Shown here: piece after piece, positions 1 to 64,000 of the stretch
How positions within the stretch are numbered: the first letter of the stretch is position 1
Layout: each line of letters begins with the position of its first letter
Assembly: GCA_947629045.1 (NCBI GenBank)
Contig: CANRCF010000005.1
Span: 1 to 64,000 of the forward strand
DNA: 64,000 bases
Origin: an uncultured Clostridia bacterium
GTDB taxonomy: Bacteria; Bacillota; Clostridia; TANB77; CAG-508
Direction of reading: 5' to 3'
The notes under the pieces: model-generated
What the model was told of the DNA's origin: nothing
Databases searched by the model: none
What the model saw: the letters and a program-made list of their open reading frames with translations, nothing else
Position numbers and translations under genes: made by a program

Positions 1-140
1 ATAAGTTCGTGTCGATAAGTTTTTTTACAAATTTTTAAACTTACACTATCAAGGTTTTTCAACTAGCGAAAATATTTGAACAAATTTTTGTATTATTTTA
101 TAAAAAATTAAATCATAAAAAATTATTTAATAACAAAAGT

Positions 141-180
141 AAATTTCAGCCAAAAACTATAAAAGTTTTGGCTGAAATTT
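141..180 (-). terminator. Hairpin downstream of the DUF4363/DUF421 pair
   Basis: aaatttcagccaaaac...gttttggctgaaattt inverted repeat. Confidence 0.6.
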
Positions 181-188
181 TAATTATA

Positions 189-701
189 TTAGAATATATT
201 TACAATTTTAAGTGCACTTTTATCTTTAATATGTTTTAAAATAAATGCACAATTATCTAAGCTTTCTACTGCAGTTTGATAATCCTTTGTTTCAATATTT
301 GCTTTTAATTTAGTAAGCTCTGTTTTAACTTTTTCTAGTTCATTGTGTTCTATATAATATGACATTGTTTCATCTTTTTCTTCCCACAAATTTTCTATAT
401 CTTCCATCTTTTTTGTGCTTTCTTCCTGCTCTTTATTTGCATCCAAACTTTCTTTTTTGCTTTCATCAGTTTTAAAATCTTCATTTTGATTTTCATTCTG
501 TTTTTTATCTGATTTACTATTTTGTTCCTCATTTATTTTAGAACTTTCTTCACTTTCATTTAATTTGTAAATTTTTTCTCTTAATTCACTTAAATTTTTC
601 GACATTGCTTCTACTGCATTGTTTGTGTTATTTTGTGTAATAATATTTGCTACAATAATAGCCACTATTACAACAAATATAATAATTACTTGTTTATACA
701 T
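189..701 (-). CDS. DUF4363-like protein with N-terminal TM helix
   Basis: N-terminal hydrophobic segment, coiled-coil/Glu-Lys-rich body, overlaps the DUF421 gene. Confidence 0.6.
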   Translation of the reverse strand: MYKQVIIIFVVIVAIIVANIITQNNTNNAVEAMSKNLSELREKIYKLNESEESSKINEEQNSKSDKKQNENQNEDFKTDESKKESLDANKEQEESTKKMEDIENLWEEKDETMSYYIEHNELEKVKTELTKLKANIETKDYQTAVESLDNCAFILKHIKDKSALKIVNIF

Positions 702-1387
702 TATGCACCTTTCCCCTTTTTATTTTTTTCTTGGCAAAAGATTTGCCCTTTTCCATCATAGGTAACTATTAAAGCCTCTTGTGGTTTTATATTAAATTTT
801 TCTACTTGCTTTTTAAGCCAATTTTCATCTTTTCCAATTTGTTTCAAGTTTTCTGTCATAATTCTTCCGTCTACTACTAAATCATAAGGTATTCCTTCAT
901 AATCTGGCATTATATTAAAATCTTCAGGCGTTGTATTCCTTTTATTTGGCTTTTGAATAACAGTAATTTGTCCACTTGTTTCTAAAATAGCATATTCTAC
1001 ATCTCCTATATTTACTATGTTATTTCCTCTTAGCCTTTCTTGAAGTTCATTTAATGTAAATCTTTCTTTTATTAATGCTTTTTCATCTATTTTTCCACGA
1101 TATATTAAGATAGTTGGCTTTCCACATAGAATTTCTCTTATTCTCATACTTTTCATATTCATTATTGAGATTAGTAAATGCATTACTAATAAACCAAGTA
1201 TTGGTGTAATTCCGTTCCAAATAGGGATTCCTGTGTCCGACATTGGAATTGATGCTAAATCCGCTATCATAATAGATATTGCAAGTTCAAAAGGTTGAAG
1301 TTGCCCTATTTCTCGCTTTCCCATAAATCTCATAACGATTAGTACTATTATGTATAAAAAAATTGTTCTAATAAGTGTAACTAACAT
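701..1387 (-). CDS. DUF421 (YetF-like) membrane protein
   Basis: MGKREIGQLQPFELAISIMIADLASIPM and C-terminal DUF421-like domain. Confidence 0.85.
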   Translation of the reverse strand: MLVTLIRTIFLYIIVLIVMRFMGKREIGQLQPFELAISIMIADLASIPMSDTGIPIWNGITPILGLLVMHLLISIMNMKSMRIREILCGKPTILIYRGKIDEKALIKERFTLNELQERLRGNNIVNIGDVEYAILETSGQITVIQKPNKRNTTPEDFNIMPDYEGIPYDLVVDGRIMTENLKQIGKDENWLKKQVEKFNIKPQEALIVTYDGKGQIFCQEKNKKGKGA

Positions 1388-1601
1388 ATTTTATCATCCT
1401 TTATAAAATCTATTTAACAGTTCAAGAAAAAACTTTTTATAAATTTCTAATTTTAAAATGCATTTTCAGCATTTAATATCATTTTTAACCAAAAAAATAA
1501 ATTTATTCATTGTTTGAATAAATTTTTATTTTCCGTTCATAATAATTTTATAAACCATGAAAAACATCATAGGCAATTCTTGAAATAAGGAGGTTTTTAT
1601 T

Positions 1602-1979
1602 ATGTCAGATAATCAAACAAACACACAAACTGGTTCAAATACTAAAAGCACAGTATGGCAGATTATTGGTAGATTAGTAACTGCTGGTGTTGTTCTTGCT
1701 ATTACTGCATTTTTTACACCAGGATTTCAAATTAACGGTTTTTGGGCATTAGCAGCAGCTGCTGTTGTTCTTACCATTATAGATTACTTAGTTACTAGAT
1801 TTACAGGATTACACGCAAGTTCTTTTGGTAAAGGATTTGTAGGATTTGTTCTTTCTGCAGTTGTATTATATGTAACTCAATATTTTGTTGCAGGTTATAC
1901 AGTTTCTTGGATGGCTGCAATTATTGGTGCTTTAGTATACGGTGTTGTAGATTATTTTCTACCTGGCGAACAGCAATAA
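1602..1979 (+). CDS. Phage holin family 4 / YvlD-like 4-TM protein
   Basis: Four hydrophobic segments; AGGAGG RBS upstream. Confidence 0.6.
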   Translation: MSDNQTNTQTGSNTKSTVWQIIGRLVTAGVVLAITAFFTPGFQINGFWALAAAAVVLTIIDYLVTRFTGLHASSFGKGFVGFVLSAVVLYVTQYFVAGYTVSWMAAIIGALVYGVVDYFLPGEQQ

Positions 1980-2061
1980 TTTATTTTGTCTAAACTATAA
2001 TAGTTGAGTAAAAACTAACACTTAATGTGTTCTCCTCTCTCATATAATAGTTTAGAACATA

Positions 2062-2096
2062 AAAGAGAGTTTCCTAAATAGGAACTCTCTTTTATT
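2062..2096 (+). terminator. Rho-independent terminator
   Basis: aaagagagtttcctaaataggaactctctttta hairpin with T tract. Confidence 0.75.
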
Positions 2097-2163
2097 ATGT
2101 TCATATTATTGACTATTACTATTGTATCTACATTTATGGGTATATTATAGTTTTATTTGTATA

Positions 2164-3420
2164 CTATTTTCCTTTGTTCCATCCTTCTTTATTTACTTGT
2201 CTTTCTCTTGCTATTGCTAAACTTTCAGATGGTATATCTTCTGTAATTGTAGAGCCTGCTGCAACTAATACATGGTCTCCCATTGTTACTGGTGCTACTA
2301 AGTTTACATTAGAACCCACAAAGCAATTATCTCCGATAATAGTTTTGTGTTTATTCTTTCCATCATAGTTGCAAGTAATTGTACCACAACCGATATTACA
2401 TTTTGATCCAATTTCAGAATCTCCCATGTAAGATAAATGTGGAACTTTAGTGCCTTCTCCAATAATTGCCTTTTTGATTTCTACAAAGCTTCCTACTTTT
2501 ACTTTGTTAGCTAGTTTGCAACCCTCACGAATATACGCATTTGGTCCAATGTTACATTCTTCTCCAATTACAACACCTGATTTAATTGTTGTATTTGGAT
2601 GTATTACTGTATCTATTCCTATTTCTACATCTTCATAAATGTATGTAGTGTTAATATCTTCAATTGTAACGCCATTGTTCATGTGCATTGTATTTATACG
2701 AATTCTTAATATTCTAGAAAGCATTTCTAATTGTGCCTTTGTGTTTAAACTTAATATTTCCGTATTGTCTTCTACTAGAACACCACCTATCTTTTCTCCT
2801 TTTGTATCTAGCATTTTAATAACATCAGTTAAATAGTATAAGCCCATGCTACTTTTTTGCAATTTTCCTATTATATCTAATAATTTTGAAATTTCAAAGC
2901 AATAAAGTCCAGCATTTACTTCTAATATGTTTCTTTGTGACTCTGTTAATTCTTTCTCTTCTATAATTTCTACTATTTTACTGTCTCTTCTTATTATTCT
3001 TCCATAACCTGTTGGTTCACTTATAATTCCTGTTAAAATTGTTGCTGCCTCATTTTCTGCTTCAGATTTTTCTACTACTGTTTTTATTGTTTCTGAAGTG
3101 ATTAGTGGAATATTACCATTTGCTACAAGTATTCTGCCTGTTTTTCCTTCTAAATATGAAGTTGCTTGCATAATTGCGTGGCCTGTTCCTAAGCATTGCT
3201 CTTGATGAAGATATGTTACTTCATCTTTTAATATTTCTTCTATTTCTGCTCTGTTTTCCCCTACAATAACTGCTACATCATCAATTCCTGCTTTTTTTAT
3301 GCTATCTACTACTCTTTTGATTACTGCCTTTCCGTATAATTCTTGTGCTAATTTTGATTTTTTTGATTTCATTCTGTCATCTGTTCCTGCTGCCATTACT
3401 AAAGCTATAGTTTTTTCCAT
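2164..3420 (-). CDS. glmU: GlmU-like bifunctional UDP-GlcNAc pyrophosphorylase/acetyltransferase, altered N-terminal motifs
   Basis: N-terminal nucleotidyltransferase (MAAGTDDRMKS..LGTGHA) plus left-handed beta-helix C-terminus. Confidence 0.85.
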   Translation of the reverse strand: MEKTIALVMAAGTDDRMKSKKSKLAQELYGKAVIKRVVDSIKKAGIDDVAVIVGENRAEIEEILKDEVTYLHQEQCLGTGHAIMQATSYLEGKTGRILVANGNIPLITSETIKTVVEKSEAENEAATILTGIISEPTGYGRIIRRDSKIVEIIEEKELTESQRNILEVNAGLYCFEISKLLDIIGKLQKSSMGLYYLTDVIKMLDTKGEKIGGVLVEDNTEILSLNTKAQLEMLSRILRIRINTMHMNNGVTIEDINTTYIYEDVEIGIDTVIHPNTTIKSGVVIGEECNIGPNAYIREGCKLANKVKVGSFVEIKKAIIGEGTKVPHLSYMGDSEIGSKCNIGCGTITCNYDGKNKHKTIIGDNCFVGSNVNLVAPVTMGDHVLVAAGSTITEDIPSESLAIARERQVNKEGWNKGK

Positions 3421-3601
3421 TTTCTTTTATTCCTTTCTTTGCCTTCGTTAATCTAAAAATTCTTGAAGGGCTTTTTTTATTTTTACCTTTGTCAGATTAT
3501 TTATATTTTTTTGCAAATTTTATATATTTACTTTTATAAGATTTTATTTTTTTCAAATTTTATTATCTCTACAAGTTTTTTTATAATGTTCTTATTTTTT
3601 A

Positions 3602-4831
3602 CTACATTTTAGCATTATATAATTTAACTGCTGTTTCAGGGCTGTCATTACCTTCTTTGTTCTTTACTGGTGCAAATTCATCTTCCCTCTTTACTCTTAA
3701 AATAGTAATATCATCATATCTTTCAAACACATCAAATATGAAAGACTCATATTTATATACATTTGGTTCTTCTACTTCTACAAATTCACCATTTTCCTTT
3801 AAATATCCAGATTTTTTGAAAGCTGCATGATATGGAAGTTTAACATCTGCTAAATTTTCAAATACGCTTCTATGGAACAAGTAATTTGCAAGGTTTACTT
3901 CTCCAAATTGCAATTCTCCGTTTTCATCTCTTTGCTCTGCCATTTCATCTGGCAAATCTATGTATTCTATAATCTTAGGTTTTCCATTCATTTTGCAAAA
4001 TACACCAACTTTTTCTTTTGGGTTAGTTTTTGCAACTGATTTTGCACCGATTTTTTGATTTTCTTCAATAGTAAGTGCTAATAATATAGGGTCAACAAAG
4101 TTTGATAAAATATTATCAACATTGCTTACAAAAATCCAGTCTATTTGATTTTTCTTCATATCTTCTAGTATTCCAGATTTTGAAACTGCCTCATATATTC
4201 CACCATTTCCATCTGCCGCTTCTTTAATTTTTTTATCTTTATCTAATATTAGTTTTCCATTTGTATCAATAAGTGGCAATTCCCCTTGCATGAAGAATTT
4301 TACTTTTGTTTTGTCATAGCCAAAATATTCATGCTTTTCTAAAAATTCTACTGTATCTTCATGGTTTTCTCTACTTGTCATTACATACCATGGAATTGTT
4401 ATTTTATATTTTTCTTTTGCTGTTTTTAAAGTATCTACAATTATTTCAAAAATATATTTTTTTCCATACTTAGTATTTAATTCATAAGTACCCTTTGGAC
4501 CTTTATGCCCTAATCTTGTGCCTTGACCACCTGCCATTGTTATAACTGCATAATGTCCTTCTTCAATTATTTTGCCTCCTACTTCTTCTAGCTCTTTTAT
4601 TCTGTCTTCTGATAGTTTTTCTTTGTTCGTATAATTAATGTGCTCTATTTTCTTTTCTTCAAATTCTACTTTTGTTTTTGTCCTTTCATATAAGCTTTTT
4701 AGCTGATTAAAGTCTATTTTAGAAATTTGTTTTTCTAGATTCTTTTTTTCTTCTTCATTTAATAAGTTCATATAATTTAAAATGTGCTCTTGTCCGTATT
4801 CTTTTAAAATTTGTAATACTTCTGGTTTCAT
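3602..4831 (-). CDS. UDPGP-family (eukaryotic UAP1/UGP-like) uridylyltransferase
   Basis: MAGGQGTRLGHKGPKGTYEL motif. Confidence 0.85.
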   Translation of the reverse strand: MKPEVLQILKEYGQEHILNYMNLLNEEEKKNLEKQISKIDFNQLKSLYERTKTKVEFEEKKIEHINYTNKEKLSEDRIKELEEVGGKIIEEGHYAVITMAGGQGTRLGHKGPKGTYELNTKYGKKYIFEIIVDTLKTAKEKYKITIPWYVMTSRENHEDTVEFLEKHEYFGYDKTKVKFFMQGELPLIDTNGKLILDKDKKIKEAADGNGGIYEAVSKSGILEDMKKNQIDWIFVSNVDNILSNFVDPILLALTIEENQKIGAKSVAKTNPKEKVGVFCKMNGKPKIIEYIDLPDEMAEQRDENGELQFGEVNLANYLFHRSVFENLADVKLPYHAAFKKSGYLKENGEFVEVEEPNVYKYESFIFDVFERYDDITILRVKREDEFAPVKNKEGNDSPETAVKLYNAKM

Positions 4832-4952
4832 TAAAATACATTCCTTTCGGTTTATTTTTTATTATACTTATAGTATTCTAATTAAATTTATTTTGTGTTT
4901 ATGCTAGTCTTTTATTGCACTACTAATTTATATCACAAACTCTAAAAAAAAA

Positions 4953-5132
4953 CAAGTAAGACAGTGGGACTTACGTTTTGTCTTAATGTTTCAAGGATTG
5001 AAGCAATAATATTTCTTAAAATAAAGCATTTATATTTTTTAAATAAAACAATAGGACGGATTTTTGTCTTAACTTTTCTTAGAATAACTCCAATTTTCCT
5101 TAAGACATAATCCCCGTCCCACTGTCTTACTT
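4953..5132. repeat. MITE/REP-like element with 17-bp perfect terminal inverted repeats
   Basis: aagtaagacagtgggac ... gtcccactgtcttactt. Confidence 0.65.
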
Positions 5133-5138
5133 ATTTGG

Positions 5139-5405
5139 TTAGCAACATTTATTTTTATTGCATATCATTTCTACAACTCTTATAATAATTAATATAACAA
5201 GTATAACTGCTAAAATAATAAATGCTGGTAATGCAGCTGTAATAACGGCAGCAACTGCTGCAATAGAACCTATAATTAAACCTAATGTTATTCCTAATAA
5301 TACAGATAATATAAAGATAACAATATCTATACAGCATCTGTTTTTTCTTTCAGGCTTACATCCATTGCTATATATAGTAATACAGTTTTTATCTCCTTCG
5401 CACAT
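5139..5405 (-). CDS. Small hydrophobic Cys-flanked membrane protein
   Basis: AGGAGG RBS; long hydrophobic core between CC-containing ends. Confidence 0.55.
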   Translation of the reverse strand: MCEGDKNCITIYSNGCKPERKNRCCIDIVIFILSVLLGITLGLIIGSIAAVAAVITAALPAFIILAVILVILIIIRVVEMICNKNKCC

Positions 5406-5510
5406 GTTTCTACACCTCCTAGTAGAAGCTATGTGAAGCTTACTACTAATATATTATATGTACGAGCAATCTATTATTTTACAAATTTCGACTTTTTTCT
5501 TTCTAATTTT

Positions 5511-6719
5511 TTACTCTTTAAAATCCATCATTTCATCAATTTGCATTTTGCCTGCTCTTGTAACTGAATTGTAGCCATACTTTTCCTTTAACCCATCTAT
5601 TGCTTTATCTAACTTTTGTTGTTTTTCGTTTTTTGGTGTGTCGAATAGTGAAATTTGTTCTGTTTCCGGAGATGTTAGTTTATCAACTCTTACACCTATT
5701 AGCCTTACAGGCTCTCCTTTATATAGCTCTTTTAAAACTTCTTTTGCTGTTTCATAAATAATTTTTGTACTATTTGTTGGTGTAGCTAGTGTTCTTTGGT
5801 GTGAGTAGTTTTTAAATTCTTTTGTTCTTATTTGTACACCTATTGTTGATGTAAGCAAATTATGCTTTCTTAAACGATAAGTAGTTTGCTCTGTGAGTGC
5901 TAGTAAAACTTCTTCTATTTTTTCTATGTTGGTTAAGTCTTCTGGTAAGGTAGCTGAGTTTCCAATACATTTTGGATCTTCTGGCTCTGAATTAACTTCT
6001 GATAAGTCAATTCCATTCGCATATTCCCATATTACTTTTCCAAATTTTCCAAATAGCTTTATCATTTCTTCTTGCTTTCTTTTTGCTAAATCTCCTATTG
6101 TATTGATACCTATTTTTTGTAATTTTGGTAAGCTTTTTCTTCCCACCATGAATAAGTCAGAAACTGGTAAAGTCCACATTTTAGTAGGTATTTCTTCTTT
6201 ATATAAGGTATGCACTTTATCTGGCTTTTCAAAATCTGATGCCATTTTTGCAAGAAGTTTGTTTGGCGCAACACCTACATTTACTGTAAAGCCTAATTCC
6301 TGCTTTATTCTTTTACTTATTTCATTTGCAATAATTAAATCAGTTTTTCCTACTGGAATAAAATTGGTGATATCTAAGAAACATTCATCTATTGAAAAAC
6401 GCTCTATTTTATTTGTATATTCGCAAAGTATTTTATACATAGAATTTGAATAATATCTATATGCTTTAAAATTACTTTTATATATTTGCAAGTTAGGACA
6501 CTTTTGTTTTGCAAAGTAAATTGGCTCTCCTGTTGTTATTCCATATTTTTTGGCTGGCATACTTTTAGCAAGTACAACACCTTTTCTTTTTTCTTCATCT
6601 CCACCAATAATTGCAGGGATGGTTCTAATATCCACCTCTGCTCCATTTTTTAGCATTTCTACTGCTGTCCATGATAGGAATGCACTATTTACATCTACAT
6701 GCAAAATTTTTCTTTCCAA
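5511..6719 (-). CDS. dinB: Y-family DNA polymerase IV
   Basis: HVDVNSAFLSW, FSIDECFLDIT, VGVAPNKLLAKMASD. Confidence 0.92.
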   Translation of the reverse strand: MERKILHVDVNSAFLSWTAVEMLKNGAEVDIRTIPAIIGGDEEKRKGVVLAKSMPAKKYGITTGEPIYFAKQKCPNLQIYKSNFKAYRYYSNSMYKILCEYTNKIERFSIDECFLDITNFIPVGKTDLIIANEISKRIKQELGFTVNVGVAPNKLLAKMASDFEKPDKVHTLYKEEIPTKMWTLPVSDLFMVGRKSLPKLQKIGINTIGDLAKRKQEEMIKLFGKFGKVIWEYANGIDLSEVNSEPEDPKCIGNSATLPEDLTNIEKIEEVLLALTEQTTYRLRKHNLLTSTIGVQIRTKEFKNYSHQRTLATPTNSTKIIYETAKEVLKELYKGEPVRLIGVRVDKLTSPETEQISLFDTPKNEKQQKLDKAIDGLKEKYGYNSVTRAGKMQIDEMMDFKE

Positions 6720-6780
6720 AAATAATCACCTGTCTTTATTATAAAACAGGTGTTTTCGATTTGTCAATGGAATAATTATT

Positions 6781-7191
6781 TTATTTTCTCTTTTCTATAC
6801 CTAATTGTTGCTTCAATGCACTTTGTAAAACTCTAGAAAAGTTTACTTTATTTCTTTCGGCTAAATCATTTATCCATTTTGGAATAGTTAAAGTTTTCTT
6901 TACAGCCACATTTTGAATAGCATCTCTAAAAAGTGGCATATTTACTTCTACTAATATAACCCTCTCATTTTTTTCTAATTTTATTTTATTTAAGCTTGTT
7001 GCTTGTGGTAATTCTTTCTTTTCTTCTTCATTACAAGCTATATAAAGCCCTAGTGCATCTTTTGCCATATAAAGAGCTTCTTCATCATCATTTGCACAAG
7101 TGTTGCAGTTAGGTAAATCTGGAAAAGAAATAGAAATTCCATCATTTTGATAATTTAAAATAGCTGGATAAATATAATAATCTTTTTTCAT
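6781..7191 (-). CDS. hicB: HicB-family antitoxin
   Basis: YPAILNYQNDGISISFPDLPNCNTCANDDEEAL plus C-terminal DNA-binding segment; adjacent to hicA. Confidence 0.9.
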   Translation of the reverse strand: MKKDYYIYPAILNYQNDGISISFPDLPNCNTCANDDEEALYMAKDALGLYIACNEEEKKELPQATSLNKIKLEKNERVILVEVNMPLFRDAIQNVAVKKTLTIPKWINDLAERNKVNFSRVLQSALKQQLGIEKRK

Positions 7192-7201
7192 AATTAATCT
7201 C

Positions 7202-7402
7202 CTATTCTAATTTTACTTGCGCCTGTTTTTCTATTGCTTTTAATGTTCCTATTGGAATATTACTTTTAGGGTGTGGCACAATTACAATTCCTTGTTTGAA
7301 TGGATGTTTAAATGCATGATGACTACCTGTTGCCTTTCTACATTCATACCATCCATTTTGCATAAGTATTTTTATTACTTCTCGTGAAGAATATGATTTC
7401 AT
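7202..7402 (-). CDS. hicA: HicA-family toxin
   Basis: SREVIKILMQNGWYECRKATGSHHAFKHP. Confidence 0.92.
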   Translation of the reverse strand: MKSYSSREVIKILMQNGWYECRKATGSHHAFKHPFKQGIVIVPHPKSNIPIGTLKAIEKQAQVKLE

Positions 7403-7502
7403 TTATTTTCTCCTTATGATTATATCACGTATTTTTATACGTGTAAAGTTTTTTATGATTTTTATATTACTTTTTTGAAATTTTTTAATTTGAATAATAT
7501 TT

Positions 7503-7662
7503 GATAAAAATATCTTGAATTAAAATTTTTTGAAATATAATAAATTTATTATACTAGCTTTTTCTTATTTTTGCAACAAAAATTGTACGACTTTATTCGA
7601 CATCAAAAAATCGTACAATTTTTAATACAACCTCATATTATGGAATAATTATTTTATTTTTT
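7503..7662. repeat. Copy 1 of ~160-bp intergenic repeat with internal hairpin
   Basis: Nearly identical to 8495-8653; hairpin aaaattgtacga...tcgtacaatttt. Confidence 0.85.
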
Positions 7663-7840
7663 AAATTACTGTGCCTTCTTTTTTATATTTTTTAATATCT
7701 TTTTCACATTCATTTGCTTTATTTTTTATATCTTCTAATCTTTCTTTTAGTGTTAAATTTTTTCTCTTTTCTGCGTTGTATTTTCTAATTTTGTGAATAT
7801 CGTCTATTGTAAACTTATCACTTATTACTGGTTTTTCCAT
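7661..7840 (-). CDS. Small antitoxin-like protein (59 aa) paired with PIN gene
   Basis: Hand translation MEKPVISDKFTIDDIHKIRKYNAEKRKNLTLKERLEDIKNKANECEKDIKKYKKEGTVI*; overlaps the 3' end of the PIN ORF; below the ORF-track length cutoff. Confidence 0.75.
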   Translation of the reverse strand: MEKPVISDKFTIDDIHKIRKYNAEKRKNLTLKERLEDIKNKANECEKDIKKYKKEGTVI

Positions 7841-8337
7841 AAAATCATGCCTCCTTTTCTTATTCTTTTTTGGCTTAATAATACATCTGGAGAATATATA
7901 TCTATATTATTACGCCTTTCTTCATATGTTATCTTTCTTATTTCATTTATAGTATATAAATTTACTATATGTTTAAAATTCCAAGATATAATAATATTGC
8001 AATCATTTAATATGGCTGATGCTATATGTAAACAATCATCAAAACTTTTTGATTTTAATATTTTTTTAATAATTATTTGATTTGCCATTTTTTCTGTTTC
8101 TTCATTTATATCAACTCTTATATAGTTAATTTGTGCTAAATATTCTTTTAATATACTTCTTTTTGGTTCCTTACATTCATTTAATTCTGCCAAAACTAAA
8201 TCGCTTATTATAATTTCATATTTGCCTGTTTGAAAAATTTGCCATAGTTTTTTTGTTTGCTTCATTTTTTCAGGAGCATCTTCTTGTTCTAAATAACTTA
8301 TTACTGACGTATCTAAATATATTCTTAGTTTATGCAT
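7825..8337 (-). CDS. PIN-domain (VapC-like) putative ribonuclease toxin
   Basis: LRIYLDTSVISYLEQ, acidic residues ELNECKEP, SFDDCLHIA. Confidence 0.85.
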   Translation of the reverse strand: MHKLRIYLDTSVISYLEQEDAPEKMKQTKKLWQIFQTGKYEIIISDLVLAELNECKEPKRSILKEYLAQINYIRVDINEETEKMANQIIIKKILKSKSFDDCLHIASAILNDCNIIISWNFKHIVNLYTINEIRKITYEERRNNIDIYSPDVLLSQKRIRKGGMILWKNQ

Positions 8338-8494
8338 AACATTTTTCTCCTTATTTGCTAAGATATATTTAGTACAATATACTACTATATATATTTTAGC
8401 ATAGTTTATGTAATATTACAAGGAAGAACATTCTTGTTCTTAATTAAATATGATTTTTTATATATTTTCTCATTTTTCTGATTTTTATATCTTA

Positions 8495-8653
8495 GATAAA
8501 AATATCTTGAATTAAAAACTTTTTGAAATATAATAAATTTATTATACTAGCTTTTTCTTACATTTGCAACAAAAATTGTACGACTTTATTCGACATAAAA
8601 ATCGTACAATTTTTAATGCAATCTCATATAATGGAATAATTATTTTATTTTTT
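8495..8653. repeat. Copy 2 of ~160-bp intergenic repeat
   Basis: Aligns end to end with 7503-7662 with few mismatches. Confidence 0.85.
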
Positions 8654-8672
8654 CAGTAATACTAATCATATC

Positions 8673-9938
8673 TTATATAATGTATAATATAGTGCGAAAA
8701 CCTATTGTAGAATTTATATAAGGAGCTGATAAGTAATTTCCATTACAAACATAGTAATCGTTATGATAATTATCACCGCCGTAAATAACACAAGGACTCA
8801 AGTCATTATCCCTTGTATATGTTTCTGTTGTCAATTCACTTACATTACTAGACATATCATATATATTGCAAACTTTATCTGTAGTTTCTTCATCGCTTCT
8901 TTCCCCTGTTAAACTATATTTTTTTACTAGCGATGTTTGTTTTGAGTATGTAGTATTTTTTGAATATGTTTGTATAAAAACTACTGCTGTTTTCCATGCA
9001 TAGCTGTTTACTAAGTCTGTTTCAAAATTTGAGTTTTTTTCATACATTCTTTGTGATTCTATTGATGCATCTTGTTGTGTTATATTTACCCATACCATTC
9101 CCGCTAATATTGATGGAACATTCCATGGAGCTGTATCTATGTTTGATGGCTTTGATTTTACTCTTTCATCTTGTCCTTTTACTGCTTCATATCTTGCTAA
9201 GTAATACCCTCCTTGCATATTTGCTTTTGTTAAAAAAGTTGATAAACTTTTAGCTACCGCATTTCCATACTTTGAACTTTCTAATTCTTGATACGCACCT
9301 GTTTCACTACATATGTCCGCATAATTTAAAGCACTTTGTACTAAATGCGCTTCACCAGTTCCCTCTATCTCGCAATTAGAAGAATCAATCCATTTTTTAG
9401 TTATATCGAAGGTATATCTTCCCAATGTAATGTCCGAAGTTTTCCCTCTTTCATCATTTGGCTTATTCTTTATCGTTCCTACTGGAATCCAAACAAAATA
9501 ATTTTCATCATCCTTTATTACTATTCCATCTTGTACTGTTGGTATATGTGTTGGTGCACCTTCTTCATTCGTATCATAATTATATTCTACATAGTCTGTT
9601 CCGTTTGGTACTATCTCAAATCCTGCTGGTATTATTATTTTATTTCCATATTTATCTACTGCTTTTGTATTTTCTGTTACTTTTCCTTTTATCTCTAAAA
9701 TATCTACTGGTGGATTTACTATATCATCTATATCTGCTACCAAATTTTGTACATCTTGTTTATCCTTTTGTACTGCCTCATTTGTTTTTTCTCCCGCTTC
9801 CTTTGCAAGCTGTAATATTCCGTTATCTCCAAATACAACTGTTATACTTACTGATGCCAAAATCAAAAGCACTACAATTGTTACCACTAGGGCAATTAAA
9901 GTTATTCCTCGCATTTCATCTCTTGTTTTTCTCATCAC
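8673..9938 (-). CDS. Prepilin-type N-methylation protein with FGE/SUMF1-like C-terminal domain
   Basis: RGITLIALVVTIVVLLILASVSI; FVWIPVG; C-terminal IGFRTILYI. Confidence 0.75.
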   Translation of the reverse strand: MMRKTRDEMRGITLIALVVTIVVLLILASVSITVVFGDNGILQLAKEAGEKTNEAVQKDKQDVQNLVADIDDIVNPPVDILEIKGKVTENTKAVDKYGNKIIIPAGFEIVPNGTDYVEYNYDTNEEGAPTHIPTVQDGIVIKDDENYFVWIPVGTIKNKPNDERGKTSDITLGRYTFDITKKWIDSSNCEIEGTGEAHLVQSALNYADICSETGAYQELESSKYGNAVAKSLSTFLTKANMQGGYYLARYEAVKGQDERVKSKPSNIDTAPWNVPSILAGMVWVNITQQDASIESQRMYEKNSNFETDLVNSYAWKTAVVFIQTYSKNTTYSKQTSLVKKYSLTGERSDEETTDKVCNIYDMSSNVSELTTETYTRDNDLSPCVIYGGDNYHNDYYVCNGNYLSAPYINSTIGFRTILYII

Positions 9939-10083
9939 TTTTTCCTCCTCGTAAATTGATAATTAAATATTAGCATTCATTTGAATGCTTGTCAAGAGAA
10001 TTTAATTAAATGCATGATAATATTTATTTGTAATAATTTATTTTACTTTAAGATAATATTTATCTATAAGGAGATAACCTTGT

Positions 10084-10302
10084 ATGTATTTAAGAAGATT
10101 AAAAGATTTAAGAGAAGATAAGGATTTGAAGCAAAAAGATATTGCGGAATTTTTAAAAATTACTAGACAACAATATGGATTATATGAAACTGGTAAACGC
10201 GATATGCCTGCTGAATTTATAAAATCATTAGCTATGTTTTATGATACATCTACTGATTATATTTTAGAATTAACTAATAATGTAGAACCATATAAAAAAT
10301 AA
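10084..10302 (+). CDS. XRE-family HTH regulator
   Basis: LRRLKDLREDKDLKQKDIAEFLKITRQQYGLYETGKRDMP. Confidence 0.93.
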   Translation: MYLRRLKDLREDKDLKQKDIAEFLKITRQQYGLYETGKRDMPAEFIKSLAMFYDTSTDYILELTNNVEPYKK

Positions 10303-10316
10303 ATATGTGGCATTTT

Positions 10317-11186
10317 TTATGACACATATTTATTAACTTGCAAGCGAAGCTTTCCTTTTGATGTTTGAGATAAAACTTCGCCTATTTCGAATTTTCCTTT
10401 TCCTCTTACTGTTAAAATATCACCTTGTTTTAGCATAGTTGCATTTTTAGTTTTTAGCTCATAATTTACAAATACTCTTTCTTCACTTACAATTTCATCT
10501 GCTTTACTTCTAGACATATGAAGTATCTCTGAAATAATTACATCTAGTCTCATTTGCGGAATTAAAATAACTATTTCGTCTTTTTTTACTGGAAGAATTG
10601 TAATTTCTGAAATTTCCTTTATTAAAATTTCTGCTTTTTGAAATCTTGTTAAGTCTTGAAGGTGCAATTTTAAATAATCTGCCATTTCATCTAACACTAA
10701 AATATCTGCACCTGTTTCATTTACAATTATATCTCCTATTTTTTCTCTCTTAATGCCAAGTTTCATAATTCCGCCTAAATATTCAGAATGATGATAAGTA
10801 CCTTGTAAGTCTTGTGGCAATATAATTGAAATCACTTTAACATTTTGATTTATTACTGTGTTATTTTCTTCTGAATTAAAGTTTTGATTTATATTTTCAT
10901 TATATTTTTCGTTTAAATCTTCACTTAAGAAAATATCTTTTAATTTTTCTGGATACATAAATAAAATTTTTCTTTCCGCTTCATCATATCCACCATCTAA
11001 TACATACTTATTTTCTCCAATAAGACTTAACGCTTTAATAACTATACTTTGCTGATATGTATCTAAAAAATCAGTATATTGTATTTGATTTTTATTATTT
11101 ACAAACTTTAATTTATCTATTATTTTTGATATTAAAAGCTTGTCTTCTTGTTTAGGAAATTGTTTTAAAATTTCTTGTTTCTCCAT
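10317..11186 (-). CDS. ylmH: YlmH-like S4-domain RNA-binding protein
   Basis: C-terminal S4 domain RLDVIISEILHMSRSKADEIVSEERVFVN. Confidence 0.8.
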   Translation of the reverse strand: MEKQEILKQFPKQEDKLLISKIIDKLKFVNNKNQIQYTDFLDTYQQSIVIKALSLIGENKYVLDGGYDEAERKILFMYPEKLKDIFLSEDLNEKYNENINQNFNSEENNTVINQNVKVISIILPQDLQGTYHHSEYLGGIMKLGIKREKIGDIIVNETGADILVLDEMADYLKLHLQDLTRFQKAEILIKEISEITILPVKKDEIVILIPQMRLDVIISEILHMSRSKADEIVSEERVFVNYELKTKNATMLKQGDILTVRGKGKFEIGEVLSQTSKGKLRLQVNKYVS

Positions 11187-11264
11187 TATTTTAAATCCTT
11201 TTTATTATAGTAACTTTATTCATTATATTATAAGTTTAAATTCTGATTTTCCTTAAAAGCAAAG

Positions 11265-13175
11265 CTAATCCCGTTGTTTTATACTTTCTTCGTCTAAGCC
11301 ATATAGTTTTTCTAGTTCTTTTACTTCACCATGCTTAATAAATTCGTCTGGATAACCGTATATTTTAATTAGCTTATCTGCTAAATTTTCTTTTGCTAAA
11401 GCTTCTAATGTTACTGTGGCTAGCCCACCTTCTATAATTCCATCTTCTATTGTGATTATTTTGTTTGTTTTTAGAACAGAGTTTTTAACAGTCTCGTAGT
11501 CAAATGGTTTTAGAAATCTAGCATTTATTACTTCTGCTTGCATGCCTTCTTTTTCTAAGTCATCTGCTATTTTTTTAGCTCTTGCTACCATTTTTCCTAT
11601 TGCTAAAATTGTAATATCTTTTCCTTCTTTTACAATTTCAGCTTTTCCCCTAATAATTTCTTCGTGTTTTTCAAAGGCTGTATCTTTTTCTTCTCCACCT
11701 CTTGGGTAACGAATTACAGTTGGCTCATTAGAGTTTACGGCATATTCTAGCATTTTTCTTAATTCTTCAAAATCCTTTGGTGCCATAATAGTTAAGTTTG
11801 GTACTAAATTGAAAAATGCTAAATCAAATATTCCTTGATGCGTTTCTCCGTCTTTTCCTACTATTCCTGCTCTATCTACACATAAAACTACTGGAAGTTT
11901 TTGTATTGCAATATCATGAATTACTTGGTCATACCCTCTTTGATAAAATGATGAATATATTGATACTACTGGTTTTAGCCCTGCTCTTGCCATACCTGCT
12001 GCCATTGTTAAACTATGTTGCTCTGCAATTCCTACGTCAAAAAATCTGTCTGGAAATTGTTTTGAAAACTCTGTCAAGCCTGTTCCGTCTTTCATAGCAG
12101 CTGTTATTGCTACTATCTTTTCGTTTTTCTTTGCTAACTCTACTAAGGTGTCTCCAAATATTTTTGAGTAGTCGTCTGCTTTTTTCTTACTACTTTCTCC
12201 TGTTACTATATTAAAACCTGATGTACTATGAAACTCGTCAGGATTTGTTTCTGCTGGTATATAGCCTTTTCCTTTTTTGGTTATAACGTGTACTAAAACT
12301 GGGCCTTCTTGTCTTTTGGCTCTATCAAAAATATCTTCTAATTTTTCAATATTATGTCCGTCTACCGGTCCTAAATAATAATACCCTAATTCTTCAAATA
12401 ACATATTAGGTATTACTAATTGTTTAATTCCTCTTTTAATTTTTCTTACAAAGTCAATAATGTTATCTCCCATATTACCTGGAAGTTTTTTTACGATTTT
12501 CTTTACATATTCATTAGATTTTTTGTAAGTTTTCCTTGTTCGTAACTTGGTTAGGAACATAGAAATTCCACCTACATTTTTTGAAATGCTCATTTCATTG
12601 TCATTTAATACTACTATTAAATTTGTTTTGCTATATCCTGCATCATTTAGTGCTTCTAATGCCATACCACCAGTCAATGCACCATCACCAATTACAGCAA
12701 CTACATAATATTTTTCTTTTTTTATATCTCTTGCCCTTGCAATTCCTAATGCTGCTGAAATTGAAGTGCTACTATGTCCTGTTTCAAAATAATCATATTC
12801 TGATTCTGCATATTTTGGAAACCCTGAAATGCCATTTATCTTTCTTAAAGTGTCCATCTTATCTCTTCTGCCAGTTAGCATTTTGTGCACATAAGTTTGA
12901 TGCCCTACATCCCAAATGATTTTGTCATTTGGTGTATCAAATGAGCTATGAAGCGCTATTGTAAGTTCTACTACACCTAAGTTTGAAGCTAAATGCCCAC
13001 CATTTTTTGAAACTTCTTCTATTACTTCTTGTCTTAATTCTTCTGCAAGAAGTTCTTTTTGATTTTTATCTAATTTTCTAAGTTCTCCGGTTGTTTGTAA
13101 CTTACTTAAATTTTGTGCTTCTTTTGTATCATTTAAGTTAATATTTTTTACTTCTATGTTACTTGATTTTTCCAA
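11265..13175 (-). CDS. dxs: 1-deoxy-D-xylulose-5-phosphate synthase
   Basis: GGHLASNLGVVELTIALH, GDGALTGGMALEALN, DRAGIVGKDGETHQG. Confidence 0.97.
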   Translation of the reverse strand: MEKSSNIEVKNINLNDTKEAQNLSKLQTTGELRKLDKNQKELLAEELRQEVIEEVSKNGGHLASNLGVVELTIALHSSFDTPNDKIIWDVGHQTYVHKMLTGRRDKMDTLRKINGISGFPKYAESEYDYFETGHSSTSISAALGIARARDIKKEKYYVVAVIGDGALTGGMALEALNDAGYSKTNLIVVLNDNEMSISKNVGGISMFLTKLRTRKTYKKSNEYVKKIVKKLPGNMGDNIIDFVRKIKRGIKQLVIPNMLFEELGYYYLGPVDGHNIEKLEDIFDRAKRQEGPVLVHVITKKGKGYIPAETNPDEFHSTSGFNIVTGESSKKKADDYSKIFGDTLVELAKKNEKIVAITAAMKDGTGLTEFSKQFPDRFFDVGIAEQHSLTMAAGMARAGLKPVVSIYSSFYQRGYDQVIHDIAIQKLPVVLCVDRAGIVGKDGETHQGIFDLAFFNLVPNLTIMAPKDFEELRKMLEYAVNSNEPTVIRYPRGGEEKDTAFEKHEEIIRGKAEIVKEGKDITILAIGKMVARAKKIADDLEKEGMQAEVINARFLKPFDYETVKNSVLKTNKIITIEDGIIEGGLATVTLEALAKENLADKLIKIYGYPDEFIKHGEVKELEKLYGLDEESIKQRD

Positions 13176-13320
13176 ATTACTACTTTCCTTTAATTAGTTT
13201 TGTAATATCATATCATATTTTTATGTAAAAATATAGTGTTTTAAGCTAAAATATGTTATCTATAAAGCTTTATAGATTTATCTAAACTAAAAAGATTTAT
13301 TAAAAATTGTTTTAAATAAA

Positions 13321-13932
13321 CTACATCTTTTTCATAGCATATTGTTTTATAATATCTATAGTATTTTCTATTCCTAATTTTGAAGTATCTATTAAAAGAT
13401 CGTATCCGCTTCTTGCACCCCATTTTTCATTAGTATAATAATGATAATATGCTGCTCTTTCTTTATCTTTCTTTTGCATCAATTTAATAGCTTTATTTTC
13501 ATCTAAGTTTGCAAATTCTACTTTACGTTTTATTTTAAATTCTACATCTGAAGAATAAACAAATACATTTATTACGTTTGGATTATCTTTTAAAATTATA
13601 TTAGAGCATCTTCCTATAATTACACAGTTATCTTCTTTAGCTATTTTTTCAATTAATCTTGAAACTTGTATAAAATATTTATCATTCATTGGCAAATCAG
13701 TTAAAGAATTTACACTATCTGAATATGACATAGATGACATTGCTAATGTGTACCAAAAGCTATTTTTGTTGCTTTCATCTGTGTTTTCTAATAGTTTAAG
13801 GTCAATGTTTTCTTCTTTTGATAATCTTTCTAAAATTTCCTTATCATAAAATTTTAAGTTCAATTCTTTTGCTAGTCTTTCTCCTATATACTTTCCGCCA
13901 CTTCCATATTCTCTACCAATTGTAATTACCAT
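13321..13932 (-). CDS. Cytidylate kinase-like family protein
   Basis: ITIGREYGSGGKYIGERLAKEL P-loop. Confidence 0.85.
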   Translation of the reverse strand: MVITIGREYGSGGKYIGERLAKELNLKFYDKEILERLSKEENIDLKLLENTDESNKNSFWYTLAMSSMSYSDSVNSLTDLPMNDKYFIQVSRLIEKIAKEDNCVIIGRCSNIILKDNPNVINVFVYSSDVEFKIKRKVEFANLDENKAIKLMQKKDKERAAYYHYYTNEKWGARSGYDLLIDTSKLGIENTIDIIKQYAMKKM

Positions 13933-14068
13933 ACTTTTTTACCTCCATTTTTAATTTATTATAAGTTTACATTTATTTTTTAATACTTTTATTTCAATAC
14001 ATTTTTATATTCCATATTGTCTTATATAACATTTATTTCGCATTGAATTTGCTTTTTTGTTTTTACCT

Positions 14069-15514
14069 TTAAGCCTCTACTTTTTCTTCTACAACATTTT
14101 CTTTTTTCTCTAGCTTTTTAATTTTTCTAATTTCTATGAACATTAAAGTTCCTGCCATTAAAAATGCTAGAAAATCTGCTGTTGGACCTGCATATAAAAT
14201 TCCTTCTATTCCATCTAGCCAGCCCCAAATTAGCAATGCTGGTATTAAGAATAAAATTTGTCTTGAAAGTGAAATTAATGCTGATTTTACTGATTTTCCT
14301 ATTGCTTGCATAAATATACCAGAGGTTATTTGTATACTGTTAAATACAATTAACATTAAGAAAATCTTAAAGCATTTTCTTGCAAATTCGTTATATAAAT
14401 CATTTTCTTGTCCGAATAAGTTTATAATTACTTGTGGGCATAATTGTAAAATTACTGTTCCAATTGCAGTAATTAAAACTGCTATCATTATTGTTATTCT
14501 TAAAGTTTTAATTACCCTATCATATTTCTTTGCCCCATAATTAAAGCCCCAAATTGGTTGCGCTCCAACAGCTATACCTAATACAATAGAATTGATAATT
14601 TGATTTACCTTCATTACTATACCTAGCGCAGATAAAGGAATATCACTTCCGTATTTCGACTCTGCTCCATATTTTACAAGTAATTGATTTAAAGTAATTA
14701 TAACTATTGTAATTGAAACTTCAGTAATGAAACTTGATATACCTAATAATATCACATTTTTTAATGTTTTCCAATGAATTTTCATGCTTTGTTTATTTAC
14801 TTTTATTGATTTAAATCTTCTTAAATAACTTAAAGATACAATACCAGAAACAACTTGACCTATAACAGTAGCAATAGCAGCACCTTCTACACCCCATTTT
14901 AAAATAAATATTGCAATAGGGTCTAAAATAAGGTTGATAATAGCACCTATTAACATACTTGCCATTGCTTATTTTGGTGAACCATCTGCACGAATTATCG
15001 AGTTAAGTGCATTTGTAATCATGAAAAATGGTAGGCCTAAGGCTATGTAAAACATATAGCCCTTTGCGTACTGATAAGATTCTGGTGTTACACCAAATAG
15101 TTTTAATAAGCTATCTTGGAAAATAATTGACACAGCTAAAAATATAATACTTAAAATAGAAACTACAAGTATTGAATTTCCTACACCTTTACTTGCACTT
15201 TCTTCGTCTTTTTTACCTAAGCATAAACTTAGATTTGCTGCTGCTCCATCTCCTATTAAAAATGAAAATGCCATTGATATAACTGTTAATGGGAATACTA
15301 TATTTGTTGCAGCATTTCCTAAATAGCCAACACCTTGACCAATAAAGATTTGGTCTACTATATTATATAACGAGCTTACTAAAAGTGATATTATACATGG
15401 TATACTAAATTTTCTTAGTAGTTTGCCTATTTTTTCTGTTCCTAGTATGTTTTCTTCTATTTTTTCATTTTCTTGAATTTTTGATTTTTCTTTTTGCTTC
15501 ATTTCATCCTCCAC
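14069..15514 (-). pseudogene. MATE-family efflux transporter interrupted by an in-frame TAA
   Basis: ORFs 14969-15514 and 14069-14965 share one frame and together form one MATE protein; ..RADGSPK*AMASML.. Confidence 0.85.
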
Positions 15515-15673
15515 TATATTTTGTATAAATTTTAATATATTCTAATTTATTCTTATTTTGCCACAAAAATAACGCCTAATCTTTTTTGCTCTAAAAGAGT
15601 AAACGTTACTTCTGTTTAAGCTATGTTATCTATTATAGCATAAATTTTTAAAAAATCAATTATTTTATAAAAA

Positions 15674-15696
15674 AACAGGTGGCTATTTTTAAGCCA
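15674..15696 (-). terminator. Hairpin terminator
   Basis: aggtggctatttttaagccacc, followed on the minus strand by a T-rich tract. Confidence 0.5.
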
Positions 15697-15704
15697 CCCA
15701 TTTG

Positions 15705-16094
15705 TTATTCTTCTGGTAAGTTAGAGTTATAAATAGCCGGAGAATAGAAAAAGACTAAATAGCCTTTCTCTTCAGAATTTTTTTCGAGAATTAAAGCCTC
15801 TTTTAAAGGGTTAAACTCGGCATTGATTCTGAGTTTTTTTCCATTTTGAATAATCATTGAACCTTTACTTAAAGCCTTTTCCATGAATTCAAAAATATAA
15901 AGATGCAGAATTGCACCTTGCTTTACAGTAATGTTTTCTTTTTCAACATTATTGTATAGCCAACTTCTATTCCGGTATGATATACTCCTTCCCATTGAAT
16001 CGTCTAATGCCCGTATTACTTCTAATGTTTGATTCATAAGAATACCTCCAAAAAAATTTTCCACTATTATATAACGTTTTCTTGTAAATGTCAA
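15705..16094 (-). CDS. Hypothetical protein; start possibly at the internal MNQTLEV
   Basis: Open frame; no family recognised. Confidence 0.5.
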   Translation of the reverse strand: MTFTRKRYIIVENFFGGILMNQTLEVIRALDDSMGRSISYRNRSWLYNNVEKENITVKQGAILHLYIFEFMEKALSKGSMIIQNGKKLRINAEFNPLKEALILEKNSEEKGYLVFFYSPAIYNSNLPEE

Positions 16095-16142
16095 TATTTG
16101 TTCGAAATTATTTTGGAAGATATTGGAAATTTTATTCTTGCA

Positions 16143-16553
16143 TTACTTCACTAAATTTAAATCTCCATGTATTACTATTGGAGAAAATCCTGATATCTCG
16201 TCATATAAAATTCCTTCTGGAATGTCATTATATAAATATATCTTCTTATTTTTCATGAAAGCTTCATATAGTTCAAGGAATGTTGCACCACCTATATAGT
16301 TTTTCTTTCCATTTTTATCAAAGTTTAATGTTAATACTGCATCAACATTTTCAATTCTTTCTCTGCTCATCTTAAACATTCTTGCTTTAAATTCACTATG
16401 TGCTTTTTCTCCTAACTCTAGACTTTTCTTTTCTGCATCTGGTTCATCATAAGAATTTGGAAGCTCTATTTCATGTCCCATTTCTTCTAATTTTGCTTTT
16501 ATTGGTTCTATATCTTTATAAAATACTTTACTACAAATAATTAATATTTTCAT
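16143..16553 (-). CDS. Hypothetical protein, nucleoside deoxyribosyltransferase-like fold possible
   Basis: MKILIICSKVFYKDIEPIKAKLEEMGHEIELP... VDAVLTLNFDKNGKKNYIGGATFLELYEAF. Confidence 0.6.
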   Translation of the reverse strand: MKILIICSKVFYKDIEPIKAKLEEMGHEIELPNSYDEPDAEKKSLELGEKAHSEFKARMFKMSRERIENVDAVLTLNFDKNGKKNYIGGATFLELYEAFMKNKKIYLYNDIPEGILYDEISGFSPIVIHGDLNLVK

Positions 16554-16670
16554 AAATAATTTCTCCTATGAATTAATTTTTATTATTTATATCATAAATT
16601 TAGTGTAAATTCAATTACTTTACAAAAATAAAAAACTTTATCAATATATATTGAATTTAAAACATATTAG

Positions 16671-16820
16671 CTAAGAAATACTGTTGAATTTTTAGGAATT
16701 TGGGAAGAAATCCATAACCCAAATTTTAATTATGGCGAATTTGCCATAATTAAAAGTCAAGCAGGTTTAAATAATTACAAGAACAGATATGAAATATTTA
16801 AGATAATATTATTTTTTTAG
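16671..16820 (+). pseudogene. KilA-N-domain gene relic
   Basis: Hand translation LRNTVEFLGIWEEIHNPNFNYGEFAIIKSQAGLNNYKNRYEIFKIILFF* resembles the KilA-N N-terminal region; no start codon. Confidence 0.55.
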
Positions 16821-16844
16821 AAATAATTAAATGAAAACTCTTTG

Positions 16845-16920
16845 TGGCTGGGGTACTAGGATTCGAACCTAGGAAATGCCTGAATCAGAGTCAGGTGCCT
16901 TACCGCTTGGCTATACCCCA
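16845..16920 (-). tRNA. tRNA-Gln, anticodon CTG, 3' CCA encoded
   Basis: TGGGGTATAGCCAAGCGGTAAGGCACCTGACTCTGATTCAGGCATTTCCTAGGTTCGAATCCTAGTACCCCAGCCA cloverleaf. Confidence 0.93.
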
Positions 16921-16954
16921 ATATTTTCCCCCTTATTTAAAAGGGGGATTATTT

Positions 16955-18262
<1,308 letters not shown>

Positions 18263-18440
18263 TTACCTTGCTTATGTTTATTTTAATAAACATATCCTTT
18301 CTTTTAATATTTTTTATGTGATTTTTATTATTGCTTATTTTTATTTTAATGCTAATATTTATGTTTTTATAAAGTACTTAAATAATTATTAATTATATTT
18401 TATACTATTAGTTGTCATTATAATTATTTTTGCTCATTAA

Positions 18441-19997
18441 TTATTTTTCTATTAAACTTTCTCCAGTCATTTCTTCTGGTTTTGGAATTTCCATTAAATC
18501 TAACATTGTAGGTGCTAAGTCTGCAAGTTTTCCTACTTTTAATTTAACTCCTTCTGCTCCAATTAAAACAAGTGGAACTGGATTTGTTGTGTGTGCTGTA
18601 TGTGGTTCTCCAGTTTTGTAATCTATCATTTGCTCTGCGTTTCCATGGTCTGCTGTCATTATTATCATTCCGTTTTTTTCTTCTACGGCATCTACTACTT
18701 TTTGTACGCATTCATCAATAGCTTCTATTGCTTTAATTGCAGCTTCTAGATTGCCTGTATGTCCAACCATATCTGGATTTGCATAGTTTAAAATAATGCA
18801 ATCATATTTATCTGATTTTATTGCTTCTACTACTTTATCTGTTACTTCATAAGCGCTCATTTCTGGCTTTAAGTCATAAGTTTCTACTTTAGGAGATGGT
18901 ACTAAAATTCTATCTTCTCCTTGATATTGCTTTTCTTCTCCACCATTAAAGAAGAATGTAACATGGGCGTATTTTTCTGTTTCTGCTATTCTTAATTGTG
19001 TTAGACCTTGCTTTGAAACATATTCTCCAAATGTATTTTTTAATGCTTCTGGTTTAAATGCAATGCTTACATTTGGAATTGTTTCATCATATTGTTTAAA
19101 GCATACATAATGTAATTTTAATTTTTCTGTTTCAAATCCATCAAACTCAGGATCTACTAAACTTCTTGTAATTTCTCTTGCTCTGTCTGGTCTAAAATTA
19201 AAGAATATAACTGAGTCATTGTTTGAAATTGTTGCAACTGGCTCTTCTCCATTGCATATTACAGTTGGTACTACAAATTCATCAAATACTTCTTTTTGAT
19301 AAGATGCTTCTATTGCTGATATTGCACTTACTGCTTTTTCTCCTTTTCCTCTAACTATTGCATCATAAGCTTTTTGTACTCTTTCCCATCTTTTATCACG
19401 ATCCATTGCGTAAAATCTTCCAGAAATAGTTGCTATTTTTCCTACGCCTTTTTCTTTTATTTTTTCTTCTAATTTTGTAATATAACTTTCGCCAGATGCT
19501 GGTGGTGTATCTCTTCCATCCATAAAGCAATGAATATATACTTCATCAAAGTCTTTTCTCTTAGCAAGCTCTAATAAAGCAAATAAATGCCTTATATGGC
19601 TGTGAACTCCACCATCTGAAAGAAGCCCCATAATGTGCAATTTTGAATTGTGTTTTTTACAATTTTCAATTGCTTCTGAAAATTCCTTAATGCTAAAGAA
19701 GTCTCCTTCTTCTATTGTTTTAGTTATTCTTGTTAGGTCTTGATATACAATTCTTCCTGCTCCAATATTAGTATGTCCTACTTCTGAATTTCCCATTTGT
19801 CCATCTGGTAAGCCTACATTTAAACCACTTGTGTAAATAGTGGTTGTTGGCCATGTTTTCATTAGTTTATCTATATTAGGTGTATTGGCTAATTTTACTG
19901 CATTTGCTTTTTCATTTTCATTTATTCCAAATCCATCTAATATCATTAGCATCATAGGTTTTCTTCTCATTTTTTTATTTCTCCATTTCCTTTTCAT
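18441..19997 (-). CDS. gpmI: 2,3-bisphosphoglycerate-independent phosphoglycerate mutase
   Basis: [37 protein letters not shown]. Confidence 0.97.
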
Positions 19998-20158
19998 TTT
20001 GTCAAATTATTTCAACAATCTATAGCTTAATCTTTAATATAAAGAATTTAATATGTTGTTTATTTTAAGTTTACTATGATAATTAAATTTTAATAATTAT
20101 AAATTTTGTATTTTTATTTTATCTAGTTTATGTTTTCGTATAATTATTTTATTAAAAT

Positions 20159-20908
20159 TTACACTGACAAACAAATTTTAGCAAATTCTTCTGGTTTTAA
20201 GCTAGCTCCACCTACTAATCCTCCGTCTATGTCTGAAGTAGAGAATAATTCTTTGCTATTTTCTGATTTTACACTTCCACCATATAGAATGATTATTTCA
20301 TTTGCAACTTCATCACCATAAAGATTTCTAATTTCATTTCTTATAGATTTTATAGCTTCGTTTGCATCTTCTGATGTAGCTGTTTTGCCAGTTCCTATTG
20401 CCCAAATTGGTTCATATGCAATCATGCATTTTTTTACTTGATTGCTATCTAGTCCTTCTAACGCAAGCTTTGTTTGCTCTGTAATAATTTCTGTTTGTTT
20501 GCCTTGCTCTCTTTGCTCTAAACTTTCGCCTACACAAATAATAGGTTTTAGTTCATGTTGCAATGCTGATTTTATTTTTTTGTTTACTGTTTCGTCTGTT
20601 TCTGCAAAATATTGTCTTCTTTCAGAGTGCCCTATAATAACATATTCTACTCCAATTGATTTTAACATTTGTGCAGATACTTCTCCTGTATATGCTCCTT
20701 TTTCTTCCCAGTGCATATTTTGAGCTCCTATTTTGATGTTTGTATTTTGTACACCAAGTAAGCAATAAAATAAGTCTGTATAAGGAACACAAAGTATAAC
20801 TTCATTTTGAGTATTTTTTACCATTGGTGTAATTTGTTCAATAAATGTCATTGCTTCATTTGGAAGCATATTCATTTTCCAATTTCCTGCAATTACTTTC
20901 TTTCTCAT
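20159..20908 (-). CDS. tpiA: Triosephosphate isomerase
   Basis: VIAGNWKMN, GHSERR, AYEPIWAIGTGKTAT. Confidence 0.98.
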   Translation of the reverse strand: MRKKVIAGNWKMNMLPNEAMTFIEQITPMVKNTQNEVILCVPYTDLFYCLLGVQNTNIKIGAQNMHWEEKGAYTGEVSAQMLKSIGVEYVIIGHSERRQYFAETDETVNKKIKSALQHELKPIICVGESLEQREQGKQTEIITEQTKLALEGLDSNQVKKCMIAYEPIWAIGTGKTATSEDANEAIKSIRNEIRNLYGDEVANEIIILYGGSVKSENSKELFSTSDIDGGLVGGASLKPEEFAKICLSV

Positions 20909-21037
20909 TTTTGCCTCTTTCTATTTTTAATATAGAATTTCTACTTTTAAATAGCAATTTCTATATTAAATTATTAATTTATTTTTAATGTACATTCTAT
21001 GCTAAACATTAAAGTATAAATCATATCTCTTTACTAT

Positions 21038-22384
21038 TTAAATAGTTTTTTGATTTACATAGTCTTTGGGTGTACCTTCACCTTTACTTTGCATAGGTGT
21101 TTTTTCATCTAATGCAGCTATTCCTGGTAAAGTTTTTCCTTCTAAGAATTCAAGTGATGCTCCACCACCTGTTGATAAATAAATATTATCAAAATCTTTC
21201 TTATCTTTACCTTTATTTACTTCTTCTTTAATGATTTTCTTAACAGCTGAAACTGAGTCTCCACCACCTATTACACATTTTGCTTTTGTTCCTGCAATAA
21301 CATTTGCAACTCTTGCTGTTCCTAAATCAAATGGTGGTACTTCAGTGAAACCTAAAGGTCCATTCCATGCTATTGTTTCAGCATTTTCTATGCTATCTGC
21401 AAATTGCATTTGAGTATTGTTTCCAATATCTAAGATTTGGTAACCTTCTAAACTTTCTCCTTTTCCTTCAGCTATTTCTTTTTCTGTATATAATTTAACT
21501 TGTTTTTGTTCTGCATTGTCTATGTTTTCTTTTGTTAACTCTTCACCTTTTGCTAATTTTATGGCTCTAGCATCTTTTGGAAGTACAATCTCTACACCTT
21601 GCTCTGTTGCTTCTTTCATAATGTCTTTTGCTAACTGCAATTTATCTTCCTCATACATTGAAGAACCTATATCATAGCCTTTTGCTTTTAAGAATGTATT
21701 TGCCATTGCTCCACCTATTAGAATTGTATCTACTTTATCTAATAAGTTTTCAATAACACCTATTTTATCAGAAACTTTTGCTCCTCCTAAAATAGCTACA
21801 AAAGGTTTTTCAGGTTTTTCTAGAACAGCTCCTAATGCATTTATTTCCTTTTCCATTAAAAGTCCTGCTACTTTATCGCCTTCTACATAGTGTGTAATTC
21901 CTTCTGTAGAGCTATGTGCCCTATGAGCTGTACCAAAGGCATCATTAACATATACTTCAACGCCTCCACCTAAGCTTGCTAAAGCTTTGCTGAATTCTGG
22001 TTCATTTGCTTCTTCACCTGGATTAAAACGTAAATTTTCTAATAAGCCAACATCGCCATCACCTAAACTACTTGCCATAGCTTGTGCATCTTCTCCTATA
22101 ACGTCTCCTGATAGTTTTACATTAGCAGATAATTTTTGAGATAGGCTTTCTGCAACCGGCTTCATTGAATATTTTGGATTAACTTCTCCCTTTGGTCTAC
22201 CAAAGTGAGATGCTAATATTACTCTAGCTCCTTTTTCTTTTAAAAGACGAATTGTAGGTAATGCAGCTTCTATTCTAGTGTCATCTCTAATTGTTCCGTC
22301 ATCATTTAATGGAACATTAAAGTCGCAACGAACAAAAACTAATTTTCCTTTAAAATCAACGTCATTTATAGTTTTCTTTTCCAT
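21038..22384 (-). CDS. pgk: Phosphoglycerate kinase
   Basis: KLVFVRCDFNVPLNDDGTI, LLENLRF, GGGDSVSAV. Confidence 0.97.
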   Translation of the reverse strand: MEKKTINDVDFKGKLVFVRCDFNVPLNDDGTIRDDTRIEAALPTIRLLKEKGARVILASHFGRPKGEVNPKYSMKPVAESLSQKLSANVKLSGDVIGEDAQAMASSLGDGDVGLLENLRFNPGEEANEPEFSKALASLGGGVEVYVNDAFGTAHRAHSSTEGITHYVEGDKVAGLLMEKEINALGAVLEKPEKPFVAILGGAKVSDKIGVIENLLDKVDTILIGGAMANTFLKAKGYDIGSSMYEEDKLQLAKDIMKEATEQGVEIVLPKDARAIKLAKGEELTKENIDNAEQKQVKLYTEKEIAEGKGESLEGYQILDIGNNTQMQFADSIENAETIAWNGPLGFTEVPPFDLGTARVANVIAGTKAKCVIGGGDSVSAVKKIIKEEVNKGKDKKDFDNIYLSTGGGASLEFLEGKTLPGIAALDEKTPMQSKGEGTPKDYVNQKTI

Positions 22385-22558
22385 ACTTTCACTCCTAACT
22401 TTTAGTTACTATTAAAATTTTATATTTACACTTTTATTTGTTTTTATTCTTATACTATATACTTTTTCATTTATAGTACTTCATTTGATTTTTTATTTAT
22501 AATGTATGATTTCGTTATAGTTTTTATATTTACACTTTAAATTTTTTTCAATTTAAAT

Positions 22559-22828
22559 CTATTTTTTAATGTTTACACTTTTAATATCTTGTAATTCAAA
22601 TCTATATTTTTGTTTTACTTCTGGGTATTTTTCTCTATCAACTTCTGATGCAAACATATCATAAGGTCTAATATATAAATTAGTATCGCCATATAAAGCT
22701 CTATATACAACATATTTTTCTTTTGTTTCACTGTGAACAGCAATGCCTTCTACTATATAATAGTCTCCTTTGAAATGTTTATATATTCCATGTACTTTAA
22801 TTTCTCTTTCCATTTTTATCTTCTCCAT
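22559..22828 (-). CDS. DUF1653-like protein
   Basis: [44 protein letters not shown]. Confidence 0.8.
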
Positions 22829-22893
22829 TTAATATACAATAATCATGTAGTTATTTAGAATATTTCTATATAACTACATAATTATATATTCAT

Positions 22894-23925
<1,032 letters not shown>

Positions 23926-24237
23926 CTATTATACATTTTATTTTTGATTAGTATACCCTAATTGAATGTATTTTTACATTAAATTATCTACTATTTAATG
24001 CATTTGATATTTTAATAATTCAATACAATTTCTATTAGAATTTTATAATCAGTGTTATTCTATATCAAAAATATTTATTTTTCAAGTATTCTTTTTCATT
24101 TTGTAGTTATTTATTGTAAATATTGATTTTTAAATATTTATGTGCTAAAATATAACTACAATTTTTATTTGTCTTGCCAAGCGCAAGTTTATATATATAC
24201 ACCTTAAAAAATAATTTTTACAAGGAGGTTTGCAACT

Positions 24238-24687
24238 TTGGATAAGGCATTAGTAAAATTACGTTACGATGTACCTTTAAAAATTTTCAATGTGCCTATT
24301 ATAAGGCAAAAAGCAAAAGAAGTTTTTGAAAGTTTAGGTACACAAAAAGCTATTAAAGAAAGAGAAGAGGAAATGTTAGCTGTCATAAATCTAGGGCATA
24401 CTGAAGATTTTTCTTATGAAAATGTAGTTGAAAAATTTAAGCCTCATTTTTATAAAGAAATCTTACAGCAAGCCCTCGAAATGGCAATCACTCAAAGTAA
24501 TAGATTTAATATCGTAAGCAATATTTTAACTTTGCTTCCTTCTGAATACACCATGAAAAAAGCTATAAATGGAAATGCTTTTTATTGTGCAATGGAAGAC
24601 GTTATTAAAGAATTACCTATAAGTATCCATGAGAAGTCCCAAAAAATCATACTTTTGCAAAAGTCTTTCTACAATAGCTTAGAGTAA
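24238..24687 (+). CDS. Hypothetical protein, TTG start
   Basis: AAGGAGG RBS then TTG; no family recognised. Confidence 0.6.
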   Translation: MDKALVKLRYDVPLKIFNVPIIRQKAKEVFESLGTQKAIKEREEEMLAVINLGHTEDFSYENVVEKFKPHFYKEILQQALEMAITQSNRFNIVSNILTLLPSEYTMKKAINGNAFYCAMEDVIKELPISIHEKSQKIILLQKSFYNSLE

Positions 24688-24689
24688 AA

Positions 24690-24722
24690 TAAAAAAAGAT
24701 GGCAATGCCATCTTTTTTTATT
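24690..24722. terminator. Bidirectional terminator between the hypothetical gene and groL
   Basis: aaaaaaagatggcaatgccatcttttttta. Confidence 0.85.
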
Positions 24723-26399
<1,677 letters not shown>

Positions 26400-26501
26400 T
26401 TAAAGGATACCTATAAACCTTAGATTTTGCAATATGTTCTTTACTTTGTGAAATTAGCTATTTTATGTTCTGATAATTGTTAATACTTTATTATAAATGC
26501 T

Positions 26502-26822
<321 letters not shown>

Positions 26823-26866
26823 TTATATGCTAACTTAGCCATTTTAGTATTATTTTAAGGTTAAAA

Positions 26867-26893
26867 TTAGCAGTCTCTTTTAGAGACTGCTAA
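26867..26893 (-). promoter_or_regulatory. CIRCE-like HrcA operator
   Basis: TTAGCAGTC-N9-GACTGCTAA upstream of groES; 9-9-9 geometry as in TTAGCACTC-N9-GAGTGCTAA. Confidence 0.75.
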
Positions 26894-27020
26894 TACTTTA
26901 TACCCTTTTTATTAAATTGTCAATACTACCAATTTATTTTTCACATATTTTTCACAAATTTCATTTAACCTTTCACTTGACGCATTTTTGACAATTACTT
27001 TTCCATTTAAAATTTTAACT

Positions 27021-28229
27021 TTACACAAATTCTTCCCACACAATATTTGCAAAATCTAAGCCCTTGTCAGTTAGTTTAATTACATCTCCATCTATTTCTA
27101 TTAAATCGTCATTTACTAATTTTTCTAACTGCTCATGATACAAAAATACAGGGTTTGCAACAAATTTATTTTTAAATTCTTGTATGCTGACACCATCTAT
27201 TTTTCTTAATCCTAATAACATATATTCCTTTTGTTGTTCCTCCATGTTTTGTCTTTCTTGTATAATGTAGTTTTTTTCTATGCTTCTATTTTCTATGTTT
27301 TCAACATATTTTTCTACGTTCTCTATATTCGAATATCTAACCATATTTATATATGAATGTGCTGCACTGCCAAAGCCAATGTATTCTTCTTGATTCCAAC
27401 AGTCTAAGTTATGTTTTGATGCGTATTTTAAGTTTAAATTACTGCTTTCTTTATGTTCATCTTTTGTGAAATTTTCCGTCTTTGCAAAGTTTGATATTTC
27501 ATAATGTTTATACCCATTTTCTTCAAGTATTTTCTTTACTTGCCAATACATTGCTCTTTCTTCATCTTCAGATGGCAACTCTAAAAGTTTTTCTTTTACT
27601 TGTTTTTCTAATTTTGTACCTTCTTCTAATATAAGTGAATATACCGAAATATGTTCTGGCTCTAATGAAATTATTTCTTCTAGTGCATCCTTCACATCTA
27701 ATAAATTTTGATTTGGCAAACCTATCATTAAATCTACATTTATATTTTCAAAGCCAACATTTCTTGCAAAACGATATGTATCTAAGAAATCATAGTATGT
27801 ATGTATTCTTCCTAACATTTTAAGTAAATCTGGCTTAACTGCTTGAAGCCCAATGCTAAGTCTATTTATTCCTATTTGTTTATAATGTTCTAGTTTTTCC
27901 AAATTAACAGTTCCGGGATTTACTTCTATTGTAATTTCTGCATTTTCGTCTACTTTATAGTTTAACTTTATTTCATTTAAAATTTGCTCTATATATTTAC
28001 TGTCAATTAATGATGGGGTTCCACCACCTATGTAAATTGTTTTTACATTTTGGCTTGTTATTTGTGATGTTTCAAATTTCTTTGCTACAAATTTTATTTC
28101 CTCACATACGCTTTTAGCATACCTTGCAGATAAGCTTTCCTTTCCTGCATAGGAGCAAAAATCGCAATAATTACATTTCTGTTTGCAAAATGGGATATGT
28201 ATGTAAATTCCTAGATTTTTTGTGCTCAT
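27021..28229 (-). CDS. hemW: HemW-like radical SAM protein
   Basis: GIYIHIPFCKQKCNYCDFCSY; YIGGGTPSL. Confidence 0.9.
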   Translation of the reverse strand: MSTKNLGIYIHIPFCKQKCNYCDFCSYAGKESLSARYAKSVCEEIKFVAKKFETSQITSQNVKTIYIGGGTPSLIDSKYIEQILNEIKLNYKVDENAEITIEVNPGTVNLEKLEHYKQIGINRLSIGLQAVKPDLLKMLGRIHTYYDFLDTYRFARNVGFENINVDLMIGLPNQNLLDVKDALEEIISLEPEHISVYSLILEEGTKLEKQVKEKLLELPSEDEERAMYWQVKKILEENGYKHYEISNFAKTENFTKDEHKESSNLNLKYASKHNLDCWNQEEYIGFGSAAHSYINMVRYSNIENVEKYVENIENRSIEKNYIIQERQNMEEQQKEYMLLGLRKIDGVSIQEFKNKFVANPVFLYHEQLEKLVNDDLIEIDGDVIKLTDKGLDFANIVWEEFV

Positions 28230-28329
28230 ATTACTTATAGTACCCTTCTTTTATTTTATAAAGTCATATTTTTCTAATTTTATCACATCATTCCTTGTTT
28301 TATCAACCCCATTGATAAAATTGTTTTAC

Positions 28330-29370
28330 CTATACTAAATTTTCTCTTAGTACTCTTAGCCAATTTTCTCCCCAAATTTTCGCAATTTCTTCTTTTGTAA
28401 AACCTACATTTTTTAGTTCTTCTTTTATTTTATCTGTATCTTTAATGCCCTTAATATCAGTTGGTAAATGTTCTTCTTCTAATCCATCAAAATCACTTCC
28501 TAATCCAACATAGTCTACTCCTACTAAATTTGCAATATATGATATATGTTTTACAATTTCTTTAGAGCTAGCATTTTTCTTTTCAGATAAAAAAGTAGAA
28601 GAATAGCAAATTCCAATTATACCATTCATTTTTGCAATTTGCTTTATCTGCTCATCAGTTAAATTTCTAGGATGATTGCATATTTCTATGCAACAAGAAT
28701 GAGTTGCAACTATTGGTTTTTCTGAAAGTTTCGCTGTATCCCAAAAAGTTTTTGGTGAGCTATGTGATATATCTATTATTATATTTTTCTCATTTAATTT
28801 TTTTATGTACTGTTTTCCAAATTCAGTTAGGCCTATATCATTTTTTGTTAAAGCTCCACAGCCTAATAAATTATCTTCATTCCAATTAATCGACATCACT
28901 CTTATGCCTTTGTCATAAAAATAATCCACATTTTTTAAATCATTTTCAATAGCTCTACCATTTTCAATTGTAAGAAGTACTCCTAATTTTCTTTTAGATT
29001 TTTCGCTGTTTAAGAATTTATTTTCTAAAATTTTATTTGTTGCTTTTTCTTTTAATTCTTTTTGTTCTGAAATTACTTTTTCTATATCTTCTTTTGTTTT
29101 TACTAATATTATTTCATCTGAAAATTTCTCATATTGTTCATAAAAATAATTTATAATATCTTTAGCTCTTTTAAATGAATTTTTATATTCAGGACTTATA
29201 AAAGTTGCCATCATTTGTATCATTGGTTTTTTAGCATCCTTTAAGTTAAAATTTAAGCTTTTATCATCTATATTCTTTTGTTTATCGAATGCCACCTCAA
29301 TTGTGTCACAATGGCCATCTACTAAAATTTCCATAAAAGCCCCTCCAACATTTAAATAAATAATATGCAA
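28330..29370 (-). CDS. Membrane dipeptidase (peptidase M19)
   Basis: DGHCDTI, DISHSSPKTFWD, GLGSDFDG. Confidence 0.88.
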   Translation of the reverse strand: MHIIYLNVGGAFMEILVDGHCDTIEVAFDKQKNIDDKSLNFNLKDAKKPMIQMMATFISPEYKNSFKRAKDIINYFYEQYEKFSDEIILVKTKEDIEKVISEQKELKEKATNKILENKFLNSEKSKRKLGVLLTIENGRAIENDLKNVDYFYDKGIRVMSINWNEDNLLGCGALTKNDIGLTEFGKQYIKKLNEKNIIIDISHSSPKTFWDTAKLSEKPIVATHSCCIEICNHPRNLTDEQIKQIAKMNGIIGICYSSTFLSEKKNASSKEIVKHISYIANLVGVDYVGLGSDFDGLEEEHLPTDIKGIKDTDKIKEELKNVGFTKEEIAKIWGENWLRVLRENLV

Positions 29371-30050
29371 ATAGCACTATAAATTATAATCTTTAATATG
29401 CAGTTACTTAATATTTTAAAGTTTGTTAGTGGAATTCCTATTTCATTAATTATTTCATAATTTTCAATTATCTCTTTTTGTTCTTTTTCATTAAGACTTC
29501 CTTGTTTTTCCATATAATCCTTCGCTAAAAACTTTGCTTTTGTCATTGCCTCTACTTCTAATGTGCTACGAATAGCATAATATATAAAGCTTAAAATAGT
29601 AAGAACAAATAAATAAAGCATAGGAAAAAAGTTAAATTTTATGATTGTTATAACACACACTATAAAAAAATATATTAAATAAGCATTAGAAAAGAAGAAG
29701 TTAAATAATAAAGTTCTTCTATTTTGAATTGAATGCAAACATTCATGGCTAATAGTCTGAACTCTTGTAAAAGTATCTTTTATATTAGCAATTAAAATAG
29801 AATTAGAAAGTACAAAATAGAAACTACTTTTTCCATCTATTTCTCTTATTTCTATATCTTCATTATTTAAGTTTTTTAAAATAACTTTACATATTTCTTT
29901 ATTTTCTGGCAATTTATTTGTTATTTCATTTAATTTTTTATTATATCCTATTTCCTTTATCTTTTTTATATTACTTAATTTAATGTTCCATGCAAATTTT
30001 AAAATTATTAAAAACATTACACTTGTTATAATAATAAATATGTAGTCCAT
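29352..30050 (-). CDS. Putative membrane zinc metallopeptidase
   Basis: HECLHSIQNRR (HExxH) plus TM segments. Confidence 0.65.
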   Translation of the reverse strand: MDYIFIIITSVMFLIILKFAWNIKLSNIKKIKEIGYNKKLNEITNKLPENKEICKVILKNLNNEDIEIREIDGKSSFYFVLSNSILIANIKDTFTRVQTISHECLHSIQNRRTLLFNFFFSNAYLIYFFIVCVITIIKFNFFPMLYLFVLTILSFIYYAIRSTLEVEAMTKAKFLAKDYMEKQGSLNEKEQKEIIENYEIINEIGIPLTNFKILSNCILKIIIYSAICILFI

Positions 30051-30258
30051 AATTAGTATTATTCTCCTTTATTAATTTCATTTTAATTATCATTCTATAA
30101 CTTCAAAACCTAAACTTCGTTATAAACATAATTTTTATAAAACATAAAAAGTCGCTTAAAAAGCCCTCTTCCTAAAAACTTTCTAAACGACATTTTTAAA
30201 CTTTAACAATATTTTTTTATTTAAACATCTTTTTTTAATTTCATTCTATAATTAATAT

Positions 30259-30591
30259 TTATAAAACATCTTTTATTGCTTCTGCTATTATTTTATTTAC
30301 ATCTGCTATCATTATATTGAACTTCACTTCTAAATCAAAATATTCCTTAATATCTTTATTTTGCACTAATGTAGCATACATTTCTTCAAGCTTTTTATTT
30401 TTTTCTTCGTCTTTTGCTTCTCCTGTATATGCCATTAGTTGCACGTCATATCTTAATTTTTCGAATTCTTCTACTTTTTGTTTCTTTTCAGGATTCGTTT
30501 GTATTTCATCTTTTAGTTTTTTATATGCTTTGTACTCTTCTGACTCTCTTATCTCTTGTGCTAAACGATTTGCTGTATCGTATACTTGCAT
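30259..30591 (-). CDS. YlbF/YmcA family protein
   Basis: YDTANRLAQEIRESEEYKAYKKLKDEIQ. Confidence 0.8.
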   Translation of the reverse strand: MQVYDTANRLAQEIRESEEYKAYKKLKDEIQTNPEKKQKVEEFEKLRYDVQLMAYTGEAKDEEKNKKLEEMYATLVQNKDIKEYFDLEVKFNIMIADVNKIIAEAIKDVL

Positions 30592-30686
30592 TTACTTTCC
30601 TCCTTACTTTTTTATATAGCTACATACTTTTTTTCTTTATGCAATAATTTTGTCATACATATTTTTCAAAAACTAAATATTTATTT

Positions 30687-31985
30687 CTAAGCATAAGCAT
30701 GCTTCTTCTTAAAGCTAAGTAGATTTGTAATTTCTGTTTCAGTGTTTTTAGCTTTTTCAGTTTTCTTAGCATTTTCTTGCTCTATTTGCTCTTTTTGTTT
30801 TTCTGCTACTGTCTTGCAAATTGCTTTTTCATATACATAGTGTGTATCTTGTGCTATTTTAGTCCAGTTAAATTCTTCCTTTACTTTTTGTTTTGCTTTT
30901 TTTGCTACATTTGATGCTAGCTGTTTGTCAAATAATAAATTTAATACAGAGTCTGCTATTGAATTTGGATTTCCTGCATAGCTTTTCATTCCGTCAACGC
31001 CATGCTCTACTATTTCGTTTAGTCCTCCTACATCTGATACAACTGTTGGAACACCAGCAAGCATAGCTTCTAATGCTACTATTCCAAAAGGCTCATATGT
31101 GCTTGGAAATACTGCTATATCTGCACATTTATAAATTTTTTGAACTTGTTTAGAATTTAAGTAACCTGCAAAACAAACTTTATGACCAATTCCCATTGCA
31201 TTTGCTTGTGCTCTTAAATCATCTAGCATTCCGCCTTTTCCAGCGATAACTAATTTTGCATCATTATATCCGTTTAATATTTTTGGCATTGCTGAAATTA
31301 AATGTTGAATTCCTTTTTCATATACTAGCCTTCCAACATATAAAATCATTTTTTCATTATCCATAGCATACTGTCTTCTAAAATCATAATCTCTTTCAAC
31401 TCCATTAAAATTTGTTAGATTTATTCCATTAGAAACTACATTTATTTTATCAAAAGGAAGTCCAAATAAACCTTGTACGTGTCCTTTCATAAAATTACTA
31501 TTAACAATTACTTCTGTTGCTTCATAAGTTAAAAGCCATTCTGTATCATTTATGTACCTTTGTGTTTCATCATGTATACCTGAATTTCTGCCAGCTTCAG
31601 TTGCATGTATTGTAGCTACAAGCGGAATTTGAAAAGCTTGCTTTAAATTCTTAGCTGCTGATGCAACTAGCCAATCATGTGCATGTATTACATCAAATTT
31701 TCCTTTTTCATGCATTATTTGTGCAGCTTTTGCAGCCATATTAAAATTTAATTGTAATACCCAATCTATAAAGTTATTAGGATGTATCATATAGTTTTCT
31801 ACACGATATACTTCTACACCTTTATCATTCTCATATTCTGGTAAATCTCCATCCTTATATGTTACTACTGTTACTTCGTGTCCATCTTTGATTAATCTTT
31901 TTGATAAGTCATGTACTACTCTTGCAATTCCACCTACAATTCTTGGTGGATATTCCCATGTTAGCATTAGTATTTTCATTAGCAA
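30687..31985 (-). CDS. GT4-family glycosyltransferase (glycogen-synthase-like)
   Basis: WEYPPRIVGGIARVVHDLSKRL, FPSTYEPFGIVALEAM. Confidence 0.88.
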   Translation of the reverse strand: MLMKILMLTWEYPPRIVGGIARVVHDLSKRLIKDGHEVTVVTYKDGDLPEYENDKGVEVYRVENYMIHPNNFIDWVLQLNFNMAAKAAQIMHEKGKFDVIHAHDWLVASAAKNLKQAFQIPLVATIHATEAGRNSGIHDETQRYINDTEWLLTYEATEVIVNSNFMKGHVQGLFGLPFDKINVVSNGINLTNFNGVERDYDFRRQYAMDNEKMILYVGRLVYEKGIQHLISAMPKILNGYNDAKLVIAGKGGMLDDLRAQANAMGIGHKVCFAGYLNSKQVQKIYKCADIAVFPSTYEPFGIVALEAMLAGVPTVVSDVGGLNEIVEHGVDGMKSYAGNPNSIADSVLNLLFDKQLASNVAKKAKQKVKEEFNWTKIAQDTHYVYEKAICKTVAEKQKEQIEQENAKKTEKAKNTETEITNLLSFKKKHAYA

Positions 31986-32087
31986 ATAGCTCCTTTCAAT
32001 TTTTCTTTTGATTCTCTCTCTATCTTGTTTAAATTATTGTATACAAAAAAATTACAAAAGTAAACATATTTTGATAAAAAATATCAA

Positions 32088-32232
32088 TAATTTTTTTCGT
32101 TTTTTATATGTATTTTATTAATTTAATATTTCTTCTTTTGTTAGTCCTGTTATCTCTATAATTGTTTCTATTTGAATACCCTTTTCTAGCATTTTCTTTG
32201 CTGTTTCTAATTTTGCCTTTTTTTCTCCTTCT
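32088..32232. repeat. 3' end of Rpn-like gene, duplicated at about 33461-33605
   Basis: Near-identical segment tttgttagtcctgttatctctataattgtttctatttgaatacc. Confidence 0.8.
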
Positions 32233-33026
32233 TTTATTCCTTCTTTTTTACCTTCTTTCTTGCCTTCTTTTCTGCCATCTCTTCTTGCCTCGTACATTCT
32301 CTGTTCTTGGTCCATTCTTTCTATTTCTGCTTTTAATGCCATTCTTCTTAATATATCATTTCTACTTATTTCATCTAATTCTTCTTTCGCTTCTTTTATA
32401 TCTTCATTATTTTCCATTATTCTTTTTACCTCCGCATCTTCAGGATTCTCAAAGAACATCATCCATTGCAATACTTCGTCGTCTTTATTTTCTTTATATT
32501 CTTCTATGGCCTTCCTTAGTTCAATTATATCAAACTGTAAATACGGAGTCAACACATTTTTCGTATATTCATCTTCTCGTATATGCCATGTTGTATGCGC
32601 TTTCTTTATATCTTTTAACTCGTTTATTTCTTTATCTACTATTATTATACTTATTGTTTTTCTTAATTCTGTGTACTTATGCCCTACTTGTACATTTGCT
32701 GTGTACATTTTTGACCAGTAATATAAAAATCTCTCTAACACTTTTTCGTGTGGTTCTAATTGTATTTCTATATCACATTCTACATTGTCGTTTATTACTG
32801 CTCTTAAATCTAATCTTCCGTTTTTGTCTATCTTATTATCATTTAATAAGTCTTTACTTTTGTCTAAATCTAGTTTATGTATTTTTATCTTTAGTACATC
32901 TTCTAAAAATGCTTTTGTTATGGTTTCCTTTCCTCGTGTAAACAAAGCTTGAAATACTACATCATTCTTCGGCTGTAATATTGCTCCTTGTTCTAATTCT
33001 TCTTGTTCTACTCTTTTTGATATCAT
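32118..33026 (-). CDS. Rpn/PD-(D/E)XK nuclease family transposase-like protein
   Basis: LQPKNDVVFQALF, DLRAVINDNVECDIEIQL; KEGKKEGKKEGIKEG linker. Confidence 0.85.
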   Translation of the reverse strand: MISKRVEQEELEQGAILQPKNDVVFQALFTRGKETITKAFLEDVLKIKIHKLDLDKSKDLLNDNKIDKNGRLDLRAVINDNVECDIEIQLEPHEKVLERFLYYWSKMYTANVQVGHKYTELRKTISIIIVDKEINELKDIKKAHTTWHIREDEYTKNVLTPYLQFDIIELRKAIEEYKENKDDEVLQWMMFFENPEDAEVKRIMENNEDIKEAKEELDEISRNDILRRMALKAEIERMDQEQRMYEARRDGRKEGKKEGKKEGIKEGEKKAKLETAKKMLEKGIQIETIIEITGLTKEEILN

Positions 33027-33388
33027 ACGCTTCCCTCCAATAATTTAAATTTTATATTACTAGACAAAAAGCATTAGTTCATAAATTACATAAATCAATA
33101 TGTATTAAAAGCATTTAGTATGGCAAATTAAAAGTATAAAGATATTTATATAATTAAATAATATAATAGCAAAAATAATTATAATTAAATATAACTTATA
33201 TAAATTGCTTTTATTTAATAATTTGTTATCGTGGAAATATTCTTAAGAGATACGTTAAAAATACCTTAGATAAAATTGTATTTGAATTAAAACTTTTTTA
33301 TTAATGCCTTTCGGCTAGAAATATATTGTGAAAACATTATATTAGCTTTTTTACTAAATTGCAAGAAAAACATTTCGACATATTTCTA

Positions 33389-33471
33389 CACACTCATGGG
33401 TATAATAATTTTATACTATACTTAATTTTAATTGTCAATAAAATTTATATCATTTTAATTTAATTTTTTTC
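33389..33471. repeat. Direct repeat copy 1 (~83 bp)
   Basis: cacactcatgggtataataattttatactatacttaattttaattgtcaataaaatttatatc, matches 36375-36457. Confidence 0.85.
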
Positions 33472-33479
33472 GTTTTTTA

Positions 33480-34030
33480 TACGTATTTTATTAATTTAAT
33501 ATTTCTTCTTTTGTTAGTCCTGTTATCTCTATAATTGTTTCTATTTGAATACCCTTTTCTAGCATTTTCTTTGCTGTTTCCAATTTCGCCTTCTTTTCTC
33601 CTTTTGCTATTCCGTTTTTCTAGTCCGTTCTTCTAGTCCGTTCTTGCTTTGCGTGTTCTTTTAGGCTCATTTCGTCCATTTTTCTTAACATTCTTTGGTC
33701 ATATAACCATCTTTCTTCATAACTCATACTCATTCTCTCTAGTACTTCTGATGCTTCTTTTACTTTTTCATTCTCTTTCTTTGCCATTTCTACTTTTCCC
33801 CCTTCTTCTCCGCAAATAAGCCATAACCATTGTTCTAGTTTCGTTTTTACCCCTGGATTTTTCTTTATAAATTTTGGTAACTCTATGTAATGTACTTCTA
33901 TTTCTTTTATTTCTATATTTAATATTGCTGATAATAAGTCCTTTAATAAATCTTCTTCTCCATCTTTTGTAAATACTCTTTTAAATACATAATCATTTGT
34001 TAGTGGTAATAATTCTACTTTTTGTTCCAT
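33480..34030 (-). pseudogene. Decayed Rpn-like nuclease gene
   Basis: N-terminus LLPLTNDYVFKRVFTKDGEE intact; internal deletion; C-terminal NGIAKGEKKAKLETAKKMLEKGIQIETIIEITGLTKEEILN lies beyond an in-frame TAG. Confidence 0.85.
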
Positions 34031-34730
34031 TAAGTTTTCTTTTCCTTTCTTTATTTTACCATATGAGTATTTATTTTATCAATACTATTTAGTAAAATTT
34101 GTTTTCATAGTTTTTTAAAATTGGATTTATAATTTATTTAGATAATAATTTTTTAGATTAAAGTTTTTCACCTTCTTTGCTAATATATTAAATTGCAAGT
34201 TTTACAATATTCAATAAGCTTAGCTACTGCCTCCTCTCAAATTATTTTTACTTTTTTGAATTTCCTTTGGATTTTTCTTTAAAGAATAAATTTTTAAGAT
34301 TTTAAATTTAATTTTTTGATTAAATATAGAAAAATAAATCTTTTTAAATCTAAAATAAGTTAAAATTAGTTTTAAATAAACTTAAATATATAAAATATTA
34401 AAATAAATAATTTATTGCAAACTGCAATTTATATTATTAAAGCATAAAAAGTACTAGATTGCAATAAAAATCGTTCGACGATTTTTTACATTTTTTGACA
34501 ATATCTAAAAAGCTACTCAAAAAGATTTTCCTTCTAAGTAGCTTTTGGTACTATAAAAGTATAATAGTTAATTATTATTTTAAGTAATTGATTATTATAC
34601 TTTTTAATATTTAACATACCTTATTATACAATCTCATTTTACTATTTACGTAATCTCTAAAAACGACACTTTTCTTTGTCATTTTCCTACATATCATTTT
34701 ACTATTTACATCTTTGCAAATTTTCAGTCA

Positions 34731-36047
34731 CTATTTTAGGTAAAGCACAGGTCGAAAGCCGATCCCAACGTAACAAACACTAACATCGTGATCACCATAT
34801 CGTGAAGCAACACGGTAATCGTTACCCTCGTCGTAAAAACCACCCCCACGCAAAACAGCATAGATAGTTCCATCTGTTGGTTCCACCTTTGTTCCTTGTT
34901 CTGATTCTGCTGCTGTACTATGGCTTCCTTTTTCTGTTGTCCATTCCCACATATTTCCTGCAAAATCATATATGTTATTTGCTTTATTTTTTTCTGATAT
35001 TCCTGTTGCTAATTCGTATAATGTTTGTTCTCCTTCGCTAGACCTTGCCTTAAAATTTACTGGTCCTCTTTTATAATTTCCTTCATTTGTTGTCAAAACC
35101 CATCCATTGTATTTTATTTTATGTTCTGAATATAAACCATTTACATTTTCTCCTGAATCTGCATCAACATAGTTACCCCATGAGGTACCATTGGTTAATT
35201 TATTTTTATCAACTTTGCTTAGCCAGTGGCATATTGTATCCCATGCATATGAATCTATTAATCTACTAGTTACTGATGTGCTATCTTCGTACATCCTTTC
35301 CGATAATCCTTTTGCAACTGTTTGGCTTACATAGTTCCATGCTTGTAATCCTTTCTTTGATGCTGGTAAATTTTCTTTTGTTACTTCTATTGCTGATTTA
35401 TTTCTGTTTGCTTCATTTGATTTTTCTGTATATTTAGTAGTTTCATCATAGTTTATACTCTCTGGCACTCCTGCTTCATATCTTGCTACATAAAAGCCTC
35501 CGTTGTCTTTTACACTTTTTTTCCTGAAATCTATGTCTTCTTCGTCCCACCAATCTTTATAATCATTGTACTCATATTGTTTTTCTTTCCATGTTACTGT
35601 GTCTTGTTCGTATATTATTTTTTCACCATTTTCAGCATCTACATCATCTTCTACGCCATCTACTGGCACCCAGACAAACTCATTTCCTTTGCTATCAATA
35701 ATTACTAGACCTTCATCAACAACATTTTCTCCCTCAACCCCACTTACTGCAAATCCTGCTGGGACTGTTACTGTTTTTCCATTTTTATCTGTATATTTCG
35801 TATTTTCAAAATTCATAACAGCCTCTGCCATTGCGATTTGCCTTAAATCATTATCTTTTGCCTCATTCGTCTTTTCTCCTGCTTCTTTTGCTAACTGCAA
35901 TATTCCATTATCTCCAAATACTACTGTTATACTTACTGATGCCAAAATCAAAAGCACTACAATTGTTACTACTAAGGCTATTAGTGTTATTCCTGACATT
36001 GCATTTAATGTACTTTTCATGCTATTATTTTTTCTAATACTTTGCAT
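34731..36047 (-). CDS. Prepilin-type protein with FGE/C-type-lectin-like C-terminus; candidate DGR target
   Basis: SGITLIALVVTIVVLLILASVSITVVFGDNGILQLA; FVWVPVDG; NIYDFAGNMWEWT; RGGGFYDEGNDYRVASRYGDHDVSVCYVGIGFRPVLYLK. Confidence 0.85.
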   Translation of the reverse strand: MQSIRKNNSMKSTLNAMSGITLIALVVTIVVLLILASVSITVVFGDNGILQLAKEAGEKTNEAKDNDLRQIAMAEAVMNFENTKYTDKNGKTVTVPAGFAVSGVEGENVVDEGLVIIDSKGNEFVWVPVDGVEDDVDAENGEKIIYEQDTVTWKEKQYEYNDYKDWWDEEDIDFRKKSVKDNGGFYVARYEAGVPESINYDETTKYTEKSNEANRNKSAIEVTKENLPASKKGLQAWNYVSQTVAKGLSERMYEDSTSVTSRLIDSYAWDTICHWLSKVDKNKLTNGTSWGNYVDADSGENVNGLYSEHKIKYNGWVLTTNEGNYKRGPVNFKARSSEGEQTLYELATGISEKNKANNIYDFAGNMWEWTTEKGSHSTAAESEQGTKVEPTDGTIYAVLRGGGFYDEGNDYRVASRYGDHDVSVCYVGIGFRPVLYLK

Positions 36048-36160
36048 TTTTAGTATATTGCTTGCATTATCATTTACACTTCTGCCTTGTGTAAGCTTTG
36101 TAGTGCATATAAATAATGGTTTATTTAAGCTATATAAACCTTCCCTTTCTTCTATTTTTC

Positions 36161-36220
36161 CTAAATTACGGCTCTCTCTCTCTCTCTCTCTCTAGAGCCA
36201 CAAGCGTTTTTGTTTTTCAT
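36161..36220 (-). CDS. Leader ORF with (Arg-Glu)n, present short frame (19 aa)
   Basis: gaggaggagaacacATG RBS; MKNKNACGSRERERERAVI*; contains (AG)11. Confidence 0.6.
   Translation of the reverse strand: MKNKNACGSRERERERAVI
36172..36193. repeat. (CT)11/(AG)11 simple sequence repeat
   Basis: Direct reading of the tract. Confidence 0.97.
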
Positions 36221-36374
36221 GTGTTCTCCTCCTCTTTTTCATTTTTAGATAATATTTTATAATTTTATGTTTCTAGTTTCATAACACTAAATTACATTAT
36301 ATTATCTATTCGTTTTTTCTTACTTAGTATTATGAGTGTTATTTTTTATTATATTCATCGATTGTTATTATTTT

Positions 36375-36457
36375 CACACTCATGTATATAATAATTTTAT
36401 ACTATACTTAATTTTAATTGTCAATAAAATTTATATCATTTTAATTTAATTTTTTTC
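36375..36457. repeat. Direct repeat copy 2 (~83 bp)
   Basis: Matches 33389-33471. Confidence 0.85.
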
Positions 36458-36532
36458 ATTTTTCTACCATTTTAGTATTGAATTTATTTTGTTTTTGATA
36501 TAGTATTATAAGTAAGATTTTTATATACAAAA

Positions 36533-37432
36533 GTGGAGGAAAAAATGCCAAGAAAAGCAAAAGAAAAAGTAATTGAAAATATAGAAACAAAAGCTACAAA
36601 AAAAGCTAGTACGAAGAAAGCTACTGCAAAGGAAGCTACTGTAAAGAAGAAAACTTCTACAAAGACGGCTACTGCGAAAAAGACTACAACAAAGAAGACT
36701 ACTGCAAAGATAGCTCCTAAGGAAAAAACTTCTGCAAAAAAGACTTCTACTAAAAAGGTTCCTGCAAAAAAGACTTCTACTAAAAAAGCTGGTAAAAAAA
36801 CTACAAAAAAAGTTTCAAAAGTAAATAAAAAAAGTGTAATTTCAAATACTATTGGTGAATATTATGACTTGCCTACAAATTATGAACAAACACTTGTAAA
36901 AATATTGGCACAAACTCCTTCTATTTTGTTTGTTTATTGGGATGTTTCAAGTAAGGACAAGCAAAAACTAATCAAACAATATGGTGAAAATTTCTTTAAT
37001 GATACTACTCCTTATTTGTTAGTTATAAATAAAACTATGAATTATCAATTCGAAGTAGATATAAATGATTATGCTAATAGTTGGTATTTGCATATTCCAG
37101 ATAGTGACTGTGAATATGAAGTAACTTTAATGAGAAGAAATAAAGTTACAAAACAAAATGCTCAAAATAACATTTATATTACTTCTTCTAATGATATGCA
37201 AGCTCCTAATGACCATATTTTATTTGAAAAATTAGGTAAAACTGTTTTCTTTAAAAATGTAAAAACTAATCAAATTACTACAAAGGATATTTCATCTTTT
37301 GCATTTATGCGTAATATTGGAAAAATTTATAATATTTATGATTTATATAAAGAGATTTATAAAGGTGAGTTAAATGGAGATGAATTAGGTATTAAGCTTT
37401 CTTCCTCTCAATTCAGTTCAAATTTCAAGTAA
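36533..37432 (+). CDS. DUF4912 protein with Lys/Ala/Thr-rich histone-H1-like N-terminus
   Basis: KKTSTKKVPAKKTSTKKAGKKTTKK; ILFVYWDVSSKDKQKLIKQYG. Confidence 0.8.
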   Translation: MEEKMPRKAKEKVIENIETKATKKASTKKATAKEATVKKKTSTKTATAKKTTTKKTTAKIAPKEKTSAKKTSTKKVPAKKTSTKKAGKKTTKKVSKVNKKSVISNTIGEYYDLPTNYEQTLVKILAQTPSILFVYWDVSSKDKQKLIKQYGENFFNDTTPYLLVINKTMNYQFEVDINDYANSWYLHIPDSDCEYEVTLMRRNKVTKQNAQNNIYITSSNDMQAPNDHILFEKLGKTVFFKNVKTNQITTKDISSFAFMRNIGKIYNIYDLYKEIYKGELNGDELGIKLSSSQFSSNFK

Positions 37433-37531
37433 ACTTTATTTATAAAATTATTAAAATATAAAATTAATTTATGACCTGTCCCAAGTACCCCAAAAATGGG
37501 AAGATGGACCTGGTCCCGAGGAGAAAAAGCT

Positions 37532-39130
37532 ATGTCAAACCCTAAAGGATATGTTAGTTTTGTATTGCACGCACATTTACCATTTATTCATCATCCTGAA
37601 AGTGAAGATTATTTAGAGGAACAATGGTTATATGAAGCCATTTCAGAAACCTATATTCCTCTACTTACTAATTTTAAAAAGTTAGAGGAGGAAAAAGTTG
37701 ACTTTAGAATTACAATGTCACTTACTCCCCCTCTTTTAAATATGTTTGATAATAAGCTTTTGCAAGAGCGTTATATTAAGTATTTAAATACTCATATTGA
37801 GCTTGCTAAAAAAGAAATAGTTAGAACTAAGGATAATGTAAAAGAAAATGAGCTTGCTAAATATTATTTAAAAAAATATTCTAATGATTTAAAAGTGTTT
37901 AAAGAAATGTATCATTGTAACTTAATTGATGGTTTTAAACATTTTCAAGATATTGGCGTATTAGAAATTATAACTTGTGGTGCTACTCATGGTTATTTCC
38001 CTATTTTATATGTAAATGAGAAAACTATAAGGGCTCAAATTGCAGTTGGTGTACAAACTTATGAAAAGTATTTTGGGAGAAAGCCTCGTGGAATTTGGCT
38101 TCCTGAGTGTGGCTATGTTCCTGAATCTGATAAATATTTAAAGGAATTCGGTATTGATTATATTATTACTGAATCTCATGGCATTTTGTATGCAGACCCT
38201 ACCCCTATTTATGGTACTTTTGCTCCTATTGTTTCTCCTAATGGTGTTATTGCTTTTGGTAGAGATATTGAGTCATCTAGACAAGTATGGAGCTCTATAA
38301 ATGGTTATCCTGGTGATTTTAATTATAGAGAATTTTATAGAGATATTGGTTATGATGCACCTTATGATTATATAAAACCATATATCGCTTCTAATGGTGC
38401 AAGAGTTCATACTGGTATTAAATATTATAGAATTACAGGTAAAGATTGTGAAAAAGATTACTATAATTTGCAATGGGCACAAGATTCTATAAATATGCAA
38501 GCTGGACATTTTTTCGATAGTAGAGTTAATCAAATAAATAATTTAGTTCCAATTACTGAAAACCCTCCTATCATTTTATGTCCTTATGATGCTGAGCTTT
38601 ATGGACATTGGTGGTATGAAGGTCCAGACTGGCTATATGTTTTATTTAAAAAGATTTATTATGATAAGTGTAATTTCAAGTTAATTACACCTAGTGAATA
38701 TATTGATAAATACCCTAATATGCAAGTTTCTACTCCTTGCCGTTCTAGTTGGGGTGCAAATGGTTATAGCGAGGTTTGGCTTAACCATACTAATGATTAT
38801 GCTCACAAGCATTTGCATAATATCGGTGATAAAATGGTAGAGCTTGCTCAAAAGTTTGCAAATGAAAATGATAGTATTAAAATAAGAGCTTTAAATCAAT
38901 GTGCAAGAGAGTTATTACTTGCTCAAAGTAGTGACTGGCTATTTATTATTACAAATGGTACTATGGTTGATTATGCTAAAAAAAGAATAAAAGATCATGT
39001 TGGTAGATTTAACAAGCTATATGATGCTTTAATTAAAAATGCCATAGATGATATATTTATTTCTTTCTTAGAAGACATTGAAGAAAAAGACTGCATCTTC
39101 CCTGAAATTGATTACAAAATTTATATTTAA
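37532..39130 (+). CDS. GH57 family (DUF1957) glucan branching enzyme-like protein
   Basis: GYVSFVLHAHLPFIHHPE, GIWLPECGYVP; internal ATG with GAGGAG RBS preferred over 37496. Confidence 0.87.
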   Translation: MSNPKGYVSFVLHAHLPFIHHPESEDYLEEQWLYEAISETYIPLLTNFKKLEEEKVDFRITMSLTPPLLNMFDNKLLQERYIKYLNTHIELAKKEIVRTKDNVKENELAKYYLKKYSNDLKVFKEMYHCNLIDGFKHFQDIGVLEIITCGATHGYFPILYVNEKTIRAQIAVGVQTYEKYFGRKPRGIWLPECGYVPESDKYLKEFGIDYIITESHGILYADPTPIYGTFAPIVSPNGVIAFGRDIESSRQVWSSINGYPGDFNYREFYRDIGYDAPYDYIKPYIASNGARVHTGIKYYRITGKDCEKDYYNLQWAQDSINMQAGHFFDSRVNQINNLVPITENPPIILCPYDAELYGHWWYEGPDWLYVLFKKIYYDKCNFKLITPSEYIDKYPNMQVSTPCRSSWGANGYSEVWLNHTNDYAHKHLHNIGDKMVELAQKFANENDSIKIRALNQCARELLLAQSSDWLFIITNGTMVDYAKKRIKDHVGRFNKLYDALIKNAIDDIFISFLEDIEEKDCIFPEIDYKIYI

Positions 39131-39984
39131 TGTATAAACTTCGCACTATTAAGCAGTTTATAAGTTTTACATATATTGCAATCAGTACAAATTGAAACTC
39201 TATCTTCAAAAATTAACTTTATTGTATTTATAAACTCATCTTCTTCGCTAATTAAATGGATTTCTATTTTGTTTGGAAGTAAATTTAACAAAGTATTTAA
39301 CGCAAAGTCATTTGATGAAAAAGTTATATCTGATAAATACTGAGCATTATAAATGTTTTCTGAAACAGATACTATATTTTTTTGCTCATCTAACAAAATA
39401 GATTCTCCATTAACATATATCAAGTGTATTGTTTTTTGTGAAGGTAATTTTGAATTTACATATATTTTAAGCAAGTCAATAAATTCTGTGTATTCTCTTT
39501 CTATTACGAATTGATTGACTGCGCTATCTACTATATAATCTAAAACTTTAAAATATTCTTTTAGTCTAAAATAAACAAATCCATCTAATATTATGCTTTT
39601 GTTTTCTTCTAGATATTTTTTTACTTCTTCTTTTATATATTGCTCTTCTTCTATTTTTTCAATATATTCTTCTGTATCTAAAAGTCCCATACAATTTTCT
39701 AAAATTTTATTTTTCTCATATTCATCAAAATAAAAATAGTTATAGTTTATAAGCTGTTTCATTATTTTTTCTTGATAAAACGTAATTATAGCTTCTTCTA
39801 TTATATTAGATAAAAATTCAATAAATTTTGAATTTTCTTTTCCTTGATAGTGAATAATAATATTATTATATATTTTAAATTGCTTTTTTGTATAAGCAAG
39901 ATTTTCAAAATCTTCATTTGAAATTCTGTTTAGTAGATAATCTAATATTTCTATATTGTTAGTTTTTACGCAAATTGATTTCAT
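39127..39984 (-). CDS. ytxC: YtxC-like sporulation protein
   Basis: Overall YtxC-like pattern incl. DGFVYFRLKEYFKVLDYIVDSAVNQFVIEREY. Confidence 0.75.
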   Translation of the reverse strand: MKSICVKTNNIEILDYLLNRISNEDFENLAYTKKQFKIYNNIIIHYQGKENSKFIEFLSNIIEEAIITFYQEKIMKQLINYNYFYFDEYEKNKILENCMGLLDTEEYIEKIEEEQYIKEEVKKYLEENKSIILDGFVYFRLKEYFKVLDYIVDSAVNQFVIEREYTEFIDLLKIYVNSKLPSQKTIHLIYVNGESILLDEQKNIVSVSENIYNAQYLSDITFSSNDFALNTLLNLLPNKIEIHLISEEDEFINTIKLIFEDRVSICTDCNICKTYKLLNSAKFIH

Positions 39985-40177
39985 TTGATGCTTTAAGTCT
40001 CCTTTCTTTTTTCCTTTTATATTATCTACTAAAATGTCTTTAGCTATACATATTTTATTCTATCTTACATCAAATGGTAACATGTTCCAAACTTTATTTT
40101 TCAAATTAATTTACATAATTTTATATTGTTCTATTTCATTAATAAAAATAAAAAATTCTAATATTTACTCATAAAAA

Positions 40178-40221
40178 TGAACCCTACTTGTTAAACTTTT
40201 TTGTCTAACAAGTAGGGTTCA
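40178..40221. terminator. Long perfect hairpin
   Basis: tgaaccctacttgtta...taacaagtagggttca. Confidence 0.6.
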
Positions 40222-40379
40222 CAGCATTGTCTACCAATTTTGGTTCACTTCAAAATTACCTTGACTCTTTAAATAATTTTTATAAATATACTTTTCTTTA
40301 TATTATTGTACATAAATAATTTTTATGAATATGCTTTTGTCTTTATATTATTTATATATACTTAAATCAATTTTACATA

Positions 40380-41018
40380 CTATTGTTTTTGGTTTTCTAA
40401 TTTAGCAGTTACAACTGTAAGTGTAACAATATATGCTAAAAGACCAACTGGCATTATCCAACGTCCTATTGGAAGCCTTGTGATTGCCAATACACTTAAA
40501 ATAAATGCTTCTACTGCTAAGATTGATACTACATATAATGCTAAAACTTTAAATATTCCTTGTTTTCTATAACGAACTAAAACATATACTAAAATTGTAA
40601 TAATGCTAATTGCTATTGGCAAAATGTATGGTGTTAAAACGCTTGAAAGTTTAATTTTTGGTTGTTCTGTTATTGTAATATCTTCTGCTTTATTTTCTAA
40701 TTCGTATTTTTCATTTATTTTAGTATTTAACTCTTCTTTCTTTTCTGTTAAATTTTCTATTTCATTATAATCTTGTTTTATTGTAACAGCCACCATATCA
40801 TCATAATATTCTACTCTCTGTACAATTGTTCTTACATTTCCAAAAACCTCTTGTACAATTTGCTTAATATCTTCATTTTCAAAACTCTTTCCTATATATA
40901 TGTCAATTCTTGTATTTTTGCTATATGGTATATCTGCTTCTAGCCCCATAACGCCAACAATAATTCCACCTATTATAATTACTAAAATCATTAACCCATA
41001 AATAATTTTTTTATTCAT
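40380..41018 (-). CDS. secF: Truncated/divergent SecF-like protein
   Basis: Position downstream of secD; TM topology; VRYRKQGIFKVLALYVVSILAVEAF. Confidence 0.55.
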   Translation of the reverse strand: MNKKIIYGLMILVIIIGGIIVGVMGLEADIPYSKNTRIDIYIGKSFENEDIKQIVQEVFGNVRTIVQRVEYYDDMVAVTIKQDYNEIENLTEKKEELNTKINEKYELENKAEDITITEQPKIKLSSVLTPYILPIAISIITILVYVLVRYRKQGIFKVLALYVVSILAVEAFILSVLAITRLPIGRWIMPVGLLAYIVTLTVVTAKLENQKQ

Positions 41019-41102
41019 CTCTTTACCTCTTTTTCTTTATCTGCTTTTGGTTTCATATTCTAATGTGCTTATTATATTTTTATAATATTTTTTCACATTT
41101 TG

Positions 41103-42458
41103 TTAATTGTTCTTTGTACATGATACAATTAGTGTTCTTGTAACTGCTAAATTATATAATACTATAATTAAAATTCCCCAGAACATTGCCATTCCAAAGC
41201 TATAAATTGGAAGCCAATTTATAAAACATAAAATGACAGATGTAATTGCTACTGGAATTAAAATAAATATTGCTTTTAAAGTAGCTATTTTAAATGAATT
41301 AGAAACACTTTCTGCATCATTTTCTTCATTATTCTTAATTAAATTTAATAGGTAAACAATAAAAATGTAGTTTAATATAACTGCTATTATTATTCCTGTA
41401 ATTCCTTCTAATGTTAAAACAACATTAAAGAAACGTACTGCTAATAATAATACTGCAACATAACCAATAAGTGATAAAACACATATAAATCCATTTTTCT
41501 TGTAGCGTAATATTAAATATACTGCACCAATTAGAGCAATTACCGCCATAACTATCATAGGAATATAGAAGGTTTCTAAGCTCAAATCTGATTTAACATA
41601 ACGATTTTCTTCTATTTTATAGCTAATTGGTAATGTTTCTGTATTTAATAAAACTGCTATATTTGAAGCTTCTCTAATATAACTATTTATACTTTCTGCT
41701 GAAGTAGATGCTGAACCTATTGCTAATTGCATTACACCATTTGAAATTTCACTTTCAAAATAAGTGGTTGTTAATACTGTGTCATCAACCTTTAAATCTA
41801 CAGTTTTAGTAATATCTTTTCCTTCTGCATCTAGTGTTTTTACATAAGTATTTGTAATGTCTTTTAATATTTCTGCTCCCTCTTTATCAAATTCTATAAC
41901 TAGATAGATGGTTACACCGCTTGTCCCACTACCACTTGCTACTTGTACATTCAACAAGTTCTTACTTGTTAATAATTCATTTCCATTTTCGTCTGTAATA
42001 GAAAGGTAGCCTTTTGGTGTAATATATTGTGCAATTATGTCTGTATTACTATTTTCAGGTATTTGTAAGAATATATCACCTGTGCTTTCATTTAAACGAA
42101 GCGTGTAATCTGATACAGACATCTTGTCTAATCTATCTATAAAAATCTTTTTTGAATTAATATAATTTTCTTTTGTTAGAACTTCATCAGGATTAATTGG
42201 TTCTTGTTTAGTTGTAGTTCCTTCTCCTGCTTCATCTACAACATTTCCATCTTTGTCATAAATAACATCTTTTGTATCTTTATTTGGTATAAATTTGAAT
42301 GTTCTTCCACCTGTTAAATCCATTCCTAGTAGGTATTCTGGTAAAATGTTTTCTACAAATTTTGTATTTTTAACAAAAATTCCTCCAAATGATACAATTG
42401 AAATTAGAACAATTATTAAAATCAATAAAACTACTTTTAGCTTTTTTTCTGTTTTCAA
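41103..42458 (-). CDS. secD: Divergent SecD
   Basis: LLGMDLTGGRTFKF; RLDKMSVSDYTLRLNESTGDIFLQIP; C-terminal TM block. Confidence 0.8.
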   Translation of the reverse strand: MKTEKKLKVVLLILIIVLISIVSFGGIFVKNTKFVENILPEYLLGMDLTGGRTFKFIPNKDTKDVIYDKDGNVVDEAGEGTTTKQEPINPDEVLTKENYINSKKIFIDRLDKMSVSDYTLRLNESTGDIFLQIPENSNTDIIAQYITPKGYLSITDENGNELLTSKNLLNVQVASGSGTSGVTIYLVIEFDKEGAEILKDITNTYVKTLDAEGKDITKTVDLKVDDTVLTTTYFESEISNGVMQLAIGSASTSAESINSYIREASNIAVLLNTETLPISYKIEENRYVKSDLSLETFYIPMIVMAVIALIGAVYLILRYKKNGFICVLSLIGYVAVLLLAVRFFNVVLTLEGITGIIIAVILNYIFIVYLLNLIKNNEENDAESVSNSFKIATLKAIFILIPVAITSVILCFINWLPIYSFGMAMFWGILIIVLYNLAVTRTLIVSCTKNN

Positions 42459-42602
42459 TTTAGTTTCCTCCCTATGTTTTGATTTAAGCTTTATTAATTT
42501 AAATTACTTTATATATTTGAAGCTTAAATATATATACTGTTATTTAAATAATTAATATCGCTTGTACAATTATGTTCTTTTAAAATTTTATATTAAATTT
42601 AA

Positions 42603-42655
42603 AAAAATAGCAACTATTTTATGGAAATTTTTTTCCAAAATATTGCTATTTTTTC
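42603..42655. terminator. Hairpin
   Basis: aaaaaatagcaactatttt...aaaatattgctatttttt. Confidence 0.55.
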
Positions 42656-42718
42656 GACATTTAAATTTATCTTTTATCATGTATTAATTTTAATTATGTG
42701 TCGAAGCATTACTTATTT

Positions 42719-43132
42719 TTATTTTCTATACAAATTTACACCTATAATTCCGCCTACCATTCCAGTCAATATTCCTACTATTAATACAATTAGTGAATTT
42801 AGCGTTATAGAAAAACCTACTAAACACATACTTGATGTTATATATAAAGCTATTACATATATTAGCCCTACTATTCCACCATTTAACAAACCATTTTTTC
42901 TGATTTTTCTAACACTAACCATACTACCTATTAAAATACTAATTCCTACAATTACTGTAACAACTGGTATTATTGTGCTTTCTGAAATATCTGTATATGT
43001 TAATACAAGTGCATAAATTAATAAAAATACAATAGAAAGTATAATAGCAAAAACGCTTCCTTTTATAATTCGAATAATATTTTTCTTAACTTCACTTTCT
43101 TCTGTTGTGATATTTTGTATTGTATTTGTCAT
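42719..43132 (-). CDS. TIGR04086-like membrane protein
   Basis: Four TM segments; position in tgt-sec cluster. Confidence 0.7.
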   Translation of the reverse strand: MTNTIQNITTEESEVKKNIIRIIKGSVFAIILSIVFLLIYALVLTYTDISESTIIPVVTVIVGISILIGSMVSVRKIRKNGLLNGGIVGLIYVIALYITSSMCLVGFSITLNSLIVLIVGILTGMVGGIIGVNLYRK

Positions 43133-43146
43133 AGGCTTTTCCTCCT

Positions 43147-43203
43147 AAAAATAGTTCTTTTTCTAATTTTATGTGTAATTATTAGAAAAAGAACTATTTT
43201 TTA
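43147..43203. terminator. Hairpin
   Basis: aaaatagttctttttctaat...attagaaaaagaactatttt. Confidence 0.7.
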
Positions 43204-43210
43204 TTACTAT

Positions 43211-45759
<2,549 letters not shown>

Positions 45760-46050
45760 TTAAGCTTAAATTGGGCTAAAAAAAATAATTGAGGTTTTGA
45801 GTTTTTGAAAATTACTTCTAACTATTTTTTAACCTTTTTTCTTTATTTGGTTAATTATACGGTATTTTTAAGGGAGTGTCAATATATATGCAGTTTTTAC
45901 ATGATAATTTGCATTAATATTGACTTTTATTATAAAAAATAGTAAAATTATAACATATTTTATAAAATATATTTATATGTTTTAGCTTATCTACCTAGTT
46001 GTAGAATAAGAATCCGACTTTCTGATAGAATGTCGGCTTTTTTATTTGAA

Positions 46051-46086
46051 GAATAGTGTTATAACATTGTGCTATAACACTATTTT
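46051..46086 (-). terminator. Hairpin downstream of B1
   Basis: aatagtgttataacattgtgctataacactatt. Confidence 0.7.
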
Positions 46087-46130
46087 TATTTTTTTAATTG
46101 TTTACTTTAAATTTTATGTTATTATTAGGC

Positions 46131-49100
46131 TTATTGGGCTTGATAAGCTTCAAATGAAATAGTATATTCTTGAGGTATTCCTCCTTTAAGCACATAACCG
46201 TCCATTAAATTAATTTTTACTGTTAAAGTAACATTTTTCAAATCCTCATTTTTCATCAAATATGGGATTTCCATTCCTTTAACTGCAACGGCCGGCAATA
46301 TTTTATTAGTCATCGTACTCTTATAATTGTTTTCTGAAATATCTGCATAAGTTAGCGTAGCCTTACCACTCGCTGATCCTCCAGCTATTATATCTATTGA
46401 TTTTACGCCCGTATTAGACTGGTTACACCTAGTATGAGAAGTCTCCTTACAAGTACTATGATCTAATAAAGTTCTCAAAGCGTCAAATATACCTGTACCG
46501 CTAGTTAAAGCAAGCATCTCTCTAGAATTCTTATATTGTACAGTTACATTTTTTGGATTTTGTGCATCTACAGAAACTACATACTTCGTCTTACCGTTTA
46601 TACAACCCATTGCAGTAGTCCCTAGAGTAGAAATATCTAGCACTTCTTCAAATTCGACTTCAAATGTATCTGTATCGTCTTCTTCGTCCCATACTGCTGT
46701 TTCTTCATTCAATACAGTTTTTACTGTAATTTTTTTACCAAGTAAATTAGAAAAATCTAATTCATCCAAAGTAGTTGTTAAATCTGAAGTAGCTCTTGCT
46801 GGCATAACGGCTTGAGGCTCTGTTGTTAGTGCTGTAAATAATTCTGTAATTTTTTCATTATTACTACCTTCTTGATGTTCCTCATCAATAAAGAAATCAT
46901 ATGGCTTATCATTATATGTGACTGTCATTTTCTCTACTTCTTCATTCTGTAATCCTGTTTTGAATACTTGTGATAAAGCTGTATTTTCTAATAAGTCACT
47001 TACTTTTGCAGAACTAGTATCTTCAACACCTATTATAAATTTATTTTCGCCACTATTATCTTTTATTGTTGAAAAACCCGTTTCTTCAATTTGACCGTCT
47101 CCATCACTTAATGCTTCTTGTATTTTGTTAGTTGCATTAAATACTTTGTACCATTCGGCATTTAGTGTAAAATCTTCAGTTACTGGTTCTTTAAAAGTGT
47201 ATTCTTCACCAGCTTCTTTAGCCCATTGTTTAAATTTATATTCTCTTCCGTCTTTATTATCTACTTTAGTTGTTAGTTCCACATCTATAGCATCTTTGCT
47301 CATTGGAAGTCCTTCGTCCACTATAATATTTTCAGTTTGTTCTCCACTTCCGTTGTCATATTTTACTGTAACTTTTCTTGTATCTCTTTCAAATTTTATT
47401 TCATATGTTTCTGTGCGTGTTCCTTCAGTACCAAATTCAAATCCTTCACTTAATGTTACTTCTAGTTCAAATTTAGTTCCATTTATTAAGCAATTGTTTG
47501 TTGCTGATTCCCAAGAGCATGTTCCGTCTGTAGTATCTTCACAACATTCTCCGCCACCGCAAGTGCATATTTCTGCCCAGTTTTCTTGTAGCCAAGCTTC
47601 AAGAAGGTCTGCAGGGCTTGTAGCAACTTCACTTACTGCTTTTAAACTTACTTCAGATAATGGTTGTTTTAATGTGATAGATTTTCCTTGATTTTCTCCA
47701 TAGTATAATACAATTTTTTCTATTCTTTCATCTGAAAGTAACTTCATAGCTGTAACTATTATATTAGTATTTGTTCCTTTTAATTCTGATAACTTTTGAC
47801 TACTTGTAGTTGGTGTGACTGTTACTGTTTCATCAGTACAACTTATTTTATAGCCAGAAATTGTATTTTCTGATATAACTTCTTGTGCTAATTTGTCTGC
47901 TTCAATAACATCAAAGAATTTAACTGTGTATGCTTCTGTATCTTCTTTTTCCTCACTTTGTGTTGCATTTTCTGTATTTAATTTAACTGTTACTGTAAAT
48001 TCTCTTCCTGCTAATACATCTAATTTCACTTCTTTCCAATTGCCGTTATCATCTGTAGTATTAGTTATTGCTTTTAAGAATGCTTTTATTTTATCTTTGA
48101 TAGTTGTTTCAACATCATCGTTAGTAAGGTCTGATGTACTAAATTCAAATGGTTCATCGTCCTTTCCTACTTCTTTGATTGAAATAGAATCAACATAGTT
48201 TACATTAGCTGCTACATAAGCAATTAATTGTTCTTCCAACTCTCCAGCTATTGTTTTAATATTATCAAATGTTTTAGTATTATCTAAAATAGTTACTTCT
48301 AAATTATTACTTTCAGCATCAAATTTTACTTTTGCAATGCCTTTGGTTTGTTCATGTGTATTTACTGCTGTTGCAAAGAACTGTACTTCATTGTCTACAC
48401 TTACAACTTTTAACCAATGTGCTTCTAATGTAATGTTGTAATAAACTGTATCATTTTCAAAATTGAATTTTTTATCCGTACTATCTGCATTTTTCTTATC
48501 TTTTACATACCAACCTTCTAAAACGTAACCTTCTCTTGTTACATTTTCTGGTGGTGTTATTTTTCCTGGTGTTGTTAATGTTTTAGGTGTTTTTGTACTC
48601 TCCTCTGGATCCTCTTTATCATTATGGTCAAATGTAACTGTGATGTCATCTCCTGTAAATTTAACTGTGTATTCTCTTGTTGTTGTTCCGTCATCTTTTA
48701 GTTGTACTCCATCTGCTAATTCTACTGTTACTTTTACTATTTTGCCTACCAAGTCACTATTATATGGTGGATATTCTTCTGTTATCTCTCTTCCAAATAC
48801 TTCAGCAAAATGTTCTGATACCCAATTAATTATTTCATCACTATTTATATCACCTGCTAAATTGATTACTAAATCTTCGTCTATGTTTTCAAATGATAAT
48901 GTAATTGTCTTTATTTCGTTTGTTGCTTTTACTGCATCTAAAGCATCAAAAACGTCTGTATCAGTCATTTCAAAAATTTTTTGTGATCTATCATTTACTT
49001 TTACATTTACCTCTTCTTTATTTTTATCATATGTAGATGTAAAATAATCTGTGCCAATAGCTTTACTTAATTTGTCTACCCAATCGTCTAAATCTAGTAC

Positions 49101-50219
49101 TGTATTAAAGCTTACTGTATATTCTCCCGTTTCTCCTTCTGGTAATACTGCTATTGTATCATTTAAATATACTTTTGCTGTAAAGCTTTTGCCTGCTAAT
49201 GAACCTAAATTTTGAGTAATCCACTCGTCACTACCTGTTATAGCTTTTAATAATTCACTTGCTTGATTATATACTTCAGTTTGATCTGCATTTTTATCAA
49301 ATGTATATGTCGTACCATTATATGTTACTTCTAATTTGGCGAAGTCTTCATTTGATAATGCTTTTACTAATTCTTCTATTAATGTAGTATGACTTCCTAC
49401 AATATTTTGAAAAGTTGTTGTTTTTCCTGAATCTGTTATACCAAAATTAATAGTTCCTTCATTTTTATGAATGTCTAATATGCTTGTTACATTTGTATTT
49501 TGTTTTAATCTTTCTATTGTGTCTTCAATATATTCATCTACACTTACTACCTTTTTCCAAACTGCAAAGAAAACGGTATTTTCATTAATAACTTCTTTTG
49601 ATAAGTTTTCTGGGCTAATTTGTTGTGCATTAGTTTCACCAGCCGTTGCTTTTATCCAGCCCGCTAGTTTATAGCCTTCTTTTTCTTCTATTGTTACTGT
49701 TCCTACTGTTTTTCCTTTTTCTACTTCTTTACTACTTAATACTGTTTGACCATCTACAAAGAATACTTTGTATTTTTGTACTGGTTCTGCTGGTTTCTCT
49801 AGATTGGGTGCTGTTAAGCCTTGTTTTAGTACATTATCTATGTACCATATATCTGCTGAAGTTTTACTTACTTTTGTACTTGCTTTTCCATTTACATATT
49901 GGTACCATTCTCCAAATGTGTATACATACATTTTTGGATATGTATAACCATCAGTTGTTTTTTTATCTGCTACAAATATTGCTAAATCGTTTGCTCCTGC
50001 TATTGCCGCGTTTTCTCCTGTTACTATTACTCCTGGTGTGAATTTGCTTTTTCCTATTACTATTGTTCCATCTTCTAGTTGATATTGGTCTTTATTTGTA
50101 CTTGAAGATGGCTTTTCTGTTATGTTTGGTGTCGTTGCTGCTTTTACTGGAATTGTTATTGCTACAATAGCTAATATGATTAAGCTTATCGTTAGTAATT
50201 GTTTTATTCCTTTTTTCAT
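46131..50219 (-). CDS. Giant secreted repeat protein B1 (1362 aa)
   Basis: Signal peptide MKKGIKQLLTISLIILAIVAITIPVKA; InlB/Flg_new-like segments; conserved N-terminal module; Cys cluster. Confidence 0.85.
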   Translation of the reverse strand: MKKGIKQLLTISLIILAIVAITIPVKAATTPNITEKPSSSTNKDQYQLEDGTIVIGKSKFTPGVIVTGENAAIAGANDLAIFVADKKTTDGYTYPKMYVYTFGEWYQYVNGKASTKVSKTSADIWYIDNVLKQGLTAPNLEKPAEPVQKYKVFFVDGQTVLSSKEVEKGKTVGTVTIEEKEGYKLAGWIKATAGETNAQQISPENLSKEVINENTVFFAVWKKVVSVDEYIEDTIERLKQNTNVTSILDIHKNEGTINFGITDSGKTTTFQNIVGSHTTLIEELVKALSNEDFAKLEVTYNGTTYTFDKNADQTEVYNQASELLKAITGSDEWITQNLGSLAGKSFTAKVYLNDTIAVLPEGETGEYTVSFNTVLDLDDWVDKLSKAIGTDYFTSTYDKNKEEVNVKVNDRSQKIFEMTDTDVFDALDAVKATNEIKTITLSFENIDEDLVINLAGDINSDEIINWVSEHFAEVFGREITEEYPPYNSDLVGKIVKVTVELADGVQLKDDGTTTREYTVKFTGDDITVTFDHNDKEDPEESTKTPKTLTTPGKITPPENVTREGYVLEGWYVKDKKNADSTDKKFNFENDTVYYNITLEAHWLKVVSVDNEVQFFATAVNTHEQTKGIAKVKFDAESNNLEVTILDNTKTFDNIKTIAGELEEQLIAYVAANVNYVDSISIKEVGKDDEPFEFSTSDLTNDDVETTIKDKIKAFLKAITNTTDDNGNWKEVKLDVLAGREFTVTVKLNTENATQSEEKEDTEAYTVKFFDVIEADKLAQEVISENTISGYKISCTDETVTVTPTTSSQKLSELKGTNTNIIVTAMKLLSDERIEKIVLYYGENQGKSITLKQPLSEVSLKAVSEVATSPADLLEAWLQENWAEICTCGGGECCEDTTDGTCSWESATNNCLINGTKFELEVTLSEGFEFGTEGTRTETYEIKFERDTRKVTVKYDNGSGEQTENIIVDEGLPMSKDAIDVELTTKVDNKDGREYKFKQWAKEAGEEYTFKEPVTEDFTLNAEWYKVFNATNKIQEALSDGDGQIEETGFSTIKDNSGENKFIIGVEDTSSAKVSDLLENTALSQVFKTGLQNEEVEKMTVTYNDKPYDFFIDEEHQEGSNNEKITELFTALTTEPQAVMPARATSDLTTTLDELDFSNLLGKKITVKTVLNEETAVWDEEDDTDTFEVEFEEVLDISTLGTTAMGCINGKTKYVVSVDAQNPKNVTVQYKNSREMLALTSGTGIFDALRTLLDHSTCKETSHTRCNQSNTGVKSIDIIAGGSASGKATLTYADISENNYKSTMTNKILPAVAVKGMEIPYLMKNEDLKNVTLTVKINLMDGYVLKGGIPQEYTISFEAYQAQ

Positions 50220-50240
50220 ATTTTTTATTCTCCTTCCTTT

Positions 50241-51572
50241 CTAGTTTCCTTTTACATTAGAAACTGATTTTATTGTGTCTTTTACATATATTGCTCCACT
50301 TGCTGGTATACTTACTGTCTTACTTGTTCCTCCTATACTTGTTAGGGTTGCTGTTCCTGCTACATGTTGTCCTTTTGAGTTTACAATGTATAGTCTATAT
50401 TGTCCTGCTACACTCTCTTCTATTTTTACCCATTCATATGTATAGGTCTCTGGTTTCTCTTTTATTGTTATTGTTACACTTGCTGTTTTACTTCCATCTT
50501 CTGTTGTTACTGTTATTGTTACTGTTCCTGCTTTTAATGCTTTTACATTTCCATTTGCGTCTACTGTTGCTACTGATGGATTGCTACTTTTCCATGTTAC
50601 TTTCTTGTTGCTAGCATTACTTGGACTTACTGTTGCTGTTAGCTTTAAGCTATCTCCTACTGTTAAGTCCTTTGCTCCACTTATTTTTACACTTGTTACT
50701 GATACTGTTGTAACTGCTTTTGCTTTTACTGTTACTTTATATGTTGCTGTCTTTCCATTTGCTGTTTTTGCTGTTATTGTTACTGTTCCTGCTTTTAGTC
50801 CTTTTACATTTCCGTTTGCATCTACTGTTGCTATTGATTTATTGCTACTGCTCCATGTTACTTTTTTGTTGCTAGCATTACTTGGACTTACTGTTGCTCT
50901 TAATTTTATTGTACTTCCTACTGTTACTGTGTTTGCTCCACTTATCTTTACACTTGTTACTGCTACTTCTTTTGATGTTTCTTCTGTTACTGTAACTTTA
51001 CATGTTGCTGTGAAGCCTCCATCTTCTGTTGTTACTGTTATTGTTGCTGTTCCTGCTTTTAGTCCTTTTATGTTTCCATATTCGTCTACTGTTACTACAC
51101 TTTCGTCACTTGTTTCCCATATTAATTTTGGGTTTGTTGCATTTGATGGTGTTATTGTTGCTATTAATGTTTCTGTTCCGTTTACTTCTAAACTTACACT
51201 TTCAACATTTAACTCTACACCTGTTACTGGATTTGCTATTGATCCTTCTACTGCCCATCCTGCTTCTAATGTCATGTCTTGTTTTACTGGTGTTTCAAAA
51301 TCATATAGCTCTTTATTGTAGTACCAACCTCCAAATACATAGCCTTCTCTTGTTGGGTCTTCTGGTTTTTCTACTTTATCATTTTCCTTTACTTTTACTG
51401 ATGCAACTTCACTTCCTCCGTTGCTATCAAATGTTACTGTGTATTCTTTTCTTATTAAGAATAGTAGTAATAGTATGATAAGTAGAAGTACTACTACTGC
51501 AACCACAATTGCTATACGTTTATTTTTTTCTTGGTTTTGTTCTTTTTTATTTTCTTCAAGTCTTTTTGCCAT
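50241..51572 (-). CDS. Membrane-anchored Ig-like (Big_2) protein A1 with InlB-like repeat
   Basis: N-terminal TM; YTVTFDSNGG..PEDPTREGYVFGGWY; three VTSVxIxG..ATVDANGNVKGLKAGTxTIT repeats. Confidence 0.9.
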   Translation of the reverse strand: MAKRLEENKKEQNQEKNKRIAIVVAVVVLLLIILLLLFLIRKEYTVTFDSNGGSEVASVKVKENDKVEKPEDPTREGYVFGGWYYNKELYDFETPVKQDMTLEAGWAVEGSIANPVTGVELNVESVSLEVNGTETLIATITPSNATNPKLIWETSDESVVTVDEYGNIKGLKAGTATITVTTEDGGFTATCKVTVTEETSKEVAVTSVKISGANTVTVGSTIKLRATVSPSNASNKKVTWSSSNKSIATVDANGNVKGLKAGTVTITAKTANGKTATYKVTVKAKAVTTVSVTSVKISGAKDLTVGDSLKLTATVSPSNASNKKVTWKSSNPSVATVDANGNVKALKAGTVTITVTTEDGSKTASVTITIKEKPETYTYEWVKIEESVAGQYRLYIVNSKGQHVAGTATLTSIGGTSKTVSIPASGAIYVKDTIKSVSNVKGN

Positions 51573-51720
51573 TGACTTTTTCTCCTTTCTTATTAGTTTA
51601 ATTTAAGTTTAAAATGTAATACATATTTAACTTAAATTTTAAATACCATACCTAGAGTTGCTGTTAAAACAGATCACCTCCTCAAATTTTTAAATTATAT
51701 AAAATCAACTATAAGATACG

Positions 51721-51768
51721 AAAAGGAATATATAACCTAAAACTCTATATTAGGCTATATATTCCTTT
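51721..51768 (-). terminator. Leader hairpin (attenuator candidate) upstream of A1
   Basis: Minus strand AAAGGAATATATAGCCTAA-loop-TTAGGTTATATATTCCTTTT. Confidence 0.65.
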
Positions 51769-51872
51769 ATATTATTTATATTTATTTTGGTATGAGAAAT
51801 AATACTTCTTTTAGAAGTAAGGCTCTCTCTCTCTCTCTCTCTTACAGCTTCAAGGTTTTTATGTTTCATCAT
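51750..51872 (-). CDS. Leader ORF with (Arg-Glu)n, long frame (40 aa)
   Basis: AAGGAGATGTTAAATATG RBS/start; MMKHKNLEAVRERERESLTSKRSIISHTKININNIKEYIA*. Confidence 0.6.
   Translation of the reverse strand: MMKHKNLEAVRERERESLTSKRSIISHTKININNIKEYIA
51823..51842. repeat. (CT)10/(AG)10 simple sequence repeat
   Basis: Direct reading of the tract. Confidence 0.97.
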
Positions 51873-51980
51873 ATTTAACATCTCCTTAGGTTCTTTGCTG
51901 TTTAGTTGATTTTCTTTTTCTTTCTTATTGTAACATCTTTACTTCTCAAAAGTCAATATTTTTTTAATTTTTTATAACAC

Positions 51981-52025
51981 GACAAATAACCTACAAATCT
52001 TATATTTTTTTGTAGGTTGTTTGTC
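51981..52025 (-). terminator. Hairpin downstream of B2
   Basis: acaaataacctacaaa...tttgtaggttgtttgt. Confidence 0.65.
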
Positions 52026-52069
52026 TGTAAGCTTATATCATTTAAAAAATACTTAAAATATTTTTTTAT

Positions 52070-55000
52070 TTAGACTTGTGGTGCAGTGCCTGTAAATGTT
52101 ACATGGTAAATTAATGGTGTTCCGTCTGAAAATTCATATCCATCTACTAATCCTACTTTTACTTGTAACTCTCTTTCAACAAGGTCACCAGCCTTTTCAA
52201 CGTCAGCAAAAAAATCTTGTAACCCCACTAATGCTAATGCAATAAGTGCTTCTCCATTAGTTTTGAAATACATATTATAAGGGAAATCAGCTGGATCTTC
52301 ATTTTCAGCCATTTCTTTAGTAACTACAGCATTCTTATCAGGTGTTCCTTTTGGAATATTTATAGTTAAATTATCAATGTATGGAAATTTTAGAAAATTC
52401 ATTAATACAGTTTTTCCACCACACCCCACAGCTACCCCACTAGACGACAGACTAAATACCGAAGCATTATATGATTTAGAAACATCTATTGTAATATTTT
52501 CATTATTTAAAGTTATATCAATTTTATTGTTTTTATCAATCAATGTTTCTAATGTATCATTTCCATATTTTTTCTCTTTAACATCTTTAAATATTGCCAA
52601 CTTGTCTATCAATTCTTTAAATTCAACTTTATATGATATTACTGTATATTCTGGTTCATCTACTTTCATTAGCATAACAGGTTTTGCAGTTTTGTCTTCT
52701 ACTTTTATCTTGTCATTATTTAAATAAATATCTACTGTTAATGTTTTACCTCTTAATTCAGCTAATGTCTTATCTTCTGTTCCACCTAGAATTTTAGTCA
52801 TTAAGTTTTGTTTTTCTGTTTCATTTGTTCCTATGTTTTCAAATGTATATGTTTCTTCTCCATCAGTAGTTACTATTATTTTATCTACACCATCTTTTTC
52901 TAATTCTGATTTTAATGCTTTTGCTAATCCAGTACTTTCTAAAACTTCTGATGCAGTTTTCGTATTATCTGATACCTTTATAGTAACTATATCTTTACCT
53001 GTTTCTTCATCTTGTTTAAATTCTTCTTTCATTCCTATTGTCTCTGATTCATTTTGTTGCATTGCATCTTTAATTGAAGAACTTACATCTTCATCTGCAT
53101 TTACTATTAAATACCAATCTGCATATAAGTCTGTCATATCTACTGTTACTTTTTGAGAAGCTTCATATTTTTCAGTTAATTGTTCATCTGTACACCAACA
53201 TTTTAATGAATGCTCATCATAATCTGTTGCATTTAATTTACTTGCTTCAATAGGAAGACCTTCTAGAACTTTAATATCTGTTTCAGTTTCATTATCATCA
53301 TTATGATGCAACTTTATTGTTTGTTCATTTCTCGCAAATTCAATTGTATAACTTGCTTCACGTGTTCCTTTTTCATCAAATTTAGCTATATTACTTAATG
53401 TAACTTCTAATGTAAATTTAGTACCTGCTATTAAGCAATTGTTTGTTGCTGATGTCCAAGTACATTTTTCGCAGTTACCACAACATTCGCCTCCTCCACA
53501 AGTACAAATGTCGCTCCAATTATCTTCTAGCCAAGCTTCAAGCATATCTTTAGCACTTCCAGATTCTCTGCTTTCTGCTACTAAGTTTATCTCTGATAAT
53601 GGTTTTAATGTAATAGATTTATCTTGATTTGCGCCATATTTTACTACTATTTTTTCTATTCTCTCATCATCAATTAAATCCATTGCTGTATCTATTATAT
53701 TTGTATCGCTTATTTCAGATAATTTTTTTGAACTTTCTATTGCAGTAAAAATTATTTTTCCATCATCTTTTGCATTTATTTTGTAAGCACCATTTAACAC
53801 ATCACTTTTTATAACTTCATTTACTAAATCAGTTTTGCTTACTGTTGTTGTAAAAGAAAGTGTATATTTTTCTTCTAAATTTTTATTTTCTTGTAATGCA
53901 GTTTCTTCATTTAAAGTTACAGTTATATTAAAAGTTTTACCAACTAACTCTTGAATTGTTTTTTCCTTCCATTCACCATCGTTTTGAGTATTTGTAATTT
54001 CTTTTAAAAATCCTTTTATTTCTGTTTTTATTGCTTCTACTTCTTGAGTAGGATCAAATGTAAAAGTTTTTTCGTTAGGTACACTTACTGTAATTTTACT
54101 AATATAATTCATGTTTTCTGTTACATATTTAGTTAATTGTGTTTCTAATTTTTTTGCTATTTCTAATATGTCACTAAATTTTTTTGTTGTATCTAAAATA
54201 GAGATTTCTCCGCTGTTGTTTGTAGCATCAAATGAAGCTTTTGCGATTTTATTTGTCTCACTGTGTGTATTTACTGCATTAACAAAGAAATTTAATTCAT
54301 TGTCTACACTTACTAATTTTTTAAATGTTACTGTGTAGCTTTCTTCAGTTTTATGGTCTTCATCTTCTTGTATTGCATTATTAACATTTAATTTTACATC
54401 TACTGTAAATGTTTTTCCTGCTAAAACATCTATTTTAGCATTTTTCCATCCATCGTTACTTGTTCCTGCAATAGCATTTAAGAAAGATTTTATTTTTTCT
54501 TTTACTGTTCCAACTCCAGCTTCAAGTTCACTAACTTTAAATTCAAATGATTGCCCTTGTGCACTTTCCGCCGTTTTTGGTAATGTAATTTTAATAGTGT
54601 CTATATAATCTTTATTAGTTGCTACATAAGTAGCCAATTGTGTTTGTAAATCTCCTGCTATGCTTTTTATATCATCAAATGTTTTGTTGTTATTTAATAT
54701 ATCTACTTCTATTTTATCTTCCGTATCATCAAATGTAACTTTTGCTATATCTTTTGTTTCATTATGACTGTTTATTGCATTCTCAAAAAATTCAATTTCA
54801 TTATCAATGCTTACATTTTTTGCCCATTTTGCTGTTAACGTGATATTGTCATATACTATGTTATTTTCAAAATCAAATTTTGTTTCTGTTTCAGGTTGAC
54901 CACCACTGGTAACAAACCATCCTAATAAAGTATAACCATCTCTTGTTATATTTTCTGGTGCTGTCACTTTTCCTGGTGTTTTTAATGTTTGAGTTGTTTT

Positions 55001-56623
55001 TGTACTATCTCCTGTATCTTTATCCTTATGGTCAAAAGTAACTGTAATATCTTCTCCTGTAAATTTAAATGTGTATTCTCTTGTTTTTATTCCATCTTCT
55101 TTTAGTTGTGCATCATCTACTAATTCTACTGTTACTGTAAATGTTTTTCCTACTAAATCACTGTTATATGCTGGATTTTCATCTGTTATTTCTCTGCCAA
55201 ACAATGCTGTTTGATTAGTTTTTAGCCATTCTAAAATTTCTATTGTATTTAATTCTTGTGTTAAATCTACTGCCAAGCTGTTTTGTATTCCATCACCAGA
55301 CAATGTAATTGTTTTTATTAAATTCGTTTCTTTCACTTCTTTTAAAGCATCAAAAATGTCAGTATCAGTCATTTTAAAGATTTCTTGTGATCTATCTTTT
55401 ACTTTTACTTCTATTGTTTCTGTTTCTTTTGTATAAGTAATGTCAAAATAATTCTTTCCTACTACTTTGCTTGCTTGATTTACCCAATCATCTAAATCTA
55501 CTAATGCATTGAAGGCTACTGTATATTCTCCTGTTTCACCTTCTGGAAGTACTGCTTTTGTATCATCTAAATATACTTTTGCACTAAAGCTTTTTCCTAC
55601 TAGGTTTCCTAGTGTTTCTGTACCCCAGCTATTACCTAAAACTTCTTCTAGTAGTGTATTTGCTTTTGCAGCTATATCTAATAAACTATCCCCTTGATTA
55701 AATGTAATAACTCCATTTTCTCCATATTTAACATCTAATTGTTTTATATTTTCATTTTGTAATGCTGATAATAATTCATTTACTAAATTTGTATTTGAAC
55801 CAATAATTTCTTCGATTTGTTTAGTTGACTCTTTTATACCAAAATTAACAGTTCCTTCATTTTCAACGATTTCTAATATTTCTGTTAAACTTGTATTTTT
55901 ATTTAATCTTTTAATTGCTTCTTTAATATATTTATCTACACTTACTACTTTTTTCCAAACTGCAAAGAATACTGTGTCTGATTCAATTTTCACATTTGAT
56001 ACTTCATCTAGTGTAAGTACATTAGTTTCTGTACTGCCTAATGTTGCTTTTATCCATCCTACTAATTTGTAGCCATCCCTAGTTGCTTCTGGTGCTTCAC
56101 CTACTGTTTTTCCAGTTTCTACTTCTTTGTTAGCTAATATTTTGTGTTCTTCTCCACTTACAAAAAGTACACTATATTTTGTAACTGGCTCTGCTGGTTT
56201 TTCTAAAGTTGGTGCTGTTAGTCCTTCTTTTAATACGTTATTAATGTACCATATATCTGCTGAAGTTTTGCTTACTTTTGTACTTGCTTTTCCATTTACG
56301 TATTCATACCATTCTCCAAATGTGTATACATACATTTTTGGATATGTATAACCATCAGTTGTTTTTTTATCTGCTACAAATATTGCTAAATCGTTTGCTC
56401 CTGCTATTGCCGCGTTTTCTCCTGTTACTATTACTCCTGGTGTGAATTTGCTTTTTCCTATTACTATTGTTCCATCTTCTAGTTGATATTGGTCTTTATT
56501 TGTACTTGAAGATGGCTTTTCTGTTATGTTTGGTGTCGTTGCTGCTTTTACTGGAATTGTTATTGCTACAATAGCTAATATGATTAAGCTTATCGTTAGT
56601 AATTGTTTTATTCCTTTTTTCAT
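52070..56623 (-). CDS. Giant secreted repeat protein B2 (1517 aa)
   Basis: Same signal peptide and N-terminal module as B1; divergent repeat body; Cys cluster. Confidence 0.85.
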   Translation of the reverse strand: MKKGIKQLLTISLIILAIVAITIPVKAATTPNITEKPSSSTNKDQYQLEDGTIVIGKSKFTPGVIVTGENAAIAGANDLAIFVADKKTTDGYTYPKMYVYTFGEWYEYVNGKASTKVSKTSADIWYINNVLKEGLTAPTLEKPAEPVTKYSVLFVSGEEHKILANKEVETGKTVGEAPEATRDGYKLVGWIKATLGSTETNVLTLDEVSNVKIESDTVFFAVWKKVVSVDKYIKEAIKRLNKNTSLTEILEIVENEGTVNFGIKESTKQIEEIIGSNTNLVNELLSALQNENIKQLDVKYGENGVITFNQGDSLLDIAAKANTLLEEVLGNSWGTETLGNLVGKSFSAKVYLDDTKAVLPEGETGEYTVAFNALVDLDDWVNQASKVVGKNYFDITYTKETETIEVKVKDRSQEIFKMTDTDIFDALKEVKETNLIKTITLSGDGIQNSLAVDLTQELNTIEILEWLKTNQTALFGREITDENPAYNSDLVGKTFTVTVELVDDAQLKEDGIKTREYTFKFTGEDITVTFDHKDKDTGDSTKTTQTLKTPGKVTAPENITRDGYTLLGWFVTSGGQPETETKFDFENNIVYDNITLTAKWAKNVSIDNEIEFFENAINSHNETKDIAKVTFDDTEDKIEVDILNNNKTFDDIKSIAGDLQTQLATYVATNKDYIDTIKITLPKTAESAQGQSFEFKVSELEAGVGTVKEKIKSFLNAIAGTSNDGWKNAKIDVLAGKTFTVDVKLNVNNAIQEDEDHKTEESYTVTFKKLVSVDNELNFFVNAVNTHSETNKIAKASFDATNNSGEISILDTTKKFSDILEIAKKLETQLTKYVTENMNYISKITVSVPNEKTFTFDPTQEVEAIKTEIKGFLKEITNTQNDGEWKEKTIQELVGKTFNITVTLNEETALQENKNLEEKYTLSFTTTVSKTDLVNEVIKSDVLNGAYKINAKDDGKIIFTAIESSKKLSEISDTNIIDTAMDLIDDERIEKIVVKYGANQDKSITLKPLSEINLVAESRESGSAKDMLEAWLEDNWSDICTCGGGECCGNCEKCTWTSATNNCLIAGTKFTLEVTLSNIAKFDEKGTREASYTIEFARNEQTIKLHHNDDNETETDIKVLEGLPIEASKLNATDYDEHSLKCWCTDEQLTEKYEASQKVTVDMTDLYADWYLIVNADEDVSSSIKDAMQQNESETIGMKEEFKQDEETGKDIVTIKVSDNTKTASEVLESTGLAKALKSELEKDGVDKIIVTTDGEETYTFENIGTNETEKQNLMTKILGGTEDKTLAELRGKTLTVDIYLNNDKIKVEDKTAKPVMLMKVDEPEYTVISYKVEFKELIDKLAIFKDVKEKKYGNDTLETLIDKNNKIDITLNNENITIDVSKSYNASVFSLSSSGVAVGCGGKTVLMNFLKFPYIDNLTINIPKGTPDKNAVVTKEMAENEDPADFPYNMYFKTNGEALIALALVGLQDFFADVEKAGDLVERELQVKVGLVDGYEFSDGTPLIYHVTFTGTAPQV

Positions 56624-56644
56624 ATTTTTTATTCTCCTTCCTTT

Positions 56645-57976
56645 CTAGTTTCCTTTTACATTAGAAACTGATTTTATTGTGTCTTTTACATATATTGCTC
56701 CACTTGCTGGTATACTTACTGTCTTACTTGTTCCTCCTATACTTGTTAGGGTTGCTGTTCCTGCTACATGTTGTCCTTTTGAGTTTACAATGTATAGTCT
56801 ATATTGTCCTGCTACACTCTCTTCTATTTTTACCCATTCATATGTATAGGTCTCTGGTTTCTCTTTTATTGTTATTGTTACACTTGCTGTTTTACTTCCA
56901 TCTTCTGTTGTTACTGTTATTGTTACTGTTCCTGCTTTTAATGCTTTTACATTTCCATTTGCGTCTACTGTTGCTACTGATGGATTGCTACTTTTCCATG
57001 TTACTTTCTTGTTGCTAGCATTACTTGGACTTACTGTTGCTGTTAGCTTTAAGCTATCTCCTACTGTTAAGTCCTTTGCTCCACTTATTTTTACACTTGT
57101 TACTGATACTGTTGTAACTGCTTTTGCTTTTACTGTTACTTTATATGTTGCTGTCTTTCCATTTGCTGTTTTTGCTGTTATTGTTACTGTTCCTGCTTTT
57201 AGTCCTTTTACATTTCCGTTTGCATCTACTGTTGCTATTGATTTATTGCTACTGCTCCATGTTACTTTTTTGTTGCTAGCATTACTTGGACTTACTGTTG
57301 CTCTTAATTTTATTGTACTTCCTACTGTTACTGTGTTTGCTCCACTTATCTTTACACTTGTTACTGCTACTTCTTTTGATGTTTCTTCTGTTACTGTAAC
57401 TTTACATGTTGCTGTGAAGCCTCCATCTTCTGTTGTTACTGTTATTGTTGCTGTTCCTGCTTTTAGTCCTTTTATGTTTCCATATTCGTCTACTGTTACT
57501 ACACTTTCGTCACTTGTTTCCCATATTAATTTTGGGTTTGTTGCATTTGATGGTGTTATTGTTGCTATTAATGTTTCTGTTCCGTTTACTTCTAAACTTA
57601 CACTTTCAACATTTAACTCTACACCTGTTACTGGATTTGCTATTGATCCTTCTACTGCCCATCCTGCTTCTAATGTCATGTCTTGTTTTACTGGTGTTTC
57701 AAAATCATATAGCTCTTTATTGTAGTACCAACCTCCAAATACATAGCCTTCTCTTGTTGGGTCTTCTGGTTTTTCTACTTTATCATTTTCCTTTACTTTT
57801 ACTGATGCAACTTCACTTCCTCCGTTGCTATCAAATGTTACTGTATATTCTTTTCTTATTAAGAATAGTAATAACAATATGATAAGTAGAAGTACTACTA
57901 CCGCAACCACAATTGCTATACGTTTATTTTTTTCTTGATTTTGTTCTTTTTTATTTTCTTCAAGTCTTTTTGCCAT
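56645..57976 (-). CDS. Membrane-anchored Ig-like protein A2
   Basis: Translation identical to A1. Confidence 0.9.
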   Translation of the reverse strand: MAKRLEENKKEQNQEKNKRIAIVVAVVVLLLIILLLLFLIRKEYTVTFDSNGGSEVASVKVKENDKVEKPEDPTREGYVFGGWYYNKELYDFETPVKQDMTLEAGWAVEGSIANPVTGVELNVESVSLEVNGTETLIATITPSNATNPKLIWETSDESVVTVDEYGNIKGLKAGTATITVTTEDGGFTATCKVTVTEETSKEVAVTSVKISGANTVTVGSTIKLRATVSPSNASNKKVTWSSSNKSIATVDANGNVKGLKAGTVTITAKTANGKTATYKVTVKAKAVTTVSVTSVKISGAKDLTVGDSLKLTATVSPSNASNKKVTWKSSNPSVATVDANGNVKALKAGTVTITVTTEDGSKTASVTITIKEKPETYTYEWVKIEESVAGQYRLYIVNSKGQHVAGTATLTSIGGTSKTVSIPASGAIYVKDTIKSVSNVKGN

Positions 57977-58089
57977 TTCGACTCTTTCTCCTTTCTTTAT
58001 TTATATTAATACTAAATGTCATTTCCTAGGTGCCTAAAAAACACAATCACCCCCTAAATATTGACTACTTTAATTCCTATAAAATATCA

Positions 58090-58130
58090 AAAAGGATGGG
58101 GTAATCTATAACAGATTATCCTCATCCTTT
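58090..58130 (-). terminator. Leader hairpin (attenuator candidate) upstream of A2
   Basis: Minus strand AAAGGATGAGGATAATCT-GTTAT-AGATTACCCCATCCTTTTT. Confidence 0.7.
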
Positions 58131-58170
58131 AATTTTATTTTATATTTATTTTGGGTATAAGAAATAAAGC

Positions 58171-58242
<72 letters not shown>

Positions 58243-58492
58243 TATGTTCAACTCCTTTTTTCTTTTATTTCTTTACTTATCATATTTTATCATTTTTATA
58301 TATCAAAGTCAATTCATTTTTGCTACTTTTCTGCAAGTTTTTTACTACTTTTCTGCAATGTTTTTCTAGTAATTTTTACTCAATAAATTAATGCTAAAAT
58401 TTTATTATAATATTAATGGTGTGATTTTGTTGATACTCTTTTCTTTTTTTAATTAAACGCTAAATCTAGCTACGAATATCTTTTCTTATAAA

Positions 58493-58537
58493 GAAAAACT
58501 AAGGTGTGATGTACCTTCAATCACACCCTAGTTTTTG
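58493..58537. terminator. Hairpin downstream of B3
   Basis: aaaaactaaggtgtga...tcacaccctagttttt. Confidence 0.85.
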
Positions 58538-58662
58538 TTTTTGCTTGCTAAGCATAGTTACATAGATGATTTTAACAGATGTTTTTATTTTGTTAGAATA
58601 AGTTCTCTTATTCCAATGGTTTCTTATTTCAATGTTTTCTTATGTCAATGGTTTTCTATTTA

Positions 58663-61600
58663 CTAGCTCACTACCATTGAAGTAACAACTTTTACTTGAG
58701 AACCTCCTTGTAATGTATCACTTTCACTTCCGCTTCCACTTTCATCAATATATTTTATTTTGATTTGGTTAAAGTCACCTACAGGATGGATTTGAATGTT
58801 GCCAAATTGATTTGAGTCTGTTGCATATTGAACGGCAATATTTACGTCTGCTGTAGAGTTTATAGAAATATCTGCTTCTTTTCCAGATACAGTTTTTAAT
58901 AATTTAACTGCATATTTTGCACCTGTAAAATCATTTGAAGCTACACTAATGGTTGCGTTACCATCATCACCTTTTTTAGCAGAAGTATCAAAGTCTTTTA
59001 TAGTAACCGCACTTTCAATATTAGCAGAATTTGTTTTTCCAAATGTATTATAAGAAATATTAGTACCACCTGCAAGTGCACTATCAACGTCAATGAAAGT
59101 ATTTTTAATTTTTGTTCCATCAAAGGTATTCCATCTAATATCAACTGTTGCTTTAGTACCTGAATATTTAATTGCACTCTCTACATCTGCATTACTTGCA
59201 TTTGTCAAACTTGATTGCCATAATCTAAATTTCTCTGCCTGTACATCAATTAAGGTATTTTTGTTTTCAGCATCGGTAGCTGTAATATCTACCCAGTGGA
59301 TAAACACATCTTGAGCTTCCTTTGCAATGGTAATATTTTTTAATTTTAGTTTTGCATGGCCTGCTGAAGGTCCAATAATTGAAAGTTTTCTATTAATTGT
59401 AACATTTTCGTCAGTTAAATCAATTTCTGAATTAGTTTTGATATATATTGTTGAAATAGCTGGATCTTTAATAGCTTGCTTTAATGCTTCTTTTGGTCCA
59501 CTTTCTGACCCATCTGTTATCACTACTGTACCTACTGTATCTGTTACCTTGTATGCTGCATAGTATGTCTTGTCTGAAACAGCTACTAAGTCTGCCATGA
59601 CATCACCACCAGTGATCTTAGCGTTTCCATTTTCATCCACTGTAATTGAACCTGTTGGAAGTTGTGGTTCTGAATCAGAGTAAGTTGTTTTATTGCTACT
59701 TTCTGTGAATCCAATGCAAGTATATGTCTTTCCATCATCATCAAATGATTTAAACACATTAAATGGAGCTTCCGAAGATGGAGCCTTAACCGTTTTACCA
59801 TAATAATTATATCTAACAAATGATGCTTTTTTACTTCCTACTTGGTTAAGGAAAGTAGTGGTGTATATTTTTGCATTTACTGCTTTGTTATAATAATTAA
59901 CGTAATTGTATTCGTCAACTTTCGTTTTGGTATCTCCTGGTACAGTCTTGTCTTGGTGAGTTTCATACGTCTCAAATTTTTCCATTTCTTCTACTTTTTC
60001 AGCTGTTTTTGATCCACTATCTTTAAAAGTAACGGTTGCGCTTTTACCAGCTTTAACAGCAGGTTTTGTATAATGTTCACCATCATAGGTTAAACCAGAA
60101 ACGTCTAATGATGCACTACCTGCAACAGTTATAGCAGATTCAGTCTTAGTTCCTTCTACTTTTATTCCAGCTACTTTTAAACTTCCGCTGGTAACAGTAA
60201 TTGGATTTTTAACATCACTTAATGTAACATTTTGAATTGTTACACCTGCGCTTTGAACATCCAATAGTGTGTCAACGCCTGTTTTCTCAGCTTGCAAGGT
60301 TATGCTATAATTGCCATCTTCACCAGCTTTTTGTCCATCGATGGTTACTTCTCTAGTAATTTCATGTTTCTTTGTTACTTCAATATCATTTCCCAACTTA
60401 ATTGTAGTAATTTTTTCATTTCCTAATGCACTTTCTAATTCTGTTTCGTTTTTAACTGTAACTACTTTGCTTTCAAAGTTAAATGTATAAGTTTTATTAT
60501 CAGGTTCTGCTAGTTCTACAGAGTCAATATTGTCGCCAAGTTCTATGCTAAAGCTTTGCTTACCAAGTGCCATTTTACCTAATGTCATTGTAGGTTCTGC
60601 CTCTCCTAAAACTTGAGCAAATAAAGCTTGTGCTCCTGTTTGTATTTTTTCTTTTAGTTGTTGTCCGTCTTCGTCTAAAGCCATTGTTGATAATACTTGA
60701 TTATTTGTTCCCTCTTTTGTGAATTCTACTTTGTTCGAGCCTGTGCTTAAAGTAATTTTTTCAATTTCACCTTTTTGAAGAATGTAAGCAATAGCTCCTG
60801 GAATATTGGTATTATTCATTTCGCTTAATAGTAAGTTAGCATTTTTTGCCTCTATTGTAATATTGTTGTCTTCACCCATAGTTAAGACAAATCTTTGATA
60901 ATTCTCAGCGTGTGAATTTGAATCTTTAATTACTGCCTGAATAAAGGCATCTGCATCTAAGATCCAATGTGCTTTTAGCTCAAGATCCTCATCATGTTTT
61001 GTTGTAAGTCCTTCCTCAACAACCTCGTTTCCGTCATCCTTGGTCCATTCCTTAAATTTACGATAGTCAGTTGAAATTTCACTTAAATCCTTCAAGGTAA
61101 CTGGTTCATTTTCATAAACATTTGTTACTTCAGTTACATCTTCACCATTAGCATTTTTATAAGAATAAGTGATATGGTTTTCTGATAAGAAAGTAAAGTC
61201 AACTGGAATGGTTTCTTCTTTTGGCAAATATTCTTTACCTTGTTCTCCATCATAGTCAATTTTGTAAGAAAGAGTTTCGCTTCCTTCATTTACTTTAAAT
61301 AGAACAACAATATAACCATTTGTATAATCTGTTTCTGAAGGTTTTACTTCGGTGTAGACTTCACTTTCATGTTTTAAGCTAACTGTCCAAGCATTCTCTG
61401 GTAAATTTTTATTTTTTGGAACAATAATTTTTACAGGTACATAATATCCTTCAGCATTACTAAATCCTGCAGTTTCATTTAAAGTTTGTTGTTTTAGTTT
61501 ACCTTGAAAAGTAGCAGGTGTTCCCTGTTGTAGCAATAGTTTATAATGAATATCATTTAATTCAAATTTGAATCCCCAATCATTCGTCAACATTTCTTTG

Positions 61601-63792
61601 TCTGCTTTACTGATGTTTCCTGAATTAGCCATATCATAAGAACTACCGGTTGATTCTCCTTCAAATCCTAATTTGCTCCAATCTATGGTAACGGTGAATG
61701 GTACATATTTGGTATCATCTCCGTCCATATCTACTACAATATCAAATGTTCTTGTTTTAACGTCTTCAGCTAATCTTTGAACTGTATCTGGGTTTAATGA
61801 CATTAATATTAAAATTTGGTTATCATTGCCATCCTTTTTATCCCAAACTTCTTTTCCAGTTACTACTTTAGTACCATTTTCAGCTGTTAAAACTGGAACT
61901 GTTATTTTTGTTTTTTCTGTTGGTGCTGTTTCAGATTTAATTACTATTGGTAAATAGTAATTGGTTTTTTCCTCACCATCAAATCCAGTAACATCTTTCA
62001 TTTTTGGCAATAAACCTGTTACACTGATGGTTACTCTTGTTGGATCTTGCTCTGCTTCAGCATTTGAGGTAAATTTAAGATTCAAGTTTTCTGTTTTTTG
62101 CCAATGATATGTGTTTGTCAATGCGTTTGTAATTTCTGTATTTGCAATATCGTCTGGATCAGTTACTGCAATTACATTAGATGGTTCACTAAAGATTACT
62201 TCGCTATAGTCTATAGTGTAAGTTACTGGTGCATACTCATCACCATCACCATCTATATCTACTACAACTACAAATTGTTTTGGATCGGCTCCGGTATTTA
62301 ACTTCATTAATAAAGTAATACCTAGCCCATCATCTCCAACTGTTTTAACAGATGTTCCACCTTCTGCATCTTTTGGTACTGTTACTGTCGTTTTCTTTGC
62401 TATAAATTTATCATTATTTATATTGTATAATAAAAAGTATCCGTCACTTCCCAATCCTGCATCTGCTTCAACATCTTGTTTTACAATAGTTCCTGTTAAA
62501 TTTATTTTAAGTGGGTCGCTTTCATCAACTTTCAATTCATAACTATCTTGTGATGTTCTTGCATAACCCCAATTGCTAGAAATATAATTTACATCTGCTT
62601 CTGGTAATTCATCTGCATTCGAAGTAAATGTTGCTTCAGATACTTCTTGGAATGTTACTCCGCTCCAGTCAATTGTGTATGTGCCTTCAGCATATTTATC
62701 ACTTGCACCATCCAAGTCTACTACTACTGTTATTGTTTTATCGTCAGCATTTTCATTTAATGATACTAATATAGCCATTTTTCCATTATCTTTATCATCA
62801 AATGCAGTATATGGTATAGATTTTTCTTCTCCATTTGATTTTAATATTACTGTCGTTGCTTCAGTTACTGTTCCTTCTACATCTAATACATATCCGAAAT
62901 AGTAACCTGTCTTTTTATCTCCACTAAATGTACTGTCTGGCACGTCTTTTTTTGCTTTTTCAATTAAACCTGTTAATTGACCACCTTCTGCTAAGGTAAG
63001 TTTTTTTGCATTTTCTTTGTCATAATTTCCATCAAATCCTAAGCCTTTTAATGCAGTTAAGAAAGTATTACTATCTTTTACACTTTGTCCTACTTCATCT
63101 AAACTTACTTTAAATTTAGTAATTTCACTCCATTTTGCAAAGAATACTGTGTCTGATGTGATTACTTCACTTTCTATTTTATCTAATGCAACTTCTGTTG
63201 TAGTGTCACTTCCTACTGTTACTTTTATCCATCCTGCTAATTTGTAGCCATTTCTAGTTGCTTCTGGTGCTGTACCTACTGTTTTTCCTTCTTCTACTTC
63301 TTTACTATTTAACACTTCTTGACCATCTACAAAAAATACATTGTATTTTGTAACTGGTTCCACTGGTTTTTCTAGTTCTGGTGCTTGTTGACCTTGTTTT
63401 AATACGTTATCTACATACCATATTTCCATTGGTAATGTTGGACTTACCTTTTTTGTTGCTCTTCCATTTACATATTCGTACCATTCTCCAAATGTATATG
63501 TATACATTTTTGGATATGGATAACCATCAGTTGTTTTTTTCTCTGCTACAAATATTGCTAAATCGTTTGCTCCTGCTATTGCTGCTTTTTCTCCTGTTAC
63601 TATTACTCCTGGTGTGAATTTGCTTTTTCCTATTACTATTGTTCCATCTGCTAGTTTGTATGTGTCTTTGTTACTACTTGATTCTACATTTTCAGGTAGA
63701 TTGTTTGTAACAGCTTTTACTGGAATTGTTATTGCTACAATAGCTAATATGATTAAGCTTATCGTTAGTAATTGTTTTATTCCTTTTTTCAT
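58663..63792 (-). CDS. Giant secreted repeat protein B3 (1709 aa)
   Basis: Same signal peptide/N-terminal module; tandem YTIDWSxVxF repeats; beta-helix-like C-terminal region. Confidence 0.85.
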   Translation of the reverse strand: MKKGIKQLLTISLIILAIVAITIPVKAVTNNLPENVESSSNKDTYKLADGTIVIGKSKFTPGVIVTGEKAAIAGANDLAIFVAEKKTTDGYPYPKMYTYTFGEWYEYVNGRATKKVSPTLPMEIWYVDNVLKQGQQAPELEKPVEPVTKYNVFFVDGQEVLNSKEVEEGKTVGTAPEATRNGYKLAGWIKVTVGSDTTTEVALDKIESEVITSDTVFFAKWSEITKFKVSLDEVGQSVKDSNTFLTALKGLGFDGNYDKENAKKLTLAEGGQLTGLIEKAKKDVPDSTFSGDKKTGYYFGYVLDVEGTVTEATTVILKSNGEEKSIPYTAFDDKDNGKMAILVSLNENADDKTITVVVDLDGASDKYAEGTYTIDWSGVTFQEVSEATFTSNADELPEADVNYISSNWGYARTSQDSYELKVDESDPLKINLTGTIVKQDVEADAGLGSDGYFLLYNINNDKFIAKKTTVTVPKDAEGGTSVKTVGDDGLGITLLMKLNTGADPKQFVVVVDIDGDGDEYAPVTYTIDYSEVIFSEPSNVIAVTDPDDIANTEITNALTNTYHWQKTENLNLKFTSNAEAEQDPTRVTISVTGLLPKMKDVTGFDGEEKTNYYLPIVIKSETAPTEKTKITVPVLTAENGTKVVTGKEVWDKKDGNDNQILILMSLNPDTVQRLAEDVKTRTFDIVVDMDGDDTKYVPFTVTIDWSKLGFEGESTGSSYDMANSGNISKADKEMLTNDWGFKFELNDIHYKLLLQQGTPATFQGKLKQQTLNETAGFSNAEGYYVPVKIIVPKNKNLPENAWTVSLKHESEVYTEVKPSETDYTNGYIVVLFKVNEGSETLSYKIDYDGEQGKEYLPKEETIPVDFTFLSENHITYSYKNANGEDVTEVTNVYENEPVTLKDLSEISTDYRKFKEWTKDDGNEVVEEGLTTKHDEDLELKAHWILDADAFIQAVIKDSNSHAENYQRFVLTMGEDNNITIEAKNANLLLSEMNNTNIPGAIAYILQKGEIEKITLSTGSNKVEFTKEGTNNQVLSTMALDEDGQQLKEKIQTGAQALFAQVLGEAEPTMTLGKMALGKQSFSIELGDNIDSVELAEPDNKTYTFNFESKVVTVKNETELESALGNEKITTIKLGNDIEVTKKHEITREVTIDGQKAGEDGNYSITLQAEKTGVDTLLDVQSAGVTIQNVTLSDVKNPITVTSGSLKVAGIKVEGTKTESAITVAGSASLDVSGLTYDGEHYTKPAVKAGKSATVTFKDSGSKTAEKVEEMEKFETYETHQDKTVPGDTKTKVDEYNYVNYYNKAVNAKIYTTTFLNQVGSKKASFVRYNYYGKTVKAPSSEAPFNVFKSFDDDGKTYTCIGFTESSNKTTYSDSEPQLPTGSITVDENGNAKITGGDVMADLVAVSDKTYYAAYKVTDTVGTVVITDGSESGPKEALKQAIKDPAISTIYIKTNSEIDLTDENVTINRKLSIIGPSAGHAKLKLKNITIAKEAQDVFIHWVDITATDAENKNTLIDVQAEKFRLWQSSLTNASNADVESAIKYSGTKATVDIRWNTFDGTKIKNTFIDVDSALAGGTNISYNTFGKTNSANIESAVTIKDFDTSAKKGDDGNATISVASNDFTGAKYAVKLLKTVSGKEADISINSTADVNIAVQYATDSNQFGNIQIHPVGDFNQIKIKYIDESGSGSESDTLQGGSQVKVVTSMVVS

Positions 63793-63813
63793 ATTTTTTA
63801 TTCTCCTTCCTTT

Positions 63814-64000
63814 CTAGTTTCCTTTTACATTAGAAACTGATTTTATTGTGTCTTTTACATATATTGCTCCACTTGCTGGTATACTTACTGTCTTACTTGT
63901 TCCTCCTATACTTGTTAGGGTTGCTGTTCCTGCTACATGTTGTCCTTTTGAGTTTACAATGTATAGTCTATATTGTCCTGCTACACTCTCTTCTATTTTT
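63814..64000 (-). CDS. C-terminal part of Ig-like protein A3, truncated by window end
   Basis: DNA matches the 3' ends of A1 and A2. Confidence 0.9.
   Translation of the reverse strand, partial: KIEESVAGQYRLYIVNSKGQHVAGTATLTSIGGTSKTVSIPASGAIYVKDTIKSVSNVKGN

What the first reader, a model, noticed from the sequence alone, without database searches (positions are those of the whole stretch)
51721..51872. Second leader/attenuator, upstream of cassette 1, in the long frame
Seen: RBS-ATG, (AG)10, and a 40-aa frame MMKHKNLEAVRERERESLTSKRSIISHTKININNIKEYIA* whose TAA sits at the top of the 5' arm of a roughly 19-bp hairpin. Its post-repeat peptide (SKRSIISHTK..IK) resembles the alternative-frame peptide at cassette 2 (SKISFISYTQ..IK). 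Similarity in the shifted frame suggests that the long frame is the functional one and that cassette 2 is currently switched. The U tract here is weaker (TTTTCGTATCTTAT).
Basis: partly seen in the sequence, partly recalled or inferred. Interest (0 to 1): 0.85.

Follow-up and report, generated by a model that had tools for sequence, protein, structure and literature searches.

The report
AG-repeat switch in a leader attenuator
An unstable AG repeat inside a tiny leader gene appears to decide whether ribosomes hold open a transcription terminator in front of large surface-protein genes, so a gut Clostridia bacterium can flip these genes on and off; the same device, preceded by a conserved short sequence, is scattered through its genome and its relatives.

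Summary
On the minus strand there is RBS-ATG (51872), (AG)10 (51842-51823) and a 40-codon frame. Its TAA is the last codon (51752-51750) of the 5' arm of a 19-bp hairpin (51768-51722). The two other frames stop 42 and 13 nt before the stem.

The best explanation is a phase-variable leader-peptide attenuator: gain or loss of AG units sets whether the leading ribosome reaches the terminator and keeps it open. This mechanism is known experimentally from Streptococcus gallolyticus pil1 (Danne 2014, GCAGA repeats). This is a new, much larger variant, not a new kind.

Relatives support it. Of 92 tract-leader-terminator loci, 85 have exactly one frame reaching the hairpin loop and two stopping before the stem; 18 of 20 sequence clusters do so against 3.1 expected. 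Hairpins covary. In cassettes 1-3 only cassette 1 is assembled in the long frame.

Only openness and stop position are kept, as a ribosome-position switch needs.

An unplanned find: a motif AANCCTTGNNRCTGTA lies directly before AG and AC tracts in 20 of 35 sampled genera of the order, in two reading frames. Expression and switching remain untested.

The parts
51927..51956 (-). promoter-like site TTGACT-18-TGnTACAAT upstream of the leader
   Evidence: (10 of 12 matches; the number of sites in the region is not above chance), but TTGACTTT followed by an A/T-rich -10-like stretch stands at a similar place in all six cassette leaders compared
51881..51887 (-). ribosome binding site AAGGAGA of the leader ORF
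   Evidence: read in the sequence
51750..51872 (-). leader ORF in its long frame (40 aa at n=10), stop TAA 51752-51750
51843..51859 (-). conserved motif AAAACCTTGAAGCTGTA directly before the tract
   Evidence: shared by AG and AC tracts across the order
51823..51842 (-). (AG)10 tract, the presumed switch
   Evidence: one of 22 tracts of 8 or more units in this genome
51722..51768 (-). 19-bp terminator-like hairpin, loop 51749-51741, long-frame TAA at the top of the 5' arm
51709..51721 (-). U-rich tail, weak
50241..51572 (-). gene A1, 443 aa: membrane anchor, one Flg_new/List_Bact repeat, three Big_2 domains
46131..50219 (-). gene B1, 1362 aa secreted repeat protein; N-terminal part shared with B2 and B3, remainder divergent
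58106..58242 (-). cassette 2 leader (long frame needs n=13 or 16; assembled n=14 stops early)
58189..58216 (-). (AG)14 tract of cassette 2
58091..58130 (-). cassette 2 terminator hairpin with strong U tract, long-frame TAG at its apex
56645..57976 (-). gene A2, 100% identical in protein to A1
52070..56623 (-). gene B2, 1517 aa, 61% identical to B1 over its first 775 aa
58663..63792 (-). gene B3 of a third cassette; its A3 and AG leader (n=11) lie just beyond the window (contig C5:65369-65390)
34731..36220 (-). prepilin-like/FGE-sulfatase surface gene in which the same AG module is fused in frame to the coding sequence (assembled n=11, out of frame; n=13 gives 497 aa)

Best explanation
This is a phase-variable, leader-peptide-dependent transcription attenuator controlling the A1-B1 surface-protein operon. 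A promoter upstream makes an RNA that begins with a short translated leader. If the AG number is 3k+1 (as assembled, n=10), the ribosome reads on to a stop codon at the top of the hairpin's 5' arm, covers that arm and blocks the terminator, so polymerase reads into A1 and B1 (ON). If n=3k, the ribosome stops 42 nt before the stem and the hairpin terminates transcription (OFF). If n=3k+2 it stops 13 nt before the stem, which should give intermediate read-through. Slippage of the AG tract switches between states. Shown here: the sequence anatomy, the frame/stop/hairpin geometry and its conservation across many loci. Inferred: that the hairpin terminates, that translation blocks it, that the tract slips in living cells, and that the proteins are exposed adhesins or antigens.
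For: (1) In all six related cassette leaders (c1, c2, c3, L043, two in species G019) the long frame ends at the apex of a stable hairpin. (2) Over 92 leader-plus-terminator loci, 85 have exactly one frame reaching the loop and the two others stopping before the stem; by sequence cluster 18 of 20 against 3.1 expected from shuffles, P about 7e-19. (3) Among 18 clusters, 12 place the long-frame stop in the loop or the first 6 nt of the 3' arm; 6.4 expected, P = 0.007. (4) Species G007 has about 28 paralogous leaders. In the 21 of equal length the long frame is open through the terminator in all, against about 6 expected and a maximum of 14 in 2000 simulations, and the length differences seen are 3 nt. 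Their hairpins covary: 24 cells with compensatory changes against 12.3 expected, 95% of cells paired, no shuffle as high. (5) The mechanism is proven genetically in S. gallolyticus pil1/pil3: stops in or near the terminator mean ON, stops at least 28 nt before it mean low (PMC3894217). Li et al. measured termination restored once the stop lies more than 27 nt upstream (PMC4824070). (6) AC-tract leaders of the same type show the same geometry.
Against: No transcript or population data. The U tail at cassette 1 is weak. Amino-acid sequence in the long frame is not conserved in the cassette family and only weakly in G007 (dN/dS 0.74 overall, 0.30 after the terminator). Li et al. found terminators within the first 100 bp of a coding region largely immune to ribosomes, and this stem begins about 104 nt from the ATG. 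From my own knowledge, transcription in Bacillus subtilis outruns translation, which would weaken such coupling in Gram-positive relatives. Each species is represented by one assembly, so variation of the same tract within a population was not seen.
Confidence: 0.84

Rival explanations
1. Translational polarity through Rho rather than the hairpin: a short frame leaves about 240 nt of untranslated RNA before A1, on which Rho terminates; the long frame shortens it.
For: A Rho gene is present. Short frames leave more naked RNA.
Against: In c1 the long frame ends about 177 nt before A1, so most of the spacer stays naked in either state. The long-frame stop is placed relative to a conserved, covarying hairpin with a U tail, which Rho would not need.
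Confidence: 0.06
2. Remnant of an ordinary contingency gene: the leader is the decayed N-terminus of a phase-variable prepilin-like ORF, and the tract no longer controls A1.
For: The same module is fused in frame to prepilin-like genes elsewhere in this genome (10 such ORFs, 1 in frame), and the leader resembles their N-termini.
Against: Decay does not keep one frame open in 85 of 92 loci with stops at the hairpin apex, nor produce compensating hairpins in the G007 family.
Confidence: 0.06
3. Effect on translation or mRNA stability of A1 (termination-reinitiation or RNA protection by ribosomes) instead of transcription termination.
For: One locus of the same genome (L035) has a long frame whose stop overlaps the ATG of the next gene, as coupling would need.
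Against: In c1 and c2 the A gene has its own RBS and starts about 177 and 129 nt after the leader stop, too far for simple reinitiation.
Confidence: 0.04

Closest known systems
Streptococcus gallolyticus pil1 and pil3 phase-variable attenuators (Danne et al. 2014, PMC3894217)
   Same: Short tandem repeat inside an RBS-ATG leader ORF; frame decides whether the stop is far upstream of, or within, a stem-loop terminator in front of surface-protein genes.
   Different: GCAGA pentamers there; AG (or AC) dinucleotides here, unrelated leader sequence, a shared upstream motif, dozens of copies in some genomes, stop codon commonly at the hairpin apex, and the same module also used fused in frame to coding sequences.
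E. coli pyrBI and rph-pyrE attenuation (translation through an intrinsic terminator; own knowledge, pyrBI also discussed in PMC4824070)
   Same: A leader or upstream ORF whose translation through or up to a terminator keeps it from forming.
   Different: pyrBI is set by nucleotide levels through RNA polymerase pausing; here the setting is the repeat number in DNA. The rph-1 frameshift lowering pyrE expression is a fixed one-off analogue of the OFF state (own knowledge).
Classical simple-sequence contingency genes of Haemophilus, Neisseria, Campylobacter
   Same: Slippage in a repeat near the start codon toggles a reading frame; many loci per genome.
   Different: There the repeat lies in the regulated gene itself. 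At cassettes 1-3 it lies in a separate leader and acts on a terminator; the prepilin-like loci of this genome are of the classical type.

Membership tests
phase-variable leader-peptide attenuator (pil1 type) | tandem repeat inside a short ORF with RBS and start codon, upstream of the regulated gene | tested here: met
phase-variable leader-peptide attenuator (pil1 type) | terminator-like stem-loop between leader and structural gene | tested here: met
   folding; covariation in relatives; termination itself not assayed
phase-variable leader-peptide attenuator (pil1 type) | repeat number moves the leader stop between far upstream of and within the terminator | tested here: met
phase-variable leader-peptide attenuator (pil1 type) | repeat number varies among cells of a population and tracks expression | not testable with these tools
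   one assembly per species, no reads; tract lengths differ between paralogues and species
phase-variable leader-peptide attenuator (pil1 type) | downstream expression depends on translation of the leader | not testable with these tools
   needs reporter or chloramphenicol experiments
phase-variable leader-peptide attenuator (pil1 type) | same repeat unit (GCAGA) | tested here: not met
   AG here; I treat the unit as a property of the first example, not as part of the mechanism, so this is filed as a variant rather than a copy
amino-acid-sensing (trp-type) attenuator | run of regulatory codons in the leader plus alternative antiterminator hairpin | tested here: not met
   the only codon run is the AG tract (Arg-Glu); one dominant hairpin in the fold; downstream genes are surface proteins, not biosynthetic
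classical in-gene contingency locus | one tract length joins the tract in frame to the regulated protein | tested here: not met
   no frame of c1, c2 or c3 reaches gene A; met for the prepilin-like gene at 36220-34731
known Rfam leader or riboswitch | match to a curated RNA family | tested here: not met
   no match over this leader even at E up to 1

The most novel reading that the evidence does not exclude
The motif AANCCTTGNNRCTGTA that abuts (AG)n and (AC)n tracts across the order is a dedicated DNA element that seeds, positions or maintains programmed dinucleotide tracts (for example as a recognition or priming site), so that these bacteria own a portable switch module rather than many independent accidental repeats. 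It is read in two different frames, so coding does not explain it.
Probability: 0.3. Interest if true: 0.92.

Novelty: new variant of a known kind. Interest (0 to 1): 0.74.

Why it matters
A mechanism known to me from a single experimental case, two streptococcal pilus loci, turns out to be deployed in bulk in an uncultured order of gut Clostridia, with dozens of terminator-gated surface genes in some genomes. It makes expression state predictable from tract length in metagenomes, and it allows a direct test of how a ribosome's distance from a terminator sets read-through. The shared motif before AG and AC tracts raises the open question whether bacterial microsatellite switches can be generated by a dedicated element instead of arising by chance.

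Tried and rejected
Synonymous-bias test on the cassette leaders: failed. dN/dS on the G007 leaders is informative only after the terminator. Rfam: nothing. The promoter/terminator scan is not informative at this hairpin because of its loop limit. A direct pattern scan of species genomes for the c1 pre-tract sequence found none. MutS is present, so loss of mismatch repair does not explain the tracts. Candidatus Gastranaerophilales hits (L216, L256): L216 is cut off right after its tract; in L256 the tract lies in the 3' end of a glycosyltransferase-like ORF, so it is not a clear attenuator although it is one of the 92 counted loci, and mis-binning was not excluded.

Full report
1. What is there. 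On the minus strand the reported leader is present as described: SD AAGGAGA 51887-51881, ATG 51872, (AG)10 51842-51823, a 40-aa frame, and TAA 51752-51750 as the last triplet of the 5' arm of a 19-bp hairpin (51768-51722; -24.9 kcal/mol for the 81-nt stretch, z -5.5). Gene A1 follows with its own RBS (51572-50241: anchor, Flg_new repeat, three Big_2 domains), then B1 (50219-46131). The other two frames stop 13 nt (n=11) and 42 nt (n=12) before the stem.

2. The window holds one whole second unit and part of a third. Cassette 2 (leader 58242-58106, (AG)14) and cassette 3 (B3 in the window, its A3 and leader just outside at C5:65369-65390, (AG)11) have a different hairpin but the same plan. A1 and A2 are identical and A3 is 99% identical, while the B proteins share the N-terminus and then diverge, as in variable surface antigens. 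A fourth leader of the c1 type sits near the end of contig C14 (L043, n=11). Of these four, only c1 is in the long frame.

3. The genome. It has 22 (AG) tracts of 8 or more units. Where readable, they follow an RBS-ATG by about 10 codons. Ten are fused in frame to prepilin-like ORFs (GITLIALVVTIVVLLILA...), of which only L045 (n=13) is in frame. Two more (L036, L044) are leaders running through a terminator in front of a prepilin-like gene. L035 has a leader whose stop overlaps the next ATG.

4. Relatives. In the same genus, species G019 has two orthologous cassettes with n=13 and n=16, both in the long frame. G007 has about 28 leaders, each before a terminator and, in nearly all where the downstream sequence was available, a prepilin-like gene. 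In the 21 G007 leaders of equal length the long frame is open in every one, while the other two frames carry 1-7 stops each; simulations from the consensus leave about 6 of 21 open, at most 14. The G007 hairpin keeps 95% of pairs with compensatory changes (24 cells, shuffled mean 12.3, 0 of 500 as high).

5. General test. I collected 92 tract-leader-terminator loci from this genome, its genus and GTDB species genomes. In 85, exactly one frame reaches the loop and two stop before the stem. Grouped into 20 sequence clusters, 18 have exactly one such frame, 3.1 expected from dinucleotide shuffles, P about 7e-19. In 12 of 18 clusters the stop lies in the loop or just past it, 6.4 expected, P = 0.007. 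Clusters may be distantly related to each other, so these P values overstate the independence of the evidence. 17 of 92 are assembled in the long frame, fewer than one third (binomial P = 0.001), although paralogues are not independent.

6. Synonymous bias is absent in the cassette family: c2 against G019, 14 replacement and 1 silent codon changes, 7/6/6 by codon position. In G007 dN/dS is 0.74 overall and 0.30 in the last 36 nt. The peptide is therefore not what is selected; frame and stop position are. This speaks against a peptide-function model and leaves the ribosome-position model standing.

7. Precedent. Danne et al. 2014 (PMC3894217) showed in S. gallolyticus that GCAGA repeat number in a leader ORF moves its stop relative to a terminator and so switches pilus operons; leader-ATG and terminator mutants behave as the model predicts. 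Li et al. 2015 (PMC4824070) measured that a ribosome represses a terminator when the stop is close, and that termination is maximal beyond about 27 nt. Applied to c1 these predict ON at n=10, intermediate at 11, OFF at 12. The 2025 review of phase variation (PMC11868660) does not use the term leader peptide or name S. gallolyticus. My other literature searches found no report of this system, but the library is only the open part of the literature.

8. The motif. The sequence just before the tract is conserved as nucleotides: in 27 contexts I picked from a search that asked only for GGAG-ATG-(AG)9 (the two cassette leaders added by hand), 26 have TTG-N6-TA at fixed distance, preceded by AAA in nearly all, and TTG is read in two different frames (16 and 10). 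The same motif precedes (AC) tracts: 36 of 41 picked contexts, 9 genera. An order-wide scan for motif plus (AG/AC)n hits 47 of 158 genomes, 20 of 35 genera, four families, with no hit of the reversed control pattern. That scan required the motif, so it shows spread, not frequency among tracts. AC leaders end at hairpin apices too (L314, L315, L320). Shared descent of a mobile module, or a functional DNA element, could both explain this; I cannot decide between them.

9. Limits. No transcripts, no reads, one assembly per species; terminator function and slippage are inferred. MutS and Rho are encoded.

Noticed in passing
L309:285 (contig C32:23685), L311-L313 in the same genome; L314, L315, L320, L321 in relatives: The same pre-tract motif is followed by (AC)n instead of (AG)n, before a glycosyltransferase-like ORF (L309) or before leader/terminator units, so the motif is independent of the repeat unit.
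   Followed up: partly
L311, L312, L313 and L138 (G007): Leaders that look stacked: a newer motif-plus-tract unit upstream of a short stub TGGACAGYCTGGAGAGAG and the remains of an older AG leader, as if new switch modules are inserted ahead of decayed ones.
   Followed up: no
window 36220-34731, 9938-8673; L031, L033, L037-L040, L042, L045, L048: A large family of prepilin-like proteins with variable C-termini, some with FGE-sulfatase folds; ten in this genome carry the AG tract in frame and nine of these are assembled out of frame.
   Followed up: partly
window 46131-63792 and L034: Three tandem A-B cassettes with identical or nearly identical A genes and B genes that share only the N-terminal part, suggesting gene conversion and antigenic variation.
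   Followed up: partly
window 51685-51660 and 58060-58030 (between hairpin and A genes): A near-perfect anti-16S sequence (GAGGAGGTGATC / GGGGGTGAT) with no obvious long ORF after it, present in some form in all six cassette leaders; purpose unknown.
   Followed up: no
L256 (Candidatus Gastranaerophilales MAG) 2885-3661: The motif plus (AG)21 lies at the 3' end of a glycosyltransferase-like gene in a MAG labelled as another phylum; neighbouring genes end in related sequence (TLAAVESNPAKSV) without a tract. Possible transfer or mis-binning.
   Followed up: partly
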